A stretch of DNA of 64,000 bases from Dyella sp. A6 (GTDB lineage Bacteria; Pseudomonadota; Gammaproteobacteria; Xanthomonadales; Rhodanobacteraceae): NCBI RefSeq assembly GCF_036320485.1, contig NZ_CP132911.1, forward strand, positions 310,001 through 374,000. The letters are read 5' to 3'. The translations under genes were made by a program, and so were the position numbers. The stretch's first letter is position 1. Every line of letters starts with the position of its first letter. Positions 1 to 64,000 of the stretch are shown piece by piece. Under the pieces are notes generated by a model. That model did not search any database and was not told the origin of the DNA. It was given only the letters and a program-made list of their open reading frames with translations.

Positions 1-135
1 GGGTTCTTCGACTACCGTCTGCGGCCCGGTCCGGCCACCGCGCGCAATGCCATCCGGCTGCTGGCGCGTGTTGATTTTCCGGGCGATGTCGTCACCCGCG
101 CGCTGGCCTATGCGGGTGCGGGAGCCGCCACGTAG
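1..135 (+). CDS. MutS-family ATPase, C-terminal fragment (partial)
   Basis: Only the last 44 codons are in the window, ending in TAG. The visible tail reads FFDYRLRPGPATARNAIRLL and then a segment containing FPGDVV. This resembles the end of domain V of MutS-like mismatch-repair ATPases, where a Y-x-L-x-x-G-x-x-x-x-R-N-A-I-R-L-L stretch precedes the C-terminus. The ATPase core lies outside the window, so the subfamily (canonical MutS or a MutS-related paralogue) cannot be decided. The next gene is convergent, 17 bases away. Confidence 0.5.
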   Translation, partial: GFFDYRLRPGPATARNAIRLLARVDFPGDVVTRALAYAGAGAAT

Positions 136-152
136 CGGCTGGTACGCATCGG

Positions 153-623
153 CTAGCCGATGCGGCCTTCGATCCGCTTCGTCATGAACACGCTGTTCGG
201 GTCGGGGCGGTAGTCGCCGAAGGGTGGGCAGGGCGTGAACCCGAAGCTTGCATACAGCTGCCGCGCCGGCTCGAAGAAGGCCATCGAGCCGGTTTCCAGG
301 CTGACCCGCCGGTAGCCGCGTGCGCCGGCCTGGTCGAGCAGGTGCCGCAGCATCCGTGAGCCCACCCCGCGGCGCAGATGGGTGGCGGCGGTGCGCATCG
401 ACTTGATCTCGCCGTGGTCGGGCTCGAGTTGCCGCAGCGCGCCGAAGCCGGCCAGCGTCTTTCCGTCCCACATGCACCAGAACGTGATGTCGGGGTGCTG
501 CAGGCCGCCCAGGTCCAGCGCGTGCCGGCTTTCGGCCGGCGCGGTGGGAGCGAGCGTGCGCAGGTGCTCGTGCAGCAGGGCGAGTACGCGCGGGTCGTCC
601 AGCATGCCGGTGCGGATATCCAT
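153..623 (-). CDS. GNAT-family N-acetyltransferase
   Basis: This 156-residue single-domain protein is probably a cytoplasmic acetyl-CoA-dependent acyltransferase of unknown substrate. The GNAT core is visible: the strand KSMRTAATHLRRGVGSRML carries the R-R-G-V-G-S pyrophosphate-binding loop (motif A), followed by the LETG strand and a C-terminal ARQLYASFGF motif typical of the fold. The start is the ATG giving MDIRTGML, because the domain begins there. In-frame starts further upstream would add a low-complexity Arg/Pro tail. It is divergent from the M61 genes and convergent with the MutS-like gene. The substrate cannot be predicted. Confidence 0.8.
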   Translation of the reverse strand: MDIRTGMLDDPRVLALLHEHLRTLAPTAPAESRHALDLGGLQHPDITFWCMWDGKTLAGFGALRQLEPDHGEIKSMRTAATHLRRGVGSRMLRHLLDQAGARGYRRVSLETGSMAFFEPARQLYASFGFTPCPPFGDYRPDPNSVFMTKRIEGRIG

Positions 624-716
624 GCGGGGCCTGTCGGTTGGTCTGATGTCGTGCGCGATCATAGCCGTTGCAGGCCACGGGCGGCGGCACGGACGCAAGA
701 GCTTGCGTCAGCCCCC

Positions 717-765
717 GGCATGACCTCTGGCAGGGTGAGCGGCGTGACCTTCGATCTACCATCGG
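717..765 (+). promoter_or_regulatory. Upstream element shared by the two M61 genes (copy 1)
   Basis: A 24-base block beginning GGCATGACCTCTGGCAGGG (717-740), followed 14 bases later by TCTACCATCGG (755-765), lies about 100 bases before the first M61 start. The same two blocks, with a nearly identical spacing, precede the second M61 gene at 2938-2987. Conservation outside coding sequence suggests a promoter or activator site duplicated with the gene. TCTACC could serve as a -10 element, but no convincing -35 element is seen. Confidence 0.5.
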
Positions 766-860
766 CCGGTGATGTGCCGGACGCCACCGCGGTGTCCGGC
801 TGTTTCCTGCCGGTGGCGCGAGGGGGGTCCTGCGCGCCGGCGCCTGCCCGGAGTGTCCCT

Positions 861-2786
861 GTGAAAAGCCATGCCTTCCGTTCCAGCCTGATCGCCGCCG
901 CGGTGGTCGGGGCGCTGTCCCTTTCCGCAGCTTCCTTCGCGCAGGATGCCTCGCGGCCGGCGCCGGTCGACCAACCGTATCCCGGCCAGCTCACCGTCAA
1001 TGTCGATCTCACCGATGCACCCAAGCGGATCTTCCGCGTGCACGAGACGATCCCGGTGAAGTCCGGCCCGTTCACCCTGCTGTACCCGCAGTGGATTCCC
1101 GGCGAGCATGCGCCTTCCGGTCCGGTCGAGAACGTGGCCGGCCTGATCATCAAGGCGAACGGCAAGCAGCTGCCGTGGCGGCGCGACCTGCGCGACATGT
1201 TCGCGATCAACCTGGATGTGCCGGCGGGCGTGACCCAGCTGGACGTCAGCTTCCAGTTCCTGTCGCCGGCACCGGGCCACGGCAGCCTGTTCGGCGCCAG
1301 CGCCTCGTCCACGCCGAATTTCGTGGACGTGGAGTTCAACCAGGTGGCGTTCTATCCCTCCGGCTACTACTCCAGCCAGATCCACATCAAGCCGACCGTG
1401 GATCTGCCGGCCGGCTGGAAGTTCGCCACCGCGATGCGGGAGGAGAGCCGTTCGGGCAACTCCATCCACTTCAAGCCGCTGACCTTCAACAACTTCGTCG
1501 ACTCGCCGATGATCGCAGGCGTGCACTTCAACCGCGTGAACCTGGCACCCGGCGCCAAGGTGCCGGTGCACCTGAACGTGGTGGGCGACGCGGCCGACGA
1601 CGTCAAGCTCACGCCCAAGCAGCTCGAACAGCAGCGCGCGGTGGTGAAGCAGGCGGCCCTGCTGTTCCAGTCGCATCACTATCACCACTACGACTTCCTG
1701 CTGACGCTGTCCGATCACACCGGACATTTCGGTCTGGAACACCACCAGTCCAGCGACGACCGCCTGCCGTCCGACTTCTTCACCAATGACGCCATGCACA
1801 CGGCGGCAGCCAGCCTGATGCCGCACGAGTACGTGCATTCCTGGAACGGCAAGTTCCGTCGCCCGGCCGACCTGTGGACGCCCAACTTCAACGTGAAGGA
1901 GCAGGACGACCTGCTGTGGGTATACGAAGGCCTCACCGACTACTGGTGCAGCGTGCTCACCGCGCGTGCCGGCCTGTGGACGCCCGATCAGTTCCGCGAG
2001 GCGATGGCGTCGATGGACGCGGCGATGAGCGCGCGTACCGGCCGCGTCTGGCGTTCGCTGCAGGACACCGCCTCCGCCGCGCCGCTGACCTATTACGGCG
2101 GCGGCGGCTGGATCAACTGGCGTCGTGGCACCGACTTCTATCCCGAAGGCCAGCTGCTGTGGCTGGACGTGGACACCAAGATCCGCGAGCTCAGCCACGG
2201 CAAGCATTCGCTGGATGATTTCGCGCGTGCCTTCTACGGCATGGACAACGGCAGCTACGTCACCAAGACCTACACCTTCGACGATGTGGTGAACACGCTT
2301 AACCAGGTGCAGCCGTACGACTGGGCCAAGTTCCTGCGCACGCGGCTGGACTACACCGGTCCGGAGCTGCCCGAGCACGGCATCCAGCGTGGTGGCTGGA
2401 AGCTGGTCTACACCGACAAGCCCAACGTGATGGACAAGGCGCGCGAATCGTTGATGCACGGCATCAACATGGCCTACTCGATCGGTCTGTCGGCATCCAG
2501 CAGCGGCAACATCTATGACGTGCAGTGGAACGGGCCGGCGTTCAAGGCGGGCCTGGTGCCGGGTCTGACCATCATCGCGGTTGACGGCAAGGACTTCACG
2601 CCCGACGGTCTGAAGGACGCGGTGGCGGCGGCGAAGGGTAACAACACGCCGATCAAGCTGCTGGTGAAGAACATCGACGTCTACAACACGGTGGAGATCG
2701 ACTACCACGGCGGCCTGCGCTACCCGCACCTGGTGCGTACCAGCGGCAAGGACTGGCTCGACGCGATCGGCACCGCCCGCAAGTAA
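861..2786 (+). CDS. Secreted M61-family peptidase (glycyl aminopeptidase-like) with PDZ domain, paralogue 1
   Basis: This 641-residue exported zinc peptidase of family M61 probably acts in the periplasm. The GTG start gives an N-terminal signal peptide (VKSHAFRSSL, then a hydrophobic Ala/Val/Leu core ending SAASFAQ), and CGGAG lies about 7 bases upstream. The N-terminal beta domain of the family covers roughly residues 35-230. The catalytic HEYVH zinc motif is at 322-326, followed by W-N-G-K-F-R-R-P and the EGLTDYW segment that supplies the third ligand region. A PDZ-like region near the C-terminus (about 540-620) contains the WNGPAFKAGLVPG loop. A close paralogue follows in tandem. An in-frame ATG at 720 would place unrelated sequence before the signal peptide and was not chosen. 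The physiological substrate is unknown. Confidence 0.85.
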   Translation: MKSHAFRSSLIAAAVVGALSLSAASFAQDASRPAPVDQPYPGQLTVNVDLTDAPKRIFRVHETIPVKSGPFTLLYPQWIPGEHAPSGPVENVAGLIIKANGKQLPWRRDLRDMFAINLDVPAGVTQLDVSFQFLSPAPGHGSLFGASASSTPNFVDVEFNQVAFYPSGYYSSQIHIKPTVDLPAGWKFATAMREESRSGNSIHFKPLTFNNFVDSPMIAGVHFNRVNLAPGAKVPVHLNVVGDAADDVKLTPKQLEQQRAVVKQAALLFQSHHYHHYDFLLTLSDHTGHFGLEHHQSSDDRLPSDFFTNDAMHTAAASLMPHEYVHSWNGKFRRPADLWTPNFNVKEQDDLLWVYEGLTDYWCSVLTARAGLWTPDQFREAMASMDAAMSARTGRVWRSLQDTASAAPLTYYGGGGWINWRRGTDFYPEGQLLWLDVDTKIRELSHGKHSLDDFARAFYGMDNGSYVTKTYTFDDVVNTLNQVQPYDWAKFLRTRLDYTGPELPEHGIQRGGWKLVYTDKPNVMDKARESLMHGINMAYSIGLSASSSGNIYDVQWNGPAFKAGLVPGLTIIAVDGKDFTPDGLKDAVAAAKGNNTPIKLLVKNIDVYNTVEIDYHGGLRYPHLVRTSGKDWLDAIGTARK

Positions 2787-2820
2787 TGCCCGGGTCTGCG
2801 GCGGTTCCGCCGTAGCCTCC

Positions 2821-2855
2821 AGCAACGGCCGCCCCGGGGGCGGCCGTTGCTGTTT
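2821..2855 (+). terminator. Rho-independent terminator after M61 paralogue 1
   Basis: A near-perfect 15-bp GC-rich inverted repeat (2821-2835 with 2837-2851, arms AGCAACGGCCGCCCC and its complement) is followed by a short T-rich tail (TGTTT). It begins 35 bases after the stop codon. Confidence 0.75.
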
Positions 2856-2937
2856 CGGCCGCAGGTTCGTGCGATCCGGCATGGGCGCGCGGGTTTTCGC
2901 GCGTGCCGTTCACCTGCGACGTGGCACCCATGCCGCG

Positions 2938-2987
2938 GGCATGACCTCTGGCAGGGGGAGCGCGTATGTCCACGGGTCTAGCATCGG
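2938..2987 (+). promoter_or_regulatory. Upstream element shared by the two M61 genes (copy 2)
   Basis: This second copy of the block seen at 717-765 matches 23 of 24 bases in the first part (2938-2961) and has TCTAGCATCGG at 2977-2987. It lies about 60 bases before the TTG start of the second M61 gene, so the shared DNA covers the probable promoter but not the leader. Confidence 0.5.
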
Positions 2988-3044
2988 GTCTTTGACCCCG
3001 CACGTTGCGTGTTGCAGCGGGGCTTCGCCGCAGGAGACACCCCC

Positions 3045-4964
3045 TTGAAAGTCACCAACCTTGCCGCCGCCCTGATCGTCGCCGGTCTCGGCTTCGCCGC
3101 GGTTCCCGCTCACGCCGACATCGTGCGCACCGGCAATGTGCCGCCGCCGCAGGACGTGCCCTACACCGCCGGTACGCTGCAGATTCACGTCGACGCCACC
3201 GACATCGATCACCGCGTCTTCCGCGTGCACGAAGTGATTCCGACCGCGTCCGGCCCGCTCACCCTGCTGTACCCGCAGTGGCTGCCGGGCGATCACGAGC
3301 CGTCGGGCACGATCGACGCGCTGGCCGGCCTGGTGGTCAAGGCCAACGGCAAGACGCTGAACTGGACCCGCGATCCGTTCAACGTGTTCGCCTTCCACGT
3401 CGACGTGCCGCAGGGCGTGCACGCGGTGGACGTCGACTTCCAGTATCTCTCGCCGCAGAACCGCCGCGAGGGGCGCATCGTGATGACGCCGGAAATGCTC
3501 GACCTGCAGTGGAGCAGCAACACGATCTACCCGGCGGGTTACTACAGCAAGGACATCAAGGTCGACGCCAGCGCCACCTTCCCGGCCGGCTGGCAGTTCG
3601 GCACCGCGCTGGACGTGGCCTCGCGCGACGGCAGTACGGTGAACTTCAAGACCATCACCTACAACGCACTGGTCGATTCACCGGTCTACGCCGGCAAGTA
3701 CTTCAAGCGCATCGACCTGGCGCCGGGCTCCAAGACGCCGGTGCACCTGGACGTGGTGGCCGACCAGCCGAAGGACCTGGACATCACGCCGGAGCAGATC
3801 AAGATCCACCGCGACCTGGTGCAGCAGATGTACAAGCTGTACGGCGCGCACCACTACAACCACTACGACTTCCTGCTCTCGCTGAGCAACAAGATGGGCG
3901 GCGAAGGCCTGGAGCACCACCGCTCCAGCGAGAACGGCACCGGTCCGGGCTACTTCACCAAGTGGAAGCAGGACTGGGCCATGCGCGACCTGCTGTCGCA
4001 CGAGTTCAACCATTCGTGGGACGGCAAGTACCGTCGTCCGTTCGACCTGTGGACGCCGAACTTCAACGTCGCGATGGGTGACACCCTGCTGTGGGTGTAC
4101 GAGGGCCAGACCCAGTTCTGGGGCCAGGTGATGGCCGCCCGCTCGGGCCTGTGGACCGACGCGCAGTTCCGCGACATGCTGGCCAACGTAGCCGCCACCT
4201 ATGATCGCGGCCGTCCGGGTCTTGCGACCTGGCGCAACGTGCAGGACACCACCAACGATCCGCCGATCGCCCAGCGCGCTCCGCTGCCGTACCGCAACTA
4301 CCAGGGCAGCGAGGACTACTACAGCGCCGGTCAGCTGATCTGGCTGGACGTCGACGGCAAGCTGCGTGAGCTGACCCACGGCAAGAAGAACCTCGACAAC
4401 TTCGCCCGTGCCTTCTTCGGCATGGACAACGGTTCGTGGGTGGTCAACACCTACCACTTCCAGGACGTGGTGAACACGCTCAACAGCATCGCTCCGTACG
4501 ACTGGGCCAAGTACCTGCGCACCCGCCTTGATGGTCACGGCCCGCTGATCGGCGGCCTGGAATCGCATGGCTGGAAGCTGGTCTACACTGACAAGCCGTC
4601 CGATGCCCTGAAGGCGATGGAAGCGCACTACCACTTCGCCAACCTGATGTATTCGATCGGCGTGGCGGTAGGCAAGGGCGGCCACATCGCCGACGTGCTG
4701 TGGAACGGCCCCGCGTTCAAGGCCGGTCTGTCGCCGGGCATGAGCATCGTGGCCGTGAACGGTCATGACTACAGCAACGATGCACTGGCCAATGCGGTGA
4801 CCGCGTCCGCCAAGGACAAGAGCATGCCGGTCAAGCTGCTGGTCAAGAACTTCAACGAGTTCAAGACCATCGAGATCGACTACCACGAGGGTCTGAAGTA
4901 TCCGCACCTGGTGCGCGACACCAGCCGTCCGGACACGCTGACCAAGCTGATCAAGCCGCTCTGA
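3045..4964 (+). CDS. Secreted M61-family peptidase with PDZ domain, paralogue 2
   Basis: This 639-residue paralogue of the preceding gene has the same architecture: signal peptide (LKVTNLAAALIVAGLGF ending PAHA), N-terminal M61 domain, HEFNH zinc motif at 319-323 followed by SWDGKYRRP, an EGQTQFW segment, and a C-terminal PDZ-like region with WNGPAFKAGLSPG. The TTG start was chosen because AGGAG (3032-3036) lies 8 bases upstream and the signal peptide begins there. An upstream in-frame GTG would add 12 unrelated residues. The gene has its own copy of the shared promoter element and its own terminator, so the pair is probably co-regulated without being one operon. The two proteins differ across the middle domain, which could mean different peptide preferences. 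Confidence 0.85.
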   Translation: MKVTNLAAALIVAGLGFAAVPAHADIVRTGNVPPPQDVPYTAGTLQIHVDATDIDHRVFRVHEVIPTASGPLTLLYPQWLPGDHEPSGTIDALAGLVVKANGKTLNWTRDPFNVFAFHVDVPQGVHAVDVDFQYLSPQNRREGRIVMTPEMLDLQWSSNTIYPAGYYSKDIKVDASATFPAGWQFGTALDVASRDGSTVNFKTITYNALVDSPVYAGKYFKRIDLAPGSKTPVHLDVVADQPKDLDITPEQIKIHRDLVQQMYKLYGAHHYNHYDFLLSLSNKMGGEGLEHHRSSENGTGPGYFTKWKQDWAMRDLLSHEFNHSWDGKYRRPFDLWTPNFNVAMGDTLLWVYEGQTQFWGQVMAARSGLWTDAQFRDMLANVAATYDRGRPGLATWRNVQDTTNDPPIAQRAPLPYRNYQGSEDYYSAGQLIWLDVDGKLRELTHGKKNLDNFARAFFGMDNGSWVVNTYHFQDVVNTLNSIAPYDWAKYLRTRLDGHGPLIGGLESHGWKLVYTDKPSDALKAMEAHYHFANLMYSIGVAVGKGGHIADVLWNGPAFKAGLSPGMSIVAVNGHDYSNDALANAVTASAKDKSMPVKLLVKNFNEFKTIEIDYHEGLKYPHLVRDTSRPDTLTKLIKPL

Positions 4965-5020
4965 TCCAGCCAGGCCGCAAGGCCGTCGACGGTGGGTGCC
5001 GCAGTGCCCCGCCGGTCAAA

Positions 5021-5051
5021 AAAAGGGGCGCCCGTCATGGGCGCCCCTTTC
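5021..5051. terminator. Bidirectional terminator between the second M61 gene and the small membrane-protein gene
   Basis: A perfect 12-bp stem (AAAGGGGCGCCC with its complement, 5022-5033 and 5039-5050) encloses the 5-base loop GTCAT. It has a run of A on the left and a T-rich tail on the right. It sits between convergent genes and can serve both strands. Confidence 0.85.
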
Positions 5052-5106
5052 TGTTGCGGGCAGAACATTTCAGCGCGTGAAATGCCAGGCCTGCGATGTC
5101 GTCGTG

Positions 5107-5376
5107 TCAGGCGGTGGCCTGCTTGTGATGGTCCGGCAGAAAGAACAGCACCAGCAGGCCGAGCAGGCTGAACAGCCCGAGCACGCCGAACCATCCCGAG
5201 TGGCCCTTGCCCTTCGCGTACTGGGTGCAGCCCCAGATGAACAGGACGTACCCGACCAGCAGGATCAGCAGTCCGAACCCCGGGTTCCCGGCCCTGACCA
5301 GCAGGCGGCCGGCGATTTCAGCGACCAGGCCCAGGCCGACGCCGATATTCGTCGAGCGTTTGTACTCTGCGAGCAT
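5107..5376 (-). CDS. Small inner-membrane protein, function unknown
   Basis: This 89-residue protein has two to three hydrophobic segments: a first weakly hydrophobic stretch around residues 12-30, then GFGLLILLVGYVLFIWGC and WFGVLGLFSLLGLLVLFFL. It ends in a short charged tail (PDHHKQATA). The second of two closely spaced ATG codons (5376) fits the GGGG ribosome-binding stretch better (about 7 bases) than the first (5382). No family is recognised. It is probably a small membrane protein that stands alone between terminators. Confidence 0.6.
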   Translation of the reverse strand: MLAEYKRSTNIGVGLGLVAEIAGRLLVRAGNPGFGLLILLVGYVLFIWGCTQYAKGKGHSGWFGVLGLFSLLGLLVLFFLPDHHKQATA

Positions 5377-5553
5377 ATGCATTCCCCATGTGCGACGCCG
5401 TGCTGGACCCCATGTCCGGGCGTGTCCCCTGGATAGTCTGCGGCGAGGCCATGGCGGTCAATCAGGGAACCCCTACATGGGCTGGCTGCGGGCGTGTTCC
5501 GGGCCGCACACGCCGGGTGTGCACCGGGTGTACATGGCGGGTGCCGGCCGCAT

Positions 5554-5587
5554 ACGGAAAAGGCGCGGTTGCCCGCGCCTTTTCCGT
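5554..5587 (-). terminator. Terminator downstream of the RND operon
   Basis: A perfect 15-bp stem (arms ACGGAAAAGGCGCGG and its complement) encloses the loop TTGC at 5569-5572. It lies 35 bases beyond the stop of the RND permease gene. There is an A4/T4 tract within each arm but no long terminal U tract, so it may also work as an mRNA 3'-end stabiliser. Confidence 0.7.
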
Positions 5588-5622
5588 GTCGTGACGGATT
5601 GCGATCCGTCGTCGTCAGCCGC

Positions 5623-8600
5623 TCAGGCTTCCAGCAGCGGCGGGTCCTGTGGCTTGTCCTGGTCCGCGTGGTGATCGGTGGACAGCAGCATGTAGAACGC
5701 CGGCACCACGAACAGGGTGAACAGCGTGCCGATTGACAAGCCGGTGGAGATCACCAGACCCATGTTGAAGCGGCCCGCCGCACCGGCACCGGAGGCGATC
5801 ACCAGCGGGATCACGCCCAACACCATCGCCGCGGTGGTCATCAGGATTGGACGCAGGCGCACCGCGGCGGCATGTTCGATCGCCTCGCGCTTGCTCATGC
5901 CGGACAGCTGCGAGTGATTGGCGAACTCGACCATCAGGATGCCGTGCTTGCTGATCAGGCCCATCAGGGTCACCAGGCCCACTTCGGTGTAGATGTTGAG
6001 GCTGGTGAACAGGTTGACGAAGATCAGCGCACCGAACAGCGCCAGCGGCACCGAGACCAGGATCACGATCGGGTCGCGCAGGCTGTTGAACTGTGCCGAC
6101 AGCGCCAGGAACACGATGATCACGGCGAACAGCAGGGTGCCGATGAAGCCGCCGGATTCCTGTATGAACTGCCGCGACTGGCCGGAGTAGTCCACGTTGT
6201 AGCCGGTCGGCGCCACCTGCTTCACCAGCCCGGCCAGATACTTCAGTGCCTCGCCCTGCGACATGCTGGACACGCCGGAGATGGTCGCCGAGTTGAGCTG
6301 CTGGAAGTGGTTCAGCGAGCGCGGTACCACTTCATGCTTGATCCTGGCCACGGTCGAGGCCTGGACCACCTGGCCGCTGGGCGTGTTGATGTAGTAGTCC
6401 AGCACCTGGTGCGGGTTCAGGCGGTCGACCTGCAACACCTGCGGGATCACCCGGTAGGAGCGTCCGGAGATCGAGAAGTAGTTGACGTAGCCGCCGCCCA
6501 GCGCGGCACCGAGCGCGGCACCGACATCCTTCTGGGTCAGCCCCAGGGTGGAGATCATGTCGCGGTCCAGCGACACCGTGGCCTGCGGCTTGTCCAGCTT
6601 CAGGTCCGAGTCGATGAAGTAGAACTTGCCGCTGGCCTGCGCCCGCTTGAGCACCTCGTTGGCCACCTGGTCCAGGTTCTGGAACGGCTCGGTGGTGGTA
6701 ATCACCATCTGGACCGGCAGGCCAGACGCGCCGGGCAGCGGCGGGAACTGGAACGCGGCGATCTTGGCGCCGGCGATGCCGTTCCACGCCTTCTGCAGTG
6801 CCAGCTGCAACTGGTGCGCGTCGCGGCTGCGCTGGTCCCACGGCTTGAACAGCACACCGCCGATGCCCTGGTTGGTGGTCGGCACGCCGGTCAGCTGGAA
6901 CATCTGTTGGTACTCCGGCAGCTTCTTCGCCGCCTCGTACATCTGGTGGGCGTACACGTTCATCTGTTCGGCGGTGGCGTTCGGTGCGCCGACGATCTGC
7001 CCGGCGACCACGCCCTGGTCCTCCTCCGGCGCGAGCTTCGACTGCGAGGTCATGCCCAATGCGATGGTCGCCAGCAGCAGCAGGCCGGCCATCACGATCA
7101 CCACCGACCAGGTCGACAAGGTACCGTGCAACAGGCGCCTGTAGCCGTGCTGCACGCGCTCGAACTGATGGTCGATGAACTTCACGAAGCGACCATCGTC
7201 CTGCTCACTGCGGAAGAACGTGGCGCACATCATCGGCGAGAGTGTCAGTGCGACCACCGCCGAGACGGTCACCGCGCCCGCCAGGGTGAAGGCGAACTCG
7301 GTGAACAGCGCGCCGGTAAGGCCTTTCTGGAAACCGATCGGCACATAGACCGCGATCAGCACCACGGTCATTGCCAGGATCGGTCCGCCCAGTTCGCGCG
7401 CCGCCAGCATGGCCGACTGCAGCGGGGTCTTGTGTTCCTCCTTCATGTGGCGGTCGACGTTCTCCACCACGATGATCGCGTCGTCCACCACCAGGCCGAT
7501 CGCCAGCACCAGCGCCAGCAGTGTCAGCAGGTTAATCGAGTAGCCCAGCGCCAGCATCACGAAGAAGGTGCCGATCAGCGACAGCGGCATCGCGATCACC
7601 GGGATGATCACCGCACGCAGGCTGCCGAGGAACAGGAAGATCACCACCGTGACGATCAGCAGCGCTTCGATCAGGGTTTTGACCACCTCGTCGATCGAGC
7701 TGTTCACGAACTCGGTGCCGTCATACACGATCTTGCCGGTGATCCCGCTGGGCAGCTGCTGCTGGATGTCCGGGAAGGCCTCGCGTACGCGCTTGGCCAC
7801 GTCCAGCACGTTGGCGTCCGGTGCCACCTTGATGCCGATGAACACCGAGCGCCGGCCGCTGAACGCCACGTTGAAGCCGTAGCTGTCCGAGCCCAGCTCG
7901 ACCTTGGCCACGTCCTCGAGTCGCACGATGGAGCCGTTGACCTGCTTGATCACCAGTTGCTTGAACTGGTCGACGGTATGCAGGTTGCTGTTGGCGGTGA
8001 GGTCGACGGTCACCGCCTGCCCCTTGGACGAGCCGACCGCGGCCAGGTAGTTGTTGGCGGCCAGTGCCGCGTTGACGTCGGCGGCGGTGACGCCACGGGC
8101 GGCCATCTTCGCCGGGTCCAGCCAGGCGCGCAGGGCGAAGTTGCGTGCGCCCAGCAGTTCCGCCGTCTGCACGCCGGGAATCGAATCGAGCTTCGGCTTC
8201 ACCACGCGCGACAGGTAGTCGGTGATGTTGTTGGTAGGCAGCACGTCGCTGTAGAAGCCCATGTACATCGCGTCGATGGTCTCGCCGGTCTGCACGGTGA
8301 GCACGGGCTGCTGGGCCTCGGGCGGCAACTGGTTCTTCACCGAGTTCACCTGGGTGGTGATCTCGGTCAGGGCGCGGTTGGCGTCGTAGTTCAGGCGCAG
8401 CGTGGCGGTGATGGTCGACACACCCTGCACGCTGGTGGAGGACAGGTAGTCGATGCCCTGCGCCTGCGAAATCGCCTGTTCCAGCGGCTGGGTGATGAAG
8501 CCCGCCATGGTCTGCGCGTCGGCACCGTAGTAGGCGGTGGTGACGGTGACGGTGGCGTTCTCGGTCTTCGGGTACTGGCGCACGGTGAGGCTGGTCACGG

Positions 8601-8682
8601 CCTTCAGGCCGAGCACCAGGATCAGCAGGCTGACGACGATCGCCAGTACCGGCTTCTTGATGAAGAGGTCGGTGAATTTCAT
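5623..8682 (-). CDS. RND multidrug efflux permease (AcrB/MexB-like, HAE1 type)
   Basis: This 1019-residue inner-membrane proton/drug antiporter is the pump subunit of a tripartite export system. It starts MKFTDLFIKKPVLAIVVSL with the first membrane helix and has the usual two-times-six helix topology with two large periplasmic loops. The TM4 segment GLVVDDAIIVVENVDRH carries the paired Asp residues of the proton relay typical of HAE1 pumps. The C-terminal half repeats the fold, with PLALFGALIFVNLF and GLISKHGILMVEFAN. It is the last gene of an operon, after the outer-membrane lipoprotein and the membrane-fusion protein, and is separated from the latter by an unusual 274-base spacer. The translation start at 8682 coincides with the conserved N-terminus. 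Substrates cannot be predicted. Confidence 0.9.
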   Translation of the reverse strand: MKFTDLFIKKPVLAIVVSLLILVLGLKAVTSLTVRQYPKTENATVTVTTAYYGADAQTMAGFITQPLEQAISQAQGIDYLSSTSVQGVSTITATLRLNYDANRALTEITTQVNSVKNQLPPEAQQPVLTVQTGETIDAMYMGFYSDVLPTNNITDYLSRVVKPKLDSIPGVQTAELLGARNFALRAWLDPAKMAARGVTAADVNAALAANNYLAAVGSSKGQAVTVDLTANSNLHTVDQFKQLVIKQVNGSIVRLEDVAKVELGSDSYGFNVAFSGRRSVFIGIKVAPDANVLDVAKRVREAFPDIQQQLPSGITGKIVYDGTEFVNSSIDEVVKTLIEALLIVTVVIFLFLGSLRAVIIPVIAMPLSLIGTFFVMLALGYSINLLTLLALVLAIGLVVDDAIIVVENVDRHMKEEHKTPLQSAMLAARELGGPILAMTVVLIAVYVPIGFQKGLTGALFTEFAFTLAGAVTVSAVVALTLSPMMCATFFRSEQDDGRFVKFIDHQFERVQHGYRRLLHGTLSTWSVVIVMAGLLLLATIALGMTSQSKLAPEEDQGVVAGQIVGAPNATAEQMNVYAHQMYEAAKKLPEYQQMFQLTGVPTTNQGIGGVLFKPWDQRSRDAHQLQLALQKAWNGIAGAKIAAFQFPPLPGASGLPVQMVITTTEPFQNLDQVANEVLKRAQASGKFYFIDSDLKLDKPQATVSLDRDMISTLGLTQKDVGAALGAALGGGYVNYFSISGRSYRVIPQVLQVDRLNPHQVLDYYINTPSGQVVQASTVARIKHEVVPRSLNHFQQLNSATISGVSSMSQGEALKYLAGLVKQVAPTGYNVDYSGQSRQFIQESGGFIGTLLFAVIIVFLALSAQFNSLRDPIVILVSVPLALFGALIFVNLFTSLNIYTEVGLVTLMGLISKHGILMVEFANHSQLSGMSKREAIEHAAAVRLRPILMTTAAMVLGVIPLVIASGAGAAGRFNMGLVISTGLSIGTLFTLFVVPAFYMLLSTDHHADQDKPQDPPLLEA

Positions 8683-8956
8683 GGGGCGTAGGGTCCGCTC
8701 GCAGTCATCCGGGTGAGTCGCGTTGTCTTCGCGGCGTCTAGCAGGCAAGGCGCGTGCCGCGGAGCCATGGCATCGCTATGGCCACGGTATGCACCGCCGA
8801 CTGGCTGGCGCTGCGGAGCAACCCCGGAGTCCGGAGGCCTTTGCCTCCGGGAGTACATGAATGGTTGATTCGGTAACGGCATACATCGTCCTCGCAATGC
8901 CCGTGACCCGGGGCAAAGGGTCGCGGCGCGACCAGCTGGATGGCGGTGGGCGGGCC
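8683..8956 (-). other. Long non-coding spacer inside the RND operon with two dyads
   Basis: These 274 bases separate the membrane-fusion and permease genes, where a few bases would be usual. No plausible gene is seen. A perfect 8-bp hairpin (CCGGAGGC / GCCTCCGG, 8831-8838 and 8843-8850) and an imperfect dyad around 8764-8782 (CCATGGC...GCTATGG) could form RNA structures. The second resembles the palindromic core of dispersed intergenic repeats, but one copy alone cannot show that. Confidence 0.4.
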
Positions 8957-10117
8957 CTAGTGTTCCTGCGGCGTGGGGTTCACGCTGTCGGCCGGCTGCA
9001 CGCTGTTGTCGACAGTGATGGTGGCGCCGTTCTTCAGCTTCATCTGGCCACTGGTCACCACCTCGGTGCCGGCGCTGATGCCCTTGAGGATCGCCACCTG
9101 GTCGCCACGCGTGGCACCGAGGGTGACGAAGGCCTGCTGCACGGTCGGCAGGTTCGGCTTGCCCTGCGCATCCTTGCCCTTGCCCGGGTGCACCACGTAG
9201 ACGGTGTCGCCGTAGGGGTTGTAGACGATCGCCGCCTGCGGCAGCGTCAGCAGCGGATGCTGCGTGCCGACGTCCACGCTGAGCTTGGCGAACATGCCGG
9301 GGGTGAGTGTCTTGGCGGGGTTCGGCACGGTGGCTTCCACCTGCACGTTGCGGGTGCTGATGTCGACCTTGGGGTTGATCGCGCTGAGCTTGCCGTTGAA
9401 GATACGGCCCGGCCACGCATCCAGATGCAGGTGCACCGGTTCGCCTACCTTGACCTTGGCCAGCTCGCCCTGCGGAATGTTGAAGTCCACGAACATCGGG
9501 TCGAGCTGCTGCACCGTCACCACGGTGGTGCCGGCGGCGAGGTAGTCACCCGGGTTCACCGTGATGATGCCGGCGCGACCGTCGAACGGCGCACGCAGCT
9601 GCTTCTTCTGGATCACCACCTGCTGCTGTGCCACTGCCGCCTGGCGGGCCTGGTAGTCGGCCCGGGCGGTATCGAAATCGGCTTCGCTGATCGCCTTGGC
9701 GGCAAGCTGGCGACGGGCCCGTTCGAGGGTGAGCTTCGCCAGCTGGGCATTCGCCTGGAGCTGGTGCAGCTGGGCCACTTCGTCGCCGTCGCGCAGTTGC
9801 ACCAGCAACTGGCCCTGCTTCACGTCCTGGCCGGACTTGAGATTGACGTCGGTGACCAGTCCGGCGACTTCGGCGGCCAGGTCGGCACCCTTCACAGCGC
9901 GCAGGGTGCCGACCGCGTCGAGCGTGGGCTGCCAGGTCTGTTCGCTTGCCTTGATGGTGCTGACCGTCACCGGCCCGGGCTTGGGCAGGCTGTGGATCAT
10001 GCGGACCACCAGCAGCACCTTGATGCCGGCGATCAGTGCGATCAGCGCGATCGTTCCCACGATCATCCAGATCATGCGCTTGAGAGTGCTGGGCTTTTTG
10101 TCGGCGCGCGGGCTCAT
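8957..10117 (-). CDS. RND efflux membrane-fusion (periplasmic adaptor) protein
   Basis: This 386-residue adaptor links the RND permease to its outer-membrane channel. An N-terminal membrane anchor (MIWMIVGTIALIALIAGI) follows a short cytoplasmic tail. A biotinyl/lipoyl-like half (GLVTDVNLKSGQDVKQGQLLVQL) and a coiled-coil hairpin rich in Gln/Ala follow. A second lipoyl half (LRAPFDGRAGIITVNPGDYL), a beta-barrel domain and a membrane-proximal domain complete the fold. The start ATG has a strong AAGGAG (10125-10130) 7 bases upstream. The gene follows the outer-membrane lipoprotein gene by 11 bases, so it is translated from the same mRNA. Confidence 0.9.
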   Translation of the reverse strand: MSPRADKKPSTLKRMIWMIVGTIALIALIAGIKVLLVVRMIHSLPKPGPVTVSTIKASEQTWQPTLDAVGTLRAVKGADLAAEVAGLVTDVNLKSGQDVKQGQLLVQLRDGDEVAQLHQLQANAQLAKLTLERARRQLAAKAISEADFDTARADYQARQAAVAQQQVVIQKKQLRAPFDGRAGIITVNPGDYLAAGTTVVTVQQLDPMFVDFNIPQGELAKVKVGEPVHLHLDAWPGRIFNGKLSAINPKVDISTRNVQVEATVPNPAKTLTPGMFAKLSVDVGTQHPLLTLPQAAIVYNPYGDTVYVVHPGKGKDAQGKPNLPTVQQAFVTLGATRGDQVAILKGISAGTEVVTSGQMKLKNGATITVDNSVQPADSVNPTPQEH

Positions 10118-10128
10118 GCGCGAACTCC

Positions 10129-11664
10129 TTAATGGGAAACGTGGGAAGAGGCGGACGCGGTCGCGGGCTGTGCACTGGCATCGCGATGCCAGCCGCCACC
10201 CAGCGCGGTATACAGGGCCGCGGTGTCGGACAGACGTGCCGCGCGGGCCTGGATCAGCGTGATGCGCGCCTGTTGGTAGCTGCGTTCGGCGTCGAGCAGG
10301 TTGAGATAGCCGGTGGCGCCGATGCGGTACTGCGCGCGGGTGAGCTCCAGCCGCTGCGAGGCGGCCTGTTCGGCGGTGGCCTGCGCGGCCAGTGTCTGGG
10401 CGTCGAACTCCAGTGCCTGCAGTGCATCGGCTACGTTCTGGAACGCCACCAGCACGGTCTGTTGCCAGTCGGCGTCGGCCTTGGCCAGGCCGGCCTGTGC
10501 GGCGCGCTTCTTGTGCAGCAGCTCGCCGCCGTGGAACAGCGGCTGGGTCAGGCCCAGGCCCAGTGACCAGGCGCCGGTGCCGGCCGAGAACAGATCGCTG
10601 GCCTGCAGTGCCTGCGAGCCGCCGCTGCCGGACAGGGTGAGTTGCGGCAGCATGGCCGCCGTGGCCACGCCGACCTCGGCCGAAGCCGCGTGCAGCAGGG
10701 CGGATGCGGCGCGGATGTCGGGTCGCTGGTCGACCAGCTGCGACGGCAGGTTGACCGGAATGTCCTGCGGCAGATGCACGGCGTCCAGCGTCAGCGGCGC
10801 GGCGTCGAACTGTGCAGGGGTGGTGCCCAAGTAGGTTGCCAGCTGGTTGCGGGTGGCCGCCAGCTTGGCGCGGAGCGGCGGCAGGGTCGCCTCGGTGGCG
10901 GCCAGCTGCGCGCGCACGGCCAGCGTGTCGGACAGCGATTTGGCACCGATCTGCTGCTGCTGCTCGGCGATCTTCAGCATCGTGCGTTGCCAGTCGATGA
11001 TCTGCCGGGTGGCGCGGATCTGTTCGCGCAGCGAGGCCTCCTGCATCGAGGCGGTCACCACGTTGCCGGCGAGCGTCAGGTAGGTGGAGTCGAGCTGGGC
11101 GCGCTGGTAATCGCGTTGTGCCAGTTGTGCCTCGATGCCGCGTCGCACGCCGCCGAACAGGTCGATCGTGTAGCTGACGTTGACCGATGCGTTGTACAGC
11201 GTGAACGGACCGACCCCGCCGGGGACGCCGGAGGCGACTGCGGACTGCTTTTCGCGCGTGGCGCCCGCCCCCAGGTTCAGTGCCGGGAGCAGTCCGCCGC
11301 GTGCGGCGTCGGCATTTTCCTGCGCCTGGCGCAGTGCCGCCCGAGCGGCGGCGATCGTCGGGCTATGCTGCAGGGCCTGCTGTACGCGGCGGTCGAGTTC
11401 GCGGTTGTCGAAACGGGTCCACCAGCGTTCCGGAACCGTGTGCCCAGCGAGGAAGCGCTGGGCATCGCCGTCGGCGCTGGCGGCTGAGCGTGTCGCCGCC
11501 GGCAGCGGCTTGTTGGTGTAGCGGTCCACGGCCGGTGCGGCGGGACGCTGGAAATTCGGACCCACGGCACAGCCGCTCAGGCAGCTCACGGCCATGGCCA
11601 ATGCCAGTACGGGTACGCCGCGCAGGCGTGTCGGTCGTGCAGGAAACGGGGCTTGGCGGGACAA
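10129..11664 (-). CDS. RND efflux outer-membrane lipoprotein (OprM/NodT family)
   Basis: This outer-membrane channel of the tripartite pump is about 511 residues long. A signal peptide ends in the lipobox LSGC followed by AVGPNFQRP, as in OprM/NodT lipoproteins. Two OEP (TolC-like) repeats follow, with DLFGGVRRGIEAQLAQR in the first and the PLFHGGELLHKKRAAQ motif in the second. The start is uncertain. TTG at 11664 is preferred because the longer ATG start (11745) would lie upstream of the probable promoter and of an operator-like dyad. It is the first gene of the operon, an order (channel, adaptor, pump) less common than adaptor first. No regulator gene lies next to it. Confidence 0.85.
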   Translation of the reverse strand: MSRQAPFPARPTRLRGVPVLALAMAVSCLSGCAVGPNFQRPAAPAVDRYTNKPLPAATRSAASADGDAQRFLAGHTVPERWWTRFDNRELDRRVQQALQHSPTIAAARAALRQAQENADAARGGLLPALNLGAGATREKQSAVASGVPGGVGPFTLYNASVNVSYTIDLFGGVRRGIEAQLAQRDYQRAQLDSTYLTLAGNVVTASMQEASLREQIRATRQIIDWQRTMLKIAEQQQQIGAKSLSDTLAVRAQLAATEATLPPLRAKLAATRNQLATYLGTTPAQFDAAPLTLDAVHLPQDIPVNLPSQLVDQRPDIRAASALLHAASAEVGVATAAMLPQLTLSGSGGSQALQASDLFSAGTGAWSLGLGLTQPLFHGGELLHKKRAAQAGLAKADADWQQTVLVAFQNVADALQALEFDAQTLAAQATAEQAASQRLELTRAQYRIGATGYLNLLDAERSYQQARITLIQARAARLSDTAALYTALGGGWHRDASAQPATASASSHVSH

Positions 11665-11689
11665 GGGCGTTGACCTGGGCGAATTAAAT

Positions 11690-11765
11690 GCGGTTGCGGA
11701 CAATACCACACTGATGAGTGTAGTTATGTGTCTCGACGGAAACATGGCGCAATAAAGAGAAAATT
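11690..11765 (-). promoter_or_regulatory. Probable promoter and operator of the RND operon
   Basis: A dyad ACACT-GATG-AGTGT (11708-11721) lies about 50 bases upstream of the TTG start. On the minus strand, TTGCGC followed after about 18 bases by CATAAC/TAACTA forms a plausible -35/-10 pair whose downstream end abuts the dyad, as expected for a repressor site. This is an inference from symmetry and spacing only. Confidence 0.4.
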
Positions 11766-12196
11766 CCTACACGCACGGACTTTCCATGCGTGTGGTCGAC
11801 GATGGCCTGCGCATCACCGGCCTGTTCGGGTCGTGTTGGGCTGGACGGGTAGTGATCGATCCTGGGGTGTACCGACTGCATCACGCGTCCGATCCATCGC
11901 ATGGCCTGGCCAAGGCCTGTCTCTTGCTTGATCGGCACGAAGCCGTCGCCGGGTCGGTCATCCAGTGCCCGAAAGGTCGCCTTGGTGCGGAAGTCCATGA
12001 CGGTGGTCGAGATGGCCATGCCGTCATTGTGCCGAGTGCCAGCGGCTGCGATCAGTATGGGTTGTAAGTCGGGCGTCCTGACGTTTGTCATGTGCTGGCA
12101 GTGGTGGGCGTGCCGTACCGTGTCGGGTGCCGAACGCGGCCCGCAGCCACAAGACTCGATGGCGGCTGTGCCATGCGATGACCTTCAAAGATCCGC
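11766..12196. other. Region without a convincing gene
   Basis: About 430 bases between the RND promoter and the tRNA gene. A minus-strand reading frame from 12019 (MAISTTVMDFRTKATFRALD...) has G/C-rich third positions for roughly 80 codons, as real genes here do. However, it matches no family I know, lacks a good ribosome-binding site and runs into the pump promoter. It may be a decayed gene or a genus-specific small protein. Nothing else is seen. Confidence 0.3.
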
Positions 12197-12225
12197 TTCG
12201 CCCGTCCGCACAACTTCGCTATACT
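12197..12225 (+). promoter_or_regulatory. Promoter of tRNA-Arg
   Basis: TATACT (12220-12225) is a good -10 element, with TTCGCC (12197-12202) as a weak -35 element 17 bases upstream. Transcription would start about 35 bases before the mature tRNA. Confidence 0.55.
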
Positions 12226-12266
12226 GCGCGTTCGCCGCGGCCCAGCCTGCAGCGTGCATCCCGTAA

Positions 12267-12343
12267 GCGCCCGTAGCTCAGCCGGATAGAGTAGTGGCTT
12301 CCGAAGCCATTGGTCGGGGGTTCGAATCCCTCCGGGCGCGCCA
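12267..12343 (+). tRNA. tRNA-Arg (anticodon CCG)
   Basis: A complete 77-base cloverleaf. The acceptor stem GCGCCCG pairs with CGGGCGC (12333-12339), followed by discriminator G and encoded CCA. The D-arm is GCTC...GAGT. The anticodon stem GTGGC/GCCAT encloses the loop TTCCGAA with anticodon CCG at 12301-12303. The T-arm contains GTTCGAATC. It reads the CGG arginine codon. No integrated element is seen at its 3' end. Confidence 0.95.
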
Positions 12344-12641
12344 ATTTCCCATCGATCGGTACGGCATTGACGTTAGCGTTGAAAGCCGCTCGATTTGCGC
12401 ATGTTCGCGCCGGCATCTGCCGAACACTCATCGCCGCGCTGTCCCATCGGCATGGCAGCTCAGGGTCGTTCACCCTGTAAGCTACCCAGGACTCCTGTCT
12501 GAAGCATGGACGTCGCGTCGCCGGGCGCGCGCCCGGCTGCGGGTGGGGGCAGACGTGCATGGGATGCACGGATGCGGGGGCTGCGCGTGTGTGCGGTACC
12601 TGCATCAACACGCCGGTCTTGTCCCCTCATAGGTTGCGCGC

Positions 12642-15600
12642 ATGCCTGGACCCAGCAAGCGTTGGGAACACTTCTCGAGAACGATGTTCTGCGTGGCCGC
12701 GCTGCTGGTCATGGCGACGGGCAACTGTCTGGCGGCGCGTGTATGGTCGCTCAATCGCTATCAGCACACGGCGTGGACAGGGCGCGATGGCGCACCGACC
12801 GGGCTGACCAACCTGGTGCAGACGACCGACGGCTTCATCTGGATCGGTGCCGACAAGGGCATGTTCCGTTTCGACGGCCTGTCTTTCGAGCGGATCCGGC
12901 AGCTCGATGGCGTCGATCTCTCCGATGGTCCCGTCAAGCCATTCTTCGCAGGCCGGGACGGCAGTCTCTGGGTGGTGGCCGACAAGGGTGGTCTGATCGA
13001 GTTCAGGCACGGCAAGGCAACCCGATACACGAGCAAGCAGGGCGTGCCGGGTTCGGGTTACATCAAGGAGATCACCGCCGGGCCGAAGGGGCAGGTCTGG
13101 ATGGTGGCCCAATACGCCATCTACCGGCTGGTGAACGGGCGCTGGGTGGTAGCGGCGCCGGACCTTCTGCAGCAGCACATTTCGGTGATCAGCCTGCTGG
13201 TCGACCAGCGTGGCGGCGTGTGGGCAGGAACGGCTGCTGCACTGTATTACCGGGCCCCGGGCGCCGCACGCTTCGTCCTGCTGGAGAAGAAGGGCTACGT
13301 GTTGTTCATGGCCGAACGACATGACGGTTCGGTGTGGGTCCGTTACCTGAAGCACACCATCGAGCGCTGGAATTTCCGTGATGGCGTGCCGGTGCTCGCG
13401 ACCGGTGTGATCCGTACATCGTCGGACGGGTACATGGTGTTCGATCATCAGGGCGATCTGTGGATTAACGGGCTGGGCGACGGCATCGAATATGTGCCGG
13501 CAAGCGCGATCGACGCAGATCCTGAGCTGGCCCACGTGAACAGCCACATCGCGTCGTTCGATACATCCGATGGCCTGAGCGGCGACTATGTCTGGCCTTC
13601 CATGGTCGATCGCGAGGGCAATATCTGGTTCGGCACCGAGTCGGGCATCGACCGTTTCACCCGCAGCGACTTCGCGATGTCGGCATTCCCGGCGAGCGGA
13701 CATTACTTTTCGCTGGCGCCGGGGCTGCATGGAAGCATCTGGGCGGGCAGCACCGGCGAGCCGGTCATGGAAACGGATGCAGGCCAGCTGAAGACGACCC
13801 GTGTGCCGGTGCAGATGATGGCCTCCACCACAGGGCCGGACGGCGTCGTATACATGGCCGGCCCGGGTGGGCTGTGGCAGATGGACGATCACGGCGTCAG
13901 GCAGCTGTATACCTTCACGATGGCGCACTATCCCAGCGTGCTGTCGCTGGCGAGGGACGCGGACGGCGTGCTCTGGTTCGGCGTGGCGGCAGGCCACCAT
14001 TCGGGCCTGTATTCCCTGCAGGACGGCAAGCTCGGCATCAGGAAGGACATCAGCGAAAAGCCGCCGGAGGTCATCTTCGCAGATAGCCGTGGCCGCCTGT
14101 GGATGGGCTACATGGCGCATGGTGACATCCTGGTCTACGACCATGGCCGCAAGACCTATGTCGGCGGCCGCGGCGCGCTGAATGTCGGCGAGTCGCCCGC
14201 GTTCACCGAGGCGAGGGGCCGGGTCTGGATCGGTGGCGGTGAAGGTCTCGGCTACATGGATGGCATGACCCTGAAGCGGCTGCAGTTTCCTCCCGGAAAG
14301 CAGATCAGGAACGTTACCGGGCTGGTGTTTGCGAACGATGGCGACCTGTGGGTGCATGCGCTCGACGGTGTGTACCGGATACCCGGGAAAGAAATCGACC
14401 AGGTGCTGGCGGGTCGTCGGCGGGTGACTTCGTACCAGGCTTTCGACGCGCTGGATGGCGTGCCCGGGGCACCGGCGCCGCACATCGGCCATCCCACCGT
14501 GGTCAAGGGCTCGGACGGGCGTTTGTGGTTTTCGACGAGCGACGGCGTCGCATGGGTGGATCCGTCCCAGCGAGTGGCCGATACCGTCGCGCCCCCGGTG
14601 CTGATCACCCGGGTCGAGGCGGACGACAAGGTCTTTCCAGCAGGTACGGAGATAAAGATTCCTCCGCTGCCCCGGACTTTGCGTATTCATTTTGCCGTGC
14701 CGAGTTTCAGCGCACCGGGACACATCCAGGTGAGGGTGCGGCTGCAGGGGCTGGACCCGAAGTGGCATTCGGTCGGCCGGCAGCGCGAGGTCGCCTATAC
14801 CAACCTCGCACCCGGGCATTACACGTTCGAAGTCATCGCCTGCAATGGCGAAGGCGTGTGGAACCGCACCGGCGCGCACCTGGCCATCACCGTCATGCCG
14901 GCGTACTACCAGACATATTGGTTCGCGGCGCTGTGCGTGGCGCTGGCGCTGACCGGCATCTGGATGCTGTTCATGCTCCGCCTGCGGGAGATGAACCGGC
15001 GCACCTTGATGCTGGCGGAGGCCCAGCGGGCCGAACGCGAACGCATCGCGCGCGACCTGCATGACACCCTGCTGCAGAACTTTCCCGCATCGCTGATGAA
15101 GCTGGAAGCGGAGGTGAAAGGCCTGCCCGGCGACATCCCGCGCGATGGCCTGGAACGCGCGGTCGACCACGCGTACGACATCGTGACGCAGGGCCGGAAC
15201 CAAGTCGCCCGGCTGCGTGCGGCCGAAGGCGGTTCGCTCACCGATACCCTGTCCGACGTGCTGGCCGCGTGGTCGCGCGACTACGGCATCGCGATCGATG
15301 TCACGGTGGATGGCGCGGTCCGGTCGCTGCTGCCGCTGGTGCACGAGCAGGTGATCTATATCGTGCGGGAGGCGGTGCTGAATGCCTGTCGGCACGCGGC
15401 GGCCACAAGCATCCGGGTGGTCGTGGCGTTCCGCCGGTGGAAGCTCGTCGTCAGCGTGGTCGACGACGGCGTGGGTATGCCGGCCGATCTTCTCCGCGGC
15501 GGGACCCGTGCAGGTCACTGGGGCCTGCAGGGCATGCGCGAGCGTGCGCAGCAACTGTCCGCCAGGCTGCGTATCGGGCTTGGGGCCAACGGTGGCACGG

Positions 15601-15662
15601 TGATCCGGCTGACGGTTCCCGCACGTCTGGCCTACCGCTGTGATGACGACAGGGCGGCATGA
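12642..15662 (+). CDS. Sensor histidine kinase with Reg_prop beta-propeller and Y_Y_Y periplasmic domain
   Basis: This 1006-residue membrane kinase has an N-terminal signal or anchor (MFCVAALLVMATGNCLA). A long periplasmic region follows, made of repeated D-G-x-x-W-x-G type Reg_prop blades (for example TDGFIWIGADKGMFRFDG and REGNIWFGTESGIDRF). A Y_Y_Y domain lies near residues 660-750 and one membrane helix near 755-780. Then come a HisKA_3 dimerisation domain with ERIARDLHDTLLQ (His807 as phosphoacceptor) and an HATPase domain with N-box VREAVLNACRHA and DDGVGMP. This is the LytS/NarX-like class that signals to NarL-type regulators. No regulator is adjacent. The orphan NarL-type gene at 24143-24799 is the nearest candidate partner. 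The ligand is unknown; related kinases often sense carbohydrates. Confidence 0.85.
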   Translation: MPGPSKRWEHFSRTMFCVAALLVMATGNCLAARVWSLNRYQHTAWTGRDGAPTGLTNLVQTTDGFIWIGADKGMFRFDGLSFERIRQLDGVDLSDGPVKPFFAGRDGSLWVVADKGGLIEFRHGKATRYTSKQGVPGSGYIKEITAGPKGQVWMVAQYAIYRLVNGRWVVAAPDLLQQHISVISLLVDQRGGVWAGTAAALYYRAPGAARFVLLEKKGYVLFMAERHDGSVWVRYLKHTIERWNFRDGVPVLATGVIRTSSDGYMVFDHQGDLWINGLGDGIEYVPASAIDADPELAHVNSHIASFDTSDGLSGDYVWPSMVDREGNIWFGTESGIDRFTRSDFAMSAFPASGHYFSLAPGLHGSIWAGSTGEPVMETDAGQLKTTRVPVQMMASTTGPDGVVYMAGPGGLWQMDDHGVRQLYTFTMAHYPSVLSLARDADGVLWFGVAAGHHSGLYSLQDGKLGIRKDISEKPPEVIFADSRGRLWMGYMAHGDILVYDHGRKTYVGGRGALNVGESPAFTEARGRVWIGGGEGLGYMDGMTLKRLQFPPGKQIRNVTGLVFANDGDLWVHALDGVYRIPGKEIDQVLAGRRRVTSYQAFDALDGVPGAPAPHIGHPTVVKGSDGRLWFSTSDGVAWVDPSQRVADTVAPPVLITRVEADDKVFPAGTEIKIPPLPRTLRIHFAVPSFSAPGHIQVRVRLQGLDPKWHSVGRQREVAYTNLAPGHYTFEVIACNGEGVWNRTGAHLAITVMPAYYQTYWFAALCVALALTGIWMLFMLRLREMNRRTLMLAEAQRAERERIARDLHDTLLQNFPASLMKLEAEVKGLPGDIPRDGLERAVDHAYDIVTQGRNQVARLRAAEGGSLTDTLSDVLAAWSRDYGIAIDVTVDGAVRSLLPLVHEQVIYIVREAVLNACRHAAATSIRVVVAFRRWKLVVSVVDDGVGMPADLLRGGTRAGHWGLQGMRERAQQLSARLRIGLGANGGTVIRLTVPARLAYRCDDDRAA

Positions 15663-15687
15663 TGCGAAGGCGCGAGACGTCGGACCT

Positions 15688-17085
15688 TCAGGGTGAAACC
15701 TGCGTTCCCGTGGCCAGGTCCAGCGCCGCATGCGCAATCAGGACATCGGCATCGGCCGCCTGCTGGCTGGCTTCGGCCCTGGCCAGTGCGGCCTCGTCGT
15801 CGCTCAGAGCATTGATGCTGGACAACCCGTGGCGGTAGGCGTCGAGCGAGGCCTGGTAGGCGAGTGCGGCGGCATGGGCGTAATCGCGCGCCTGGCGACG
15901 GTTGTCCAGGCTGGTCCGCAGGTCGTTCCAGCTCTGCACGACCTGCCGTGCGGCGGTGTCTTTCGTGGCCGCCAGTGCATCCTCGGCCTGGCTTTCCTTG
16001 GCGTTGGCGATGGCCACATGGGTGGCGCGTGCACCGCCATCGGCGAGCGGCAACTGGAAGGACAGGAACACGCTGTTGCCCTCGCGGTCGATGCGTGAAT
16101 AGGGGCTGCCGTCGCTGCTCGTCCTGCCGATGTTCTGGAACACGGAGACCTTCAGTCCGATGGTCGGGCGGTAGGCCGCATGTGCGGTGGTCACGTTCGC
16201 CTCGGCGGCAAGCACCTGGCTTTGCGCCGCCCGGATGTCGGGCCGGTCGCGCATGGCCCGGTCGAGTTCGGCGCGCAGTGGCTGCAGCGGCGTCTGCGCG
16301 ACGCTCGCGTCGCCGGGCACGACCAGCGAAAAATGCGCGTCCGGCGACATGCCCACGGTAGCCAGCAGGTTGGCGAAGGCGGTGCGTGCATCGCCTTCGG
16401 CCTGGGTTTTGCGCAGGCGCATGGCGGCAGACTGGCGATGCGCTTCGGCCACCTGGACCACGGTGGCACGGCCGTGTCGGCGCTGGTCGACGACGGCCTG
16501 CTCGGTCAGCAGCGCTGCCTGCAGGGCTTGCTTCGCCGCGTGGACCTTGCCCTGCGCCGAGGTGGCGGTGAAATACGCGCGGGTTACCTCGAACACCAGC
16601 TTTTCGCGCTCGCCGCTGAAGCTGGCCGCCGCCGCACGCGCCTGTTGCCGGGCCGCCTGCAGCTGTCCCCTGCGCCGGCCGAAGTCGAACAGCAGCCATT
16701 TCAGTTCGAGACTGGGCAGTACTTCCTGCGCGTGCGATATGAAATAGCCGCGTCGCGACACCGTCCTCGGAATGGCCAGCGGCGTGTGCTGCATGCCGGC
16801 CAGTGTCTTGAAGTCGATCTGCGGCGCGTACTGGCTGCGGACCAGGCGGGTGGACAGCCGAGCCTGCCGGAGCTGCGCTTCGGCCGCGTGGTTCTGCGGG
16901 CTGATGGAAAGAGCCAGCCGGATCAGCTGATTCAGCGAATAGGTATGCTGCGTCGTCGGCGTCGGTGGCGGACGGGAGATCACCCATGACCGGCTGGATG
17001 CGTGCGCAGCCGCACAGCCGGATCCGACCGCAAGGGCGGTTGCCAGCAGCGCCCTGGCGACGCGCTCAGTGCGCATGCATCGCAT
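15688..17085 (-). CDS. Outer-membrane efflux protein (TolC family) of the FUSC operon
   Basis: This 465-residue TolC-type channel is the last gene of the ytcA-HlyD-FUSC operon. A signal peptide (MRCMRTERVARALLATALAVGSGCAAAHA) precedes two OEP repeats rich in Ala/Gln heptads, typical of the alpha-barrel. GSGC could act as a lipobox. The first of two ATG codons was chosen because GGAGG lies 9 bases upstream. It overlaps the FUSC gene by 20 bases, so translation is probably coupled. It is convergent with the kinase gene, with 25 bases between the stops. Confidence 0.85.
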   Translation of the reverse strand: MRCMRTERVARALLATALAVGSGCAAAHASSRSWVISRPPPTPTTQHTYSLNQLIRLALSISPQNHAAEAQLRQARLSTRLVRSQYAPQIDFKTLAGMQHTPLAIPRTVSRRGYFISHAQEVLPSLELKWLLFDFGRRRGQLQAARQQARAAAASFSGEREKLVFEVTRAYFTATSAQGKVHAAKQALQAALLTEQAVVDQRRHGRATVVQVAEAHRQSAAMRLRKTQAEGDARTAFANLLATVGMSPDAHFSLVVPGDASVAQTPLQPLRAELDRAMRDRPDIRAAQSQVLAAEANVTTAHAAYRPTIGLKVSVFQNIGRTSSDGSPYSRIDREGNSVFLSFQLPLADGGARATHVAIANAKESQAEDALAATKDTAARQVVQSWNDLRTSLDNRRQARDYAHAAALAYQASLDAYRHGLSSINALSDDEAALARAEASQQAADADVLIAHAALDLATGTQVSP

Positions 17086-19033
17086 GGTCGATGTCCTCCA
17101 GCAACTGCCGGCGAGCCCGGCTCAATGCGTTCGTCGACGTAGCCGGTGGACGGCTGGCCGGGTCGGTATGGTCCTGCGGCTGGACCAGGGCATCCAGTTT
17201 CGCGGCGATGTCGGCATCGGCGGACTGTGTATCCGGCGTTGCGGCCGTGGTCTGCCGCAGACGGAGCAGCACCCGTGCGTGCGACACGATACGGTCGGCC
17301 GCTGCTGCGTCCACAAGCAGGCGGTCGTGGCTGACCGGGCGCCATTCGAAGTGGCTGCGCGCGCGCAACTGATCGGCGTGAGCCCGCTGCCTGCCCAGCG
17401 CCAATCCGCTTGAGGCGCGGGAGGGCTCGCTGGCGTCCTGGCGCAACCGTGCAGCCAGGGTGCTGAACATCGATGCCTGCAGTCGCCGGATTTCCGTTGC
17501 GGTGCTGACCGGCCACAGCGACGCGAACATCAGCGTTACCCAGGCATTGCCGATCAGGATGCCGACCACGCGGTCGCGCAGCACGGTCAGGTCGCTGGCG
17601 GGCGCGAAGCCCTGCAGCGTGCCCAGGAAAAAGGCGAACGCGATCTGCATGCCGGCGTAGGAGATCGCTTCGCTGCCGGTGCTGATCCAGGCAGCGAACA
17701 GCGACACCGCTGCCATCACCAGGCAGAACTGGCCGATATCGTCCAGCCTGGGCAGCACGAAGACCAGGCAGAGCCCGGCCAGCAGTCCACCGATGAGCGC
17801 ACCGGAAATCCGCAGCGTGAACTTGTGCAGGCTCTCGCCAAACGTGGTCATGGACACGAAGAAGCAGGTGGTCACGGCGGTGCGGATGCCGGGCCAGTCC
17901 AGCAGGGTGTAGGTCGCATAGGCACCGAGCACGGCCAGCATGACCTTGACGGCGAAGCGCGCATGCTCGCGGTTGCGGAAGGCGTCGGCGATGAAGAATG
18001 CGCGTGGGGCGGGTGGGTCCGGCAACGCGGTCGCATCGCCGTGCCCCAGAGATCTCAGCAGCAGTTCGTCGATGACCTGCTGCAAGGCCAGCGCGGTGGG
18101 CTGATCCGGTCTCGGTTGGCCCGGATTGGGTCGGTCAGGATTCGGAGATGCGGATGCGCGTTCGCCGTGCCCGGATGGCGCCTGGCCACGGCGCCGTGCC
18201 AGCAGGTGGCGGCCGGCCTGCTGCAGCGCACCGGCAAGCTCGCGACGCATGCCCTGCGGCGTGTCGGCAGGCAGCGTGACGGCGATGTCCAGCGCTTCCA
18301 TCAACAGCGCCAGCATGGCGTTGTCCTCCAGCGCGAAGACTTGCAGGCGCCTGTCCCAGTTCTGTGCGCGGGTCTTCAGCTGTTCCAGCGCGACAAGTTG
18401 TCCGCGCAGGCGCTGCGGGTCCTGTGTGCCGGGATGTTCGAGGTAGGCAGCCAGCCCGGCGAGTACCGCGGTGGCCTGTCTGCGCGCCAGGGTTGCCGGA
18501 CGTTCGCCCGTGGCCAGGGTGACGGCGACGGTCACCATTACTGGTACCACCACGATGACCCACAGCCATAGCACGCCATGCACCACCGGTTCGGTTGCCG
18601 GGCTTTCGTCGAGCAGGGTCTGGGTCAACACCAGCACGTAGCCGGACAGGAACGCCACCGGCCCGAGCGAGCTGGTGCGCGCCAGGAACGGACCGAGAAA
18701 CGCGCTGAGCGCCAGCAGCGGAATGCGCAGGGCCGGTGCACCGGCATCGAACACGTACAGCAGGATCGACAGGCTGACCGCCAGGGTGATCGCCAGGGTG
18801 CCGCCGATCGCGGTGATCAGGGTCGAGGCCGCGTCCGACTGGCTGACCACGAACACGATATAGATCGCGTAGGCCGGCAACGGAATGCGGAAGGTCATGG
18901 TGACGATCAGCATCACCACGGTGCACGCGGTGATGCGCAGCATGCTGCGCCAGCGCGCCGGGTCGACCTGCAGCTCCAGGCGCAGCAGACCGGGCAAACC
19001 GTCGCGCGGTGGCGACTCAGCGCAGCTGCGCAT
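17066..19033 (-). CDS. FUSC-family inner-membrane exporter (AaeB-like)
   Basis: This 655-residue inner-membrane protein has two hydrophobic blocks, each of five to six helices: about residues 30-175, beginning MLRITACTVVMLIVTMTF and containing IPLPAYAIYIVFVVSQSDAA, and about 365-510. Soluble segments follow each block. This two-block layout is that of FUSC/AaeB aromatic-acid exporters. It overlaps the adaptor gene upstream by 17 bases and the channel gene downstream by 20 bases, so the operon is tightly coupled. The probable role is export of aromatic carboxylic acids or similar toxic organic acids with the HlyD adaptor and TolC-like channel. The substrate is inferred from family only. Confidence 0.85.
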   Translation of the reverse strand: MRSCAESPPRDGLPGLLRLELQVDPARWRSMLRITACTVVMLIVTMTFRIPLPAYAIYIVFVVSQSDAASTLITAIGGTLAITLAVSLSILLYVFDAGAPALRIPLLALSAFLGPFLARTSSLGPVAFLSGYVLVLTQTLLDESPATEPVVHGVLWLWVIVVVPVMVTVAVTLATGERPATLARRQATAVLAGLAAYLEHPGTQDPQRLRGQLVALEQLKTRAQNWDRRLQVFALEDNAMLALLMEALDIAVTLPADTPQGMRRELAGALQQAGRHLLARRRGQAPSGHGERASASPNPDRPNPGQPRPDQPTALALQQVIDELLLRSLGHGDATALPDPPAPRAFFIADAFRNREHARFAVKVMLAVLGAYATYTLLDWPGIRTAVTTCFFVSMTTFGESLHKFTLRISGALIGGLLAGLCLVFVLPRLDDIGQFCLVMAAVSLFAAWISTGSEAISYAGMQIAFAFFLGTLQGFAPASDLTVLRDRVVGILIGNAWVTLMFASLWPVSTATEIRRLQASMFSTLAARLRQDASEPSRASSGLALGRQRAHADQLRARSHFEWRPVSHDRLLVDAAAADRIVSHARVLLRLRQTTAATPDTQSADADIAAKLDALVQPQDHTDPASRPPATSTNALSRARRQLLEDIDHAMHAH

Positions 19034-20060
19034 CTTGCACCCGCACCGAAGCGGTCGCTCCGATACGCAGGAACGGCGTGCTGCCGCGATCCAGATGAAT
19101 CCATACCGGAAAGCGCTGCGCGACCACTACCCAGTCGAGATCACGACCGACCCGCGGCAAGCCCGGGCCGACCGATCCTTCCGGCTGAACCCCCTGGCCG
19201 ATGCTCTGCACGGTGCCGCTGAGCGGATGCCCGTCGCGGCCCATCATCCACACCGTGGCGTGTTCGCCGGGCCTGATATGGCGCAGGTCGGTTTCGCGGA
19301 AATTGGCGACGGCATACCAGTTCGCGTCGTCGATCACGGTCAGCAGCGGATGGCCTGCGGTGGCGAACGAGCCCGGCGCCAGGTCGAAGCCGGCGACCCG
19401 GCCGTCGACAGGCGCGACGATATGCGTTTCGCGCAGGTTGCGTGCGGCCAGGGCTTCGCCGGCTTCGGCACCAAGCAGGTCGGCTTCCAGACTCGCGACA
19501 TCGCCGATGCTCTGCCGGGCCTGGGTGGCTTTCGCGGTGGCCGCGGCCAGCTGCGCCCGGGCAGCCTGCTCGTCGGTACGCGCCTGGTCGACCTGCTGCG
19601 CCGTGACGAATCCCTTGGCCAGCATCGGCTCCAGGCGCAGCCGGGTGTCGTGGGCCAGTGTCAGCTGCTGGCGTGCGCGTTGTGCTTCGTGGGCGGCGGC
19701 GACGGCGCCCGAACCCTGGGCGTCGACCCGACGACCGGTGAGGGCAATTTCAGCCTTCAGGGCGTCAACCTGTGCACTGGCCTGGCGCAGTTTCAGCACG
19801 TAGGGCGCGGGATCGATGTCCAGCAGCACCTGTCCCTTGTGCACCCGCTGGCCGTTGTGGACGCCGATCCACACAACGCGTCCGCTGACCTCGGGCGCGA
19901 GGCTGGCGCTATAGGCATAGATGTAGGCATCGTGCGTGCGCGGGCGATGGCTCAGCACGATCATCGACCATACGATGGTCGTCACTGCCGCCACGACCGC
20001 AAGCGCGGCAACCGCCTTGCCCGCGATACGACGGTCCGGCACCGGAGCTGTCGTGTTCAT
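19017..20060 (-). CDS. HlyD-family adaptor (AaeA/EmrA-like) of the FUSC exporter
   Basis: This 347-residue periplasmic adaptor has one N-terminal membrane helix (GKAVAALAVVAAVTTIVWSM). It is followed by TDAYI-like sequence THDAYIYAYSASLAPEVSGRV, the conserved entry to the barrel-sandwich hybrid domain in EmrA/AaeA. A long coiled coil (about residues 95-190) and the second lipoyl half (HIVAPVDGRVAGFDLAPGS) follow. It starts within the last codons of ytcA and its end overlaps the FUSC start. The start ATG at 20060 (MNTTAPV) or the one two codons upstream are both possible. Confidence 0.88.
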   Translation of the reverse strand: MNTTAPVPDRRIAGKAVAALAVVAAVTTIVWSMIVLSHRPRTHDAYIYAYSASLAPEVSGRVVWIGVHNGQRVHKGQVLLDIDPAPYVLKLRQASAQVDALKAEIALTGRRVDAQGSGAVAAAHEAQRARQQLTLAHDTRLRLEPMLAKGFVTAQQVDQARTDEQAARAQLAAATAKATQARQSIGDVASLEADLLGAEAGEALAARNLRETHIVAPVDGRVAGFDLAPGSFATAGHPLLTVIDDANWYAVANFRETDLRHIRPGEHATVWMMGRDGHPLSGTVQSIGQGVQPEGSVGPGLPRVGRDLDWVVVAQRFPVWIHLDRGSTPFLRIGATASVRVQDAQLR

Positions 20061-20335
20061 GCCAGCCATACCAGCCAAAGACCGAGCGTCACCGCGATCC
20101 ACAGGCTCAGGTAGACCAGCACGGGCAGCGGCAACGCGGCGTCGATGCCGGTCCTGACCAGCACGAAGCGGATCGCCGCGACACCGGCGATGCCGAACAC
20201 GGCACACAACATCCAGCTGGGGAAATACGAGCCGAGGATGTTGCGCGAGGGTGCAGCGCTGCAGCTGCTCAACAGGAGCACGGCCATCGCCACGGCGGAA
20301 ACATGCAGCTTTCGTGGCCGTGGATGTTCGAGCAT
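20057..20335 (-). CDS. ytcA: YtcA-family lipoprotein
   Basis: This 92-residue membrane lipoprotein is the first gene of the FUSC export operon. The signal sequence HVSAVAMAVLLLSSCS has an LSSC lipobox. It is followed by the family hallmark SRNILGSYFPSWMLCAVFG and two further membrane helices. YtcA proteins are typically found with HlyD and FUSC partners, exactly as here; their role is unknown. AGAGGCG lies upstream of the ATG. The downstream HlyD start overlaps the end of this gene. Confidence 0.8.
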   Translation of the reverse strand: MLEHPRPRKLHVSAVAMAVLLLSSCSAAPSRNILGSYFPSWMLCAVFGIAGVAAIRFVLVRTGIDAALPLPVLVYLSLWIAVTLGLWLVWLA

Positions 20336-20468
20336 GACATTCGCCTCTGTGCGGGGGGAGATGGCCGGGCAGGAGACGCACTGCAGCATGGCCGCGACGA
20401 GGTGCGGCCGCATCGTGCAGCGGATCACGCCATCGAGATCGAGTGTGCGATGCGCGCCGGCGTGGCTG

Positions 20469-20487
20469 TATCCCCTGAATGGGGGTA
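20469..20487. promoter_or_regulatory. Palindrome upstream of ytcA (TA-n-CCCC / GGGG-n-TA)
   Basis: TATCCCC-TGAAT-GGGGGTA forms a dyad 134 bases upstream of the ytcA start and just past the end of poxB. A related element (CCCCC-TGAT-GGGGG) lies 115 bases upstream of poxB. The shared core and similar distance suggest a site for a common activator, probably one of the two LuxR-type proteins encoded nearby. Confidence 0.45.
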
Positions 20488-20523
20488 ACCCGGGCTGGAT
20501 CGGCGCCCGCTGCCGGGCATCGA

Positions 20524-22233
20524 TCAGATGTTCTCGCGGATCATTTCCAGTACGTCGGCGCCGCGTCCATGCAGGATGGCCTTGATCGAATACAGCGACA
20601 GGCCGAGGATCGGCTTGGCCTCGATCATCGGTGGCCGCACCAGTTCCAGCTGGTTGACCTTGACGTTGAGCAGGGCCGGACCGGGCTGCGCCAGCCATTC
20701 CTGGATGGCGCCATCCAGCTCGCTCGAGGTGGTGACCGTGCGCCCCCACAGGCCGATGGCTTCGGCAACCTTGCCGAAGTCGGGATTCTTCAGTTTGGTG
20801 AACGTGTCCAGGATGCCTTCGGCCTTCTGCTCGATCTCGACGAAGCCGAGCTTCTCGTTGTCGAACACGGCGATCTTCACCGGCACCTGTTCCTGCAGGG
20901 TGGTGATCAGTTCACCCAGCAGCATGCTGAGTCCGCCGTCGCCGCAGCAGGCGATCACCTGGCGGTCCGGCGCGGCCTTCTTGAGTCCCAGCGCACTGGG
21001 CAGGCCGGACGCCATCGTGCCGTGCAGCAGGCTGCCGAAGATGCGTCGGCTGCCGTTGGTCTCGAACACCCGAAGCGCCCATACGATCGGCGAGCCGTCG
21101 TCGCCGACCAGTAGCGCATCCTCGTCGGCATGCGCGTTGATGCGCGACATCAGGTAGGACGCCGGGATCGAATCGTTGTGACCCGGCTTCAGGTGCTTCT
21201 GCCACTCGTCCCGGGCTTTCCTGTAGCGGCGCACGAACTCCTGCTGGAACAGCGTATCCGCCTTGTTTTCCAGATGCGGCAGTAGCGCCTGCAGGGTCAG
21301 CTTGACGTCGCCCACTGCACCAAGGGTCACGTGGTGGCGGCGCCCCAGGTGCGATGGCTTGATGTCGATCTGCACGATGTTGGCGTGGTCGGGGTAGAAC
21401 TGGCGCCACGCGAAATCCGCACCCAGCAGCAGCAGCGTGTCGCATTCGAGCACGGCGTGATAGCCCGCTTCGTTGCCGAGGATGCCGGTCATGCCGACGT
21501 TGTAGGGATTGTCGTGTTCCAGGTCGGACTTGCCGCGCGAGGTATGTGCGATCGGCGCCTTGAGCCGCTCCGCCACGGCCTTGATCTCGTCCAGCGCACC
21601 TTCGCAGCCGGCGCCGGCGTAGATGGTGACCTTGTTGCCCGCGTTGAGGATGTCGGCGATCGCCTCGATCTCCCGCGGATTGGGCCGGATGTCCGGACGT
21701 GCGTGGTGAACGCGATAGGGGTAATCCTGCTTGACCTCGCCATGCGAGATGTCGACCGGCACGATCAGCACCGCCACGCCGCGCTCGTTCAGTGCGGCCT
21801 GGCAGGCGGCCACGGCCTTCTTGCGGGCCTGTTCGGGGGTCAGGATCATTTCGCAGTACACCGTGCATTCCTTGAACACGGATTTGAAATCGACTTCCTG
21901 GATGAACTCGAAACCGAGTTCGTTCATCGTGACCTGGCTGGCGATCACCACCACCGGCGAGCGGTTGCGGTTGGCTTCGTAAAGGCCGTTGATGAAGTGC
22001 AGGCTGCCCGGTCCGCACGAGCCGGCGCAGGCCACCAGTTCGCCGGTGAGCTGGGCCTCGGCACCGGCGGCGAACGCGCCGGCCTCCTCATGGCGCACGC
22101 TGACCCAGTCGATCGAACTCTTGTCGAGGTTCTCGGCGATCAGGTTGAGTGTGTCACCGACGATGCCGTAGCACCGCTTCACGCCGGCCTGCTCGAGCAC
22201 CTCGACGACGATCTCTGCAACCTTCTTGCCCAT
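20524..22233 (-). CDS. poxB: Pyruvate dehydrogenase (quinone), PoxB
   Basis: This 569-residue thiamine-diphosphate and FAD enzyme oxidatively decarboxylates pyruvate to acetate and CO2 and passes electrons to ubiquinone at the membrane. The N-terminal TPP domain has the catalytic Glu region VSVRHEEAGAFAAGAEAQLTG. A central FAD-binding domain and a C-terminal TPP-binding GDGGLSMLLGELIT motif follow. The C-terminal tail SLYSIKAILHGRGADVLEMI matches the membrane-binding tail of E. coli PoxB, whose length (572) is also close. This separates it from acetolactate synthase. The start MGKKVAEIVVEVLE is the conserved N-terminus. It is divergent from a MalT-like regulator. In E. coli PoxB belongs to stationary-phase acetate metabolism. 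Confidence 0.9.
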   Translation of the reverse strand: MGKKVAEIVVEVLEQAGVKRCYGIVGDTLNLIAENLDKSSIDWVSVRHEEAGAFAAGAEAQLTGELVACAGSCGPGSLHFINGLYEANRNRSPVVVIASQVTMNELGFEFIQEVDFKSVFKECTVYCEMILTPEQARKKAVAACQAALNERGVAVLIVPVDISHGEVKQDYPYRVHHARPDIRPNPREIEAIADILNAGNKVTIYAGAGCEGALDEIKAVAERLKAPIAHTSRGKSDLEHDNPYNVGMTGILGNEAGYHAVLECDTLLLLGADFAWRQFYPDHANIVQIDIKPSHLGRRHHVTLGAVGDVKLTLQALLPHLENKADTLFQQEFVRRYRKARDEWQKHLKPGHNDSIPASYLMSRINAHADEDALLVGDDGSPIVWALRVFETNGSRRIFGSLLHGTMASGLPSALGLKKAAPDRQVIACCGDGGLSMLLGELITTLQEQVPVKIAVFDNEKLGFVEIEQKAEGILDTFTKLKNPDFGKVAEAIGLWGRTVTTSSELDGAIQEWLAQPGPALLNVKVNQLELVRPPMIEAKPILGLSLYSIKAILHGRGADVLEMIRENI

Positions 22234-22574
22234 GGCAACGCTCCGCAAAACATGAGGGATGTGGGGGAGTCCGCTGGACGGGGATTCCAGGCCTGTACGG
22301 GCGATGGACTCGGCACCAGTCTGCCGTTTTGGACGGATGCACCCCATCCCCCTGATGGGGGCTTTCGCGGCTGCGGGCGCGGTTGACCCTTTCGGGTCGC
22401 ATGGTGCACCCGGCAGGGTGGAAAACATCTACCCGCGCGAGGGCATCGCCGGAAGCCGGATGCGGGTAGGTTGGAAGCTACGGGGTGGCTGCCGCGATCC
22501 GACGATGTTCTGTTGCAGGCAGCCCGGGAGCCGGTGGTGCGACTACTGCGCCACTGCGATGGATCGAGGTGTTT
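22234..22574. promoter_or_regulatory. poxB / LuxR-regulator divergent intergenic region with palindrome
   Basis: These 341 bases hold both divergent promoters. A palindrome CCCCC-TGAT-GGGGG lies at 22348-22361, overlapping a wider dyad CCCCATC/GATGGGG. Its core resembles the element upstream of ytcA. No clear -35/-10 pair is seen, as expected for an activator-dependent promoter. No small gene is apparent. Confidence 0.45.
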
Positions 22575-24119
22575 ATGCATGCGTGCCTGCGGCAAGAGGA
22601 TGTTCCGCACCGTGGCCGGCCAGAACTGCTGACCACGGCGTTTGCCGGCGTCTCCGGTGCACTCGACGGCATCGCGTCGCGCGCGATGCTGGATGCGAGC
22701 TGGCGTGCGGCCGAGCGCTTCGAACACGACGAGCTGCTGCGGCAGGTCGATCGCATGCGCGCGCTGCCGGCATGTCGACAGGACGCGGCGGCATGCAGGC
22801 AACGCCGGGACGAGCGGGATGTCCTGGTCGCCATCGGCTACCTCTGGCGAGACGACGCCGAGCAGGCGCTGGCGCTGGCCGGTGACGTGCTCGCGCGTCC
22901 GCTGTCGCCGCGTATGCGGATGGTGCTGCTGACGGTCATCCGCTACGCCTGCTGGAAAATGCGCCGGCTCGATGCGCTCTACGAGCTGTCCGCGCCGCGC
23001 CTGTATCGCACACGCAGGGGCGTGTGGATTCCGCAGGTCGTCAACCTGTCCATCGAGGCGGCCGCCGAGGCGGAGCAGCTGCGCCTGAAACTGGCCGAGC
23101 GCCATGCCAGACGTGCCATCGAACTGTCCGAGCGGGCTTCCGGGCATGACGCCAAGGTTGCGCTTCTGTCGCGCTGTGTGCTGGCCGCGGTGACCTACGA
23201 AATGGGCGACATGGAGCAGGCGCAGGCATTGCTCCGCAGCCGCGAGGCGGCGATCGACCAGCATGGCGGTGCGGATGCCGTGATGTGGGGACGTACGACG
23301 GCTTTCCGCCTGGCGATGGCGCAGGGTCACCGGGCGCAGGCGTCGCGATTCGTGCGCATGGGTATCGACACATGCCGGCAGAAAGGCTGGACCCGGCTGG
23401 CTGCATACTTTGCTGCACTCGAAATCGTCGCCATGCTCGCCGATGGCAGAACGGAGCTGGCTGGCCGTGCGCTTGCACGTGCACAGCAGAATGGAGCGAC
23501 AACGGCCCGGCCGGTTGCCGGATTCGATGTGGATACCTGGCCGCTTGAAGCGGCGCGCCTGCGTATTGCTTTCGCGATCGGCGACTACACCGCGGCGGCG
23601 GCCGGGTTCCGCCTGCTTGGCGACTGGCTGCGCGGGCGCCACCTGGCAGTGCTGGCGGTCCGCTTTGCCGCATTGGCCGCTGGCAGCCTGTATCGTGCCG
23701 GTCGCAAGGACGATGCCTGCGCTGACATGCTTTGTGCCCTCGAGCGAGGCGCCGCGGCGGGTCTGTTCCGCACCTTCGTGGACGAGCTTTCGATCATCGG
23801 GCCGTGCCTGCAATGGATCCGTTCGTCGCGGAAAAACCAGCTTGGGCACCTCCATGCCTATATCAACGGCATCCTGGTCACGTGCGAAGCCGGGTATTCA
23901 CATGACGATGCTCGACAGACTCCCGACATCGTGCTCAGTCAGCGCGAAATCGGCGTGCTGGATCTGGTCAGCAGGGGTTATTCGAACAAGGGTGCGGCAC
24001 GTGAGCTGCACATCGCGCCCGAGACGGTGAAAAGCCACATGAAGCGCATAGCGGTCAAGCTTTCGACCAGGACCCGCGCGGAGGCGGTGGCCTGCGCCAA
24101 ATCGATGGGCATGATCTGA
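22575..24119 (+). CDS. MalT-like LuxR-family transcriptional regulator lacking the ATPase domain
   Basis: This 514-residue DNA-binding protein has an all-helical, Ala/Leu/Arg-rich region over about residues 30-420 that resembles the TPR-like section of MalT/AcoK regulators. A C-terminal LuxR helix-turn-helix follows (LSQREIGVLDLVSRGYSNKG, then APETVKSHMKRIAVKL). MalT proteins are about 900 residues with an N-terminal STAND ATPase. No Walker A motif is present here, so it is a shortened form or a distinct family. The ATG at 22575 has CGAGG 6 bases upstream; longer starts are possible but lack such a site. It is divergent from poxB and a likely regulator of it. It ends 23 bases from a convergent response-regulator gene. 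Confidence 0.75.
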   Translation: MHACLRQEDVPHRGRPELLTTAFAGVSGALDGIASRAMLDASWRAAERFEHDELLRQVDRMRALPACRQDAAACRQRRDERDVLVAIGYLWRDDAEQALALAGDVLARPLSPRMRMVLLTVIRYACWKMRRLDALYELSAPRLYRTRRGVWIPQVVNLSIEAAAEAEQLRLKLAERHARRAIELSERASGHDAKVALLSRCVLAAVTYEMGDMEQAQALLRSREAAIDQHGGADAVMWGRTTAFRLAMAQGHRAQASRFVRMGIDTCRQKGWTRLAAYFAALEIVAMLADGRTELAGRALARAQQNGATTARPVAGFDVDTWPLEAARLRIAFAIGDYTAAAAGFRLLGDWLRGRHLAVLAVRFAALAAGSLYRAGRKDDACADMLCALERGAAAGLFRTFVDELSIIGPCLQWIRSSRKNQLGHLHAYINGILVTCEAGYSHDDARQTPDIVLSQREIGVLDLVSRGYSNKGAARELHIAPETVKSHMKRIAVKLSTRTRAEAVACAKSMGMI

Positions 24120-24142
24120 TGCCTGTGCCGTAGCGTTGCGCT

Positions 24143-24799
24143 TTACTGCACCGGATCGATGTAGCCGCGCCCCAGTGCGATCATCGCGGCATGCGTACGG
24201 TCGCCCGCGTTGAGCTTGCGCATGATGCTCTTCATGCGTGCCTTGATGGTGTCTTCCGAAAGGTGCAGTACGCCGGCAATGCTGCGGTTGCTCTGGCCCT
24301 TCGCAACCAGGCGCAGGATGCTGGTTTCGCGTTCCGTCAGTGCTTCGTGGCCCATGTGCTGCGCCACCTGCTCGGCCACGTCGGCAGCCATGGTCCGGCG
24401 TCCGATCAGTGCGTTGCGGATGGCGCGGATGATCTCGTGGCTGCGTGCCGTCTTGAGCAGGTAGGCGGTGGCCCCGAGCGCGAATGCCCTGGCCACCCTG
24501 GCGTCGCCAAGGAAGGTCGTCAGCACGATGATGGCGGCATCCGGAAATTCGTCCCTGATGGCGGCGATGGCCTGCAGTCCATCCATTTCGGGCATCTGCA
24601 GGTCGATCAGCATCAGGTCCGGACGAAGCGCGCGGTACTGGGCGATGGCTTCCCTGCCATGGGTGGCCTCGCCGGCGATGTCCAGATCGGGTTCGCGGGA
24701 CAGCATCGAGCGCAGCCCGTCACGCACCATCGGGTGATCGTCGACGATGAGGATGCGGGATGTTGTCCTGCCCTCGGTCAAGGGTTCGCCCGGATGCAT
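24143..24799 (-). CDS. NarL/FixJ-family response regulator
   Basis: This 218-residue cytoplasmic transcription factor has a receiver domain (RILIVDDHPMVRDGL) with phosphoacceptor Asp66 in DLMLIDLQMPEMDG, a switch Thr in IVLTTF and a Lys in AYLLKTA. The LuxR-type helix-turn-helix follows (LTERETSILRLVAKGQSNRS, then SEDTIKARMKSIMRKL). The start is the Met of MHPGEPLTEG, just before the receiver fold. An extension upstream would add about 59 unrelated residues. It has no adjacent kinase. The HisKA_3 kinase at 12642-15662 belongs to the class that pairs with NarL-type regulators and is itself without a partner, so they may form one system. That is an inference. Confidence 0.88.
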   Translation of the reverse strand: MHPGEPLTEGRTTSRILIVDDHPMVRDGLRSMLSREPDLDIAGEATHGREAIAQYRALRPDLMLIDLQMPEMDGLQAIAAIRDEFPDAAIIVLTTFLGDARVARAFALGATAYLLKTARSHEIIRAIRNALIGRRTMAADVAEQVAQHMGHEALTERETSILRLVAKGQSNRSIAGVLHLSEDTIKARMKSIMRKLNAGDRTHAAMIALGRGYIDPVQ

Positions 24800-24994
24800 G
24801 ATGGATTCACTCGGTGCTGATGAAAGCGGTGCTGACGAACGTGCGGAAAGACGTATCGGAATGCGAAGAACGCTTGAAGGATCATGCCCCCGCGAAAGGG
24901 CTGTTACAACGCTCAAAAGGGTATTTTTTCGGCGCTTTGCCCGCATGTTGAAGGCGCGGCATCGACATGCACGCAATGGGCCAGGGAGATGCGT

Positions 24995-27900
24995 TCAACC
25001 GGACTGCTGCCGCGCCAGCTGGCGGTGACGCCAGTGCAGGTACAGCGCGGGAATCAGGTTGGTGCTGCGCACTGCGCTCCAGGCCAGTCCGCCCAGGATC
25101 ACCACGGCCAGGCCCTGCTCGGGCGCGGCGCCCTGACCCAGTCCAAGCGCGGTCGGCAGCATGCCCAGCATCGCGGTGAGCGCGGTCAGCACGATCGGGC
25201 GGAAGCGGATGCGGATCGCTTCGTGCACCGCGTCGTCCACCGGCATGCCGGCGGCTTCGTTGTGGCGGACGCGATCGAGCAGCACGATGCTGTGGCGCAG
25301 ACCGATGCCGACGAGGGTCAGGAAGCCGACCATGCCCATCGCGTTCAGGCCCACCCCGCTGATCACCAGCGCCACGGTACCGCCGGTCAGCGCCAGCGGG
25401 ATCTCCAGCAGCAGGATGCCGGGAATCAGCAGGCCGTCGAACTGCAGCAGCAGGATGCCGACCATGATCGCGAATGCTGCCGCGCCGGCCAGCAGCAGGC
25501 CCAGTGCAGCCTGTTCGAGTTCGGCAGCGAGTCCGCCGAAGCCGATGCGGTAGCCTGCCGGCAGGCGCAGTCCGGCCAGGGCGCGTCGCGCCGCGGCGTC
25601 GGTGCTGCCCAGCGGACCGGTCGGCGTGGCCAGGATGTCGAGCGCACGGGCGCCGGCGATGTGACGGATCTGGTTGGGCGTCTGCACCAGCTGCAGCCGG
25701 GCGAGCTGGTCCAACGGCGTCCAGCCACCTGCAGTGCGGATCGGCAGCGCGGACAGGTCCGCCACCGATCGATGCGGGGCATCGGCCAGCCGCACATACA
25801 GGTCCAGCGGCACATTGCCCTGTGGCACGCGGCTGATCACCTGGCCATCGATCAGCGGATCGAGCTGGGCGTACAACGCGGCGGGTGTCAGCCGATGCAG
25901 CGCGAGCGCGGCGCTGCGTGGCTCGATCTGCAGCTGGGTCACCGGGTAGCCGTCGTTGTCGAACACATCGGCCAGTGCCGGGATACGCTTCAGCCGCGCG
26001 GTGATCTCGCCGGCGATCCGCCGCAATTCCGGTATGCGGCTGCCGAATACGCGGATGACGAATGGTTGCGGCAGGCCCGACAGGCTCTCGCCGACCCGCT
26101 CGATGGTCGGCGTGTCCACCGACAGCTGCACGCCCGGCAGCTGCGATTCGCGCTGGATGCGCTGGCCGATGGCGTCCAGCGCGTTGACGTTCACGCCCGG
26201 CTTCAGCGTCACCTGGATCTCGCCGGCCCATGCGGGTTCGGTATAGGTGGTCGATGCGCCCGAGCCGATGCGCGCATCGACATGCGCCACCGCCGGGTCG
26301 GCCAGCAGTCGCGTCGTGATGTTCTGCACGGCGATGCGGCTTTCCAGCAGCGACGCGCCCGGCGCCAGGGTGAACGATTCCAGCAGAGTGCCTTCGTTCG
26401 GCAGCGGCAGGAAGTCGATCGGCACCAGCACCAGCCCGACCAGGCTGACCAGCAGTACCGCGAAGGTGATGCCCAGGCTGAGGCGTGGCGCGCGGGCCAC
26501 CCAGTGGAACAGTTTCTGGTTGGCCCGCTGCAGCCATTCCAGCAGATGCTGGCCGCTGCGGCTGCCCGCGCTGGGGCGTGCGCCGATGAAGCCCAGGCCC
26601 AGCGGAATGAAGCACAGCGACACCAGCAGCGAGGCCAGCAGCGCCAGGATCATCGCCAGCGAGAACGGGATGAAGAACAGCCCGACCAGTCCGCCGACGA
26701 ACAGCAACGGCACGTAGATCGCCACATTGGTGAGGGTGCCGGTGACGTCCGGTATCGCGATGCTGCGCACGCCATTGAGGATGCCCTGCCAGTGTGCGTC
26801 GCCGCGTTCCCAGCAGTGGTAGATGCTCTCCAGCACGATGATCGCGTCGTCCGCCAGCAGGCCCACCGCCACCGACAGCGCACCCAGCGTCATCAGGTTC
26901 AGGTCGTGCCCCATCAGGTGCAGCGCAGCGATGCCGAGCGCCAGCGACAGCGGAATCGCCAGGGCCAGTACCACGATGCCTCGGCCCGCGCCTAGCACCC
27001 AGAACAGCAGCAGCACCGCCAGCGCGGCGCCAATCAGCAGGTTGCGGCCGAGATCGCGTCCCACCATGCCGACGATGTAGCCCTGGTCGTAGATGCGCAC
27101 CCAGTGCACGCCGGCGGGCAGCTGCGGCTGACTGGCCTCCAGCGCGGCCTGCACCGCGCGCGTTACCGCCAGGGTCGATGCGTGCGGTTGCTTGAACACG
27201 GTCAGCGCGACGCTGGGGTGGCCGTCCAGCGACACCGCGTTATGGATCGGCACGCCTGCCCGCACGATGCGCGCCAGTGCTGTCAGCGGCACCGGCCCCT
27301 GCGGCGTGGCGACCGGCACCTGGCGCAGCCGGGCGATTCGGGTCGGCAGGTTGCGCGCCTCGATCAGCACGTCGTTGTGGCCCAGCGAAAGATAGCCGCC
27401 AGGCGCCAGCAGCACCTGCGCCTTCACCGCCTGCACGATGGTGTCGATGCCGATGCCATAGCGTCGCATCGCACCCAGCCGGGGCTGTATCCACAGCGCC
27501 TCGTTGCCGGCACCGAAGGTGTATACGAACTGCACCCCGGGCAGCGCGCGCAGCGCCGGCACGATATTGGCCTGCACCGCGCGCTGCACGCGCGCCGCCG
27601 CGATGCCCGCGGGAATCTCTGCCGCGTAATCGGCCACCTCGTTGATCGCGTTGCCCATGATCTCGGCCAGCGGATGCACCTGGGTGGGCAGTTCACCGCG
27701 CGCACGGTCGATCGCGCCGTTGATCGCCTGCAGGTCGGCCTGGGCGTTACTGTCCTTGCCGAAGCGCACGTCGATTTCCACCGTGCCGCTGCCCATCGTG
27801 GAATGCACGCTGCGCAGCCCGGTCAACGCCAGGATCTGGCTCTCCAGCGGGTTGACGACCAGGTGCTCAAGCTCGGTCGCGGTGGTGCCGGGCAGGTGCG

Positions 27901-28054
27901 CGGTGACGCTGACCTGCGGGTAGTCGAACTGCGGCAGCACCTCGACCGGGGTGTCGACGAAGGCGATCACCGCATACGTCAGCACCGCGCCGAGGATCAG
28001 CACCCACAGCAGCGGGCGGCGCAGCAGGCGCGGCAATGGAATCTCTGCGGGCAT
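24995..28054 (-). CDS. RND efflux permease of the BlaI/M56 cluster
   Basis: This 1019-residue RND pump is the last gene of the cluster blaI, M56, adaptor, pump. The N-terminus RRPLLWVLILGAVLTYAVIAF is the first membrane helix. The TM4 segment GLLADDAIIVLESIYHCWE retains the paired Asp of proton-driven drug pumps, whereas metal pumps of the CzcA type usually carry a different signature. Its first loop (GLRSVHSTMGSGTVEIDVRF) places it in a branch often annotated loosely as acriflavin or CzcA-like, so the substrate is open. The start follows the stop of the adaptor gene by two bases. No outer-membrane channel gene is in this operon; one could be shared with the divergent cluster. Confidence 0.85.
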   Translation of the reverse strand: MPAEIPLPRLLRRPLLWVLILGAVLTYAVIAFVDTPVEVLPQFDYPQVSVTAHLPGTTATELEHLVVNPLESQILALTGLRSVHSTMGSGTVEIDVRFGKDSNAQADLQAINGAIDRARGELPTQVHPLAEIMGNAINEVADYAAEIPAGIAAARVQRAVQANIVPALRALPGVQFVYTFGAGNEALWIQPRLGAMRRYGIGIDTIVQAVKAQVLLAPGGYLSLGHNDVLIEARNLPTRIARLRQVPVATPQGPVPLTALARIVRAGVPIHNAVSLDGHPSVALTVFKQPHASTLAVTRAVQAALEASQPQLPAGVHWVRIYDQGYIVGMVGRDLGRNLLIGAALAVLLLFWVLGAGRGIVVLALAIPLSLALGIAALHLMGHDLNLMTLGALSVAVGLLADDAIIVLESIYHCWERGDAHWQGILNGVRSIAIPDVTGTLTNVAIYVPLLFVGGLVGLFFIPFSLAMILALLASLLVSLCFIPLGLGFIGARPSAGSRSGQHLLEWLQRANQKLFHWVARAPRLSLGITFAVLLVSLVGLVLVPIDFLPLPNEGTLLESFTLAPGASLLESRIAVQNITTRLLADPAVAHVDARIGSGASTTYTEPAWAGEIQVTLKPGVNVNALDAIGQRIQRESQLPGVQLSVDTPTIERVGESLSGLPQPFVIRVFGSRIPELRRIAGEITARLKRIPALADVFDNDGYPVTQLQIEPRSAALALHRLTPAALYAQLDPLIDGQVISRVPQGNVPLDLYVRLADAPHRSVADLSALPIRTAGGWTPLDQLARLQLVQTPNQIRHIAGARALDILATPTGPLGSTDAAARRALAGLRLPAGYRIGFGGLAAELEQAALGLLLAGAAAFAIMVGILLLQFDGLLIPGILLLEIPLALTGGTVALVISGVGLNAMGMVGFLTLVGIGLRHSIVLLDRVRHNEAAGMPVDDAVHEAIRIRFRPIVLTALTAMLGMLPTALGLGQGAAPEQGLAVVILGGLAWSAVRSTNLIPALYLHWRHRQLARQQSG

Positions 28055-28056
28055 GT

Positions 28057-29142
28057 TCAGTCTGGCGGCTGGTAGGACTGGGCGATGTCACGGTGGTATT
28101 CCAGGAAGGCGTTCCTGCTCACCACCTGCTGCCCCGGGCGCAGGCCGGAGACGATCCAGGTGTGCCAGCCCTGCGCCGGTCCGGGTATCACCTGCCGCGG
28201 CGTGTTGCCGCTGGACGTGTGCAGCACCACCCACCAGCGACCGCGATCCAGCACCAGTGCCGAGGTCGGTATCGCCACGCCCTGCGCCGGCGGGCCGTCC
28301 ACGCTCACCGTGCCCGACTGGCCGTCGATCCACGATGCGGGCGGGGTGGCCGCCAGCGGCAGCAGGCCCACCGTGCGGCCGCCGTCCATCGCCAGTGCCG
28401 CCGCGACCGAGACGACCTTGACCGGCACGGCAGCGCTGCCGTCGGCCGGCTGGAAGCGGCCGCGCATGCCCGGGTGCAGCCGGGTGGCGTCGGCGCCGTA
28501 GTAGGTGGCATCAACCCACAGCCGGTTCGCCGGCAGCAGCACCAGCACGGTCTCGCCGGTCGTCACCTGCTCGCCGTCGCCGGCATGTACCGCCAGTACC
28601 GTTCCTGCCACTGGCGCACGCAGGCCCTGCATGTCGCGCGCCTCGGCCAGCCGGGTCCTGGCGGTTGCCTGCGCCGCCTGCGCCGAGGCCAGCGCACTGC
28701 GTGCCGCGTCGACGTCCTGCCGGGTCGCCAGCCGTTGCGCGAACTGGCGGCGGGCGATCGCCAGCGCCTGTCGTGCCGTCGCTGCGTTCGTGATGGCGCT
28801 GTGCAGCGCCGCTTCGCGGCCGGTCATGAAGGCGCGCAGACGGGAGCCGCCGAGCTGCGCCAGTACCTCGCCACGGACGACCGTGCTGCCGGGCACCACA
28901 TGCAGGTCGCGCAGCGCGCCGGGCACCAGTGCGCGCACCGGCACGGTGGCAACCGGCTCCACCTGGGCATAGGCCGTGTAGACCGTACTGCGCTGCTGCA
29001 GGCGGGCCACCGCGTAATCGCCGGATGACGGCGTGCGCGTGGCGGCGTGTACGTCGACGATGCCTGCCAGGCAGGCGAGGGCGGCCAGCGCGGCAAGGCG
29101 TCGCGGCCAGTTGCTTGCGGTGCTCAGAGCAGACATGTCCAT
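28057..29142 (-). CDS. RND efflux adaptor (HlyD-like) of the BlaI/M56 cluster
   Basis: This 361-residue periplasmic adaptor has a signal peptide (WPRRLAALAALACLAGIVDVHA). The first lipoyl half (PGALRDLHVVPGSTVVRGEV), a coiled coil with many Ala/Gln/Arg residues and the second half (LRAPVAGTVLAVHAGDGEQV) follow. A barrel and a membrane-proximal region complete it. The start overlaps the last codons of the M56 gene by 19 bases, so translation is probably coupled. Two Met codons (29142 and 29136) are equally possible. Confidence 0.82.
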   Translation of the reverse strand: MDMSALSTASNWPRRLAALAALACLAGIVDVHAATRTPSSGDYAVARLQQRSTVYTAYAQVEPVATVPVRALVPGALRDLHVVPGSTVVRGEVLAQLGGSRLRAFMTGREAALHSAITNAATARQALAIARRQFAQRLATRQDVDAARSALASAQAAQATARTRLAEARDMQGLRAPVAGTVLAVHAGDGEQVTTGETVLVLLPANRLWVDATYYGADATRLHPGMRGRFQPADGSAAVPVKVVSVAAALAMDGGRTVGLLPLAATPPASWIDGQSGTVSVDGPPAQGVAIPTSALVLDRGRWWVVLHTSSGNTPRQVIPGPAQGWHTWIVSGLRPGQQVVSRNAFLEYHRDIAQSYQPPD

Positions 29143-30032
29143 GCCAGCATGGGGTGAAGGATCGATTCGCCGTACAGCGCGCCCAGCAATACGGCCGTCA
29201 GCAGCGTGCACGCGAGCATCAGCGGCAGCCAAGCGCGATGCGTTTCCGGCGGTGCGGGTGCGACGTTCGCGCTCCGGTTCGCCAGCAGCCGCACGATGCG
29301 GCGCTCCAGCGCCTGGGGATTGCCGCCGAGCGCGGCATCGACCAGCAGGCGTGGCCGGCTCGTTGCCGTGCCATGCCGGTCCTGCGACGCATACTTCAGC
29401 GTGACCACCACCGCGGCGGCCAGGTCGGCCCCGGACACGCCGTGCTGGCGGGCTTCGTCGTCGCGTGCCTGTTCGAGCATTTCCAGCCAGTGGTCGAAGC
29501 GGTCGCGTGCGCCTGGCCACGGCCATTGCAGGTCGGCCGCGAGCTGGCCCAGCCAGATACGCAGAGGGTCGCGATGACGCACATGGGCCTGTTCGTGCTC
29601 CCAGGCCGCGCGCACCTGGCGGTCTTCCAGCGAGGGCACCAGGAACGGCGAGAACACGATCCGCGGGCGCAGCAGGCCGGCGGTGCAGATGGGCTGCCCG
29701 GCCGGTTCGCGCAGCAGTGCCCAGCCTGCACGGAACAGCGCACGCGACGCGACCAAGGCGAACGGAAGGCAGCTGGCCAGCAGCAGCCACGGGTCGAGGC
29801 GGTCATGCACCGGGTCGGGTTCGCGCAGCGCCCACCCGCCCAGCCAGGCCGCGATGATCCAGGTCGGCGCCACCGGCAGCCACAGATGCAGCCAGGCATG
29901 TCGTTCGGCGACGCCGGCATCGCCATCGCCATCGCGCCGCCCGCGAAAGCGGATCGCCGCCAGCGGCTGCACGGTCAGGCCGCCCAGCAGCAGCAACAGG
30001 ATGCCGAGCAGGGTTTCACGGCCCACGGTCAA
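29124..30032 (-). CDS. BlaR1-like M56-family membrane metallopeptidase
   Basis: This membrane zinc peptidase of about 302 residues has hydrophobic segments near residues 8-25, 48-68, 82-97 and 270-290. A cytosolic-side HEQAH zinc motif lies in WEHEQAHVRHRDP at about residue 145. In BlaR1/MecR1 this domain leads to cleavage of the BlaI/MecI repressor once an extracellular beta-lactam-binding domain is acylated. Here the protein stops just after the last helix, so the sensor domain is missing. The gene overlaps blaI; the start is either TTG at 30032 or GTG at 30026. It is probably the antirepressor of the adjacent BlaI protein, with another means of sensing. That role is inferred from gene order. 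Confidence 0.8.
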   Translation of the reverse strand: MTVGRETLLGILLLLLGGLTVQPLAAIRFRGRRDGDGDAGVAERHAWLHLWLPVAPTWIIAAWLGGWALREPDPVHDRLDPWLLLASCLPFALVASRALFRAGWALLREPAGQPICTAGLLRPRIVFSPFLVPSLEDRQVRAAWEHEQAHVRHRDPLRIWLGQLAADLQWPWPGARDRFDHWLEMLEQARDDEARQHGVSGADLAAAVVVTLKYASQDRHGTATSRPRLLVDAALGGNPQALERRIVRLLANRSANVAPAPPETHRAWLPLMLACTLLTAVLLGALYGESILHPMLAWTCLL

Positions 30033-30411
30033 GTGCCTTTCTGTCGCGGATCGCCTGCTCGAACTGTTCGAGCAGGTCCGGATCGATCTCGCCGACCGCG
30101 TCGACCAGCGCAGCGACCGCGGCCTGCGGTTCCGGGCCGAGGAAGCGTCCCATCAGTTGCCGGGCCCGCACGCGTTCCACTTCGGCGCGCTCGACCGTCG
30201 GTCGGTACACGAAGGCACTGTTGTCCCGGCGCCGCTCGACCAGGCGCTTTTCGCGCAAGCGATCCACCACCTTGGCGGTGGTGGTGTAGACATAGCCGGC
30301 GGGCACCCCGACGCGTTCGTGCAGGTCCCGCACCGATGCCGTTCCCAGCGCCCAGAGCGAACTGAGCACGGCGTATTCCAGATCATCGGCGGGCAGTGAA
30401 TAACGGCTCAT
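30016..30411 (-). CDS. BlaI/MecI/CopY-family transcriptional repressor
   Basis: This 131-residue winged-helix repressor is the first gene of the efflux operon. The Penicillinase_R fold is evident: LEYAVLSSLWALGTASVRDL, then a recognition helix around GYVYTTTAKVVDRLREKRLV and the wing RRRDNSAFVYRPTV, followed by a dimerisation helix. In this family, proteolysis by the M56 partner or ligand or metal loss relieves repression. A perfect palindrome at 30421-30438, ten bases before the start codon, is the likely operator, giving autoregulation of blaI, M56, adaptor and pump. Confidence 0.87.
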   Translation of the reverse strand: MSRYSLPADDLEYAVLSSLWALGTASVRDLHERVGVPAGYVYTTTAKVVDRLREKRLVERRRDNSAFVYRPTVERAEVERVRARQLMGRFLGPEPQAAVAALVDAVGEIDPDLLEQFEQAIRDRKALDRGP

Positions 30412-30420
30412 AGCGCATGA

Positions 30421-30438
30421 TTACGACGCACGTCGTAA
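30421..30438. promoter_or_regulatory. Probable BlaI operator
   Basis: Perfect inverted repeat TTACGACG-CA-CGTCGTAA with 8-bp arms, placed 10 bases upstream of the blaI start codon. Size and two-fold symmetry fit BlaI/CopY-type operators, which are short palindromes overlapping their own promoters. Confidence 0.7.
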
Positions 30439-30501
30439 CGCTGTCAACACGACCGCGCTGGCGATGACGGCCGGTGTCGCCCGCATGCGGCCTGTGCGAA
30501 C

Positions 30502-30525
30502 GATTCTTACCAATCGGTAAGAATC
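30502..30525. promoter_or_regulatory. 24-bp dyad upstream of the PepSY/two-component cluster
   Basis: Perfect inverted repeat with 10-bp arms GATTCTTACC / GGTAAGAATC around AATC, 65 bases before the PepSY start. Read as TTCTTAC-N6-GTAAGAA it closely matches the dyad at 40095-40116 before the TonB receptor. It is likely an operator for a regulator common to both, perhaps the OmpR-type protein encoded downstream. Confidence 0.6.
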
Positions 30526-30589
30526 TCCCAATCCGTCGGCAAACACGCGCATGTCAACCTGACTGCACATCACAACGGAGTGTCGACTC

Positions 30590-31153
30590 ATGATCCATGC
30601 CGCATCCCGCCGAACGAACGCCTTCGTCCCGACAATGGCCTGCGCCGTGCTGCTGTTTGCCGGCGCTGGTCTCGGCACCGCGCACGCGGATGCCAGCGAG
30701 GCCGCTGAAATCGCCGCCGTGCACAGCGCCGGTATCGCCCCCATGGACGCGGTGTCGCGTGCCGAGAAGCACAGCGGCGGTCGTGCCTTCGGCATGGGGC
30801 TGGAAGTCGCGCGTCGCGGTACCTGGTACGAAGTGCAACTCGACGTGCACGGCAAGCCGATGCTCGCGCGGATCGATCCGCAAAGCGGGTCCTGGCTCGG
30901 CATTGCACCCGCGCACGGTGAAGACGCCCAGGGCATGCTCAGCCTGAAAGGCCGCAAGCTGTCGCTGAACCAGGCCATCGCCGCGGCCGAGCACGCCGGT
31001 CACGGACGCGCGCTGGAAGCGGGCCCGTATGGCCATGGCAAGGCGGCGCACTACGACGTCGATGTGGTGAGCCAGAGCAATCATGTCGCGCATTTCAGCG
31101 TCGATCCGGATACCGGCCGGGTGAGCACCGCGCCTGCCAGCGAGGTCGATTGA
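30590..31153 (+). CDS. Exported PepSY-domain protein
   Basis: This 187-residue protein has a signal peptide (FVPTMACAVLLFAGAGLGTAHA) and two PepSY-like repeats: about residues 50-105 (DAVSRAEKHSGGRAFGMGLE then WYEVQLDVHGKPMLARIDPQ) and 120-185 (SLNQAIAAAEHAGHGRALEA then HYDVDVVSQSNHVAHFSVDP). PepSY proteins with this layout often accompany OmpR/kinase pairs and are thought to act in the periplasm on the sensor or on proteases. CGGAG lies 9 bases before the ATG. The response-regulator gene follows after 76 bases, so it is probably the first gene of the cluster. Confidence 0.82.
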   Translation: MIHAASRRTNAFVPTMACAVLLFAGAGLGTAHADASEAAEIAAVHSAGIAPMDAVSRAEKHSGGRAFGMGLEVARRGTWYEVQLDVHGKPMLARIDPQSGSWLGIAPAHGEDAQGMLSLKGRKLSLNQAIAAAEHAGHGRALEAGPYGHGKAAHYDVDVVSQSNHVAHFSVDPDTGRVSTAPASEVD

Positions 31154-31229
31154 CCGATACGGATGGGCGTATACGAACACGCTTAGCCGGTACGATCGTT
31201 CCAGCCTCCCATTCACGCCGCATGTCCCC

Positions 31230-31919
31230 ATGAAGATCCTCCTGGTCGAAGACGATGCCGAAACCCTTGCCTATATCGCCAGGGGTCTGGGCGAGCTTGG
31301 CCACGTCGTCGACCAGGCTACGGATGGCCGGGAGGGTTTGTTCCATGCCAGCGAAGGGCACTACGACGTGCTGATCGTCGATCGCATGCTGCCCAAGCTG
31401 GACGGCCTGAGTCTGCTGCGCGCCCTGCGTGCGGCACAGGTGCATACGCCGGTGCTGATGCTGACCGCGCTGGGCGAGGTGGATGCGCGCGTCGAAGGTT
31501 TCGAGGCAGGCGCCGACGACTACCTGGCCAAGCCGTTCGCGTTCGCCGAACTGGCGGCGCGGGTCGGCGCGCTCGGCCGGCGGCCACCACTGGCGGAGAC
31601 GCTCACCGCCACTTTGCGCGTGGCTGACCTGGAGATGGACCTGCTGAAGCGCGAGGTGCGCCGCGGCGGACAGCCGATCGACCTGCAGCCGCGCGAGTTC
31701 CGCCTGCTCGAATACCTGATGCGCCATGCTGGCGAGGTAGTGACCCGGACCATGCTGCTGGAGCAGGTGTGGGAATACCATTTCGACCCGCAGACCAGCG
31801 TGGTGGAAACACACATCAGCCGCCTGCGCAGCAAAGTCGACCGCGGGTTCGAGAGTGGCGGCCTGCTGTGCACCGTGCGCGGCGCGGGCTACATGCTGCG
31901 CCTGGAAGCCGAACGCTAG
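31230..31919 (+). CDS. OmpR-family response regulator
   Basis: This 229-residue winged-helix response regulator has a receiver domain at residues 1-115 (MKILLVEDDAETLAYIARGL) with phosphoacceptor Asp51 (DVLIVDRMLP), a conserved Thr in LMLTAL and a Lys in DYLAKPF. The C-terminal DNA-binding domain contains LQPREFRLLEYLMRHAGEVV and the wing VRGAGYMLRL. Its stop abuts the start of the kinase gene, so the two are translated together. It probably controls this efflux cluster and, by the shared dyad, the TonB receptor gene downstream. Confidence 0.92.
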   Translation: MKILLVEDDAETLAYIARGLGELGHVVDQATDGREGLFHASEGHYDVLIVDRMLPKLDGLSLLRALRAAQVHTPVLMLTALGEVDARVEGFEAGADDYLAKPFAFAELAARVGALGRRPPLAETLTATLRVADLEMDLLKREVRRGGQPIDLQPREFRLLEYLMRHAGEVVTRTMLLEQVWEYHFDPQTSVVETHISRLRSKVDRGFESGGLLCTVRGAGYMLRLEAER

Positions 31920-33305
31920 ATGGCCGCACCGAACGCCAATGCCAGCTTCATCGTACGTCTGGTCCGCAGTTCCGCGTTCCGGCTGGCTGCGCTGCAGGCC
32001 AGCCTGTTCGCGCTGGTCGCGCTGGCGCTGTTCACCATCACCTGGTGGTCGGTCCGCGGCTATGTCGAGTCGCAGGTCCGCCACGCGATCAAGGACGAGT
32101 CCGCCGAAATCCTGGCGACTCCGGGCAGCGGGCTGGCCGCCGCCGTCAACGAGGCTGTGGCGCAGATGCCGCAGGGGCCGTTCTTCTATGGCCTGTTCAG
32201 CGCGCACGGGCAGCATCTGGCTGGCGATCTCGATCACGCACCGAGGGTCCAGGGCTGGAGCACCATGGTGCAGCATGAATCCCTGCATGGCGACCGCGAC
32301 CGGCATCGGCGCGTGCTGGTGCAGACTCTCCGGCTGGACGATGGCCGGCAACTCGTCGTCGGGCGCGACCGGCACAGCGCCGACGAGCTGGACGAACTGC
32401 TGCAGGGCTCGTTCCTGTGGGCCGGCATTGCCGCCGTGCTGCTGGCCCTGCTGGGGGGCGTGATCACCGCGCGCAACTACCTGGGCCGGGTCGAAGCGGT
32501 GGCCGCCGCCGCTGCCCGCATCGCCGGTGGCGAGCTGGAAACGCGCGTGCCACTGGGCGAGCGCGGCGACGAGTTCGACCGCCTCGCGCATTCGCTCAAC
32601 GCGATGCTGGAACGCATCCAGGCACTGATGGAAGGCATGCGCCAGGTGTCCAACGACATCGCACACGACCTGCGCACGCCGCTGGCCCACCTGCGCCAGC
32701 GCCTGGAAGCGGCGACCCGCGACGCCGACAGCATCGACGCGTTCCGTGCCGCCAGCGAACGTGCGCTGGCCGATGTCGACGGCGTGCTGGCCACGTTCGC
32801 CGCGCTGCTGCGCATCGCGCAGATCGAAAGTCGCCAGCGTCGCGCCGGTTTTGCCATACTCGACCTGTCCGCGCTGCTGACCAGTCTCGCTGGCGACTTC
32901 GCGCCCGTGCTCGAAGACCAGGGACGTTCGTTGCACACGCGCATCGAACCGGGCCTGCAGGTGCACGGTGACCGTGCCCTGCTTACCCAGATGGTCGCCA
33001 ACCTGATCGAGAACGCCCTTCGGCACACGCCGGCCGGCACGCCGGTGGAGCTGGTGCTGGAACGTTCCGGCGACAGCGTCCGCATGGTGGTTGCCGATGC
33101 CGGCCCCGGCATTCCCGCAGCGGCGCGTGCGCACGTGCTCGGGCGTTTCGTGCGCCTGGACGCGGCGCGCAGCACGCCGGGCAGCGGCCTCGGGCTGGCG
33201 TTGGTGGCCGCGGTCGCCGATCTTCACGGCATTGCGCTGGAGCTGGGCGATGCCCGGCCCGGTCTGCGTGTGCAACTGGATTTCCCCACCAAGGAAACGA
33301 TGTGA
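31920..33305 (+). CDS. Sensor histidine kinase (HAMP, HisKA)
   Basis: This 461-residue inner-membrane kinase is the partner of the preceding regulator. Two membrane helices (about 20-45 and 160-185) enclose a short periplasmic sensor of roughly 110 residues. A HAMP domain, a HisKA domain with NDIAHDLRTPLAHLRQ (His249) and an HATPase domain with N-box MVANLIENALRHTP and G-box GSGLGLALVAAV follow. The ATG directly follows the stop of the regulator gene. The channel gene begins at a GTG that overlaps this gene's stop codon. The signal is unknown. Confidence 0.92.
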   Translation: MAAPNANASFIVRLVRSSAFRLAALQASLFALVALALFTITWWSVRGYVESQVRHAIKDESAEILATPGSGLAAAVNEAVAQMPQGPFFYGLFSAHGQHLAGDLDHAPRVQGWSTMVQHESLHGDRDRHRRVLVQTLRLDDGRQLVVGRDRHSADELDELLQGSFLWAGIAAVLLALLGGVITARNYLGRVEAVAAAAARIAGGELETRVPLGERGDEFDRLAHSLNAMLERIQALMEGMRQVSNDIAHDLRTPLAHLRQRLEAATRDADSIDAFRAASERALADVDGVLATFAALLRIAQIESRQRRAGFAILDLSALLTSLAGDFAPVLEDQGRSLHTRIEPGLQVHGDRALLTQMVANLIENALRHTPAGTPVELVLERSGDSVRMVVADAGPGIPAAARAHVLGRFVRLDAARSTPGSGLGLALVAAVADLHGIALELGDARPGLRVQLDFPTKETM

Positions 33306-34642
33306 TTCCGAACTCCCTACGCCCTGTGCGTGTCGCCATCGTCGGAGCCTTGCTGCTGCTGGCGGGCTGCGTCACCTACCAGTCACATCCGCTGCCGACG
33401 GCGCCGCACTGGGCGGCGACGCCGACCGATGCGCACGGCAAGCCGCTCGCCACGCTGGACATGCGCCAGGCCAGTGCGCTGGCGCTGCGCGCCGACCCCG
33501 ATTACCAGGCCAGCCTGATCGACGCGCGCATCAGCACGTTGCAGTTGCACGCGGCCGGGCTGCTGCCCGACCCGCAGCTGAGTGCCAGCGTGGATCATCC
33601 GACCACCCCCGGCTACAGCCATGGCTGGAGTCTCGGCCTGAGCGAGGACGTGTCGTGGCTGCTTACCCGCGGCGCGACCGTGGACGCGGCGCGGGCCCGC
33701 CGCGCTACCACCGAACTGCAGCTGGCCTGGCAGGGCTGGAGCCTGGCGCAGGCCAGTGCGGCGGGTTTCGTCGACCTGTGGACCGCGCAGAAACGTTGCG
33801 CCCTGCTGCAGCGCCAGCTGGATGCCGCGACACGATTCAATGCGGCGTACCAGCGTGCGCTGGCGCGTCACGATGTCACCCTCGACACCGCATCGGCGAG
33901 CTTGATCGACCTGACCGACACGCAGAGCCAGCTGGCCGCGGCCGAGCAGGCCAGGGAGGCTGCGCAGGCCAACCTCAACCATCTGCTGGGGGTGGCGCCC
34001 GGCGCGCGTTACGGACTGGTCGCGCCGATGCCGTTGACGCTGCCTTCGGCATCCCAGCTGACGGCGGCGCTGCAGGCCTTGCCGAAGACACGTCCCGACC
34101 TGCTGGCGCTGGCCGCCGCCGCGCATGCCACCGATGCCGATTTCCGCGCGGCGGTGATGGCCCAGTTCCCGGGCCTGAGCGTCGGCGTCAACCGTGCCGG
34201 CGATACCAGCCGGGTCGATACCACCGGATTCAGCATCAACCTCAACCTTCCGGTGTTCGGCCGGGCCCAGGCCAATGCACGCATCGCCAGGGCCGCGCGT
34301 GACCGTGCAGTGGCCGAATATCAGGCGCGGCTCGACCAGGCCGATGTCGAGGCGCGCACCCTGTACGCGCAACTGCGCCAGGTCGCGCACCAGCGCAAGG
34401 TGCTGCAGCAAAACCTGCCCCAGCTCCGCATGTTCGCCCGCCGCGCCGACCGCGCCTTCCACGCGGGCAACTACTCGGGCGCCGCATGGCTTGCGGTACA
34501 GCAGAGCGTGATCACGCACGAGCTGCAGATGCTGGACCTCACCGCCACCCTGACCAAGGGCGAGGTCGCCCTGGCGGCCCTGCTCGGGCACGTTCCCCCC
34601 GGTGCTTCCCCCATTCCCGCCCACGGAACCCTGTCACGATGA
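33302..34642 (+). CDS. Outer-membrane efflux lipoprotein (TolC family) of the two-component RND cluster
   Basis: This 446-residue channel has a short signal peptide with an LLAGC lipobox (IVGALLLLAGCVTYQSHP) and two OEP repeats with long Ala/Gln/Leu-rich helices. It starts at a GTG overlapping the kinase stop (GTGA) and ends overlapping the adaptor start (ATGA). It is the only channel gene in the two divergent RND clusters and might serve both. That is an inference. Confidence 0.85.
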   Translation: MIPNSLRPVRVAIVGALLLLAGCVTYQSHPLPTAPHWAATPTDAHGKPLATLDMRQASALALRADPDYQASLIDARISTLQLHAAGLLPDPQLSASVDHPTTPGYSHGWSLGLSEDVSWLLTRGATVDAARARRATTELQLAWQGWSLAQASAAGFVDLWTAQKRCALLQRQLDAATRFNAAYQRALARHDVTLDTASASLIDLTDTQSQLAAAEQAREAAQANLNHLLGVAPGARYGLVAPMPLTLPSASQLTAALQALPKTRPDLLALAAAAHATDADFRAAVMAQFPGLSVGVNRAGDTSRVDTTGFSINLNLPVFGRAQANARIARAARDRAVAEYQARLDQADVEARTLYAQLRQVAHQRKVLQQNLPQLRMFARRADRAFHAGNYSGAAWLAVQQSVITHELQMLDLTATLTKGEVALAALLGHVPPGASPIPAHGTLSR

Positions 34643-35685
34643 AATGCGCGCTACCCGTGCCGGCCCTGCTGGCCACCCTGATGCTGTTGCTGCCCCTTTC
34701 CGGTCGTGCCGACGACGCGCCCAGCGCGCTGGTGTCGGTCACCCGCATCGTGCAGCAGCCGTTGCACGACCGCCTGACGGTCTACGGCAGGGTCGCTAGC
34801 GACCCTGCCCACGTGCATTCGCTGACCAGCCTGCACAGCGGCATCGTCGAACGGACAATGGTGACGCCCGGACAGCAGGTGACCAAGGGGCAGCCCCTGC
34901 TCGCGCTGGCCAGTTCGCCGCAGGCGCAGATGGCCTATGCCCAGGCGCGCAGCAAGCTGACCAGTGCGCAGGCCCAGCTTAAGCAGTCCGAGGCGCTGTA
35001 CCGCGAAAGCCTGGTCACGCATGCGGACCTCGCCGCCGCCAGGCAGAACCTCAACGATGCCAAGGCCGGTCTCGCCGCGATCGAGGCACAAGGCACGGGG
35101 CATGCGACCCAGCTGCTGCGCGCATCCGAGGCCGGCACGATCAGCCGCGTCGACGTGTCGCCCGGTGCGCTGGTACAGCCGGGCCAGCCGCTGCTGACGC
35201 TGAGCGCGCAGACCCATCTGTGGATCCGGCTCGGCGTCGAACCGGAAGAAGCCGCCAAGGTGCATACGGGGGCGCCGGTCGATCTTCGCGCTGTGTTCGG
35301 CAGCAGCGTCGTGCACGCCAAGGTCGCGCAGGTGAACAACGTGATCGATCCGGCCACGCACCTGGTCGACGCGGTGGTCGAGCTGGACGGCAAGGACACC
35401 GCCGGACTGGTGCCCGGCAGCTGGATGCGCGGCGTGATCAGGCTGGGCACCCAGGCCGGACTGGCGGTGCCGCGTAGCGCCGTGCTCAGCGAGCACGGGC
35501 AGAGCTACGTGTTCATCATCCAGCATGGGCATGCGACCCGCGTGAACGTGCACACCGGCCTCGAGTCCGCCGGCCTGGTGGCGATTGCCGGTGCCGTGCA
35601 CGAAGGTGACATGGTCGTCACCAGCGGCAATTACGAACTGACCGATGGCATGGCCGTGCGCCTGGCCAAGGAGCCGATGCAATGA
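34639..35685 (+). CDS. RND efflux adaptor of the two-component cluster
   Basis: This 348-residue periplasmic adaptor has a signal peptide (PVPALLATLMLLLPLSGRA). A first lipoyl half (HSGIVERTMVTPGQQVTKGQ), a short coiled coil (AQMAYAQARSKLTSAQAQLK), a second half (ASEAGTISRVDVSPGALVQP), a barrel and a membrane-proximal domain follow. The short hairpin resembles CusB/CzcB-type adaptors more than AcrA. ATGA overlaps link it to both neighbours, so channel, adaptor and pump are translationally coupled. Confidence 0.85.
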   Translation: MKCALPVPALLATLMLLLPLSGRADDAPSALVSVTRIVQQPLHDRLTVYGRVASDPAHVHSLTSLHSGIVERTMVTPGQQVTKGQPLLALASSPQAQMAYAQARSKLTSAQAQLKQSEALYRESLVTHADLAAARQNLNDAKAGLAAIEAQGTGHATQLLRASEAGTISRVDVSPGALVQPGQPLLTLSAQTHLWIRLGVEPEEAAKVHTGAPVDLRAVFGSSVVHAKVAQVNNVIDPATHLVDAVVELDGKDTAGLVPGSWMRGVIRLGTQAGLAVPRSAVLSEHGQSYVFIIQHGHATRVNVHTGLESAGLVAIAGAVHEGDMVVTSGNYELTDGMAVRLAKEPMQ

Positions 35686-38600
35686 CGGGCGGCGGTCTGG
35701 CTGCCTGGCTGCAGCGTCATCGAAATGCCGTACTGTTCCTGATGGGGGTGCTGGCGATCGGCGGCATGATCGCGGCATTGACCATGCCGGTGTCGCTGTT
35801 CCCGGCGACCCAGTTTCCGCGGGTGCGGGTGAGCATCGATGCCGGCGACCGCCCGGCGAATCAGATGGCGGTGGAGGTCACGCGGCCGGTCGAGGAGGCG
35901 CTGCGCGGTGTCCGCAACCTGCAGACGATCGAGTCCACCTCCAGCCGCGGCAGCACCGACATCGACCTGCGCTTCAGCTGGGGCACGGACATCATCCGCG
36001 CCGCGCTGGAAGTGCAGTCTGCGCTCGACCAGGTGTTGTCGCAGCTGCCGCCCGGTACGCGCTTCCACGTACGGCCGATGGACCCGACCAAGTTTCCGGT
36101 GGTGGCCTACAGTCTGACGTCGCCGACCGAGAGTCCGGTGGCGCTGCGCAATATCGCGCAGTACCAGCTGCTGCCGCTGATCTCCAGCGTGCAGGGCGTG
36201 CGTGCGGTGCAGGTGCAGGGCGGCGAGCAGCCCGAGTTCCGCGTCACCGTGGACCCCGCTCGGCTGGCTGCGCTGCACCTGAGCCTGAAGAACGTGCAGG
36301 ACGCACTGGCGGCGTCCAACGTGATCCAGTCGGTGGGACGTCTCAACCGCGACGACCGCCTGTACCTGCTGATGTCGGACACGCGCTACAGCGGTGTCGA
36401 CGCGATCCGGCATGTGGTGCTTCGCACCGGTGCTGACGGCGTGGTCCAGCTGCAGGACGTGGCGACGGTGGATGTCTCCACCGTGCCGCGCTGGGAAACC
36501 GAAACGGCCGATGGCAAGCCGGCGGTGCTGATCAACGTGTTCCAGCAGCTGGGCGGCAACACGGTGGCGATCAGCCGAGACATCGCCAGCACCCTGGCCG
36601 CGTTCCGAAGCAAGCTGCCGAAGGACGTGACCATCCATCAGTGGTACGACCAGAGCGGCCTGATCGTCAATTCGGCGGGCTCGGTGCGCGACGCGATCAT
36701 CCTCGGCGTGATCTTCGCCACGCTGGTGCTGTTCGCCTTCCTGCGCAACTGGAAGCTGACCCTGATCGCGGTGCTGGTGGTGCCGGCGGTGCTGGCGACC
36801 ACCAGCCTGATGCTCCGCGCGTTCGGCATGAGCTTCAACATCATGACGCTCGGCGGCATGGCCGCGGCGGTGGGCCTGATCATCGACGACGTGATCGTGA
36901 TGCTGGAACACCTGGTGCGCCGCGTGGCCGGCCGTGGACATGGCACGCAGACCCTGCTTGCCGCGGCGAGGGAATTCACCCAGCCGCTGGCGGGTTCGTC
37001 CACCGCGACGGTGATCATCTTCGTGCCGCTGGCCTTCCTCGGCGGGGTGACCGGCGCGTTCTTCAAGTCGCTTTCGCTGACCATGGGTGCCAGCCTGGTC
37101 ATCAGCTTCTTCTTCGCCTGGCTGGCGCTGCCGCTGATCGCCGACCACCTGCTCAGCGAGAAGGACGCCATGATCGAGCATGGCGGACGCATCACCCAGC
37201 GGGTCCAGGCCGGCTACCGGCGCCTGATGCAGCGCTTGCTGCAGCGGCCAGCGCTGCTGCTGATCGGCCTGGTGCCACTGCTGCTGATCGGCGCGCTCGG
37301 TTTCCTCAAGGTGCCGACCGGCTTCATGCCGGAGATGCAGGAAGGCGGCTTCGTGCTGGACTACCGCACCACGCCGGGTACCTCACTGGTCGAAAGCAAC
37401 CGGCTGATCGCGCAGGTGGAACACATCATGGGTACCACGCCCGGTGTCGACACCTGGTCGCGGCGTACCGGCGCGCAGCTCGGCGGCGGCCTGACCGAGG
37501 CCAACGAAGGCGACTTCTTCGTACGCCTGAAGAGTTCGCGCGGCCAGGCTGCGCTGATGGACAAGATCGTTTCGCGCATCCAGCGCGACGTGCCCGGTTT
37601 CGAGATACTGGATACGCCGCAGCCGATGCAGGACCTGATCGGCGACCTGACCGGTTCGCCGCGTCCAGTGGTCATCCGCCTGTTCGGCGACGACTGGCCG
37701 GAGCTGGTCAAGCTGGCGCCGAAGGTCGCCAAGGCGATCGGCAAGGTGCGCGGGCTGGCCGAGATCCAGAACGGACTGAATATCGCCGGCGACTCCATCG
37801 ACATCCGGGTCGACCGGGTCAAGGCGTCGCTGGAAGGGATGACGCCGTCTGAGGTAACCGCCCAGCTCGACACCTATCTGGCGGGCAATGTCGCCACCCG
37901 CGTGCTGCACGGGCAGATCGTCTACGGCGTGCGGGTCTGGGTGGCACCGCAGGAGCGCGATTCGCTGCGGCGGCTGCGCGCGCTGGAGCTCACGGCGCCG
38001 GATGGCCATCTGGTGCCACTGGGCCGCATTGCCAAACTCCAGCTGGTGAACGGCCAGGCGCAGATCACACGCTACGACCTCAAACCGATGGTCGCCGTAT
38101 CGGCGCGCATCCAGGGGCGCAGCTACGGCACCACCCTGGCCGACGTGCGGCATGTGCTGGCCGAGCCCGGATTGCTGCCCAAGGGCGTGTACTACACGCT
38201 GGGCGGGTTGTACCAGCAACAGCAGATCGCCTTCCGCGGGCTGGCCATGGTGTTCGCCGCGGCGGCCGCGCTGGTCTTCCTGACCTTGCTGTTCATCTAC
38301 AACCGGTTCGGCGTCGCCATTTCGATCATGACCGGCTCGCTGCTCGCGGCCAGTGCGGTGTTCTTTGGCCTGTGGATCTGCGGGCAGACGCTCAACATCA
38401 CCGCGCTGATGGGCCTGACCATGATCCTGGGCATCGTTACCGAGGTCGGCGTGTTCTATTTCTCCGAGCTCGACCTGTTGCGCGAGGAGGGCATGCCCTT
38501 TGGCGAGGCGCTGATACAGGCCGGTGAAAACCGCCTGCGCCCGATCGCCATGACGACCCTTGCCGCGATGCTGGCACTGGCACCGCTGGCGCTGGGCATC

Positions 38601-38735
38601 GGCCAGGGGTCGGCCATGCAGCAGCCGCTGGCCGTGGCGATCATCGCCGGTCTGGTGGTGCAGATGCCGCTGGTCCTGATCGGCGTGCCGGTGATCTACG
38701 GCGTGTTCCAGCGTCGTCGTCAGGCTTCGGCCTAG
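35682..38735 (+). CDS. RND efflux permease of the two-component cluster
   Basis: This 1017-residue RND pump is the end of the PepSY, regulator, kinase, channel, adaptor, pump cluster. The first helix AVLFLMGVLAIGGMIAALTM, the TM4 segment GLIIDDVIVMLEHLVRR with the paired Asp, and the C-terminal helices (TALMGLTMILGIVTEVGVFY) are in place. The EH rather than EN after the paired Asp and the VSLFPATQFPRVRVSIDAG loop mark a subfamily separate from AcrB. The substrate is unclear; neighbouring iron-type uptake genes and the CusB-like adaptor leave metal or chelate export possible. Confidence 0.87.
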   Translation: MTGGGLAAWLQRHRNAVLFLMGVLAIGGMIAALTMPVSLFPATQFPRVRVSIDAGDRPANQMAVEVTRPVEEALRGVRNLQTIESTSSRGSTDIDLRFSWGTDIIRAALEVQSALDQVLSQLPPGTRFHVRPMDPTKFPVVAYSLTSPTESPVALRNIAQYQLLPLISSVQGVRAVQVQGGEQPEFRVTVDPARLAALHLSLKNVQDALAASNVIQSVGRLNRDDRLYLLMSDTRYSGVDAIRHVVLRTGADGVVQLQDVATVDVSTVPRWETETADGKPAVLINVFQQLGGNTVAISRDIASTLAAFRSKLPKDVTIHQWYDQSGLIVNSAGSVRDAIILGVIFATLVLFAFLRNWKLTLIAVLVVPAVLATTSLMLRAFGMSFNIMTLGGMAAAVGLIIDDVIVMLEHLVRRVAGRGHGTQTLLAAAREFTQPLAGSSTATVIIFVPLAFLGGVTGAFFKSLSLTMGASLVISFFFAWLALPLIADHLLSEKDAMIEHGGRITQRVQAGYRRLMQRLLQRPALLLIGLVPLLLIGALGFLKVPTGFMPEMQEGGFVLDYRTTPGTSLVESNRLIAQVEHIMGTTPGVDTWSRRTGAQLGGGLTEANEGDFFVRLKSSRGQAALMDKIVSRIQRDVPGFEILDTPQPMQDLIGDLTGSPRPVVIRLFGDDWPELVKLAPKVAKAIGKVRGLAEIQNGLNIAGDSIDIRVDRVKASLEGMTPSEVTAQLDTYLAGNVATRVLHGQIVYGVRVWVAPQERDSLRRLRALELTAPDGHLVPLGRIAKLQLVNGQAQITRYDLKPMVAVSARIQGRSYGTTLADVRHVLAEPGLLPKGVYYTLGGLYQQQQIAFRGLAMVFAAAAALVFLTLLFIYNRFGVAISIMTGSLLAASAVFFGLWICGQTLNITALMGLTMILGIVTEVGVFYFSELDLLREEGMPFGEALIQAGENRLRPIAMTTLAAMLALAPLALGIGQGSAMQQPLAVAIIAGLVVQMPLVLIGVPVIYGVFQRRRQASA

Positions 38736-38863
38736 CCCGGCCCGAGCCGACGGATGCCTGTCCTTCCATCGATCCATGCGTTCCGGCGCGGCCCCGCAAG
38801 GGCGTCGCGTCCGGAGCGTCCTGCCCGATCCGCTTATCGATTCCCGCATCAAGGAAACTGCCC

Positions 38864-39940
38864 ATGAACAAGCCCCTTCTCGCCGTCGCCGCCCTGGTCG
38901 CGGCCATGGCCGCGGCCGTCGCCACGCCGACGCTTGCCGCAACGTCCTCGCTGCATCAGGTCGCCACGATTCCGGTTCCCGGGAACGCTCTGAAAAGTTT
39001 CGACATCAGCGCGTACTCGCCGGGTCAGGACCTGTATGGCTTTTCTGACCGCTCCAATCACGCCGTCGATCTGATCGACACGAAGCATGACCGCTTTGTC
39101 GGCCGCATCACCGGCTTCCAGCATGGCGGTCCGAACGGGCTGGTCGCGGTGGGCACGCAGCAGTTCTGGGCCGGTGATGGCGGCAGCAAGCTGCAGGTGC
39201 TTGACCTGCGCGCACGGAAAATCGTCGCCACGATCCATACCGGCGGCACCGAGCGCGTCGACGAACTGGCCTACGATCCGCGCGACCATGTCGTCATCGC
39301 CGCCAACAACGAGGACAATCCGCCCTTCGTCAGCTTCGTATCGACCGCGCCGGGACACCGCATCCTCGACAAGCTGTCGTTCCCGCAGGCCACCGGCGGC
39401 CTCGAACAGCCGCTGTGGAACCCGAACGACGGCAAGGTCTACCTCTCGGTGCCGGTTCTCGACCACCACAAGGCCGATGGTGGCATTGCGGTGATCGACC
39501 CGGTGAAGCACCGCCTGCTGCGCATGATCCACGTGCACGAATGCATGCCCGCCGGGCTGGCCCTGGGCCCGCACGATCACTTGCTGGTCGGCTGCAGCGA
39601 CGATGCGGTGGACGCCGGCTTTGCACCGCGCTCGCTCATCGTCGACCTGGCCACCGACAAGGTCACCCGCACGATCATGCAGGTCGGCGGTTCCGACGAG
39701 GTGTGGTACGACCGTGGCAGCGATCATTTCTACCTGGCCGCCGTCGCCAACACGCATGGTCCGGTGCTGGGCGTGATTGATGCGCGCACGGGCCGTTGGC
39801 TGGAAAACCTTCCCACCGGCAAGAGTGCCCATTCGGTTGCGGCCGATCCGCTGAACGGCAAGGTGTTCGTGCCGGTGGCGGCCAACCCGTCGGTGCCGGA
39901 TTGTGCCAATGGCTGTGTCGAGGTGTTCGCCAGCCACTGA
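38864..39940 (+). CDS. Exported YncE-like beta-propeller protein
   Basis: This 358-residue secreted propeller has a signal peptide (LLAVAALVAAMAAAVATPTLAA). Six to seven YVTN/YncE-type blades follow with repeated V-x-D-x-x-x-x-K or R-I-V-x-T-I elements (for example VDLIDTKHDRFVGRITG, LQVLDLRARKIVATIHTG and GVIDARTGRWLENLPTG). AAGGAA lies 8 bases upstream of the ATG. In E. coli a YncE propeller is encoded next to the TonB receptor YncD, and the same pairing is seen here, where a TonB receptor gene follows after a terminator. The ligand is unknown. Confidence 0.75.
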   Translation: MNKPLLAVAALVAAMAAAVATPTLAATSSLHQVATIPVPGNALKSFDISAYSPGQDLYGFSDRSNHAVDLIDTKHDRFVGRITGFQHGGPNGLVAVGTQQFWAGDGGSKLQVLDLRARKIVATIHTGGTERVDELAYDPRDHVVIAANNEDNPPFVSFVSTAPGHRILDKLSFPQATGGLEQPLWNPNDGKVYLSVPVLDHHKADGGIAVIDPVKHRLLRMIHVHECMPAGLALGPHDHLLVGCSDDAVDAGFAPRSLIVDLATDKVTRTIMQVGGSDEVWYDRGSDHFYLAAVANTHGPVLGVIDARTGRWLENLPTGKSAHSVAADPLNGKVFVPVAANPSVPDCANGCVEVFASH

Positions 39941-40008
39941 CCGTTCCCGTGACGTGTATGTGCGGGCTGCCTGCCGGGCGGTACCACACGTATGGACGTC
40001 TGTACCAG

Positions 40009-40044
40009 GGGCCTGCCGGGCGACCGGACAGGCCCTTTCTTTTC
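40009..40044 (+). terminator. Terminator after the YncE-like gene
   Basis: Stem GGGCCTG / CAGGCCC (40009-40015 and 40029-40035) with a 13-base loop, followed by TTTCTTTT. It separates the propeller gene from the TonB receptor gene. Confidence 0.75.
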
Positions 40045-40094
40045 ATGGCAACCGCATTCGACAAGGCCCGTGGGCAGCTTGCTGCCGGCCGTCC

Positions 40095-40116
40095 TTCCTT
40101 ACCATTCCGTAAGGAA
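40095..40116. promoter_or_regulatory. Dyad upstream of the TonB receptor
   Basis: TTCCTTAC-CATTCC-GTAAGGAA, perfect 8-bp arms around six bases, about 90 bases before the receptor start. The centre (TTAC-CAwTCs-GTAA) matches the dyad at 30502-30525, suggesting one regulator for both promoters. Confidence 0.6.
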
Positions 40117-40204
40117 TGTGAACTTTCGTCAGCTTTGTCATGGCGCGGTCATCGGCAACCTTGAATGTGCGTATGATCACATTTCACAGACTGCCGGGAT
40201 CGTT

Positions 40205-42517
40205 ATGCATACGTTTCGTCACCTCCAGCTGTACCAAGCCATGCTCGTTGCCGGAATGCTCTCCTTCGCACTGCCCAGTGCCCATGCCGCATCCGCCAGC
40301 GCACCGCAGCCAGCAGCGGCCGGCGTGTCCTCACCCCGGGCTGCCGCCGGCAAGAAGAAGGTGAAGAACCTTACTGCCGTGCAGGTCATCGCGCAGGAGC
40401 TAACCCTGACCCGCATTCCGATGAACTCGGCCTTCAGCGCATCGGTGATCGGTCCCTCGGCGATCCGCTTCTCCTCGCCGATGCTCAGCGTGCAGAGCCT
40501 GCTGGAGCGTACGCCGTCGATCAACGTGCGCACGCCCGCGGCAAACAGCGTGCGCACCAACATCACCTTCCGCGCCTTCAGCAGCGGCCAGTTCTCCGAA
40601 ACCTTCGACGGCGTCTCGATCAACGACCCGTTCAACGGCGGCACCACCAACTCGGCGTCGACCCGCAACAACATCCCGCTGACCCTGAACGACATCGACA
40701 GCGTCAACATCTATCGCGGCATCAACAATCCCGCCGTGACCTCGTACAACTCGCTGGGCGGCACCATCGCATTCCAGCCGCGCGATCCGAGTTCCAAGCC
40801 CAGTGCCTCGGTCTCCATGGGCGGCGGCAGTTTCGGCACCTGGTTCTACGGCCTCACCGGCAACACCGGCGAGATCGGCGGGGTGCGCAACCTGGTCAGC
40901 ATCACGCACAATTCCAGTAACGGTTGGCAGGACAACTCCGGCAACCGCAATACCAACGTCTACTACGCCGGCGAGCTGCCCTACGACAACGCCAACGGCA
41001 CGCTGTACGCCTACGTGATCTACAACGAGAACCGCGGCTTCACTCCGCATACGGTGCCGCTGCCGCTGATCCAGCAATACGGCTACAGCTATGGCTGGCC
41101 GTTGAACTGGACTAACAGCTATAACAAGGATCACGGCGGCACCTATATCTTGGGCGACCGCATGTGGATCAACGACGAGCTGTCGTTCAACATCCGTGCG
41201 TATGCGCGTCGAGTGAATTATCAACGAATTTCATACGGTAATCCGGACTACGCGCAGAGCGCCACCCAACCGTATCTTTTGCCGAATCAGAGCACTGATC
41301 CCAGTACCGCATACCACACTTATCTTTACACCACTCAGCAGCTCGGGGTGATGCCGCACTTTACCCTGAGCCTTCCTGACAATGAGGTGAAGTTCGGCGC
41401 CGACTACTCACACACCAAGCTTCATTCGGCGGAGTACTGGTACGGTTCCCGGTCAATGCCATTGACTACTGGGCTCAACGACGCCTGGGACGAGCACGAC
41501 AGCCGTGACCTTGGCTCTTTCTTTGTGCAGGACGAAATCAGCCTGCTCGACGACACCCTGCACATCACGCCGGGCGTGAAGTACATGTTCGAGCGCACTT
41601 CGGACTTCGATAACGTGGGCTTCTATTACCCGATCAGCGGTTCGGTGTCGGACAAGGAGCACTACACCTCGCCCACCATCGGCGTGAACTGGCGGCCGAT
41701 GGAGCACCTGAGCCTGTACGCGGCCTGGGGCAAGACGGCCAAGTTCCCGGGTATCGCGGCGTACTACAACAATGTCGGGCTTTCCAATGCGGCCGGCCAG
41801 ACGGTGGTCGTGCCGCTGCACGTCTCACCGGAATTCGTCCGTGACCTCGAGGCTGGTGTGCGTTACGAGCAGCACGGCTTCCAGGGCGCGCTGAACCTGT
41901 ACCGCGAGAATTTTGCCAATACCTTCATCCAGTCGACCAACCAAGTCACGGGCATTTCCACCACGTCCAATGGCGGCAGTTCACGTTACGAAGGTGCAGA
42001 GCTCGACCTGCAGGACAGCCTGAAGACCCGCTTCGGCGGCTTCAGCATCTACGGCAACCTGGCCGAGAACAAGGCCTATTTCACTTCCGACTTCACCGTA
42101 GCCAACAGCTCCGGCGTGGCCGCGACCGCGGGGCAGGATGTCCACTCCGGACAACCGCTTGCCGGCGTGCCCAAGCATCTGGCGAACCTCGGCATCGGCT
42201 GGAAGTGGCAGGGCTGGCGCGTCAATGTGAGCGAGCACTACTCCGGTTCGCAGTACGTGAATGAATACAACGCCGGTGTGCCTTCGGCTGAAACCATCCC
42301 CAGCTATGCGGTGACCAACCTGACCGTGCGCGACACCGTGCATATCGGCGACGGCATGCTGAAGGACGTGAAGCTCGCGCTGTATGTCGACAACGTGCTG
42401 GACCGCCACTACTACACCTTCGGCTACGGCGACTTCATGTCCGACAACACGCCGTTCGTCCGTGCCATCTACGAAGAGCCCAGGGCCTATTTCGCCTCGG
42501 CGACGGTCGATTTCTGA
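40205..42517 (+). CDS. TonB-dependent outer-membrane receptor (YncD/ferric-siderophore-like)
   Basis: This 770-residue TonB-dependent receptor has a signal peptide (MLVAGMLSFALPSAHAA). The plug domain starts near residue 60 (LLERTPSINVRTP, then NITFRAFSSGQFSETFDGVSINDPF). A 22-strand barrel follows, with SLGGTIAFQPRDP at its beginning and FVRAIYEEPRAYFASATVDF ending in the C-terminal Phe needed for assembly. A possible TonB box is LTAVQVIAQ. The start is the ATG after GGGA. A stretch around 41210-41340 has noticeably more A/T than the rest of the gene and may reflect local exchange in an extracellular loop. The dyad upstream and the YncE-like neighbour link it to the PepSY/two-component cluster. 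The substrate is unknown; iron chelates are most likely. Confidence 0.85.
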   Translation: MHTFRHLQLYQAMLVAGMLSFALPSAHAASASAPQPAAAGVSSPRAAAGKKKVKNLTAVQVIAQELTLTRIPMNSAFSASVIGPSAIRFSSPMLSVQSLLERTPSINVRTPAANSVRTNITFRAFSSGQFSETFDGVSINDPFNGGTTNSASTRNNIPLTLNDIDSVNIYRGINNPAVTSYNSLGGTIAFQPRDPSSKPSASVSMGGGSFGTWFYGLTGNTGEIGGVRNLVSITHNSSNGWQDNSGNRNTNVYYAGELPYDNANGTLYAYVIYNENRGFTPHTVPLPLIQQYGYSYGWPLNWTNSYNKDHGGTYILGDRMWINDELSFNIRAYARRVNYQRISYGNPDYAQSATQPYLLPNQSTDPSTAYHTYLYTTQQLGVMPHFTLSLPDNEVKFGADYSHTKLHSAEYWYGSRSMPLTTGLNDAWDEHDSRDLGSFFVQDEISLLDDTLHITPGVKYMFERTSDFDNVGFYYPISGSVSDKEHYTSPTIGVNWRPMEHLSLYAAWGKTAKFPGIAAYYNNVGLSNAAGQTVVVPLHVSPEFVRDLEAGVRYEQHGFQGALNLYRENFANTFIQSTNQVTGISTTSNGGSSRYEGAELDLQDSLKTRFGGFSIYGNLAENKAYFTSDFTVANSSGVAATAGQDVHSGQPLAGVPKHLANLGIGWKWQGWRVNVSEHYSGSQYVNEYNAGVPSAETIPSYAVTNLTVRDTVHIGDGMLKDVKLALYVDNVLDRHYYTFGYGDFMSDNTPFVRAIYEEPRAYFASATVDF

Positions 42518-42551
42518 CCGGACTGGGAACAGCAAGGTCAAGCTGGTCGAT

Positions 42552-42587
42552 CAAGGAGCCGCTCTGCATGAGCGGCTCCTTGTTTGT
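42552..42587 (+). terminator. Terminator after the TonB receptor
   Basis: Perfect 12-bp stem CAAGGAGCCGCT / AGCGGCTCCTTG with a 7-base loop (42564-42570), followed by TTTGT. It ends 14 bases before the insertion sequence, which therefore spares it. Confidence 0.85.
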
Positions 42588-42600
42588 GTCGCAGTCACCG

Positions 42601-42616
42601 TGTCGACTCCCCGTAA
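42601..42616 (+). repeat. IS terminal inverted repeat, left
   Basis: TGTCGACTCCCCGTAA, identical in inverted orientation to 43784-43799. The 4 bases before it (ACCG) are duplicated after the right end. Confidence 0.95.
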
Positions 42617-42617
42617 A

Positions 42618-43472
42618 TCAGTGCCAAGCTAAATTAGAGGTTGCCGGGTCGTTCTGAAGTCGGAATTCGACGGGCGTGAGCCCGTCGAGGCTGTCGTGGG
42701 GAATCTCGTTGTTGTAGTCGGCCAGCCACCGTTCCGCGTGCTCACGTACTTCGGTGAGCGTGCGGAAGATGTACATGTCGAGCACGCCACGGCGGAAGCT
42801 GCCGTTGAAACGCTCGATGAAGCCGTTTTGCATGGGCCTGCCGGGCTCGATGAAGTCCAGAATGATGCCTTTGCGCTCGGCCCATTCGGCCAGCGCCAGT
42901 GCGATGAATTCCGGCCCGTTGTCCAGGCGAAGCTTGGCCGGATAGCCGCGCCAGGCCGCAATCCGCTCCAGCGTGCGGATGACACGCGTGGCGGGCAGGT
43001 TGAGGTCGACCTCGACGGCCAGTGCTTCGCGACTGAAGTCGTCAATCACGTTGAACGTCCGGAAGCGACGACCGTCCCACAGGGCGTCGGACATGAAGTC
43101 GATCGACCAGCTAGCGTTGATCTGCTCGCCAGCCACCAAGGGCATCGGATGCCGGTCCGGTACACGCTTCTTGCCGCGTCGGCGGCGATTGAGTTGCATC
43201 AGGCAATACACGCGCCACACCCTCTTGTGGTTCCACACCAGACCGCGGCGTCGAATCAGCTGAAACAGCTTGCCGAAGCCACGCTCTGGAAACCGTTCCG
43301 CCAGTTCAGCGAGCAGCGCAATCACTTCCTCGTCCCGATCCGGTCGGCGGCGGTAACGCGCCGTTGATCGCGACAAGCCCATCGCCAGACAGGCCCGGCG
43401 CTCGCTCCAGCCGTAGTGATTCATCAACCACGTCAGCAGCGGGCGCTTGTGCGCCGGGTCTACAACTTTTTT
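42618..43472 (-). CDS. IS3-family transposase OrfB (frameshift product)
   Basis: This catalytic half of the transposase carries an HTH_21-like region (PLLTWLMNHYGWSERRACLA) followed by an rve integrase core. The DDE residues are all present: Asp in SWSIDFMSDAL, Asp in KLRLDNGPEF and Glu in NGFIERFNGSF. It has no start of its own. It is reached by a -1 frameshift from OrfA at the A-AAA-AAG heptamer (minus strand, 43466-43472), giving the OrfAB fusion that is the active enzyme in this family. It ends two bases inside the left inverted repeat. Confidence 0.9.
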   Translation of the reverse strand, partial: KKVVDPAHKRPLLTWLMNHYGWSERRACLAMGLSRSTARYRRRPDRDEEVIALLAELAERFPERGFGKLFQLIRRRGLVWNHKRVWRVYCLMQLNRRRRGKKRVPDRHPMPLVAGEQINASWSIDFMSDALWDGRRFRTFNVIDDFSREALAVEVDLNLPATRVIRTLERIAAWRGYPAKLRLDNGPEFIALALAEWAERKGIILDFIEPGRPMQNGFIERFNGSFRRGVLDMYIFRTLTEVREHAERWLADYNNEIPHDSLDGLTPVEFRLQNDPATSNLAWH

Positions 43473-43726
43473 GCAATCAGATCCTTCAGCGCGTGGTTCT
43501 CCATCGCCAGCTCGGCATACATCCGCTTGAGCTTGGCGTGCTCCGCCTCGATGTCGCGCAGCCGCTGTATGTCGGACGCTTCCATCCCGCCGTACTTGGA
43601 CTTCCACACGTAGTACGTGGCGTCCGATATGCCCAACTCGCGGCACACATCTTTGACCTGCCGACCGCCTTCGACCTGCTTCAGCGTCGCGACGATCTGA
43701 CTTTCGGTGAACTTGCTCTTGCGCAT
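43460..43726 (-). CDS. IS3-family transposase OrfA
   Basis: This 88-residue DNA-binding half (HTH_Tnp_1 family) has RKSKFTESQIVATLKQVEGG, a helix-turn-helix with VKDVCRELGISDATYYVWK, and a C-terminal leucine-zipper-like helix (DIQRLRDIEAEHAKLKRMYA). The last codons (GCA AAA AAG TTG TAG) contain the frameshift site leading into OrfB. Confidence 0.92.
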   Translation of the reverse strand: MRKSKFTESQIVATLKQVEGGRQVKDVCRELGISDATYYVWKSKYGGMEASDIQRLRDIEAEHAKLKRMYAELAMENHALKDLIAKKL

Positions 43727-43783
43727 CTTCGGTCTCCTTGGGGCTAGTTTGCCCGGAGACCTCCAGTTATGCCTGGATCAAGA

Positions 43784-43799
43784 TTACGGGGAGTCGACA
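43784..43799 (-). repeat. IS terminal inverted repeat, right
   Basis: Complement of TGTCGACTCCCCGTAA, a perfect 16-of-16 match to the left end. It is followed by the ACCG target duplication at 43800-43803. Confidence 0.95.
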
Positions 43800-43817
43800 A
43801 CCGCGCTATCCGCGAGC

Positions 43818-46800
43818 TTACCGATGGTCGGGTGTGACCTGGGCCGTGTGCGTGACGATGCCGGTGCGCGCCATCGAGGCGAAAACGTCGGGGCTCACCG
43901 CCGCACTGAACAGGAAGCCCTGCATCTCGCTGCAGCCATGGCGTGCCAGCGTGCTGGCTTCCTCGAGTGTCTCGACCCCTTCGGCGACCATCTGATACCC
44001 CAGCGCGCGCGCCATCCCGACGATGGCTTGCACGATGGCGTACTGCTTGTGGTTGGAGGGAATGCCGCTGACGAAGCTGCGGTCGATCTTGATGATGTCG
44101 AAGTTGTAGCGCGACAGATAGTTCAGGCTGGAATAGCCGGTTCCGAAGTCGTCGATGACCAGGCCCACGCCCAGCGCCTTCAGCTCGATCAGTAGCTCGC
44201 GAGCGCGATCCTTGTGGGTGAACATCTGGCTTTCCGTGAACTCGATCTGCAGGCAACCCGGCGGCGCGTTTTCCTCGGCAAGTGCCGAGCGCACGGCATT
44301 CAGCACGCGCTCGGCGTCCAGATGAGCCAGCGATAGATTGACCGAGACCGGCAGCGCGGGCAGCCCGTCCATCTGCCAGGCACGACTCTGTCGGCAGGCT
44401 TCGTGCATCACCCATTCGTCGATCTGGTTGACCAGGGTGGTTTCCTCGGCCAGCGGTATGAAGCTGTCGGGCGTCAGCACGTTGCCGTTCGAACGGCGCC
44501 AGCGCACCAATGCTTCGGCACCGACCACCGCGCCGTCGGGCCAGCGCACCTTGGGCTGATAGAGCACGAAGAGTTCGCCGTTGTGGATCGCCTGGCGCAG
44601 CGCATGTTCCAGCGCCAGGCGCTGCTCGGCCTTTTCGCTCATGCTTTCGGTGAAGTAGCTGAAGCGACCGCGGCCGGCCTGCTTCGCGTGGTACAGCGCC
44701 GTATCGGCCTGCTTCAGCAGACTCTTGCTGTCGTTGGAGTCGAGCGGAAACATCGATATGCCGATGCTCGCCGACAGGTGCAGCTTCTGGCCGTTCAGCT
44801 CGACTCCGCTCTCCAGCGACTGGATGATTCGCTCGGCGACGCGGGCGGCGTCACGCGGATCGGCCAGCTGGTTCAGCAGGATCACGAACTCGTCGCCGCC
44901 CTGGCGGCTCACTGTGTCGTCCGGCCGCACCGCCAGCCGCAGGCGCTCGGAAACCGTCTTCAGTACCTGGTCGCCGGCCGGGTGCCCGAGTGAGTCGTTG
45001 ATGTGCTTGAAGTGGTCCAGGTCGACGAACATGACCGCGCCCACGTTCTCCGGCTGCATGGATTCCAGCGCACGCGACAGGCGATCCTCGAACAGGATGC
45101 GGTTGGGCAGTTCGGTGAGGTAGTCGTGCTGGGCCAGATGCGACATCTTCATGGCCATGGCACGGGCTTCGCTGACGTCGTGGAAAACCATGATGCCGCC
45201 GACGATGCGGCCGTCGCTGTCGTGTACGGGTGAGGCGGAATCCTCTACCGGAACCGGCGTGCCGTCCCGCTGCAGCAGGGCGCTGTCGGTCTGCAGCCCG
45301 ACCACCCGGTTCTCGCGGATGGCCACCTTCAGCGGATTAAGCGACGGCTTGCCGGATTCGGTATCGACGAGTCGTACCACCGTGTCGAAAGGCTGGCCGA
45401 TCGCATCCTGCTCGGTCCAGCCGGTCATTTTCACGGCGACCGGGTTCATCATGGTGATGCGAAGCGTGCGGTCGCACGAGATCACTGCGTCGCCGATCGA
45501 GTCGAGCATGCGTTCGAGCCGGTTGTAGGCCTCGAACAGGTCCTCTTCCATGCGTTTGTGCTCGGTCACGTTGACGGCGAGCTTGTAGATGCCACGGACC
45601 TCGCCCTGCACGATGTGCGGTACGTAGGAGATCTCGTAGGTGCGACCGTCCTCCAGGTGCAGCTCGCCGTGCGTGGGCTCACCTCCGAGGGTGCTGACCT
45701 GCATGGGGTGAAGCTGTGCCGAGTATTTTTCGCCTGCGATTTCCCGCGAGGAGTGACCGACGATAGACTGCACGTCCCGTTTCCACAGCGCCGCATACTG
45801 TTCGTTGGCATAGCGGTAGACCAGGCCCTCGTCCAGATAGGCGATCGCCGCGGGCACATTGTCGGTGATTTCGCGCAGCCGGCTTTCCAGTTCCCTGCGT
45901 GCGCTGATGTCCTGCGCGAGCATGTAGAAACCGGTCACGTCGTCGTTTTCGTACTGGGGTTCGTAGCGCACTTCGAAGCGTCGGCCGCTGGGCATGCCGA
46001 TCTCGAACAATTGCCGTTCTCCTGCAAGGGCGCGCTGGATGTAAGGCATCATCTTCGTGGCGGTCGCTGCGCCGAATACTTCAAGCGGCGTGTGTCCGAT
46101 CACGTCCGATTCCGACAGCTTGTTCCATTCCGTGTACTTGCGGTTTACGAACGTATAGCGCGCCTGCTCATCGAGCTGCGCGATCAGCGCAGGCACGTTG
46201 TCGGTGACGACGCGCAGGCGTGTCGATACTTCGGCAAGGCTGCGGGTGACACGCCGTCGCTGGGCCGCGATATGACCGATCAACAATGGCCCGAGCACCG
46301 ATGCCGAGGTAAAAAAGGCGAGCTCGTCGGCGTGCAGCGCGTGGAGACCGCGTGGACTTTTCCACCAGCCAGTGACATCGCCTGTCGCGATGACGAAGAC
46401 CGCCGCTATGTTTGCGCTGCACACCAGGGTCGTACCAAACCGGTTCAACCGATAGGCGGCGACCAGCAGGGGGATGCTGAGCACCACGAAAGGACGTCGC
46501 AGGTATTGCACGGCGACCACGGTTATCAGCAGCGAGATGAGAAGCGATGGCCAGAACGAGGTGGCCTGATCCCCCGTCAACAGCGCCCACAGCTGCGTCG
46601 GACTGAAGGTGACCAGTGGCGGCAGCATGAAGATCATCCCGGCCGCATCGCCAAGCCACCAGTCGCGGTAGACAGCGGCCCACGATATGCCAAAGGAATG
46701 CGCGATCACGGTTGCCCCGATCAGGGCGCCGGCGGCCGGCGCGATGAGTGTGGTAGCCGTCATCCCGAGCACGAACATCCGCCCCATGGCCTGGTCGCTG

Positions 46801-47126
46801 AAGCTGAGCTTGAGCCGTTGCACCAGCAGCAGCGCGGTGGCGATCTCGACCATGTTCGCAAGGCTGAAGCCCATTGCCGTGGCCAGCGGCATTTCCATGA
46901 TCAGGCCAGCGATGAGGCTGGCCACGAAGCCGCCGGCAAGTGTCCAGGGCACAGACTGCAACCACCCGCGCAGCAGCAGGCCCAGCAGGAAGCTGTTGGC
47001 GAACCACGCCACCGCCACCCCGGCCGCATACCTTGACCACCAGATCAGGCCCAGCGAAAGCAGAAAGAACATGCCCTGGGCCAGCATGATGCGAGCGTAC
47101 CGACGGACCGTGTACGTGCTACTCAT
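43818..47126 (-). CDS. MASE1-PAS-PAS-PAS-GGDEF-EAL cyclic-di-GMP enzyme
   Basis: This inner-membrane sensor of about 1102 residues has both diguanylate cyclase and phosphodiesterase domains. MASE1 (eight or more helices, about residues 1-275) is followed by three PAS domains starting near 299, 419 and 535. The GGDEF domain has SRQGGDEFVILL near 742, preceded by the RxxD inhibition site (RPDD). The EAL domain has GAEALVRW near 868, plus DDFGTGYSSL, IKIDRSFV and AEGVETLEEA. All signature residues are intact, so both activities are possible. The start is the Met of MSSTYTVRR, just before MASE1. The gene is convergent with the TonB receptor, and the IS element lies between them. Confidence 0.93.
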   Translation of the reverse strand: MSSTYTVRRYARIMLAQGMFFLLSLGLIWWSRYAAGVAVAWFANSFLLGLLLRGWLQSVPWTLAGGFVASLIAGLIMEMPLATAMGFSLANMVEIATALLLVQRLKLSFSDQAMGRMFVLGMTATTLIAPAAGALIGATVIAHSFGISWAAVYRDWWLGDAAGMIFMLPPLVTFSPTQLWALLTGDQATSFWPSLLISLLITVVAVQYLRRPFVVLSIPLLVAAYRLNRFGTTLVCSANIAAVFVIATGDVTGWWKSPRGLHALHADELAFFTSASVLGPLLIGHIAAQRRRVTRSLAEVSTRLRVVTDNVPALIAQLDEQARYTFVNRKYTEWNKLSESDVIGHTPLEVFGAATATKMMPYIQRALAGERQLFEIGMPSGRRFEVRYEPQYENDDVTGFYMLAQDISARRELESRLREITDNVPAAIAYLDEGLVYRYANEQYAALWKRDVQSIVGHSSREIAGEKYSAQLHPMQVSTLGGEPTHGELHLEDGRTYEISYVPHIVQGEVRGIYKLAVNVTEHKRMEEDLFEAYNRLERMLDSIGDAVISCDRTLRITMMNPVAVKMTGWTEQDAIGQPFDTVVRLVDTESGKPSLNPLKVAIRENRVVGLQTDSALLQRDGTPVPVEDSASPVHDSDGRIVGGIMVFHDVSEARAMAMKMSHLAQHDYLTELPNRILFEDRLSRALESMQPENVGAVMFVDLDHFKHINDSLGHPAGDQVLKTVSERLRLAVRPDDTVSRQGGDEFVILLNQLADPRDAARVAERIIQSLESGVELNGQKLHLSASIGISMFPLDSNDSKSLLKQADTALYHAKQAGRGRFSYFTESMSEKAEQRLALEHALRQAIHNGELFVLYQPKVRWPDGAVVGAEALVRWRRSNGNVLTPDSFIPLAEETTLVNQIDEWVMHEACRQSRAWQMDGLPALPVSVNLSLAHLDAERVLNAVRSALAEENAPPGCLQIEFTESQMFTHKDRARELLIELKALGVGLVIDDFGTGYSSLNYLSRYNFDIIKIDRSFVSGIPSNHKQYAIVQAIVGMARALGYQMVAEGVETLEEASTLARHGCSEMQGFLFSAAVSPDVFASMARTGIVTHTAQVTPDHR

Positions 47127-47411
47127 GTCCGGTCGTGTCGATCGGCATAGCGATGTCCAGCCTGGTGGCTGGCCATCAGGCATGGAATTGCCGGGTATGG
47201 CACCGGCACCGACAGAGCGTTTGTCGTTTCGATGGTCACAGGATTCCGGTTACGGCTGCCGACCAGTGCTGTAGCGGCGCTCCCTGCACTTTCTCAAGCC
47301 TTCCTGCCCATTGCAGCCGGTGTACTGCGCCACGCGTATAGGTCATGTGTAGATTCCCCTGCGTGCACGGTTGTCGTCCGCATCGCCCTCGCATGAACGG
47401 CTGCGCCGGTT

Positions 47412-48539
47412 TCAGCGGCGCCGGGTCAGTCCATTGCGCAGGCCGAAGTAGAACCAGGCCAGCATGGCCAGCACGATCGCGGGCAGCAGGTTGGCCAGCA
47501 ATGGGTGCAGGCCGTTGACCACGCCGAAGGTCACGATGGCCTGCTGCCCGAAATACCAGGCGAGTGCCAGCAGGATGCCGGCGAAGATGCGCTTGCCCAG
47601 CGTGCCCGAGCGCAGCGAGCCGAATACCATCGGCAAAGCACAGGCCACCAGCACCAGCACGTTCAGCGGGTATAGCACGCGCCCCCAGAAGGGTACGGCG
47701 TAGGTCGTCGCGTCCTCGTGGTTGCGTTCCAGATAACGCATGTTGAGCCACTGGTCACGCATCGAAAGATATTGCGGCTGGATCATCGATTTTTCGAGCA
47801 CGCGCGGGCTGATGCGCGACGACCATTGCTCGCTGGGCAGCGTCGTGCTGTGGATGCCTGTTGTATCGATGCTGCTGCTGCGCACGTCGTGCAGCACCCA
47901 CTGGTCGCCGGTATGCGTCGCCGTTGCGGCGTGGTCGAACCTGACCAGCTGGCCGTCGGGCGTCAGGCTATAGATGCGCACGTCGAACAGTTGCACCTTG
48001 GCCAGGCCATGTTCCGTGGTCAGCACGGTGCGCCGCGCATTGATGATGCGTTCGCCATCGCGCGCCCACAGGCCGCTGCCGACCGCGTCGACCTCGCCGT
48101 GACGCAGGCGGGCCTGCATCATCTGATCCAGTTGGTCGCCGATCGGGCCGATGGTCTCGCCCATCACCATCACCCCGGCAACCAGGATCGTCACCACCGC
48201 CATGCCGGACATCACGATGCGCCGGCGCGACATGCCGGCTGCGCGCATCACGGTCAGTTCGCCGGTGGCGGCCAGTCCGCCCATGCCGAGCAGGCTGCCG
48301 ATCAGCGCGGCGGAGTTGTACATCTCGTACATCCGGCGCGGGATGGTGACCGCCACATAGAACGCGGCATTGGCTACCGTGTAGCCGTTCTGTCCCACGA
48401 AGCGCAGCTGGCGCAGGAACTGGATGACCGCATCCAGGCCGACCAGCATCAGCCAGACCACCAGGATCCAGCCGAGCACGGTCAGCCCGATCAGCAGGTC
48501 GACGCGCTTGATTCCCAGGTACCGCAGCGATCGCGTCAT
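47412..48539 (-). CDS. LptF/LptG-family permease (LptG-like)
   Basis: This 375-residue inner-membrane protein has six helices in two groups of three around a periplasmic beta-jellyroll (about residues 130-265), the YjgP/YjgQ fold. The conserved motifs GYTVANAAFYVAVTIPRRMYEM and ELTVMRAAGMSRRRI (coupling helix that meets the LptB ATPase) are present. LptG works with LptF and LptB2 to extract lipopolysaccharide from the inner membrane. No lptF gene is next to it. Instead it overlaps by 4 bases the downstream end of an ArnT-like glycosyltransferase gene. It may be the housekeeping LptG moved to a new operon or an additional paralogue; the window cannot tell. Confidence 0.85.
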   Translation of the reverse strand: MTRSLRYLGIKRVDLLIGLTVLGWILVVWLMLVGLDAVIQFLRQLRFVGQNGYTVANAAFYVAVTIPRRMYEMYNSAALIGSLLGMGGLAATGELTVMRAAGMSRRRIVMSGMAVVTILVAGVMVMGETIGPIGDQLDQMMQARLRHGEVDAVGSGLWARDGERIINARRTVLTTEHGLAKVQLFDVRIYSLTPDGQLVRFDHAATATHTGDQWVLHDVRSSSIDTTGIHSTTLPSEQWSSRISPRVLEKSMIQPQYLSMRDQWLNMRYLERNHEDATTYAVPFWGRVLYPLNVLVLVACALPMVFGSLRSGTLGKRIFAGILLALAWYFGQQAIVTFGVVNGLHPLLANLLPAIVLAMLAWFYFGLRNGLTRRR

Positions 48540-50236
48540 TCGGGTTTTCCTGACGTGTGCGTGCCGGTTGCACCGGTCTCCTGCTGGAACAGCAGCAGGT
48601 CGGATGAAGCCCAGGTGCCCAGGTCGAGATGTCGCTGCGGCATGCAGGACGACTGCGCCATCCTGGCCAGCGCGCGGGCCTTGCCGATGGACTGGTCAAG
48701 CACCACCAGCAGCGACGGGTGGCGCTCGGAAAGACGGCAGAGCAGCGCCGCTGCCGAGGCCTGCTTCCAGGCGACGGCATACAACGGCTTGTCGAGGTAC
48801 AGGCGCATGCCCCATGGCGTGTGTTCGCTGGTCGACACACCGGAGTCGGTCGCTTCGACGAAAGCCACGGCCGAGAAAGCCTTTTGCCCGGTCATGCGGG
48901 TCAGCTGATGGGCCATCAACCGGTTGTCCAGATGCGGATGCACGTAGATGCCGGTTGCGCCCTTGATCGTCAGCAGCAGCGCCACCCAGATACCCAGTGC
49001 CAGCCACTGGCGACCGCTGGCCAGGTCGAATCGCGCACGCAGCGCGCGCCCGATGATCAGCGCCAGCGGCAGGAACAGCGGCAAGGCATACACCGGCAGT
49101 CGCGAGCGGGCCATGCAGAACACCAGCAGCGGCAACACGAACCACAGCGCCAGGAACAGGGTTGCCGAGGGCTGGTCCCACCAGCGCCGCCAGCTGGCCG
49201 GCAGCACGGCCGACTTCATCGGCGCCAGCAGCATCGGCCACCACGGCAGGCTTCCCAGCACCAGCACCGGCCCGTACACGACCAGCCAGCCGTACCACTG
49301 CGGGTTGCGCCCCTGGGTGGCGGTGAAGATCCGCTCGTAGACCTCGTAGCGGAGGAAATAGACCAGCAGCGACGGGTCGCGCACGATGATGACGACGTAC
49401 CATGACAGTCCGGCCAGGCCGAACAGTGCCAGCCCCGTCCACGGCACATAGCGCCGCAGTGCCGGGATGCCGTCGCGTCGGGCAACGAACACGGCGGCGG
49501 GGAGCAGTGGCAGCAGGCCCGGCGGACCCTTGGCCAGGAACGCCAGGCCGAAGCCCAGCCACATCACATGCACGCCGACGCGCTGCGACCGCTCGTCATC
49601 AGTGAAGCACGCACGCATGAAGCCCCACATCGCCAGCGCCTCGCAGAGCGTCAGCATGTCGTCGGTGCTGACCACGTTGGCGGCAATGAACGGGGCGAAC
49701 GAACAGGCGTAGATCAGGCCGGCCAGCCAGGGCCGCTCCGGAATCATCATGCGCCCCATCGCGCACAGCAGAAGTGCGGTCAGCAGGAAGGCGAGGGCTG
49801 AAGGTGCCCGTACGGCAAACGTGTTGTGCCCGAAAATATGGACGGAGCCCGCGATCGCCCAGAGTGCCAGCGGCGGCTTGGTGTAGTTCGGCTGCAGGTC
49901 GTTGTAGGCCGGTACCAGGTAGTTGCCGGAATCCACCATCTGCAGGGCGTTGTCGACATAGCGCCCCTCGTCCGTGTTCCACAGACTGCGCGTGCCCTGG
50001 AAGGAGAAGCCGAGCACGGCCAGCAGCAGGCCCAGCCAGATGCAGGCCAGTCCGATCCGGCGCGCTCTGGTCGAACGCGCGGATGCATTTCCGCGCCCGC
50101 CGGAAAGATTTGCCGTATCGGTGGAATCGGATCTGGTGGGCCGGTCGTCGTTCGTGTGTGTCAAGGCCGAATCCGGTGCCGGGGGATGTCCGGGTGTCTC
50201 GGCGGCATGCCGGAACCCCTGCGAATTTTGAGGCAT
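48536..50236 (-). CDS. ArnT-like (GT39/GT83) membrane glycosyltransferase
   Basis: This 566-residue inner-membrane protein has about twelve helices. Its first periplasmic loop carries the polyprenyl-sugar transferase signature W-N-T-D-E-G-R-Y and NYTKPPLALWAIAG, as in ArnT and protein O-mannosyltransferases. ArnT moves aminoarabinose from undecaprenyl phosphate to lipid A. Pairing with an LptG-like gene through an ATGA overlap supports a role on lipopolysaccharide. The first 60 residues are hydrophilic and rich in Asp/Ser/Thr. GAGG lies directly before the ATG. No arnB/C/A/D genes are present, so the donor sugar is not known. Confidence 0.82.
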   Translation of the reverse strand: MPQNSQGFRHAAETPGHPPAPDSALTHTNDDRPTRSDSTDTANLSGGRGNASARSTRARRIGLACIWLGLLLAVLGFSFQGTRSLWNTDEGRYVDNALQMVDSGNYLVPAYNDLQPNYTKPPLALWAIAGSVHIFGHNTFAVRAPSALAFLLTALLLCAMGRMMIPERPWLAGLIYACSFAPFIAANVVSTDDMLTLCEALAMWGFMRACFTDDERSQRVGVHVMWLGFGLAFLAKGPPGLLPLLPAAVFVARRDGIPALRRYVPWTGLALFGLAGLSWYVVIIVRDPSLLVYFLRYEVYERIFTATQGRNPQWYGWLVVYGPVLVLGSLPWWPMLLAPMKSAVLPASWRRWWDQPSATLFLALWFVLPLLVFCMARSRLPVYALPLFLPLALIIGRALRARFDLASGRQWLALGIWVALLLTIKGATGIYVHPHLDNRLMAHQLTRMTGQKAFSAVAFVEATDSGVSTSEHTPWGMRLYLDKPLYAVAWKQASAAALLCRLSERHPSLLVVLDQSIGKARALARMAQSSCMPQRHLDLGTWASSDLLLFQQETGATGTHTSGKPE

Positions 50237-50542
50237 GCCCTCGGTTCCATAGTCTATGGCCGCAATGTTACCGGTCGGTCATGAAAATGGTTCATGCCCT
50301 GTCGTGCTGCCGTTGCAATCATCCACAAGCATGGCCTGCGGATGGTTAGCGAACCCTTATTTGCGGTGCCGCGAAACCCATGGCTGCTCCCCTGCCCACA
50401 TCCTGCCCGCATTGACATCCGTTGCCGCATCCGACCAGATGATACGCCCGCGCCACGGGCACGGCCATGGAACATGGCGATGATCCCGTGGTCGCATGTG
50501 CGGACAGGCTCTCAACCCCTCGCCCAGGAACCGGACCACGTG
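50237..50542. other. Divergent intergenic region, arnT-like / TraB-GumN
   Basis: 306 bases with no convincing gene. A small perfect dyad CCATAG-T-CTATGG (50247-50259) lies just upstream of the glycosyltransferase ribosome-binding site and could be part of its promoter (minus-strand CATAGACT as a -10 element) or an operator. Nothing else is recognised. Confidence 0.35.
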
Positions 50543-51565
50543 ATGAAACGACGGCTTTTCAAGCGTGCCTTGCCATTGCTGCTGTCTTGCATTGCGCCGC
50601 TGGCGGTTAACGCCGCTGCCACGACGCAGGTGCAGAAGAAGCTTTCCACGGTCGATCTCGCCCCGGTGGTGGTCAGTGGCGTGTTGCCCGGACCGGCGCT
50701 GTGGAAGGTCAGCAAGGGCGACCACGTGATGTGGGTGCTCGGCACCGTTTCCACGCTGCCCAGGAACATGCAGTGGGAGACGGCGGCCGTCGAGCGGGCG
50801 GTGCAGGGTTCGCAGGCGGTGCTCGGCGAGCCCGGGGTGCGGATCAAGGCGCACCTGGGCTTCTGGAACACCGTGCTGCTGCTGCCGTCCGCACTGGGCT
50901 TCAAGAAGCTCCCGCATGGCGAAAAGCTGAAGGACGTGCTGCCACCGGACATGTACGCGCGCTGGGAAACGCAGCGGTCCAGGTACCTCCGGCATGCCTG
51001 GGGCGTGGAGCGGCTGCGGCCGTTCTTCGCCGGCAAGAAGCTGTACAAGGCCGCCATCGACACGATGGGGCTGACCTCCGACGGAGGGGTTCGCGGTGCC
51101 GTGATGGGTTTTGCACGGGCTGCGCACGTTCCGGTCATCAAGACCGCGTACACCTTCGTGGTGAAGAATCCGCGCGCCGACGTGAAGCTTTACAAGCAGG
51201 CGGAACTGGACGACCAGTCCTGCCTGGGCAGCGTACTGGATGCCACCGAGGACGGTCTCGCGCAGGCGACCGCGCGTGCCAACGCCTGGGCCACCGGCAG
51301 CCTGGATGAGCTGCGCAAGACCCTGTCAGGTCGTCAGGATGGCGCATGCCTGTCGGCCCTCACCGATACGACCTTCGCCGCGAAGATCGGCGCGACCGAC
51401 ATTCCCGCTCACATGCGGGAGTCATGGCTGGGCGCGGCGGAGGCGGCGCTGGCCAGGAATTCGCAGACATTCGCCCTGCTGCCGATGCAGGAGATACTGG
51501 CCAGCGACGGCTACATCGCCGCGCTCAAGCAGGCCGGCTACACCATCAGTGCGCCGTCCGAGTAG
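50543..51565 (+). CDS. TraB/GumN-family exported protein
   Basis: This 340-residue TraB/GumN-type protein (TIKI-like fold) has a signal peptide (MKRRLFKRALPLLLSCIAPLAVNAA). The N-terminal GumN core is recognisable by ALWKVSKGDHVMWVLGTVST and the Glu of AVLGEPGV, although the usual G-x-H motif is replaced by GTVST, so the putative catalytic His is missing. The start is ATG at 50543; the GTG one codon earlier has better-spaced AGGAA. The function of bacterial members is uncertain; metal-dependent proteolysis has been proposed for the superfamily. Confidence 0.75.
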   Translation: MKRRLFKRALPLLLSCIAPLAVNAAATTQVQKKLSTVDLAPVVVSGVLPGPALWKVSKGDHVMWVLGTVSTLPRNMQWETAAVERAVQGSQAVLGEPGVRIKAHLGFWNTVLLLPSALGFKKLPHGEKLKDVLPPDMYARWETQRSRYLRHAWGVERLRPFFAGKKLYKAAIDTMGLTSDGGVRGAVMGFARAAHVPVIKTAYTFVVKNPRADVKLYKQAELDDQSCLGSVLDATEDGLAQATARANAWATGSLDELRKTLSGRQDGACLSALTDTTFAAKIGATDIPAHMRESWLGAAEAALARNSQTFALLPMQEILASDGYIAALKQAGYTISAPSE

Positions 51566-51692
51566 CCGCCCGAGTGCCGTTGTGCGGGGTCGTTCGGGCA
51601 GCGGCGCGGACCGGTCGGCAGGTGGCTGTTCGGCACGCCGTGCGGGATTCGCCTGCATAATGGTCGCCAGGATGCGGGCACAGGGGCCACCG

Positions 51693-52994
51693 ATGAAATG
51701 GGAACAACGGCTGCGCATGTTCAGCGTATCGCAACGCCTGGCGATGTTCCTGGCGCTGGTGCTGCTGCCGATGCTGATTCTCAGCGTGGTCAGCGTGAGC
51801 GTCCTGAACGACCAGGAGCTGGCGTTCCGCGATTCGGTGGAAGAGTCGGTCACGACGCTGCTTCCGCTCAACACGCTCGAGCATTACCTGCAGCGCGCGA
51901 TGGTCGACGAGCTCGAAATGCAGTCGAGCGAATCCACGCCGGGTTTCGCCGCATTGTCCGACAGCATCGACAAGACCTTCGCCAGCATCGAGTCGGTGGA
52001 CCAGGGTGACGGCATTGCCGGCGAGGTGGACAAGGCCGAGCAGTCCTGGGTGAGTGCGCGGCCGGCCGTGCGCCGGCTGGTGGAACAGGTGCGGCAGGCA
52101 CATCTGGGGCACCACGGTACAGCGACCCATGCGGATACCCGGGCCGGGCTGCAGGCTGCCATCGACGATGTCGCCCAGGCCCGCAGGCAACTGACGCGTG
52201 TGGTCAAGGCGCGTTACCTGCATGCCATTGCGGAACGGCATCGCCAGCTGCGCTGGCTGGTCGGTGGCTGGGCCCTGACCCTGGTGCTGGCCGCGTTGCT
52301 GGTGGCAGCTTTCGTGCGTTCGCTGCTGCGGCCGATCCGTGAGCTGGGACAGGCCGCCCGTGGCATGGGTGCCGGTACGCCAGGCGTACGTGCGTCGGTG
52401 GCCGGCAACGACGAACTGACGGCCCTGGCCGAACGCTTCAACGAGATGGCGGCGTACTGGGAAGCCTCGCGGCAGACGCTGCTGGCCGAGGCTGCACAGG
52501 ACCCGCTGACCCGGGTGCTCAACCGGCGCGGCGTGCTGTCGGTGCTCGAAACCAGTCTGGCGGCGCATGCGCGCGGCCATGCGCCGGTCAGCGTGTTCAT
52601 GATCGATCTGGACCGCTTCAAGGCGATCAACGACCAGTATGGCCACAGTGCCGGCGACCGGGCGCTGGTCTGGATCGCGCAGCGCCTGCAGGAGATGTTG
52701 CGCGAGGGCGACCGGCTCGGCCGCTACGGTGGCGACGAGTTCCTGGTGGTGTTGCCCGGCACGACCCTGACGCAGGGAATGGATATTGCCCGGCGCATCG
52801 AGGCGGCGCTCAACGAGGCCGCGCGGCGCGAATCGGCCCGGCCGGGCGTGAGCATCGGCGTGGGTGCGGCCCCGGACCATGGCTGGGACGCGGTGTCGCT
52901 GATCGAGGCCGCCGATCGCATGCTGTATGTCCACAAGCATCAGCGGGCGACCGATGCCGGAACCCGCTGGCGTACCGGTTCCACGCCGGGCTGA
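51693..52994 (+). CDS. Membrane diguanylate cyclase (HAMP-GGDEF)
   Basis: This 433-residue diguanylate cyclase makes cyclic di-GMP from GTP. Two helices (about 14-36 and 188-210) enclose a helical periplasmic sensor of roughly 150 residues. A HAMP domain leads to GGDEF, with intact GGDEF at 346-350 and the RxxD inhibitory site (REGD) exactly five residues before it. Product inhibition is therefore expected. The ATG has AGGGG 6 bases upstream. It is a single gene after TraB/GumN and the second cyclic-di-GMP enzyme within 10 kb. Confidence 0.9.
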   Translation: MKWEQRLRMFSVSQRLAMFLALVLLPMLILSVVSVSVLNDQELAFRDSVEESVTTLLPLNTLEHYLQRAMVDELEMQSSESTPGFAALSDSIDKTFASIESVDQGDGIAGEVDKAEQSWVSARPAVRRLVEQVRQAHLGHHGTATHADTRAGLQAAIDDVAQARRQLTRVVKARYLHAIAERHRQLRWLVGGWALTLVLAALLVAAFVRSLLRPIRELGQAARGMGAGTPGVRASVAGNDELTALAERFNEMAAYWEASRQTLLAEAAQDPLTRVLNRRGVLSVLETSLAAHARGHAPVSVFMIDLDRFKAINDQYGHSAGDRALVWIAQRLQEMLREGDRLGRYGGDEFLVVLPGTTLTQGMDIARRIEAALNEAARRESARPGVSIGVGAAPDHGWDAVSLIEAADRMLYVHKHQRATDAGTRWRTGSTPG

Positions 52995-53226
52995 GGTTCG
53001 GCGGCCGGTTTGCGCGTTGTGGCCGCAGCGGCCGGCGGCATATACAATGCAGGCCGCCCATCCGTGAGCGTATCCGGCAGCCCCATGCGGCTCGCCTGTT
53101 TCAGCCACCCTCACACGGGCCTTTGCCTCTACCGACGTGTGGCCGCGACGCTGCGGCCCCCGGTCCTTTTGTGCCATGCCGCCCGTGGACGTGTTCCGCG
53201 GAGGGCTTATCGACTCCAGGTTTTCG

Positions 53227-54708
53227 ATGACTTACCGGACATTCCGCCAGGACTGGCTCTCCAACATCCGCAATGACGTACTGGCCGGCACGGTGGTCGC
53301 CCTGGCACTGATTCCCGAGGCGATCGCGTTTTCCATCATCGCCGGCGTCGATCCCAAGATCGGCCTGTACGCGGCGTTCTGCATCGCGGTGACGGTGTCG
53401 ATCACCGGCGGGCGCCCGGGCATGGTTTCCGCCGCCACCGGCTCGACCGCGCTGCTGATGGTCACCCTGGTCAAGGACTACGGCCTGCAATACCTGCTGC
53501 TGACCACGCTGTGCACGGGGGTGTTGCAGATCATCGCCGGCACGCTCAGGCTGGGCGGGTTGATGCGTTTCGTGTCGCGCTCGGTGATCACCGGTTTCGT
53601 GAACGCGCTGGCCATCCTGATCTTCATGGCGCAGCTGCCGCAGTTTGTCGGGGCAGGCTGGCAGGTCTACGCGCTGGTCGCGGCCGGCTTGGTCATCATC
53701 TACGGCTTCCCGCGGATTACCCGGGCGGTGCCGTCGCCACTGGTCAGCATCATCGCGATCACGGCCTTCACCCTGCTCACCGGGCTGCATGTGCGCACGG
53801 TCGGCGACATGGGCGCGTTGCCGCACAGCCTGCCGGTGTTCCTGCTGCCGAAGGTGCCGCTGAACCTGCATACGCTGGTGGTGGTGCTGTCCTATGCGGT
53901 GCCGATCGCGGTGGTGGGCCTGCTCGAGTCGCTGATGACGGCGACCATCGTCGACGAATTCACCGACACGCCCAGCGACAAGAATCGCGAGTGCGTCGGC
54001 CAAGGCATCGCCAACATCGTCTCCGGCCTGTTCGGCGGCATGGCGGGCTGCGCGATGATCGGCCAGTCGGTGATCAACGTGAAGTCGGGCGGGCGCGGGC
54101 GGCTGTCCACCCTGTGCGCCGGCATCCTGCTGCTGATCATGGTGGTGTTCGCGCGGCCATGGGTCAGCCGGATTCCGATGGCGGCTCTGGTCGCGGTGAT
54201 GATCATGGTGTCGATCGGCACATTCAAATGGAGTTCGTTCCGCGACCTGCGTGAGCATCCGAAGTCGTCCAGCGTGGTGATGATCGCCACCGTGGTCGTA
54301 GTCATCGCCACGCACAACCTGGCGCTGGGTGTACTGGTCGGCGTGCTGCTCAGCGCGCTGTTCTTCGCGCGCAAGGTGGGCCAGGTGATGCATGTGGGCT
54401 CCACGCTGAGTGCCGACGAGCGCATGCGCGAATACCGCGTGACCGGCCAGGTGTTCTTCGCCTCGTCGGAGGCGTTCGTCAATGCCTTCGATTTCCGCGA
54501 GGCGCTGGATGCCGTGAGCATCGATGTCAGCCGCGCGCATTTCTGGGACCTGACTGCCGTCGGTGCGTTGGATAAGGTGGTCCTGAAGTTCCGCCGCGAA
54601 GGCACCCGGGTGGAGGTTCATGGCATGAACGAGGCGAGTGCAACGCTGGTCGACCGACTGGCCGTGCACGATCGTCCCGAGGCAGCCGAAGCGTTGATGG
54701 GACACTGA
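53227..54708 (+). CDS. SulP/SLC26-family anion transporter with STAS domain
   Basis: This 493-residue inner-membrane transporter has 10-12 helices starting with [20 protein letters not shown], the SulP signature region, and [22 protein letters not shown]-terminal STAS domain (about 400-490, [20 protein letters not shown]) follows. SulP proteins carry sulfate, bicarbonate or dicarboxylates; the substrate cannot be inferred. The start MTYRTF is preceded by AGG. A universal-stress gene follows after 10 bases, so the pair form an operon. Confidence 0.88.
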
Positions 54709-54718
54709 GGAACCGCGC

Positions 54719-55570
54719 ATGACGACACTGCTTGTCTGTATCGACGATTCGACCTACACCCGCAGCGTGCTCGACCATGGCGCATGGGCCGCGGCACGGC
54801 TTCAGGGTGGCGTGGAACTGCTGCACGCGATCGAGCGCCAGCCCGCGCGTCCGCCGGTCGACCTCAGCGGCAGCATCGGCATGGACGACGACCAGTCGCT
54901 GCTTGCCGAGCTGGCGCGGCTGGACGAGCAGCGCGGGAGCCTGGCGCTGCAGCACGGGCACCAGCTGCTGGATGCGGCGGCAGCCGATCTGCGCGGACGC
55001 GGCATTGCGCAGGTGCACGCACGGCTGCGCCACGGCCACCTGGTCGACGTGATCGAAGGCGAACAGCCGGAGCATGACGTGCTGGTGCTCGGCAAGCGTG
55101 GCGAGCATGCCGACTTCGCCCGCCTGCACCTGGGCAGCACGATGGAGCGCATGCTGCGCGCCTCGACACGGCCGCTGCTGATCGCTTCGCGCGCATTCCG
55201 TCCGGTACAGCGCGTGCTGGTGGCCTTCGACGGCAGTCCGAGCGCGCGCCGCGCGGTCGAATGGGTGGCGCGCAGCCCGTTGCTGGCGGGGCTGGAGTGT
55301 CATCTACTGATGGTTGCCAACGAGGACCGCGCGGCCACTGTGCACATGGACTGGGCGCGCGCCCTGCTGGAAGCAGCCGATGTCAGTTTCCGCACCGAGA
55401 TCATTCCCGGCCATGCCGAGGAGGTGCTGGCCGATTATGTCCAGCGGCAGTCGATCGATCTGCTGGTGGCCGGCGCGTACGGGCACTCGCGCATCCGCGA
55501 ACTGCTGGTCGGCAGCACGCTGACCGGCCTGATCCGCCGTTGCCTGGTGCCGGTGCTGGTGGTGCGCTGA
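54719..55570 (+). CDS. Tandem universal stress protein (UspA family)
   Basis: This 283-residue cytoplasmic protein has two Usp domains: residues 1-155 (LLVCIDDSTYTRSVLDH, then LVLGKRGEHADFARLHLGST) and 160-283 (VLVAFDGSPSARRAVEW, then LLVAGAYGHSRIRELLVGST). The C-terminal G-x2-G-x9-G-S/T nucleotide-binding loop is better kept in the second half. GAGGAA lies 6 bases before the ATG. Joint transcription with a SulP transporter is common in proteobacteria and may link anion transport to energy or stress state. Confidence 0.9.
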   Translation: MTTLLVCIDDSTYTRSVLDHGAWAAARLQGGVELLHAIERQPARPPVDLSGSIGMDDDQSLLAELARLDEQRGSLALQHGHQLLDAAAADLRGRGIAQVHARLRHGHLVDVIEGEQPEHDVLVLGKRGEHADFARLHLGSTMERMLRASTRPLLIASRAFRPVQRVLVAFDGSPSARRAVEWVARSPLLAGLECHLLMVANEDRAATVHMDWARALLEAADVSFRTEIIPGHAEEVLADYVQRQSIDLLVAGAYGHSRIRELLVGSTLTGLIRRCLVPVLVVR

Positions 55571-55676
55571 ATCACTTGGGTTGCCGTGTCGCCACAAGCT
55601 GGAACCGTGGCGGCATGCCAGGCGCCAGCCCAGGCATTACCATGGTGCCAGTCCGCCATGCTGGAGCACGTGTTTC

Positions 55677-56297
55677 ATGCTTGAAAAGTTGATCGGCCTG
55701 ATCGCAGGCTTCGTGATCGCGGTGATCTCGCGCATGCAGTATGCGGGCATTGCGCTGTTGATGGGCATCGAGAGCGCCTGCATTCCGTTGCCGTCCGAAG
55801 TCATCATGCCGTTCTCCGGCTACCTGGTCTACAAGGGCACGCTGGTGCTGTGGCTGGTGGCGGTGGCCGGTGCGGTCGGTTGTGTGCTGGGTTCCTGGGT
55901 GGCCTATGCGGTCGGTGCGTGGGGCGGCCGGCCGCTGATCGAGCGCTACGGCAAGTACGTGCTGATCTCGAGCCACGACCTCGACCTGGCCGACCGCTGG
56001 TTCCAGCGGCACGGTGAAATCACCATCTTCGTTGGCCGCCTGTTGCCGGTGGTGCGTACCTTCATCGCCTTTCCGGCCGGTGTAGCCCGCATGCCGCTGT
56101 GGCGCTTCAGCCTGTATACCTTCCTCGGCTCGCTGATCTGGTGCTGGGGGCTGGCCTGGATCGGGCTGCGGCTGGGTCAGCACTGGAACACGCTGGGCGT
56201 GTATTTCCACCGCTTCGACGGTGCGATTGTCGCGGTGCTGCTGCTGCTCGCGGCGTGGTACGTGTGGCGCCACCTGCGCCATCTGCGTCGATCCTGA
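55677..56297 (+). CDS. DedA-family membrane protein
   Basis: This 206-residue inner-membrane protein of the DedA/VTT family is probably a lipid (undecaprenyl phosphate or phospholipid) flippase. The early Glu and Pro-rich re-entrant loop (GIESACIPLPSEVIMPFSGYL), the G-x-x-x-G-S helix and the conserved FVGRLLPVVRTFIAFPAG motif with paired Arg are present. GGAG lies 11 bases before the ATG. It is 106 bases after the UspA gene, in the same direction. Confidence 0.88.
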   Translation: MLEKLIGLIAGFVIAVISRMQYAGIALLMGIESACIPLPSEVIMPFSGYLVYKGTLVLWLVAVAGAVGCVLGSWVAYAVGAWGGRPLIERYGKYVLISSHDLDLADRWFQRHGEITIFVGRLLPVVRTFIAFPAGVARMPLWRFSLYTFLGSLIWCWGLAWIGLRLGQHWNTLGVYFHRFDGAIVAVLLLLAAWYVWRHLRHLRRS

Positions 56298-56318
56298 GCC
56301 ACGCGCAGTCTTCATCCA

Positions 56319-56346
56319 GGGGCGCCGTGATGTCGGTCGGCGCCCC
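56319..56346 (+). terminator. Probable terminator after the DedA gene
   Basis: Perfect 9-bp stem GGGGCGCCG / CGGCGCCCC with a 10-base loop, 21 bases after the stop codon. It has no U tract, so it is a weaker call. Confidence 0.5.
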
Positions 56347-56508
56347 GGCATTCCTTCGGTGGGAGTCCGTGCGCGGGAGGTGCGGGCGGCGCACTGCGCT
56401 TGTCCTGTGCGCCAGCGGAACGCGGCCTGCACAGGTCATGGACGAAATCGTTTCCTGAAAAAACTGCGTTTCGGGACCCCGATTCGTTAATTCCGTTGCG
56501 CCTCGCGA

Positions 56509-56526
56509 AGCGCGATATATCGCGCT
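56509..56526. promoter_or_regulatory. Perfect 18-bp palindrome in the dedA-lacI intergenic region
   Basis: AGCGCGATATATCGCGCT is an uninterrupted palindrome within the 436-base gap (56298-56733). The gap otherwise contains the dedA terminator and the LacI-type site, with no convincing gene. The shape suits a dimeric helix-turn-helix repressor, but no candidate regulator or regulated gene is evident here. Confidence 0.4.
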
Positions 56527-56664
56527 GCAGCATGTGCGGACCTTCGATTTTCTGCGCGCCATTCCCTGTTTCCATGCGGTGTGCCGGATCGTGCCGAATG
56601 CGTGCGACGAAAACACATTGCGATGCAGCATGACGGTGTTGCACACACTCTTTACAAGCTCTCA

Positions 56665-56680
56665 TGAAAACGTTTACGTT
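56665..56680. promoter_or_regulatory. LacI-type operator upstream of lacI
   Basis: TGAAAACGTTTACGTT contains the central AAACGTTT palindrome typical of LacI-family operators, about 55 bases before the regulator's GTG start. It shares TGAAAACGT with the site before the TonB receptor gene. Confidence 0.55.
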
Positions 56681-56733
56681 CTGCCCCGCTTCGGACCTGG
56701 CATGGGTCCGATATCGGCAAGGGGAGGGTAGGC

Positions 56734-57747
56734 GTGACGACAACCATCAAGGATGTAGCACGGGAGGCCAAGGTATCGGTGGCCTCGGTGTCGCGCGCCC
56801 TCAACGGCACCGGGGGCGTGACCCCGGCCACCGAAAAACGCATCCGCGAGGCGGCTTCGCGCCTGCGCTACGTACCGCACGGAGCTGCCCGCAGCCTGAT
56901 CACCCGGCGCACGCACACCATCGGTGCGCTGTTGCCCGATCTGCACGGTGAATTCTTCTCGGAACTGATTCGCGGCATCGATCTGGAAGCGCGGTCGCGC
57001 GGCCTGCACCTGCTGGTGTCCAGCTCGCACGACGGCGTGGCCGATGCGGCAGCGGCACTGCGTGCCATGCAGGGACGGGTCGACGGCATCGTGATCCTGT
57101 CGTCGCGGGTCGACGAGGCGTTCCTGAAAGCCAACCTGCCCGAGGGCCTGCCGGCGGTGCTGCTCAACAGCGCGGTGAAGAACCCCGAGCATGCCGTGCT
57201 GAACATCGACAATTTCGCGGGCACCTACGCCATGGTGCGCCACCTGCTCGGGCTTGGGCACAAGCGGATCACCTTCATTGCCGGCCCGAAGGACAACTAC
57301 GACGCACACCAGCGCGTCGAAGGCTTCCGCGCCGCGATGGGCGAGCTCATGCCCGGCAATGCGGTGCGGGTGATCAAGGGCGACTTCAGCGAGAAGTCCG
57401 GCTACCTGGCCGGACGTGAAGTGCTGGCGGCCCGGACCCGTCCGCAGGCGGTGTTCGCTGCCAACGACATGATGGCCGTGGGTTGCCTGCAGGCCTTCAA
57501 GGAGGCCGGCCTGGATGTACCGGGCGATATCGCCCTGGCCGGTTTCGACGACATTCCCATCGCGCGTTACGTCACGCCACCACTCAGCACTGTGCGCGTA
57601 CGCATCGCGGATCTGGGCAAGAACGCCATGGACATGCTTGCCGACTTGATGGATCGCCCCGGACAGTCGGCGGCTTCGGTACACACGCTCGGCTGCGACA
57701 TCGTCGTGCGTGAATCGTGCGGGGCACATAACGGGGCGAGACCGTAG
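56734..57747 (+). CDS. LacI-family transcriptional regulator
   Basis: This 337-residue sugar-responsive repressor has an N-terminal helix-turn-helix (TIKDVAREAKVSVASVSRAL) with hinge helix (AARSLITRRT). A periplasmic-binding-protein-like effector domain (IGALLPDLHGEFFSELIRGI to the C-terminus) follows. The GTG start has a strong GGGGAGGG 5-6 bases upstream. It stands directly before a TonB receptor, a tryptophan halogenase and a secreted glycosidase, the usual order of carbohydrate-uptake loci in Lysobacterales, so it is the probable local regulator. Confidence 0.92.
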   Translation: MTTTIKDVAREAKVSVASVSRALNGTGGVTPATEKRIREAASRLRYVPHGAARSLITRRTHTIGALLPDLHGEFFSELIRGIDLEARSRGLHLLVSSSHDGVADAAAALRAMQGRVDGIVILSSRVDEAFLKANLPEGLPAVLLNSAVKNPEHAVLNIDNFAGTYAMVRHLLGLGHKRITFIAGPKDNYDAHQRVEGFRAAMGELMPGNAVRVIKGDFSEKSGYLAGREVLAARTRPQAVFAANDMMAVGCLQAFKEAGLDVPGDIALAGFDDIPIARYVTPPLSTVRVRIADLGKNAMDMLADLMDRPGQSAASVHTLGCDIVVRESCGAHNGARP

Positions 57748-57755
57748 TCATCACA

Positions 57756-57772
57756 TTCAAGACGTTTTCACC
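57756..57772. promoter_or_regulatory. LacI-type operator upstream of the TonB receptor
   Basis: On the minus strand it reads GGTGAAAACGTCTTGAA, with TGAAAACGT in common with the site at 56665-56680. It lies 37 bases before the receptor's ATG, where a repressor would block transcription. Confidence 0.5.
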
Positions 57773-57808
57773 GTTCGTCAAATCGTTGGCGAGAGTGGAG
57801 GGGAGATC

Positions 57809-60800
57809 ATGAGTCATCAGAAGCATTTCAAGAAAAGATTGCTCGCGGGCGCCGTCGTTGCCGCCATGTCGGCAGCACTGCCCACGATGGTCTGGGCGCA
57901 GTCGGCAGACGCCACCCTGCGTGGTCACGCGCCGGCCGAAGCGATCGTCACGGCGAAGAATGTCGCCACCGGTGCGGTGCGCGTCACGCGTTCGGACAAG
58001 GACGGCAGCTATGCCCTGGTGGGCATGCCGCCGGGTACCTATCAGGTCGATGCCGGCCCGGGCACGCAGCACACGGTCACGTTGACGGTCGCCTCGACCG
58101 CGACCCTGGACCTGCAGAAAGCCGCGACGGTCGCTGCCGCCGCCAGTGCCACCAATCTCGGCGCGGTGACGGTCAACGCCACCACGCTGCAGGACGTGAA
58201 GACGTCCGAGGTCGGCCAGACAGTTTCGCTGCACCAGATCAACACCACTCCGGAAGCCTCGCGCAACTTCCTCGAGTTCGCCGACACGGTGCCGGGCATG
58301 GTGTTCACCCGCGACGCCAACGGCAACACCAGCCTTCGTTCGGGCGCGCAGGCGAGCTCGGCGATCAACGTGTACATCGACGGCGTCGGCCAGAAGAACT
58401 ACGTGCTGCCGGGCGGTATCACCGGGCAGAACGCCAGCCAGGGCAATCCGTTCCCGCAGCTGGCGATCGGCGAATACAAGGTCATCACGTCGAACTACAA
58501 GGCCGAGTACGACCAGATTTCCAGCGCCGCGGTCGTTGCCCAGACCAAGTCAGGCACCAACCAGTTCCACGGTGACGTGTTCGGTGACTACACCAACACC
58601 CGCATGCGCGCCGAAACGCCGGCCGAACAGGCCGCGGGCAAGAAGACGCCCTCGCACGAGAAAGACTACGGCTTCGACCTCGGCGGTCCGATCATCAAGG
58701 ACAAGGCGCACTTCTTCATCACCTACGAAGGCAAGGAATTCAATACGCCGACCACGGTGGTGCCAGGTGTCGATACCGCTTATGTCAGCCAGCTTCCGGC
58801 CAGTGTGCAGAGCCTGTTCGGCCCGACCAACCTGTCGTTCAAGGAGAATGACTGGTTCGGCAAGATCGACTACGAGCCGACCGACCGCGATCGCTTCGAG
58901 TTCAGCGGCAAGTACCGTCATGAGACGTCCATCGGCGGCGTCGGTGGCGTGACGGCGGCTACGGCCGCGCTCAACACCATCAATACCGACAAGCGCTTCG
59001 ACATCCGCTGGGATCACAGCGCCTACAGCTGGTTCAACCGCCTGCAGGTGACCTACGAGAACGCGTTCTTCTCGCCCACCCCGGCCACGTTTGGTGCCGG
59101 TGCCGCATACACGCCGGCCAGCAACCAGAACCAGGTGATCCTGCAGACCGGCAACTCGCCGCTGGCGCAGCAGAACAAGGGGCAGAAGGGTCCGGCGATC
59201 CAGGACGACCTCACCTTCAACGACTTCGAATGGCATGGCGACCATGTCGTGAAGATGGGCGTGAAATACAAGGCGGTGAAGTTGCTGGCGCAGGACGCGG
59301 GCGATGCCAACGCATTGTTCAGCTATGCGGTGTCGCCCACCAGTGGCACCGAATCGATCCCGTACAAGGTGCAGTTCGGCTCGCCGGTGCCCGGCCTCAG
59401 CCCGGTTGCAACCAGCTCCGACAAGCAGTTCGGCATGTACGTGCAGGATGACTGGGCGGTCAACGAACACCTGACCCTGAACCTCGGTGTGCGCTGGGAT
59501 TACGAAGAGACGCCGTCGTACCTCAACTACGTCACCCCGGCCAATGTGGTTGCTGCACTCAACTCGCAGGACCCGAAGGCGCCGGCAGGCCAGACCTATG
59601 CGCAGTCCCTGGCCAAGGGCGGCGTGAACGTCAACGACTACATCAGCACCGGCCACAACCGCCATGCACCCAAGAACGAATGGCAGCCGCGACTGGGCTT
59701 CTCGTACGACATCAACGGTGACCAGGATCACGTGATCTTCGGCGGTTACGGCCGTTCCTACGACCGTAACCTGTACGAGTCGCTGCAGGTGGAGCAGACC
59801 AAGTCGGTGCTGTCGCAGCCGACGCTGTACTTCAACACGCCGATGGAACCCTGCACGTCGAGCTCGACCTGCCTGACCTGGGATCCGAAGTACCTCAACA
59901 TCAGCGCGTTGCAGGCGCTGGTTGCCGGCAGCACGGCGGGCAAGGAAATCGATCTCGTCAACAACAACCTGAAGGCGCCGTATTCCGATCAGTTCAGCAT
60001 CGGCATGCGCAACCGGGTGGGCGAGTGGAACACCAGCGTTTCGCTGGTCGATATCCGCAGCCACAACGGTCTGGTCTACACCTTGGGCAATCGTTATCCG
60101 GACGGTGCGTTCTGGCAGAAGGGCAGCCAGCCCTGGGGCGATGGCGTGCCGGGCTTCGGTAGCCTGATCATCGGCAACAACGGCCTGCAGACTCATACCA
60201 AGCAGGTCCTGATCGAGGTCGACAAACCGTACACGCACGAATCGCACTGGGGCGCGACCATCGCCTATACCTATTCGGATGCGTGGCAGAACAACGACAA
60301 CAACGATCCGACCGACCAGTACGCATTCGACTTCGCGACCATCGGCAACTACCCCTACACCCGGTCCGGCGTCTCCAAGCACCGGCTGGTAGCGACCGGC
60401 AGCCTGGATGGTCCGTGGGGCCTGGTGTTCGGCGCCAAGCTGACCCTGGCCACGCCAATTCCGGATCTTGGCCTGGCGTGCTATGGCCTGACGCCGACCA
60501 ATGTCGACCAGGGTCGCACCAACGGTGGTGGCTGCCAGTCGTACTCGATCGCACCGCCGGGCAACGGCCGCTTCCTGATCGGCGGCAAGATCTTCGGTTA
60601 CCGCGATTTCGATTTCCAGGCGACCAAGAACTTCCGCGTCTGGGGCGGCCTGAACGCCTACGCGCGTCTGGACGTGATCAACGCGTTCAACTGGAACAAC
60701 TATGTCGGGTACCTGCAGAGCTTCGGCTCCAACGGCGTGCTGAACCGGACGCCGGTGATCTACAACCCGACGGGCGACATCACCGGCTATCCACGCACGG

Positions 60801-60829
60801 TCAGGCTTAGTGTGGGCATGAGCTTCTGA
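57809..60829 (+). CDS. TonB-dependent receptor with N-terminal carboxypeptidase-regulatory-like domain (Oar-like)
   Basis: This 1006-residue outer-membrane receptor has a signal peptide (LLAGAVVAAMSAALPTMVWA). A CarboxypepD_reg-like beta domain follows (APAEAIVTAKNVATGAVRVT and SDKDGSYALVGMPPGTYQV). The plug (INTTPEASRNFLEFADTVPG, then SAINVYIDGVGQKNY) and a large barrel come next, ending TVRLSVGMSF. This Oar-type class imports or binds oligosaccharides in many Lysobacterales. GGAGGGG lies 6-8 bases before the ATG. It follows lacI with a probable LacI site between them and precedes a tryptophan halogenase and a glycoamylase-like enzyme. Uptake of a glucan or glycan product is inferred from these neighbours. 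Confidence 0.88.
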   Translation: MSHQKHFKKRLLAGAVVAAMSAALPTMVWAQSADATLRGHAPAEAIVTAKNVATGAVRVTRSDKDGSYALVGMPPGTYQVDAGPGTQHTVTLTVASTATLDLQKAATVAAAASATNLGAVTVNATTLQDVKTSEVGQTVSLHQINTTPEASRNFLEFADTVPGMVFTRDANGNTSLRSGAQASSAINVYIDGVGQKNYVLPGGITGQNASQGNPFPQLAIGEYKVITSNYKAEYDQISSAAVVAQTKSGTNQFHGDVFGDYTNTRMRAETPAEQAAGKKTPSHEKDYGFDLGGPIIKDKAHFFITYEGKEFNTPTTVVPGVDTAYVSQLPASVQSLFGPTNLSFKENDWFGKIDYEPTDRDRFEFSGKYRHETSIGGVGGVTAATAALNTINTDKRFDIRWDHSAYSWFNRLQVTYENAFFSPTPATFGAGAAYTPASNQNQVILQTGNSPLAQQNKGQKGPAIQDDLTFNDFEWHGDHVVKMGVKYKAVKLLAQDAGDANALFSYAVSPTSGTESIPYKVQFGSPVPGLSPVATSSDKQFGMYVQDDWAVNEHLTLNLGVRWDYEETPSYLNYVTPANVVAALNSQDPKAPAGQTYAQSLAKGGVNVNDYISTGHNRHAPKNEWQPRLGFSYDINGDQDHVIFGGYGRSYDRNLYESLQVEQTKSVLSQPTLYFNTPMEPCTSSSTCLTWDPKYLNISALQALVAGSTAGKEIDLVNNNLKAPYSDQFSIGMRNRVGEWNTSVSLVDIRSHNGLVYTLGNRYPDGAFWQKGSQPWGDGVPGFGSLIIGNNGLQTHTKQVLIEVDKPYTHESHWGATIAYTYSDAWQNNDNNDPTDQYAFDFATIGNYPYTRSGVSKHRLVATGSLDGPWGLVFGAKLTLATPIPDLGLACYGLTPTNVDQGRTNGGGCQSYSIAPPGNGRFLIGGKIFGYRDFDFQATKNFRVWGGLNAYARLDVINAFNWNNYVGYLQSFGSNGVLNRTPVIYNPTGDITGYPRTVRLSVGMSF

Positions 60830-60845
60830 TTTCCCCCCGGAGGCC

Positions 60846-60899
60846 GATCGCCGCCATTGGCGGCGATCCCGGGCGGCATCCGTGATGGCGGATGCCGCC
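60846..60899 (+). terminator. Tandem hairpins between the TonB receptor and halogenase genes
   Basis: Two perfect stem-loops stand side by side. The first is GATCGCCGCC / GGCGGCGATC with a 3-base loop (60846-60868). The second is GGCGGCATCCG / CGGATGCCGCC with a 6-base loop (60872-60899). Neither has a U tract. They could attenuate read-through or protect the receptor mRNA so that it outnumbers the downstream messages. Confidence 0.55.
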
Positions 60900-60946
60900 T
60901 GGTGTGCCTCGTTTACCTGCAACCAGCCGTCGACACAGTGCCTGCC

Positions 60947-62464
60947 ATGAATGAGCAAACCGTCAAGCGCATCGTCATCGTCGGCGGCGGCACGGCCGGC
61001 TGGATGGCGGCTGCGGCCATGGCCAAGGTGCTGGGTCCCGGTTACACGGTGCAGCTGGTGGAATCGGAGGAAATCGGTACCGTTGGTGTGGGTGAGGCCA
61101 CCGTGCCGCACCTGAAACTGTTCAACAACCTGCTCGAGATCGACGAGATCGAATTCGTCAAACGGACGCAGGGCACGTTCAAGCTGGGCATCCAGTTCAA
61201 CGACTGGGGCCAGCTGGGCGATTCATACATCCATGGTTTCGGCAAGATAGGGCACGACGTCAGCCTGTTGCCGTTCCATCAGTTCTGGCTGAAGGCGCGC
61301 CAGCATGGCCTGGCCGACGAGATCGGCGCCTACTCGCTGAACACCGTGGCCGCGCCGCAGGGCAAGTTCATGGCCTCGGCCACCGACGTGCCGCCGCAGT
61401 CGCCGCTCGCCGACATCGCCTACGCCTACCATTTCGACGCCGGCCTGTATGCCGCCTACCTGCGCCAGTACGCCGAGCAACGCGGCGTGCGGCGGATCGA
61501 GGGGCGGGTCGAGCAGGTGGAGCTGCGCCCCGACGACGGTTTCGTCGAGGCGGTCACGCTGGCGGATGGTCAGCGTGTCGAGGGCGACCTGTTTATCGAC
61601 TGCTCCGGGTTTCGCGGCCTGCTGATCGAGCAGGCGCTGCACGCGGGCTACGAAAGCTATACGCAGTGGCTGCCGTGCGATCGTGCGCTGGCGGTGCCCA
61701 GCGAGCGACACGGGCCGCCCGCGCCGTTCACCCGTTCCACCGCGCGGACGGCCGGCTGGCAGTGGCGGATTCCGCTGCAGCACCGCACCGGCAACGGCTA
61801 CGTCTATTCCAGCGCCCATGTGGGCGATGACGAGGCCGCGGCGACGCTGCTGGCCAACCTGGACGGGCGCGCACTGGGCGAACCGCGGCTGCTGCGCTTC
61901 AACACCGGCATGCGCCGCAGGACCTGGTATCGCAACGTGGTGGCGCTGGGGCTGGCGGCCGGTTTCATGGAGCCGCTGGAATCGACCGGCATCTATCTGA
62001 TCCAGTCGGGCATCGCGCGTCTGCTCAACCTGTTTCCGCGGGCGGGTTTCAGCGAAGTGGTGGCGGAGCGCTACAACGCGCAGACTCGCTTCGAGTACGA
62101 GCGCATCCGCGATTTCCTGATCCTGCATTACTACGCCACGCGACGCGACGACACGGCGTTCTGGAACCAGTGCCGCACGATGGCCATTCCCGACACGCTG
62201 CGCGCAAACATCGAACTGTTCCGCGACAGCGGGCGCTTCTTCCGCGAAGGCGAGGAGATGTTCGCCCAGGTCAGCTGGGTGCAGGTGATGCTGGGGCAGG
62301 GCATCCAGCCGCACAGCTATCACCCGCTGGTCGACCAGATGCCCGAGCACGAACTGGGTGCCTTCGTCGCCGGCGTGGGCAAGGTGATCGCGCACTGCGT
62401 GGACGCGATGCCGCCGCATGAGGCGTTCATCGCACGCTACTGCGCCGCCGACCCGGCTGCATGA
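60947..62464 (+). CDS. Flavin-dependent tryptophan-halogenase-family protein
   Basis: This 505-residue FAD enzyme of the tryptophan 7-halogenase family uses reduced flavin, oxygen and halide to halogenate an aromatic substrate. The FAD motif is VIVGGGTAGWMAAAAMAK, and the signature W-x-W-x-I-P is intact (WQWRIP near 271). The catalytic Lys is at residue 79 in GTFKLG, and the conserved Glu is at 345 in PLESTGIY. These match Lys79 and Glu346 of PrnA. No flavin reductase or biosynthetic cluster is nearby. Homologues next to TonB receptors (for example BrvH of Brevundimonas) act on indole-like compounds, but the natural role is unknown. It belongs to the LacI/TonB/glycosidase locus. Confidence 0.9.
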   Translation: MNEQTVKRIVIVGGGTAGWMAAAAMAKVLGPGYTVQLVESEEIGTVGVGEATVPHLKLFNNLLEIDEIEFVKRTQGTFKLGIQFNDWGQLGDSYIHGFGKIGHDVSLLPFHQFWLKARQHGLADEIGAYSLNTVAAPQGKFMASATDVPPQSPLADIAYAYHFDAGLYAAYLRQYAEQRGVRRIEGRVEQVELRPDDGFVEAVTLADGQRVEGDLFIDCSGFRGLLIEQALHAGYESYTQWLPCDRALAVPSERHGPPAPFTRSTARTAGWQWRIPLQHRTGNGYVYSSAHVGDDEAAATLLANLDGRALGEPRLLRFNTGMRRRTWYRNVVALGLAAGFMEPLESTGIYLIQSGIARLLNLFPRAGFSEVVAERYNAQTRFEYERIRDFLILHYYATRRDDTAFWNQCRTMAIPDTLRANIELFRDSGRFFREGEEMFAQVSWVQVMLGQGIQPHSYHPLVDQMPEHELGAFVAGVGKVIAHCVDAMPPHEAFIARYCAADPAA

Positions 62465-62537
62465 TTCCTCCGGCGCCGGAGGGATGGCGGCGCCGACACT
62501 TTCCCGAGCAACGAAGCTATTTCCGAGTAACCGATCA

Positions 62538-64000
62538 GTGAGCCTTTCGAACGTGCGTCAACGTGTTTTTCCCATCCTGCTGGCGGTTGCCGCCGCCGCG
62601 GTCACGACGACGGCCGGCGCCGCGCCGTCGAGCCCGGCCGACGTGAAGATGCCGGCCGGGTGGTCGGGCAGCTATGCCACCCTGCCCGGGCAGGACAAGG
62701 CCTTCATCAACGACCTTGAGCGCCGTACCTTCGACTGGTTCTGGGACAGCGCCGATCCGAAGACCGGGCTGGTTCCCGATCATTTCCCCGGCAAGTCGTT
62801 TTCCAGCATCGCCGCGGTCGGCTTTGCGTTGACCGGCTATGGCATCGGCGTGGAACGTGGCTACATCACGCGCGCGCAGGCGGTCGATCGCACGCTGGCG
62901 ACGCTGCGCTTCTTCAGCGATGCCCCGCAGAATGCCAGCGAGGACGAAGCCACCGGTTACCACGGCTTCTTCTATCACTTCCTCGACATGCGCAGTGGCC
63001 GCCGCGATGCGCGCTGGGTCGAGCTGTCCAGCGTGGACACCACCCTGCTGATGGGCGGCGTGCTGTTCGCACAGAGTTACTACGACCGCGATACGCCGAA
63101 GGAACGCGAGATCCGCCAGCTGGCCGACCAGCTCTACCGGGCCGTCGACTGGCCCTGGATGCAGGCGCGCAAGCCGCTGATCAGCATGGGCTGGACGCCG
63201 GGCGGCAAGTTCATCCCGGCCGACTGGAAAGGCTACGACGAGGGCAAGCTGGTCTACATCCTGGCGCTGGGTTCGCCCACCCATCCGGTCGGCAGCGACG
63301 CATGGGCTGCCTGGTGCTCGACCTATCCGAAGCAGTGGGGCACGTTCGAGGGCTACACCCTGCTCAACTTCGGCCCGCTGTTCGGTCACCAGTACACCGA
63401 ATCGTGGGTGGATTTTCACGGCATACGCGACGCATGGAGCCGTGCGCATGGCCTGGATTACGCCGAGAACGGCCGGCGCGCCACGTATGCGCAGCGCGCC
63501 TACGCCATTGCCAATCCGGGCCACTGGACCGGCTATGGACCGGATATGTGGGGGCTGACCGCGAGCGACGGGCCGGGTGACGTGAGCCTGCCGTCGGCGC
63601 AGGGCGAACGCCATTTCCACGGCTACATGGCGCGCGGTGCGGGGCTGGGCGACGTCCACGACGACGGCACCATCGCGCCGACCGCGGCAGGTGGCTCCAT
63701 CGCTTTCGCGCCGACGATCGTGGTGCCGGCGCTGATGACCATGAAGCAGCGCTACGGCCGCTACATCTACGACCGCTACGGCTTCGTCGATGCCTTCAAC
63801 CCGAGCTTCCACGGCACCCCGAAAAGCGGCCGCACCTATCCCGGTTTCGGCTGGGCCGACACCCAGCAGCTGGGTATCGACCAGGGCCCGATCCTGCTGA
63901 TGATCGAGAACTGGCGCAGCGGCTTTGTCTGGAACGTGATGAAGAAGAACCCGTACATCCGTCGTGGCCTGGAACGTGCGGGCTTCACCGGTGGATGGTT
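62538..64000 (+). CDS. Secreted glycoamylase-domain enzyme (GH144-like), partial at window end
   Basis: At least 487 codons, running off the window. A GTG start gives a signal peptide (RVFPILLAVAAAAVTTTAGAA). The mature protein begins with FINDLERRTFDWFWDSADP and GLVPDHFPG, the N-terminal hallmarks of the (alpha/alpha)6-barrel glycoamylase family. It continues with GYHGFFYHFLDMRSGRRDAR, SSVDTTLLMGGVLFA and YTLLNFGPLFGHQYTESWVDF, and near the end FGWADTQQLGIDQGPILLMIEN. Several characterised relatives (GH144) are endo-beta-1,2-glucanases. Here the substrate is inferred as a beta-glucan only by family. The ribosome-binding site is weak, and it follows the halogenase gene by 73 bases in the same direction. 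Confidence 0.78.
   Translation, partial: MSLSNVRQRVFPILLAVAAAAVTTTAGAAPSSPADVKMPAGWSGSYATLPGQDKAFINDLERRTFDWFWDSADPKTGLVPDHFPGKSFSSIAAVGFALTGYGIGVERGYITRAQAVDRTLATLRFFSDAPQNASEDEATGYHGFFYHFLDMRSGRRDARWVELSSVDTTLLMGGVLFAQSYYDRDTPKEREIRQLADQLYRAVDWPWMQARKPLISMGWTPGGKFIPADWKGYDEGKLVYILALGSPTHPVGSDAWAAWCSTYPKQWGTFEGYTLLNFGPLFGHQYTESWVDFHGIRDAWSRAHGLDYAENGRRATYAQRAYAIANPGHWTGYGPDMWGLTASDGPGDVSLPSAQGERHFHGYMARGAGLGDVHDDGTIAPTAAGGSIAFAPTIVVPALMTMKQRYGRYIYDRYGFVDAFNPSFHGTPKSGRTYPGFGWADTQQLGIDQGPILLMIENWRSGFVWNVMKKNPYIRRGLERAGFTGGW

What the first reader, a model, noticed from the sequence alone, without database searches (positions are those of the whole stretch)
30502..40116. Matching TTAC-N6-GTAA dyads link a PepSY/two-component/RND cluster with a YncD-like TonB receptor
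The dyad at 30502-30525 (TTCTTAC-CAATCG-GTAAGAA core) and the dyad at 40095-40116 (TTCCTTAC-CATTCC-GTAAGGAA) share arms and most of the six central bases. Each lies 65-90 bases before the start of the first gene it would control. Two such matches in two promoters 9.6 kb apart are unlikely by chance and suggest one regulon joining efflux, a periplasmic PepSY sensor, a propeller and outer-membrane uptake. The OmpR-type regulator encoded between them is the obvious candidate, although OmpR proteins more often bind direct repeats.
Basis: partly seen in the sequence, partly recalled or inferred. Interest (0 to 1): 0.75.

Follow-up and report, generated by a model that had tools for sequence, protein, structure and literature searches.

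The report
Metal-type regulator's operator beside TonB receptors
Two near-identical DNA palindromes in this bacterium look like the binding sites of one copper-sensor-type regulator that would jointly control an efflux pump operon and an outer-membrane uptake receptor, and many relatives of this regulator carry a similar palindrome beside uptake receptors.

Summary
Both dyads exist as described, and CTTAC-N6-GTAAG occurs only at these two places in the 3.72-Mb genome. The regulator between them (31230-31919) is nearest the heavy-metal (CusR/HprR/CopR) branch of the OmpR family, whose known members bind inverted repeats; E. coli's HprR/CusR box contains TTAC-N6-GTAA. A weight matrix built only from other genera ranks the two dyads first and second in the window (25.2, 18.2; next 6.4). 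Of 58 relatives of the regulator in the family, 28 have a site scoring at least 15 nearby, 18 of them among the 22 that neighbour a TonB receptor. CTTACCNATCGGTAAG is in 14 of 197 genomes, all among the 48 with the regulator. Receptor plus propeller beside this two-component system recurs (20 of 58). Weak points: only 4 of 24 other homologues of the window's receptor have an exact dyad upstream, the arms of dyad 2 also mark toxin-antitoxin-like operons, the "YncD-like" label fails, and signal, ligand and sign of control are open. Most likely a local regulon: a new variant of a known kind.

The parts
30502..30525 (.). dyad 1, predicted operator of the regulator at 31230-31919, before the PepSY/two-component/pump operon
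   Evidence: perfect 10-bp arms; matrix score without its own genus 18.2, second in the window; exact TTAC-N6-GTAA at the same place in 7 of 9 orthologous PepSY loci and TTAC-N6-GTAG in the other 2
30590..31153 (+). PepSY-domain protein, 187 aa, N-terminus reads like a signal peptide (by eye)
   Evidence: Pfam PF03413, 27.5 bits over cut-off 24
31230..31919 (+). OmpR-family response regulator nearest the heavy-metal (CusR/HprR/CopR) subfamily
   Evidence: TIGR01387 best, 239.5 bits, below the curated cut-off of 279.2; next CusR model 228.7 and HprR model 215.9
31920..33305 (+). sensor histidine kinase, nearest the heavy-metal type
   Evidence: TIGR01386 best, 177.9 bits, below cut-off 292.55; HAMP and HATPase_c
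33302..34642 (+). outer-membrane efflux channel (OEP)
   Evidence: PF02321
34486..35685 (+). periplasmic adaptor of the RND pump; the ORF overlaps the channel gene by 157 bases, so the true start is probably later
   Evidence: TIGR01730, 166.2 bits over cut-off 94.9
35682..38735 (+). RND permease, substrate class unresolved
   Evidence: ACR_tran 693 bits; below the cut-offs of the multidrug and CusA/CzcA models
38864..39940 (+). beta-propeller protein, distant relative of YncE-type propellers
   Evidence: weak propeller matches, none over cut-off; about 24% identical to propellers of three other regulator loci
40007..40045 (+). intrinsic-terminator-like hairpin with T-rich tail between propeller and dyad 2
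   Evidence: -25.8 kcal/mol, z -3.94, 0 of 200 shuffles as stable; the simple terminator scan found none, I think because the stem has a bulge
40095..40116 (.). dyad 2, predicted operator of the same regulator, before the TonB receptor
   Evidence: perfect 8-bp arms; matrix score without its own genus 25.2, the best in the window
40205..42517 (+). TonB-dependent receptor, 770 aa, ligand unknown
   Evidence: PF00593 and PF07715 over cut-off; no NCBIfam model over cut-off; single weak PDB hit FemA, E 2e-8

Best explanation
The two dyads are operators of the heavy-metal-type response regulator encoded between them. The core seen in other genera is TTAC-CGATCG-GTAA; the outer bases vary (TTCC...GGAA-like in several loci). 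Model: the sensor kinase detects an envelope signal, probably a metal or metal complex; the phosphorylated regulator binds as a symmetric dimer; it autoregulates the operon PepSY - regulator - kinase - outer-membrane channel - adaptor - RND pump (probably reading on into the propeller) from dyad 1, and controls the TonB receptor from dyad 2. Shown by computation: the sites, their rarity, their co-occurrence with this regulator lineage, and the repeated neighbourhood of regulator, TonB receptor and propeller. Inferred: binding, activation rather than repression, the signal, the operon's extent and the receptor's ligand.
For: Only 2 CTTAC-N6-GTAAG in the genome. A matrix from 13 sites of other genera puts the two dyads at ranks 1 and 2 in the window, 25.2 and 18.2 against 6.4 next. 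Leave-one-genus-out score of 15 or more within -4.5 to +6 kb in 28 of 58 regulator loci: 18 of 22 with a TonB receptor, 7 of 9 with PepSY and no receptor found, 3 of 27 others; background 0 of 11 loci (best 14.9) and 0 of 7 window tiles (best 8.5). CTTACCNATCGGTAAG in 14 of 197 genomes, all within the 48 with the regulator, none for the control; hypergeometric 5e-10, ignoring kinship. Same half-site and spacing in the E. coli HprR/CusR box. No BlaI homologue in the DNA fetched for the 9 orthologous PepSY loci. A receptor homologue in G081, a regulator genome, has a 20.4 site 158 bases upstream.
Against: The nearest relative with the cluster (G165) has no dyad before its orthologous receptor; of 24 other receptor homologues, 4 have an exact dyad within 600 bases (3 of them score 15 or more), three of the 4 with AT-rich centres unlike the consensus. 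Arms like those of dyad 2 also stand beside PIN-domain genes in 3 genomes. G165's own dyad 1 scores only 3.7 without its genus although its core arms are exact. Of 27 regulator loci without PepSY or receptor, only 3 have a strong site. The threshold of 15 was set after seeing the scores, just above the best background. The presumed reading helix TS(VIL)(VI)ETH(IMV)SRLR is kept in 29 of 29 rows grouped as site-bearing but also in 17 of 34 others, so it discriminates poorly. No promoter consensus was found at either site.
Confidence: 0.8

Rival explanations
1. Dyad 1 is the regulator's autoregulatory operator, but dyad 2 is bound by a different factor or is an unused look-alike, so the receptor is not in the regulon.
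For: Only 4 of 24 other homologues of the receptor have an exact dyad within 600 bases upstream. Arms-only TTCCTTAC-N6-GTAAGGAA (up to 1 mismatch) also stands beside PIN-domain genes in G154, G164 and G018. The six central bases of dyad 2 score only +1.3.
Against: Dyad 2 is still the best match in the window to a matrix from other genera (25.2); the three PIN-linked sites score 11.4 to 16.0, with centres of -7.9 to -11.6. Gene models around dyad 2 are a propeller and the receptor, with no PIN or antitoxin gene among the proteins tested. The same regulator lineage sits beside a TonB receptor with a site of 15 or more in 17 loci outside the window.
Confidence: 0.2
2. The divergent BlaI-type repressor (30016-30411) binds dyad 1.
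For: It is the nearest regulator on the other strand, and BlaI-type proteins bind inverted repeats (recalled).
Against: No BlaI homologue was found in the DNA fetched for the 9 orthologous PepSY loci, all of which keep a dyad there; in some of them little upstream DNA was held (about 0.85 kb in L113). A different dyad, TTACGACG-CA-CGTCGTAA at 30421-30438, lies closer to the BlaI gene and is the better candidate for it.
Confidence: 0.05
3. Another OmpR-family regulator of this genome binds both dyads.
For: The genome has many paralogues: 15 matches to TIGR01387 of 85 bits or more, this one included, none over the cut-off.
Against: This one is the best of them and the only one at E 1e-75 to itself in this genome, where 14 of 65 first-look candidates were scored; sites follow its relatives across genera.
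Confidence: 0.05

Closest known systems
E. coli HprSR / CusSR (HprR/CusR box CATTACAAAATTGTAATG; cusCFBA, hiuH-msrPQ)
   Same: heavy-metal branch regulator, palindromic TTAC-N6-GTAA box (or TGAC-N6-GTCA between cusR and cusC, seen in L181) next to its own genes, very small local regulon, RND pump among the targets
   Different: no TonB receptor, PepSY protein or propeller named in that regulon in the passages I read; different central bases and outer arms
Pseudomonas CusR/CopR/CzcR palindrome and Cupriavidus AgrR box (ATKACANNNNTGTMAT)
   Same: OmpR-family metal regulators binding inverted repeats, autoregulation, neighbouring metal genes (passages)
   Different: targets named in the passages are copper, zinc or silver resistance genes; sequence outside the TAC/GTA core differs
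E. coli pqqU (yncD) - yncE pair
   Same: TonB receptor next to a propeller gene
   Different: receptor and propeller here align only in parts at about 22-26%; no exact TTAC-N6-GTAA there, and 2 one-mismatch matches against 2.1 expected

Membership tests
heavy-metal response regulator (TIGR01387) | score over the curated cut-off of 279.2 bits | tested here: not met
   239.5 bits, best of the models listed but below cut-off; so 'nearest to', not a formal member
heavy-metal response regulator (TIGR01387) | receiver plus winged-helix domain, paired kinase with HAMP next to it | tested here: met
heavy-metal response regulator (works like) | inverted-repeat operator at its own promoter | tested here: met
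   dyad before the operon in the 9 orthologous PepSY loci, exact in 7; sequence evidence only, no binding test
heavy-metal response regulator (works like) | metal-responsive induction | not testable with these tools
   needs an experiment
CusA/CzcA heavy-metal RND permease (TIGR00914) | score over cut-off 701.45 | tested here: not met
   442.3 bits
multidrug RND permease (NF033617) | score over cut-off 1250 | tested here: not met
   543 bits
YncD/PqqU receptor | full-length similarity to E. coli YncD | tested here: not met
   24% over about 218 columns of the plug region and 26% over a C-terminal piece; not among the 5 matches of YncD in this genome
TonB-dependent receptor | plug and beta-barrel domains over cut-off | tested here: met

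The most novel reading that the evidence does not exclude
A lineage of metal-type two-component regulators in this bacterial family is dedicated to outer-membrane traffic: through one palindrome, TTAC-CGATCG-GTAA, it controls a TonB receptor plus a propeller protein, and in the window it has been rewired to couple an RND exporter with a different receptor, so that one sensor sets both export and re-uptake of the same (metal-binding) compound.
Probability: 0.3. Interest if true: 0.65.

Novelty: new variant of a known kind. Interest (0 to 1): 0.5.

Why it matters
It turns a two-site observation into a testable regulon with a consensus operator, and it links a class of sensors known for metal efflux with TonB-dependent uptake and YncE-type propellers. 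Knowing the signal of this two-component system would give a handle on the ligand of several receptors whose ligand is not known from the searches made here.

Tried and rejected
Looser motif TTAC-N6-GTAA genome-wide: 6 places against 11 for the backwards control, so not informative alone; the 4 other places have no or one base pair of further symmetry. PepSY/regulator loci of another type (L120-L129, regulator about 40-43% identical where found): no exact dyad; L120-L130 served as background. Loci of the wide scan (capped at 80): I compared the first 26 (L009-L034) with the window's genes; some have TTAC-N6-GTAA near the regulator or a following operon (L014, L022, L023), not pursued. L218/L223 (regulator 56-57%): receptor present, propeller in L218, no matching dyad seen. 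E. coli pqqU-yncE region: nothing beyond chance. The helix argument was weakened on recount: kept in 29 of 29 rows grouped as site-bearing but also in 17 of 34 others; that this stretch is the DNA-reading helix is recalled, not computed. Literature: 10 searches of the held library. I read passages only of PMC8249747, PMC7563307, PMC9302797, PMC11195947 and PMC7380067. In those listings and passages I noticed no description of this regulator type controlling a TonB receptor; the library lacks most subscription papers, so this is not a claim of absence from print. One of the 59 regulator matches (the G125 copy at 2307797) was not fetched, so counts are out of 58. One search scored at most 14 first-look candidates per genome in the rows shown. 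The matrix was trained on 14 sites picked by their exact TTAC-N6-GTAA core in the same loci; leave-one-genus-out lessens but does not remove that circularity. The regulator tree is a quick one with several long branches.

Full report
What is there. Dyad 1 (30502-30525) is GATTCTTACC-AATC-GGTAAGAATC and dyad 2 (40095-40116) is TTCCTTAC-CATTCC-GTAAGGAA. They end 64 and 88 bases before the start codons of the PepSY gene (30590) and the TonB receptor gene (40205). In the 3.717-Mb genome CTTAC-N6-GTAAG occurs at these two places only, with one place for its backwards control. The shorter TTAC-N6-GTAA is at chance level (6 against 11 for its control), so the strength of the observation lies in the longer arms and in what follows.

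The genes. On the + strand follow a PepSY protein, an OmpR-family regulator, a sensor kinase, an outer-membrane channel, an adaptor, an RND permease and, after 128 bases, a propeller. The regulator is closest to the heavy-metal subfamily (239.5 bits, curated cut-off 279.2), then to CusR and HprR. The permease lies below the cut-offs of both the multidrug and the CusA/CzcA models, so its substrate class stays open. A hairpin of -25.8 kcal/mol followed by TTTCTTTT lies between propeller and dyad 2, which suggests that the receptor has its own promoter, although the consensus scans found no promoter or terminator there, nor a promoter at dyad 1. The receptor has plug and barrel domains but no named subfamily over cut-off; it is not E. 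coli YncD (RefSeq: pqqU) by the comparisons made.

The motif follows the regulator. I examined 58 of the 59 regulator matches (E 1e-75 or better) found in 48 of 197 genomes of the family. A matrix trained without the genus under test finds a site of 15 or more within -4.5 to +6 kb in 28 of 58 loci. By neighbourhood: 18 of 22 loci with a TonB receptor (window included), 7 of 9 with the PepSY operon and no receptor found, 3 of 27 others. In 11 background loci the best score was 14.9 and in 7 tiles of the window 8.5; the threshold was set after seeing these. In the window itself, a matrix without any site of its genus gives 25.2 for dyad 2 and 18.2 for dyad 1, next 6.4.

Co-occurrence. The exact pattern CTTACCNATCGGTAAG is in 14 of 197 genomes and its control in none. 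All 14 are among the 48 regulator genomes (hypergeometric 5e-10; kinship is ignored, so this overstates). The 15 places are 10 at regulator operons, 1 before a receptor beside a short remnant of the regulator (G049), 3 before a cytochrome b561 gene (G129, G071, G139) and 1 unclear (G129 contig 37). The quick tree of the regulators puts the window in a group of 10 with 5 PepSY-linked and 5 receptor-linked members. The stretch that I take, from general knowledge of the fold, to be the DNA-reading helix fits TS(VIL)(VI)ETH(IMV)SRLR in 29 of 29 rows grouped as site-bearing (three of these, L119, L236 and L226, score under 15) but also in 17 of 34 others, so it is weak evidence.

A recurring set. 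A large receptor stands beside the regulator in many loci; the two examples tested are of the TonB-Xanth-Caul type (TIGR01782, over cut-off). Within -9 to +11 kb of the regulator, a receptor of either type is found in 22 of 58 loci, a propeller in 24 of 58 and both in 20 of 58, the window included. The site lies in the divergent spacer, before a receptor-regulator-kinase operon, or between kinase and receptor. The window has the same set with a different receptor family and a distant propeller (about 24% identical to three others).

Against. Of 24 other homologues of the window's receptor (43-83% identical at the N-terminal piece), 4 have an exact TTAC-N6-GTAA within 600 bases upstream (G084, G119, G043, G081), with scores of 16.7, 17.9, 7.4 and 20.4; those of G084, G119 and G043 have AT-rich centres and lie 309-452 bases upstream, that of G081 has centre GGATAA at -158. 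All 4 are regulator genomes, but so are 19 of the 24. G165, with the closest cluster, has none. The arms TTCCTTAC/GTAAGGAA alone, with up to one mismatch, occur in 6 of 197 genomes: dyad 2, the G049 receptor, 3 places beside PIN-domain genes, and one not examined (G185). The centre of dyad 2 fits the operator family weakly (+1.3), those of the PIN places not at all (-7.9 to -11.6). So dyad 2 is probable, not certain.

Known relatives. E. coli hprR-hiuH carries CATTACAAAATTGTAATG, described as the CusR and HprR boxes (PMC9302797, figure legend passage); cusR-cusC carries TGAC-N6-GTCA. Pseudomonas CusR/CopR/CzcR and Cupriavidus AgrR are also described as binding inverted repeats (passages of PMC11195947 and PMC7380067). 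The window system works like these by operator geometry and gene layout; formal membership in TIGR01387 is not met by score.

Verdict. A local regulon with two operators, probably responding to a metal or envelope signal. The operator and its link to receptors are new in detail to me; the kind of system is known. Direction of control, signal and ligand are open. After the recount the helix argument is weaker and the receptor comparison is more finely told; neither moved my odds.

Noticed in passing
window 24995-30411 (- strand) and dyad 30421-30438: Divergent BlaI-type repressor, a gene with a weak M56 peptidase (BlaR1-like) match overlapping an adaptor-like ORF, and a second RND permease; TTACGACG-CA-CGTCGTAA beside the BlaI gene is its likely operator.
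   Followed up: partly
window 42618-43747 (- strand): Insertion element with two transposase frames (HTH_Tnp_1 and integrase core) directly downstream of the TonB receptor; it may bear on how the receptor came to lie here.
   Followed up: partly
L265 4828, L266 3467, L267 4975: In three genomes of one genus the exact core CTTACCGATCGGTAAG stands before a cytochrome b561 gene next to queF, a possible further target.
   Followed up: partly
L268 4735, L269 4787, L270 4881: TTCCTTAC-N6-GTAAGGAA-type palindromes (one with a mismatch) with AT-rich centres beside PIN-domain genes, one with a MazE-type antitoxin match; probably autoregulatory sites of toxin-antitoxin operons.
   Followed up: partly
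L245 / L263 (G049 contig 15): TonB receptor with a strong dyad beside a short remnant-like match to the regulator; a regulator copy of about 60% identity lies on another contig.
   Followed up: no
L169, L175, L229 upstream of the regulator: A paralogous regulator group in one genus has its own variant, TTACGAAATCGTA, about 620 bases upstream of the regulator.
   Followed up: no
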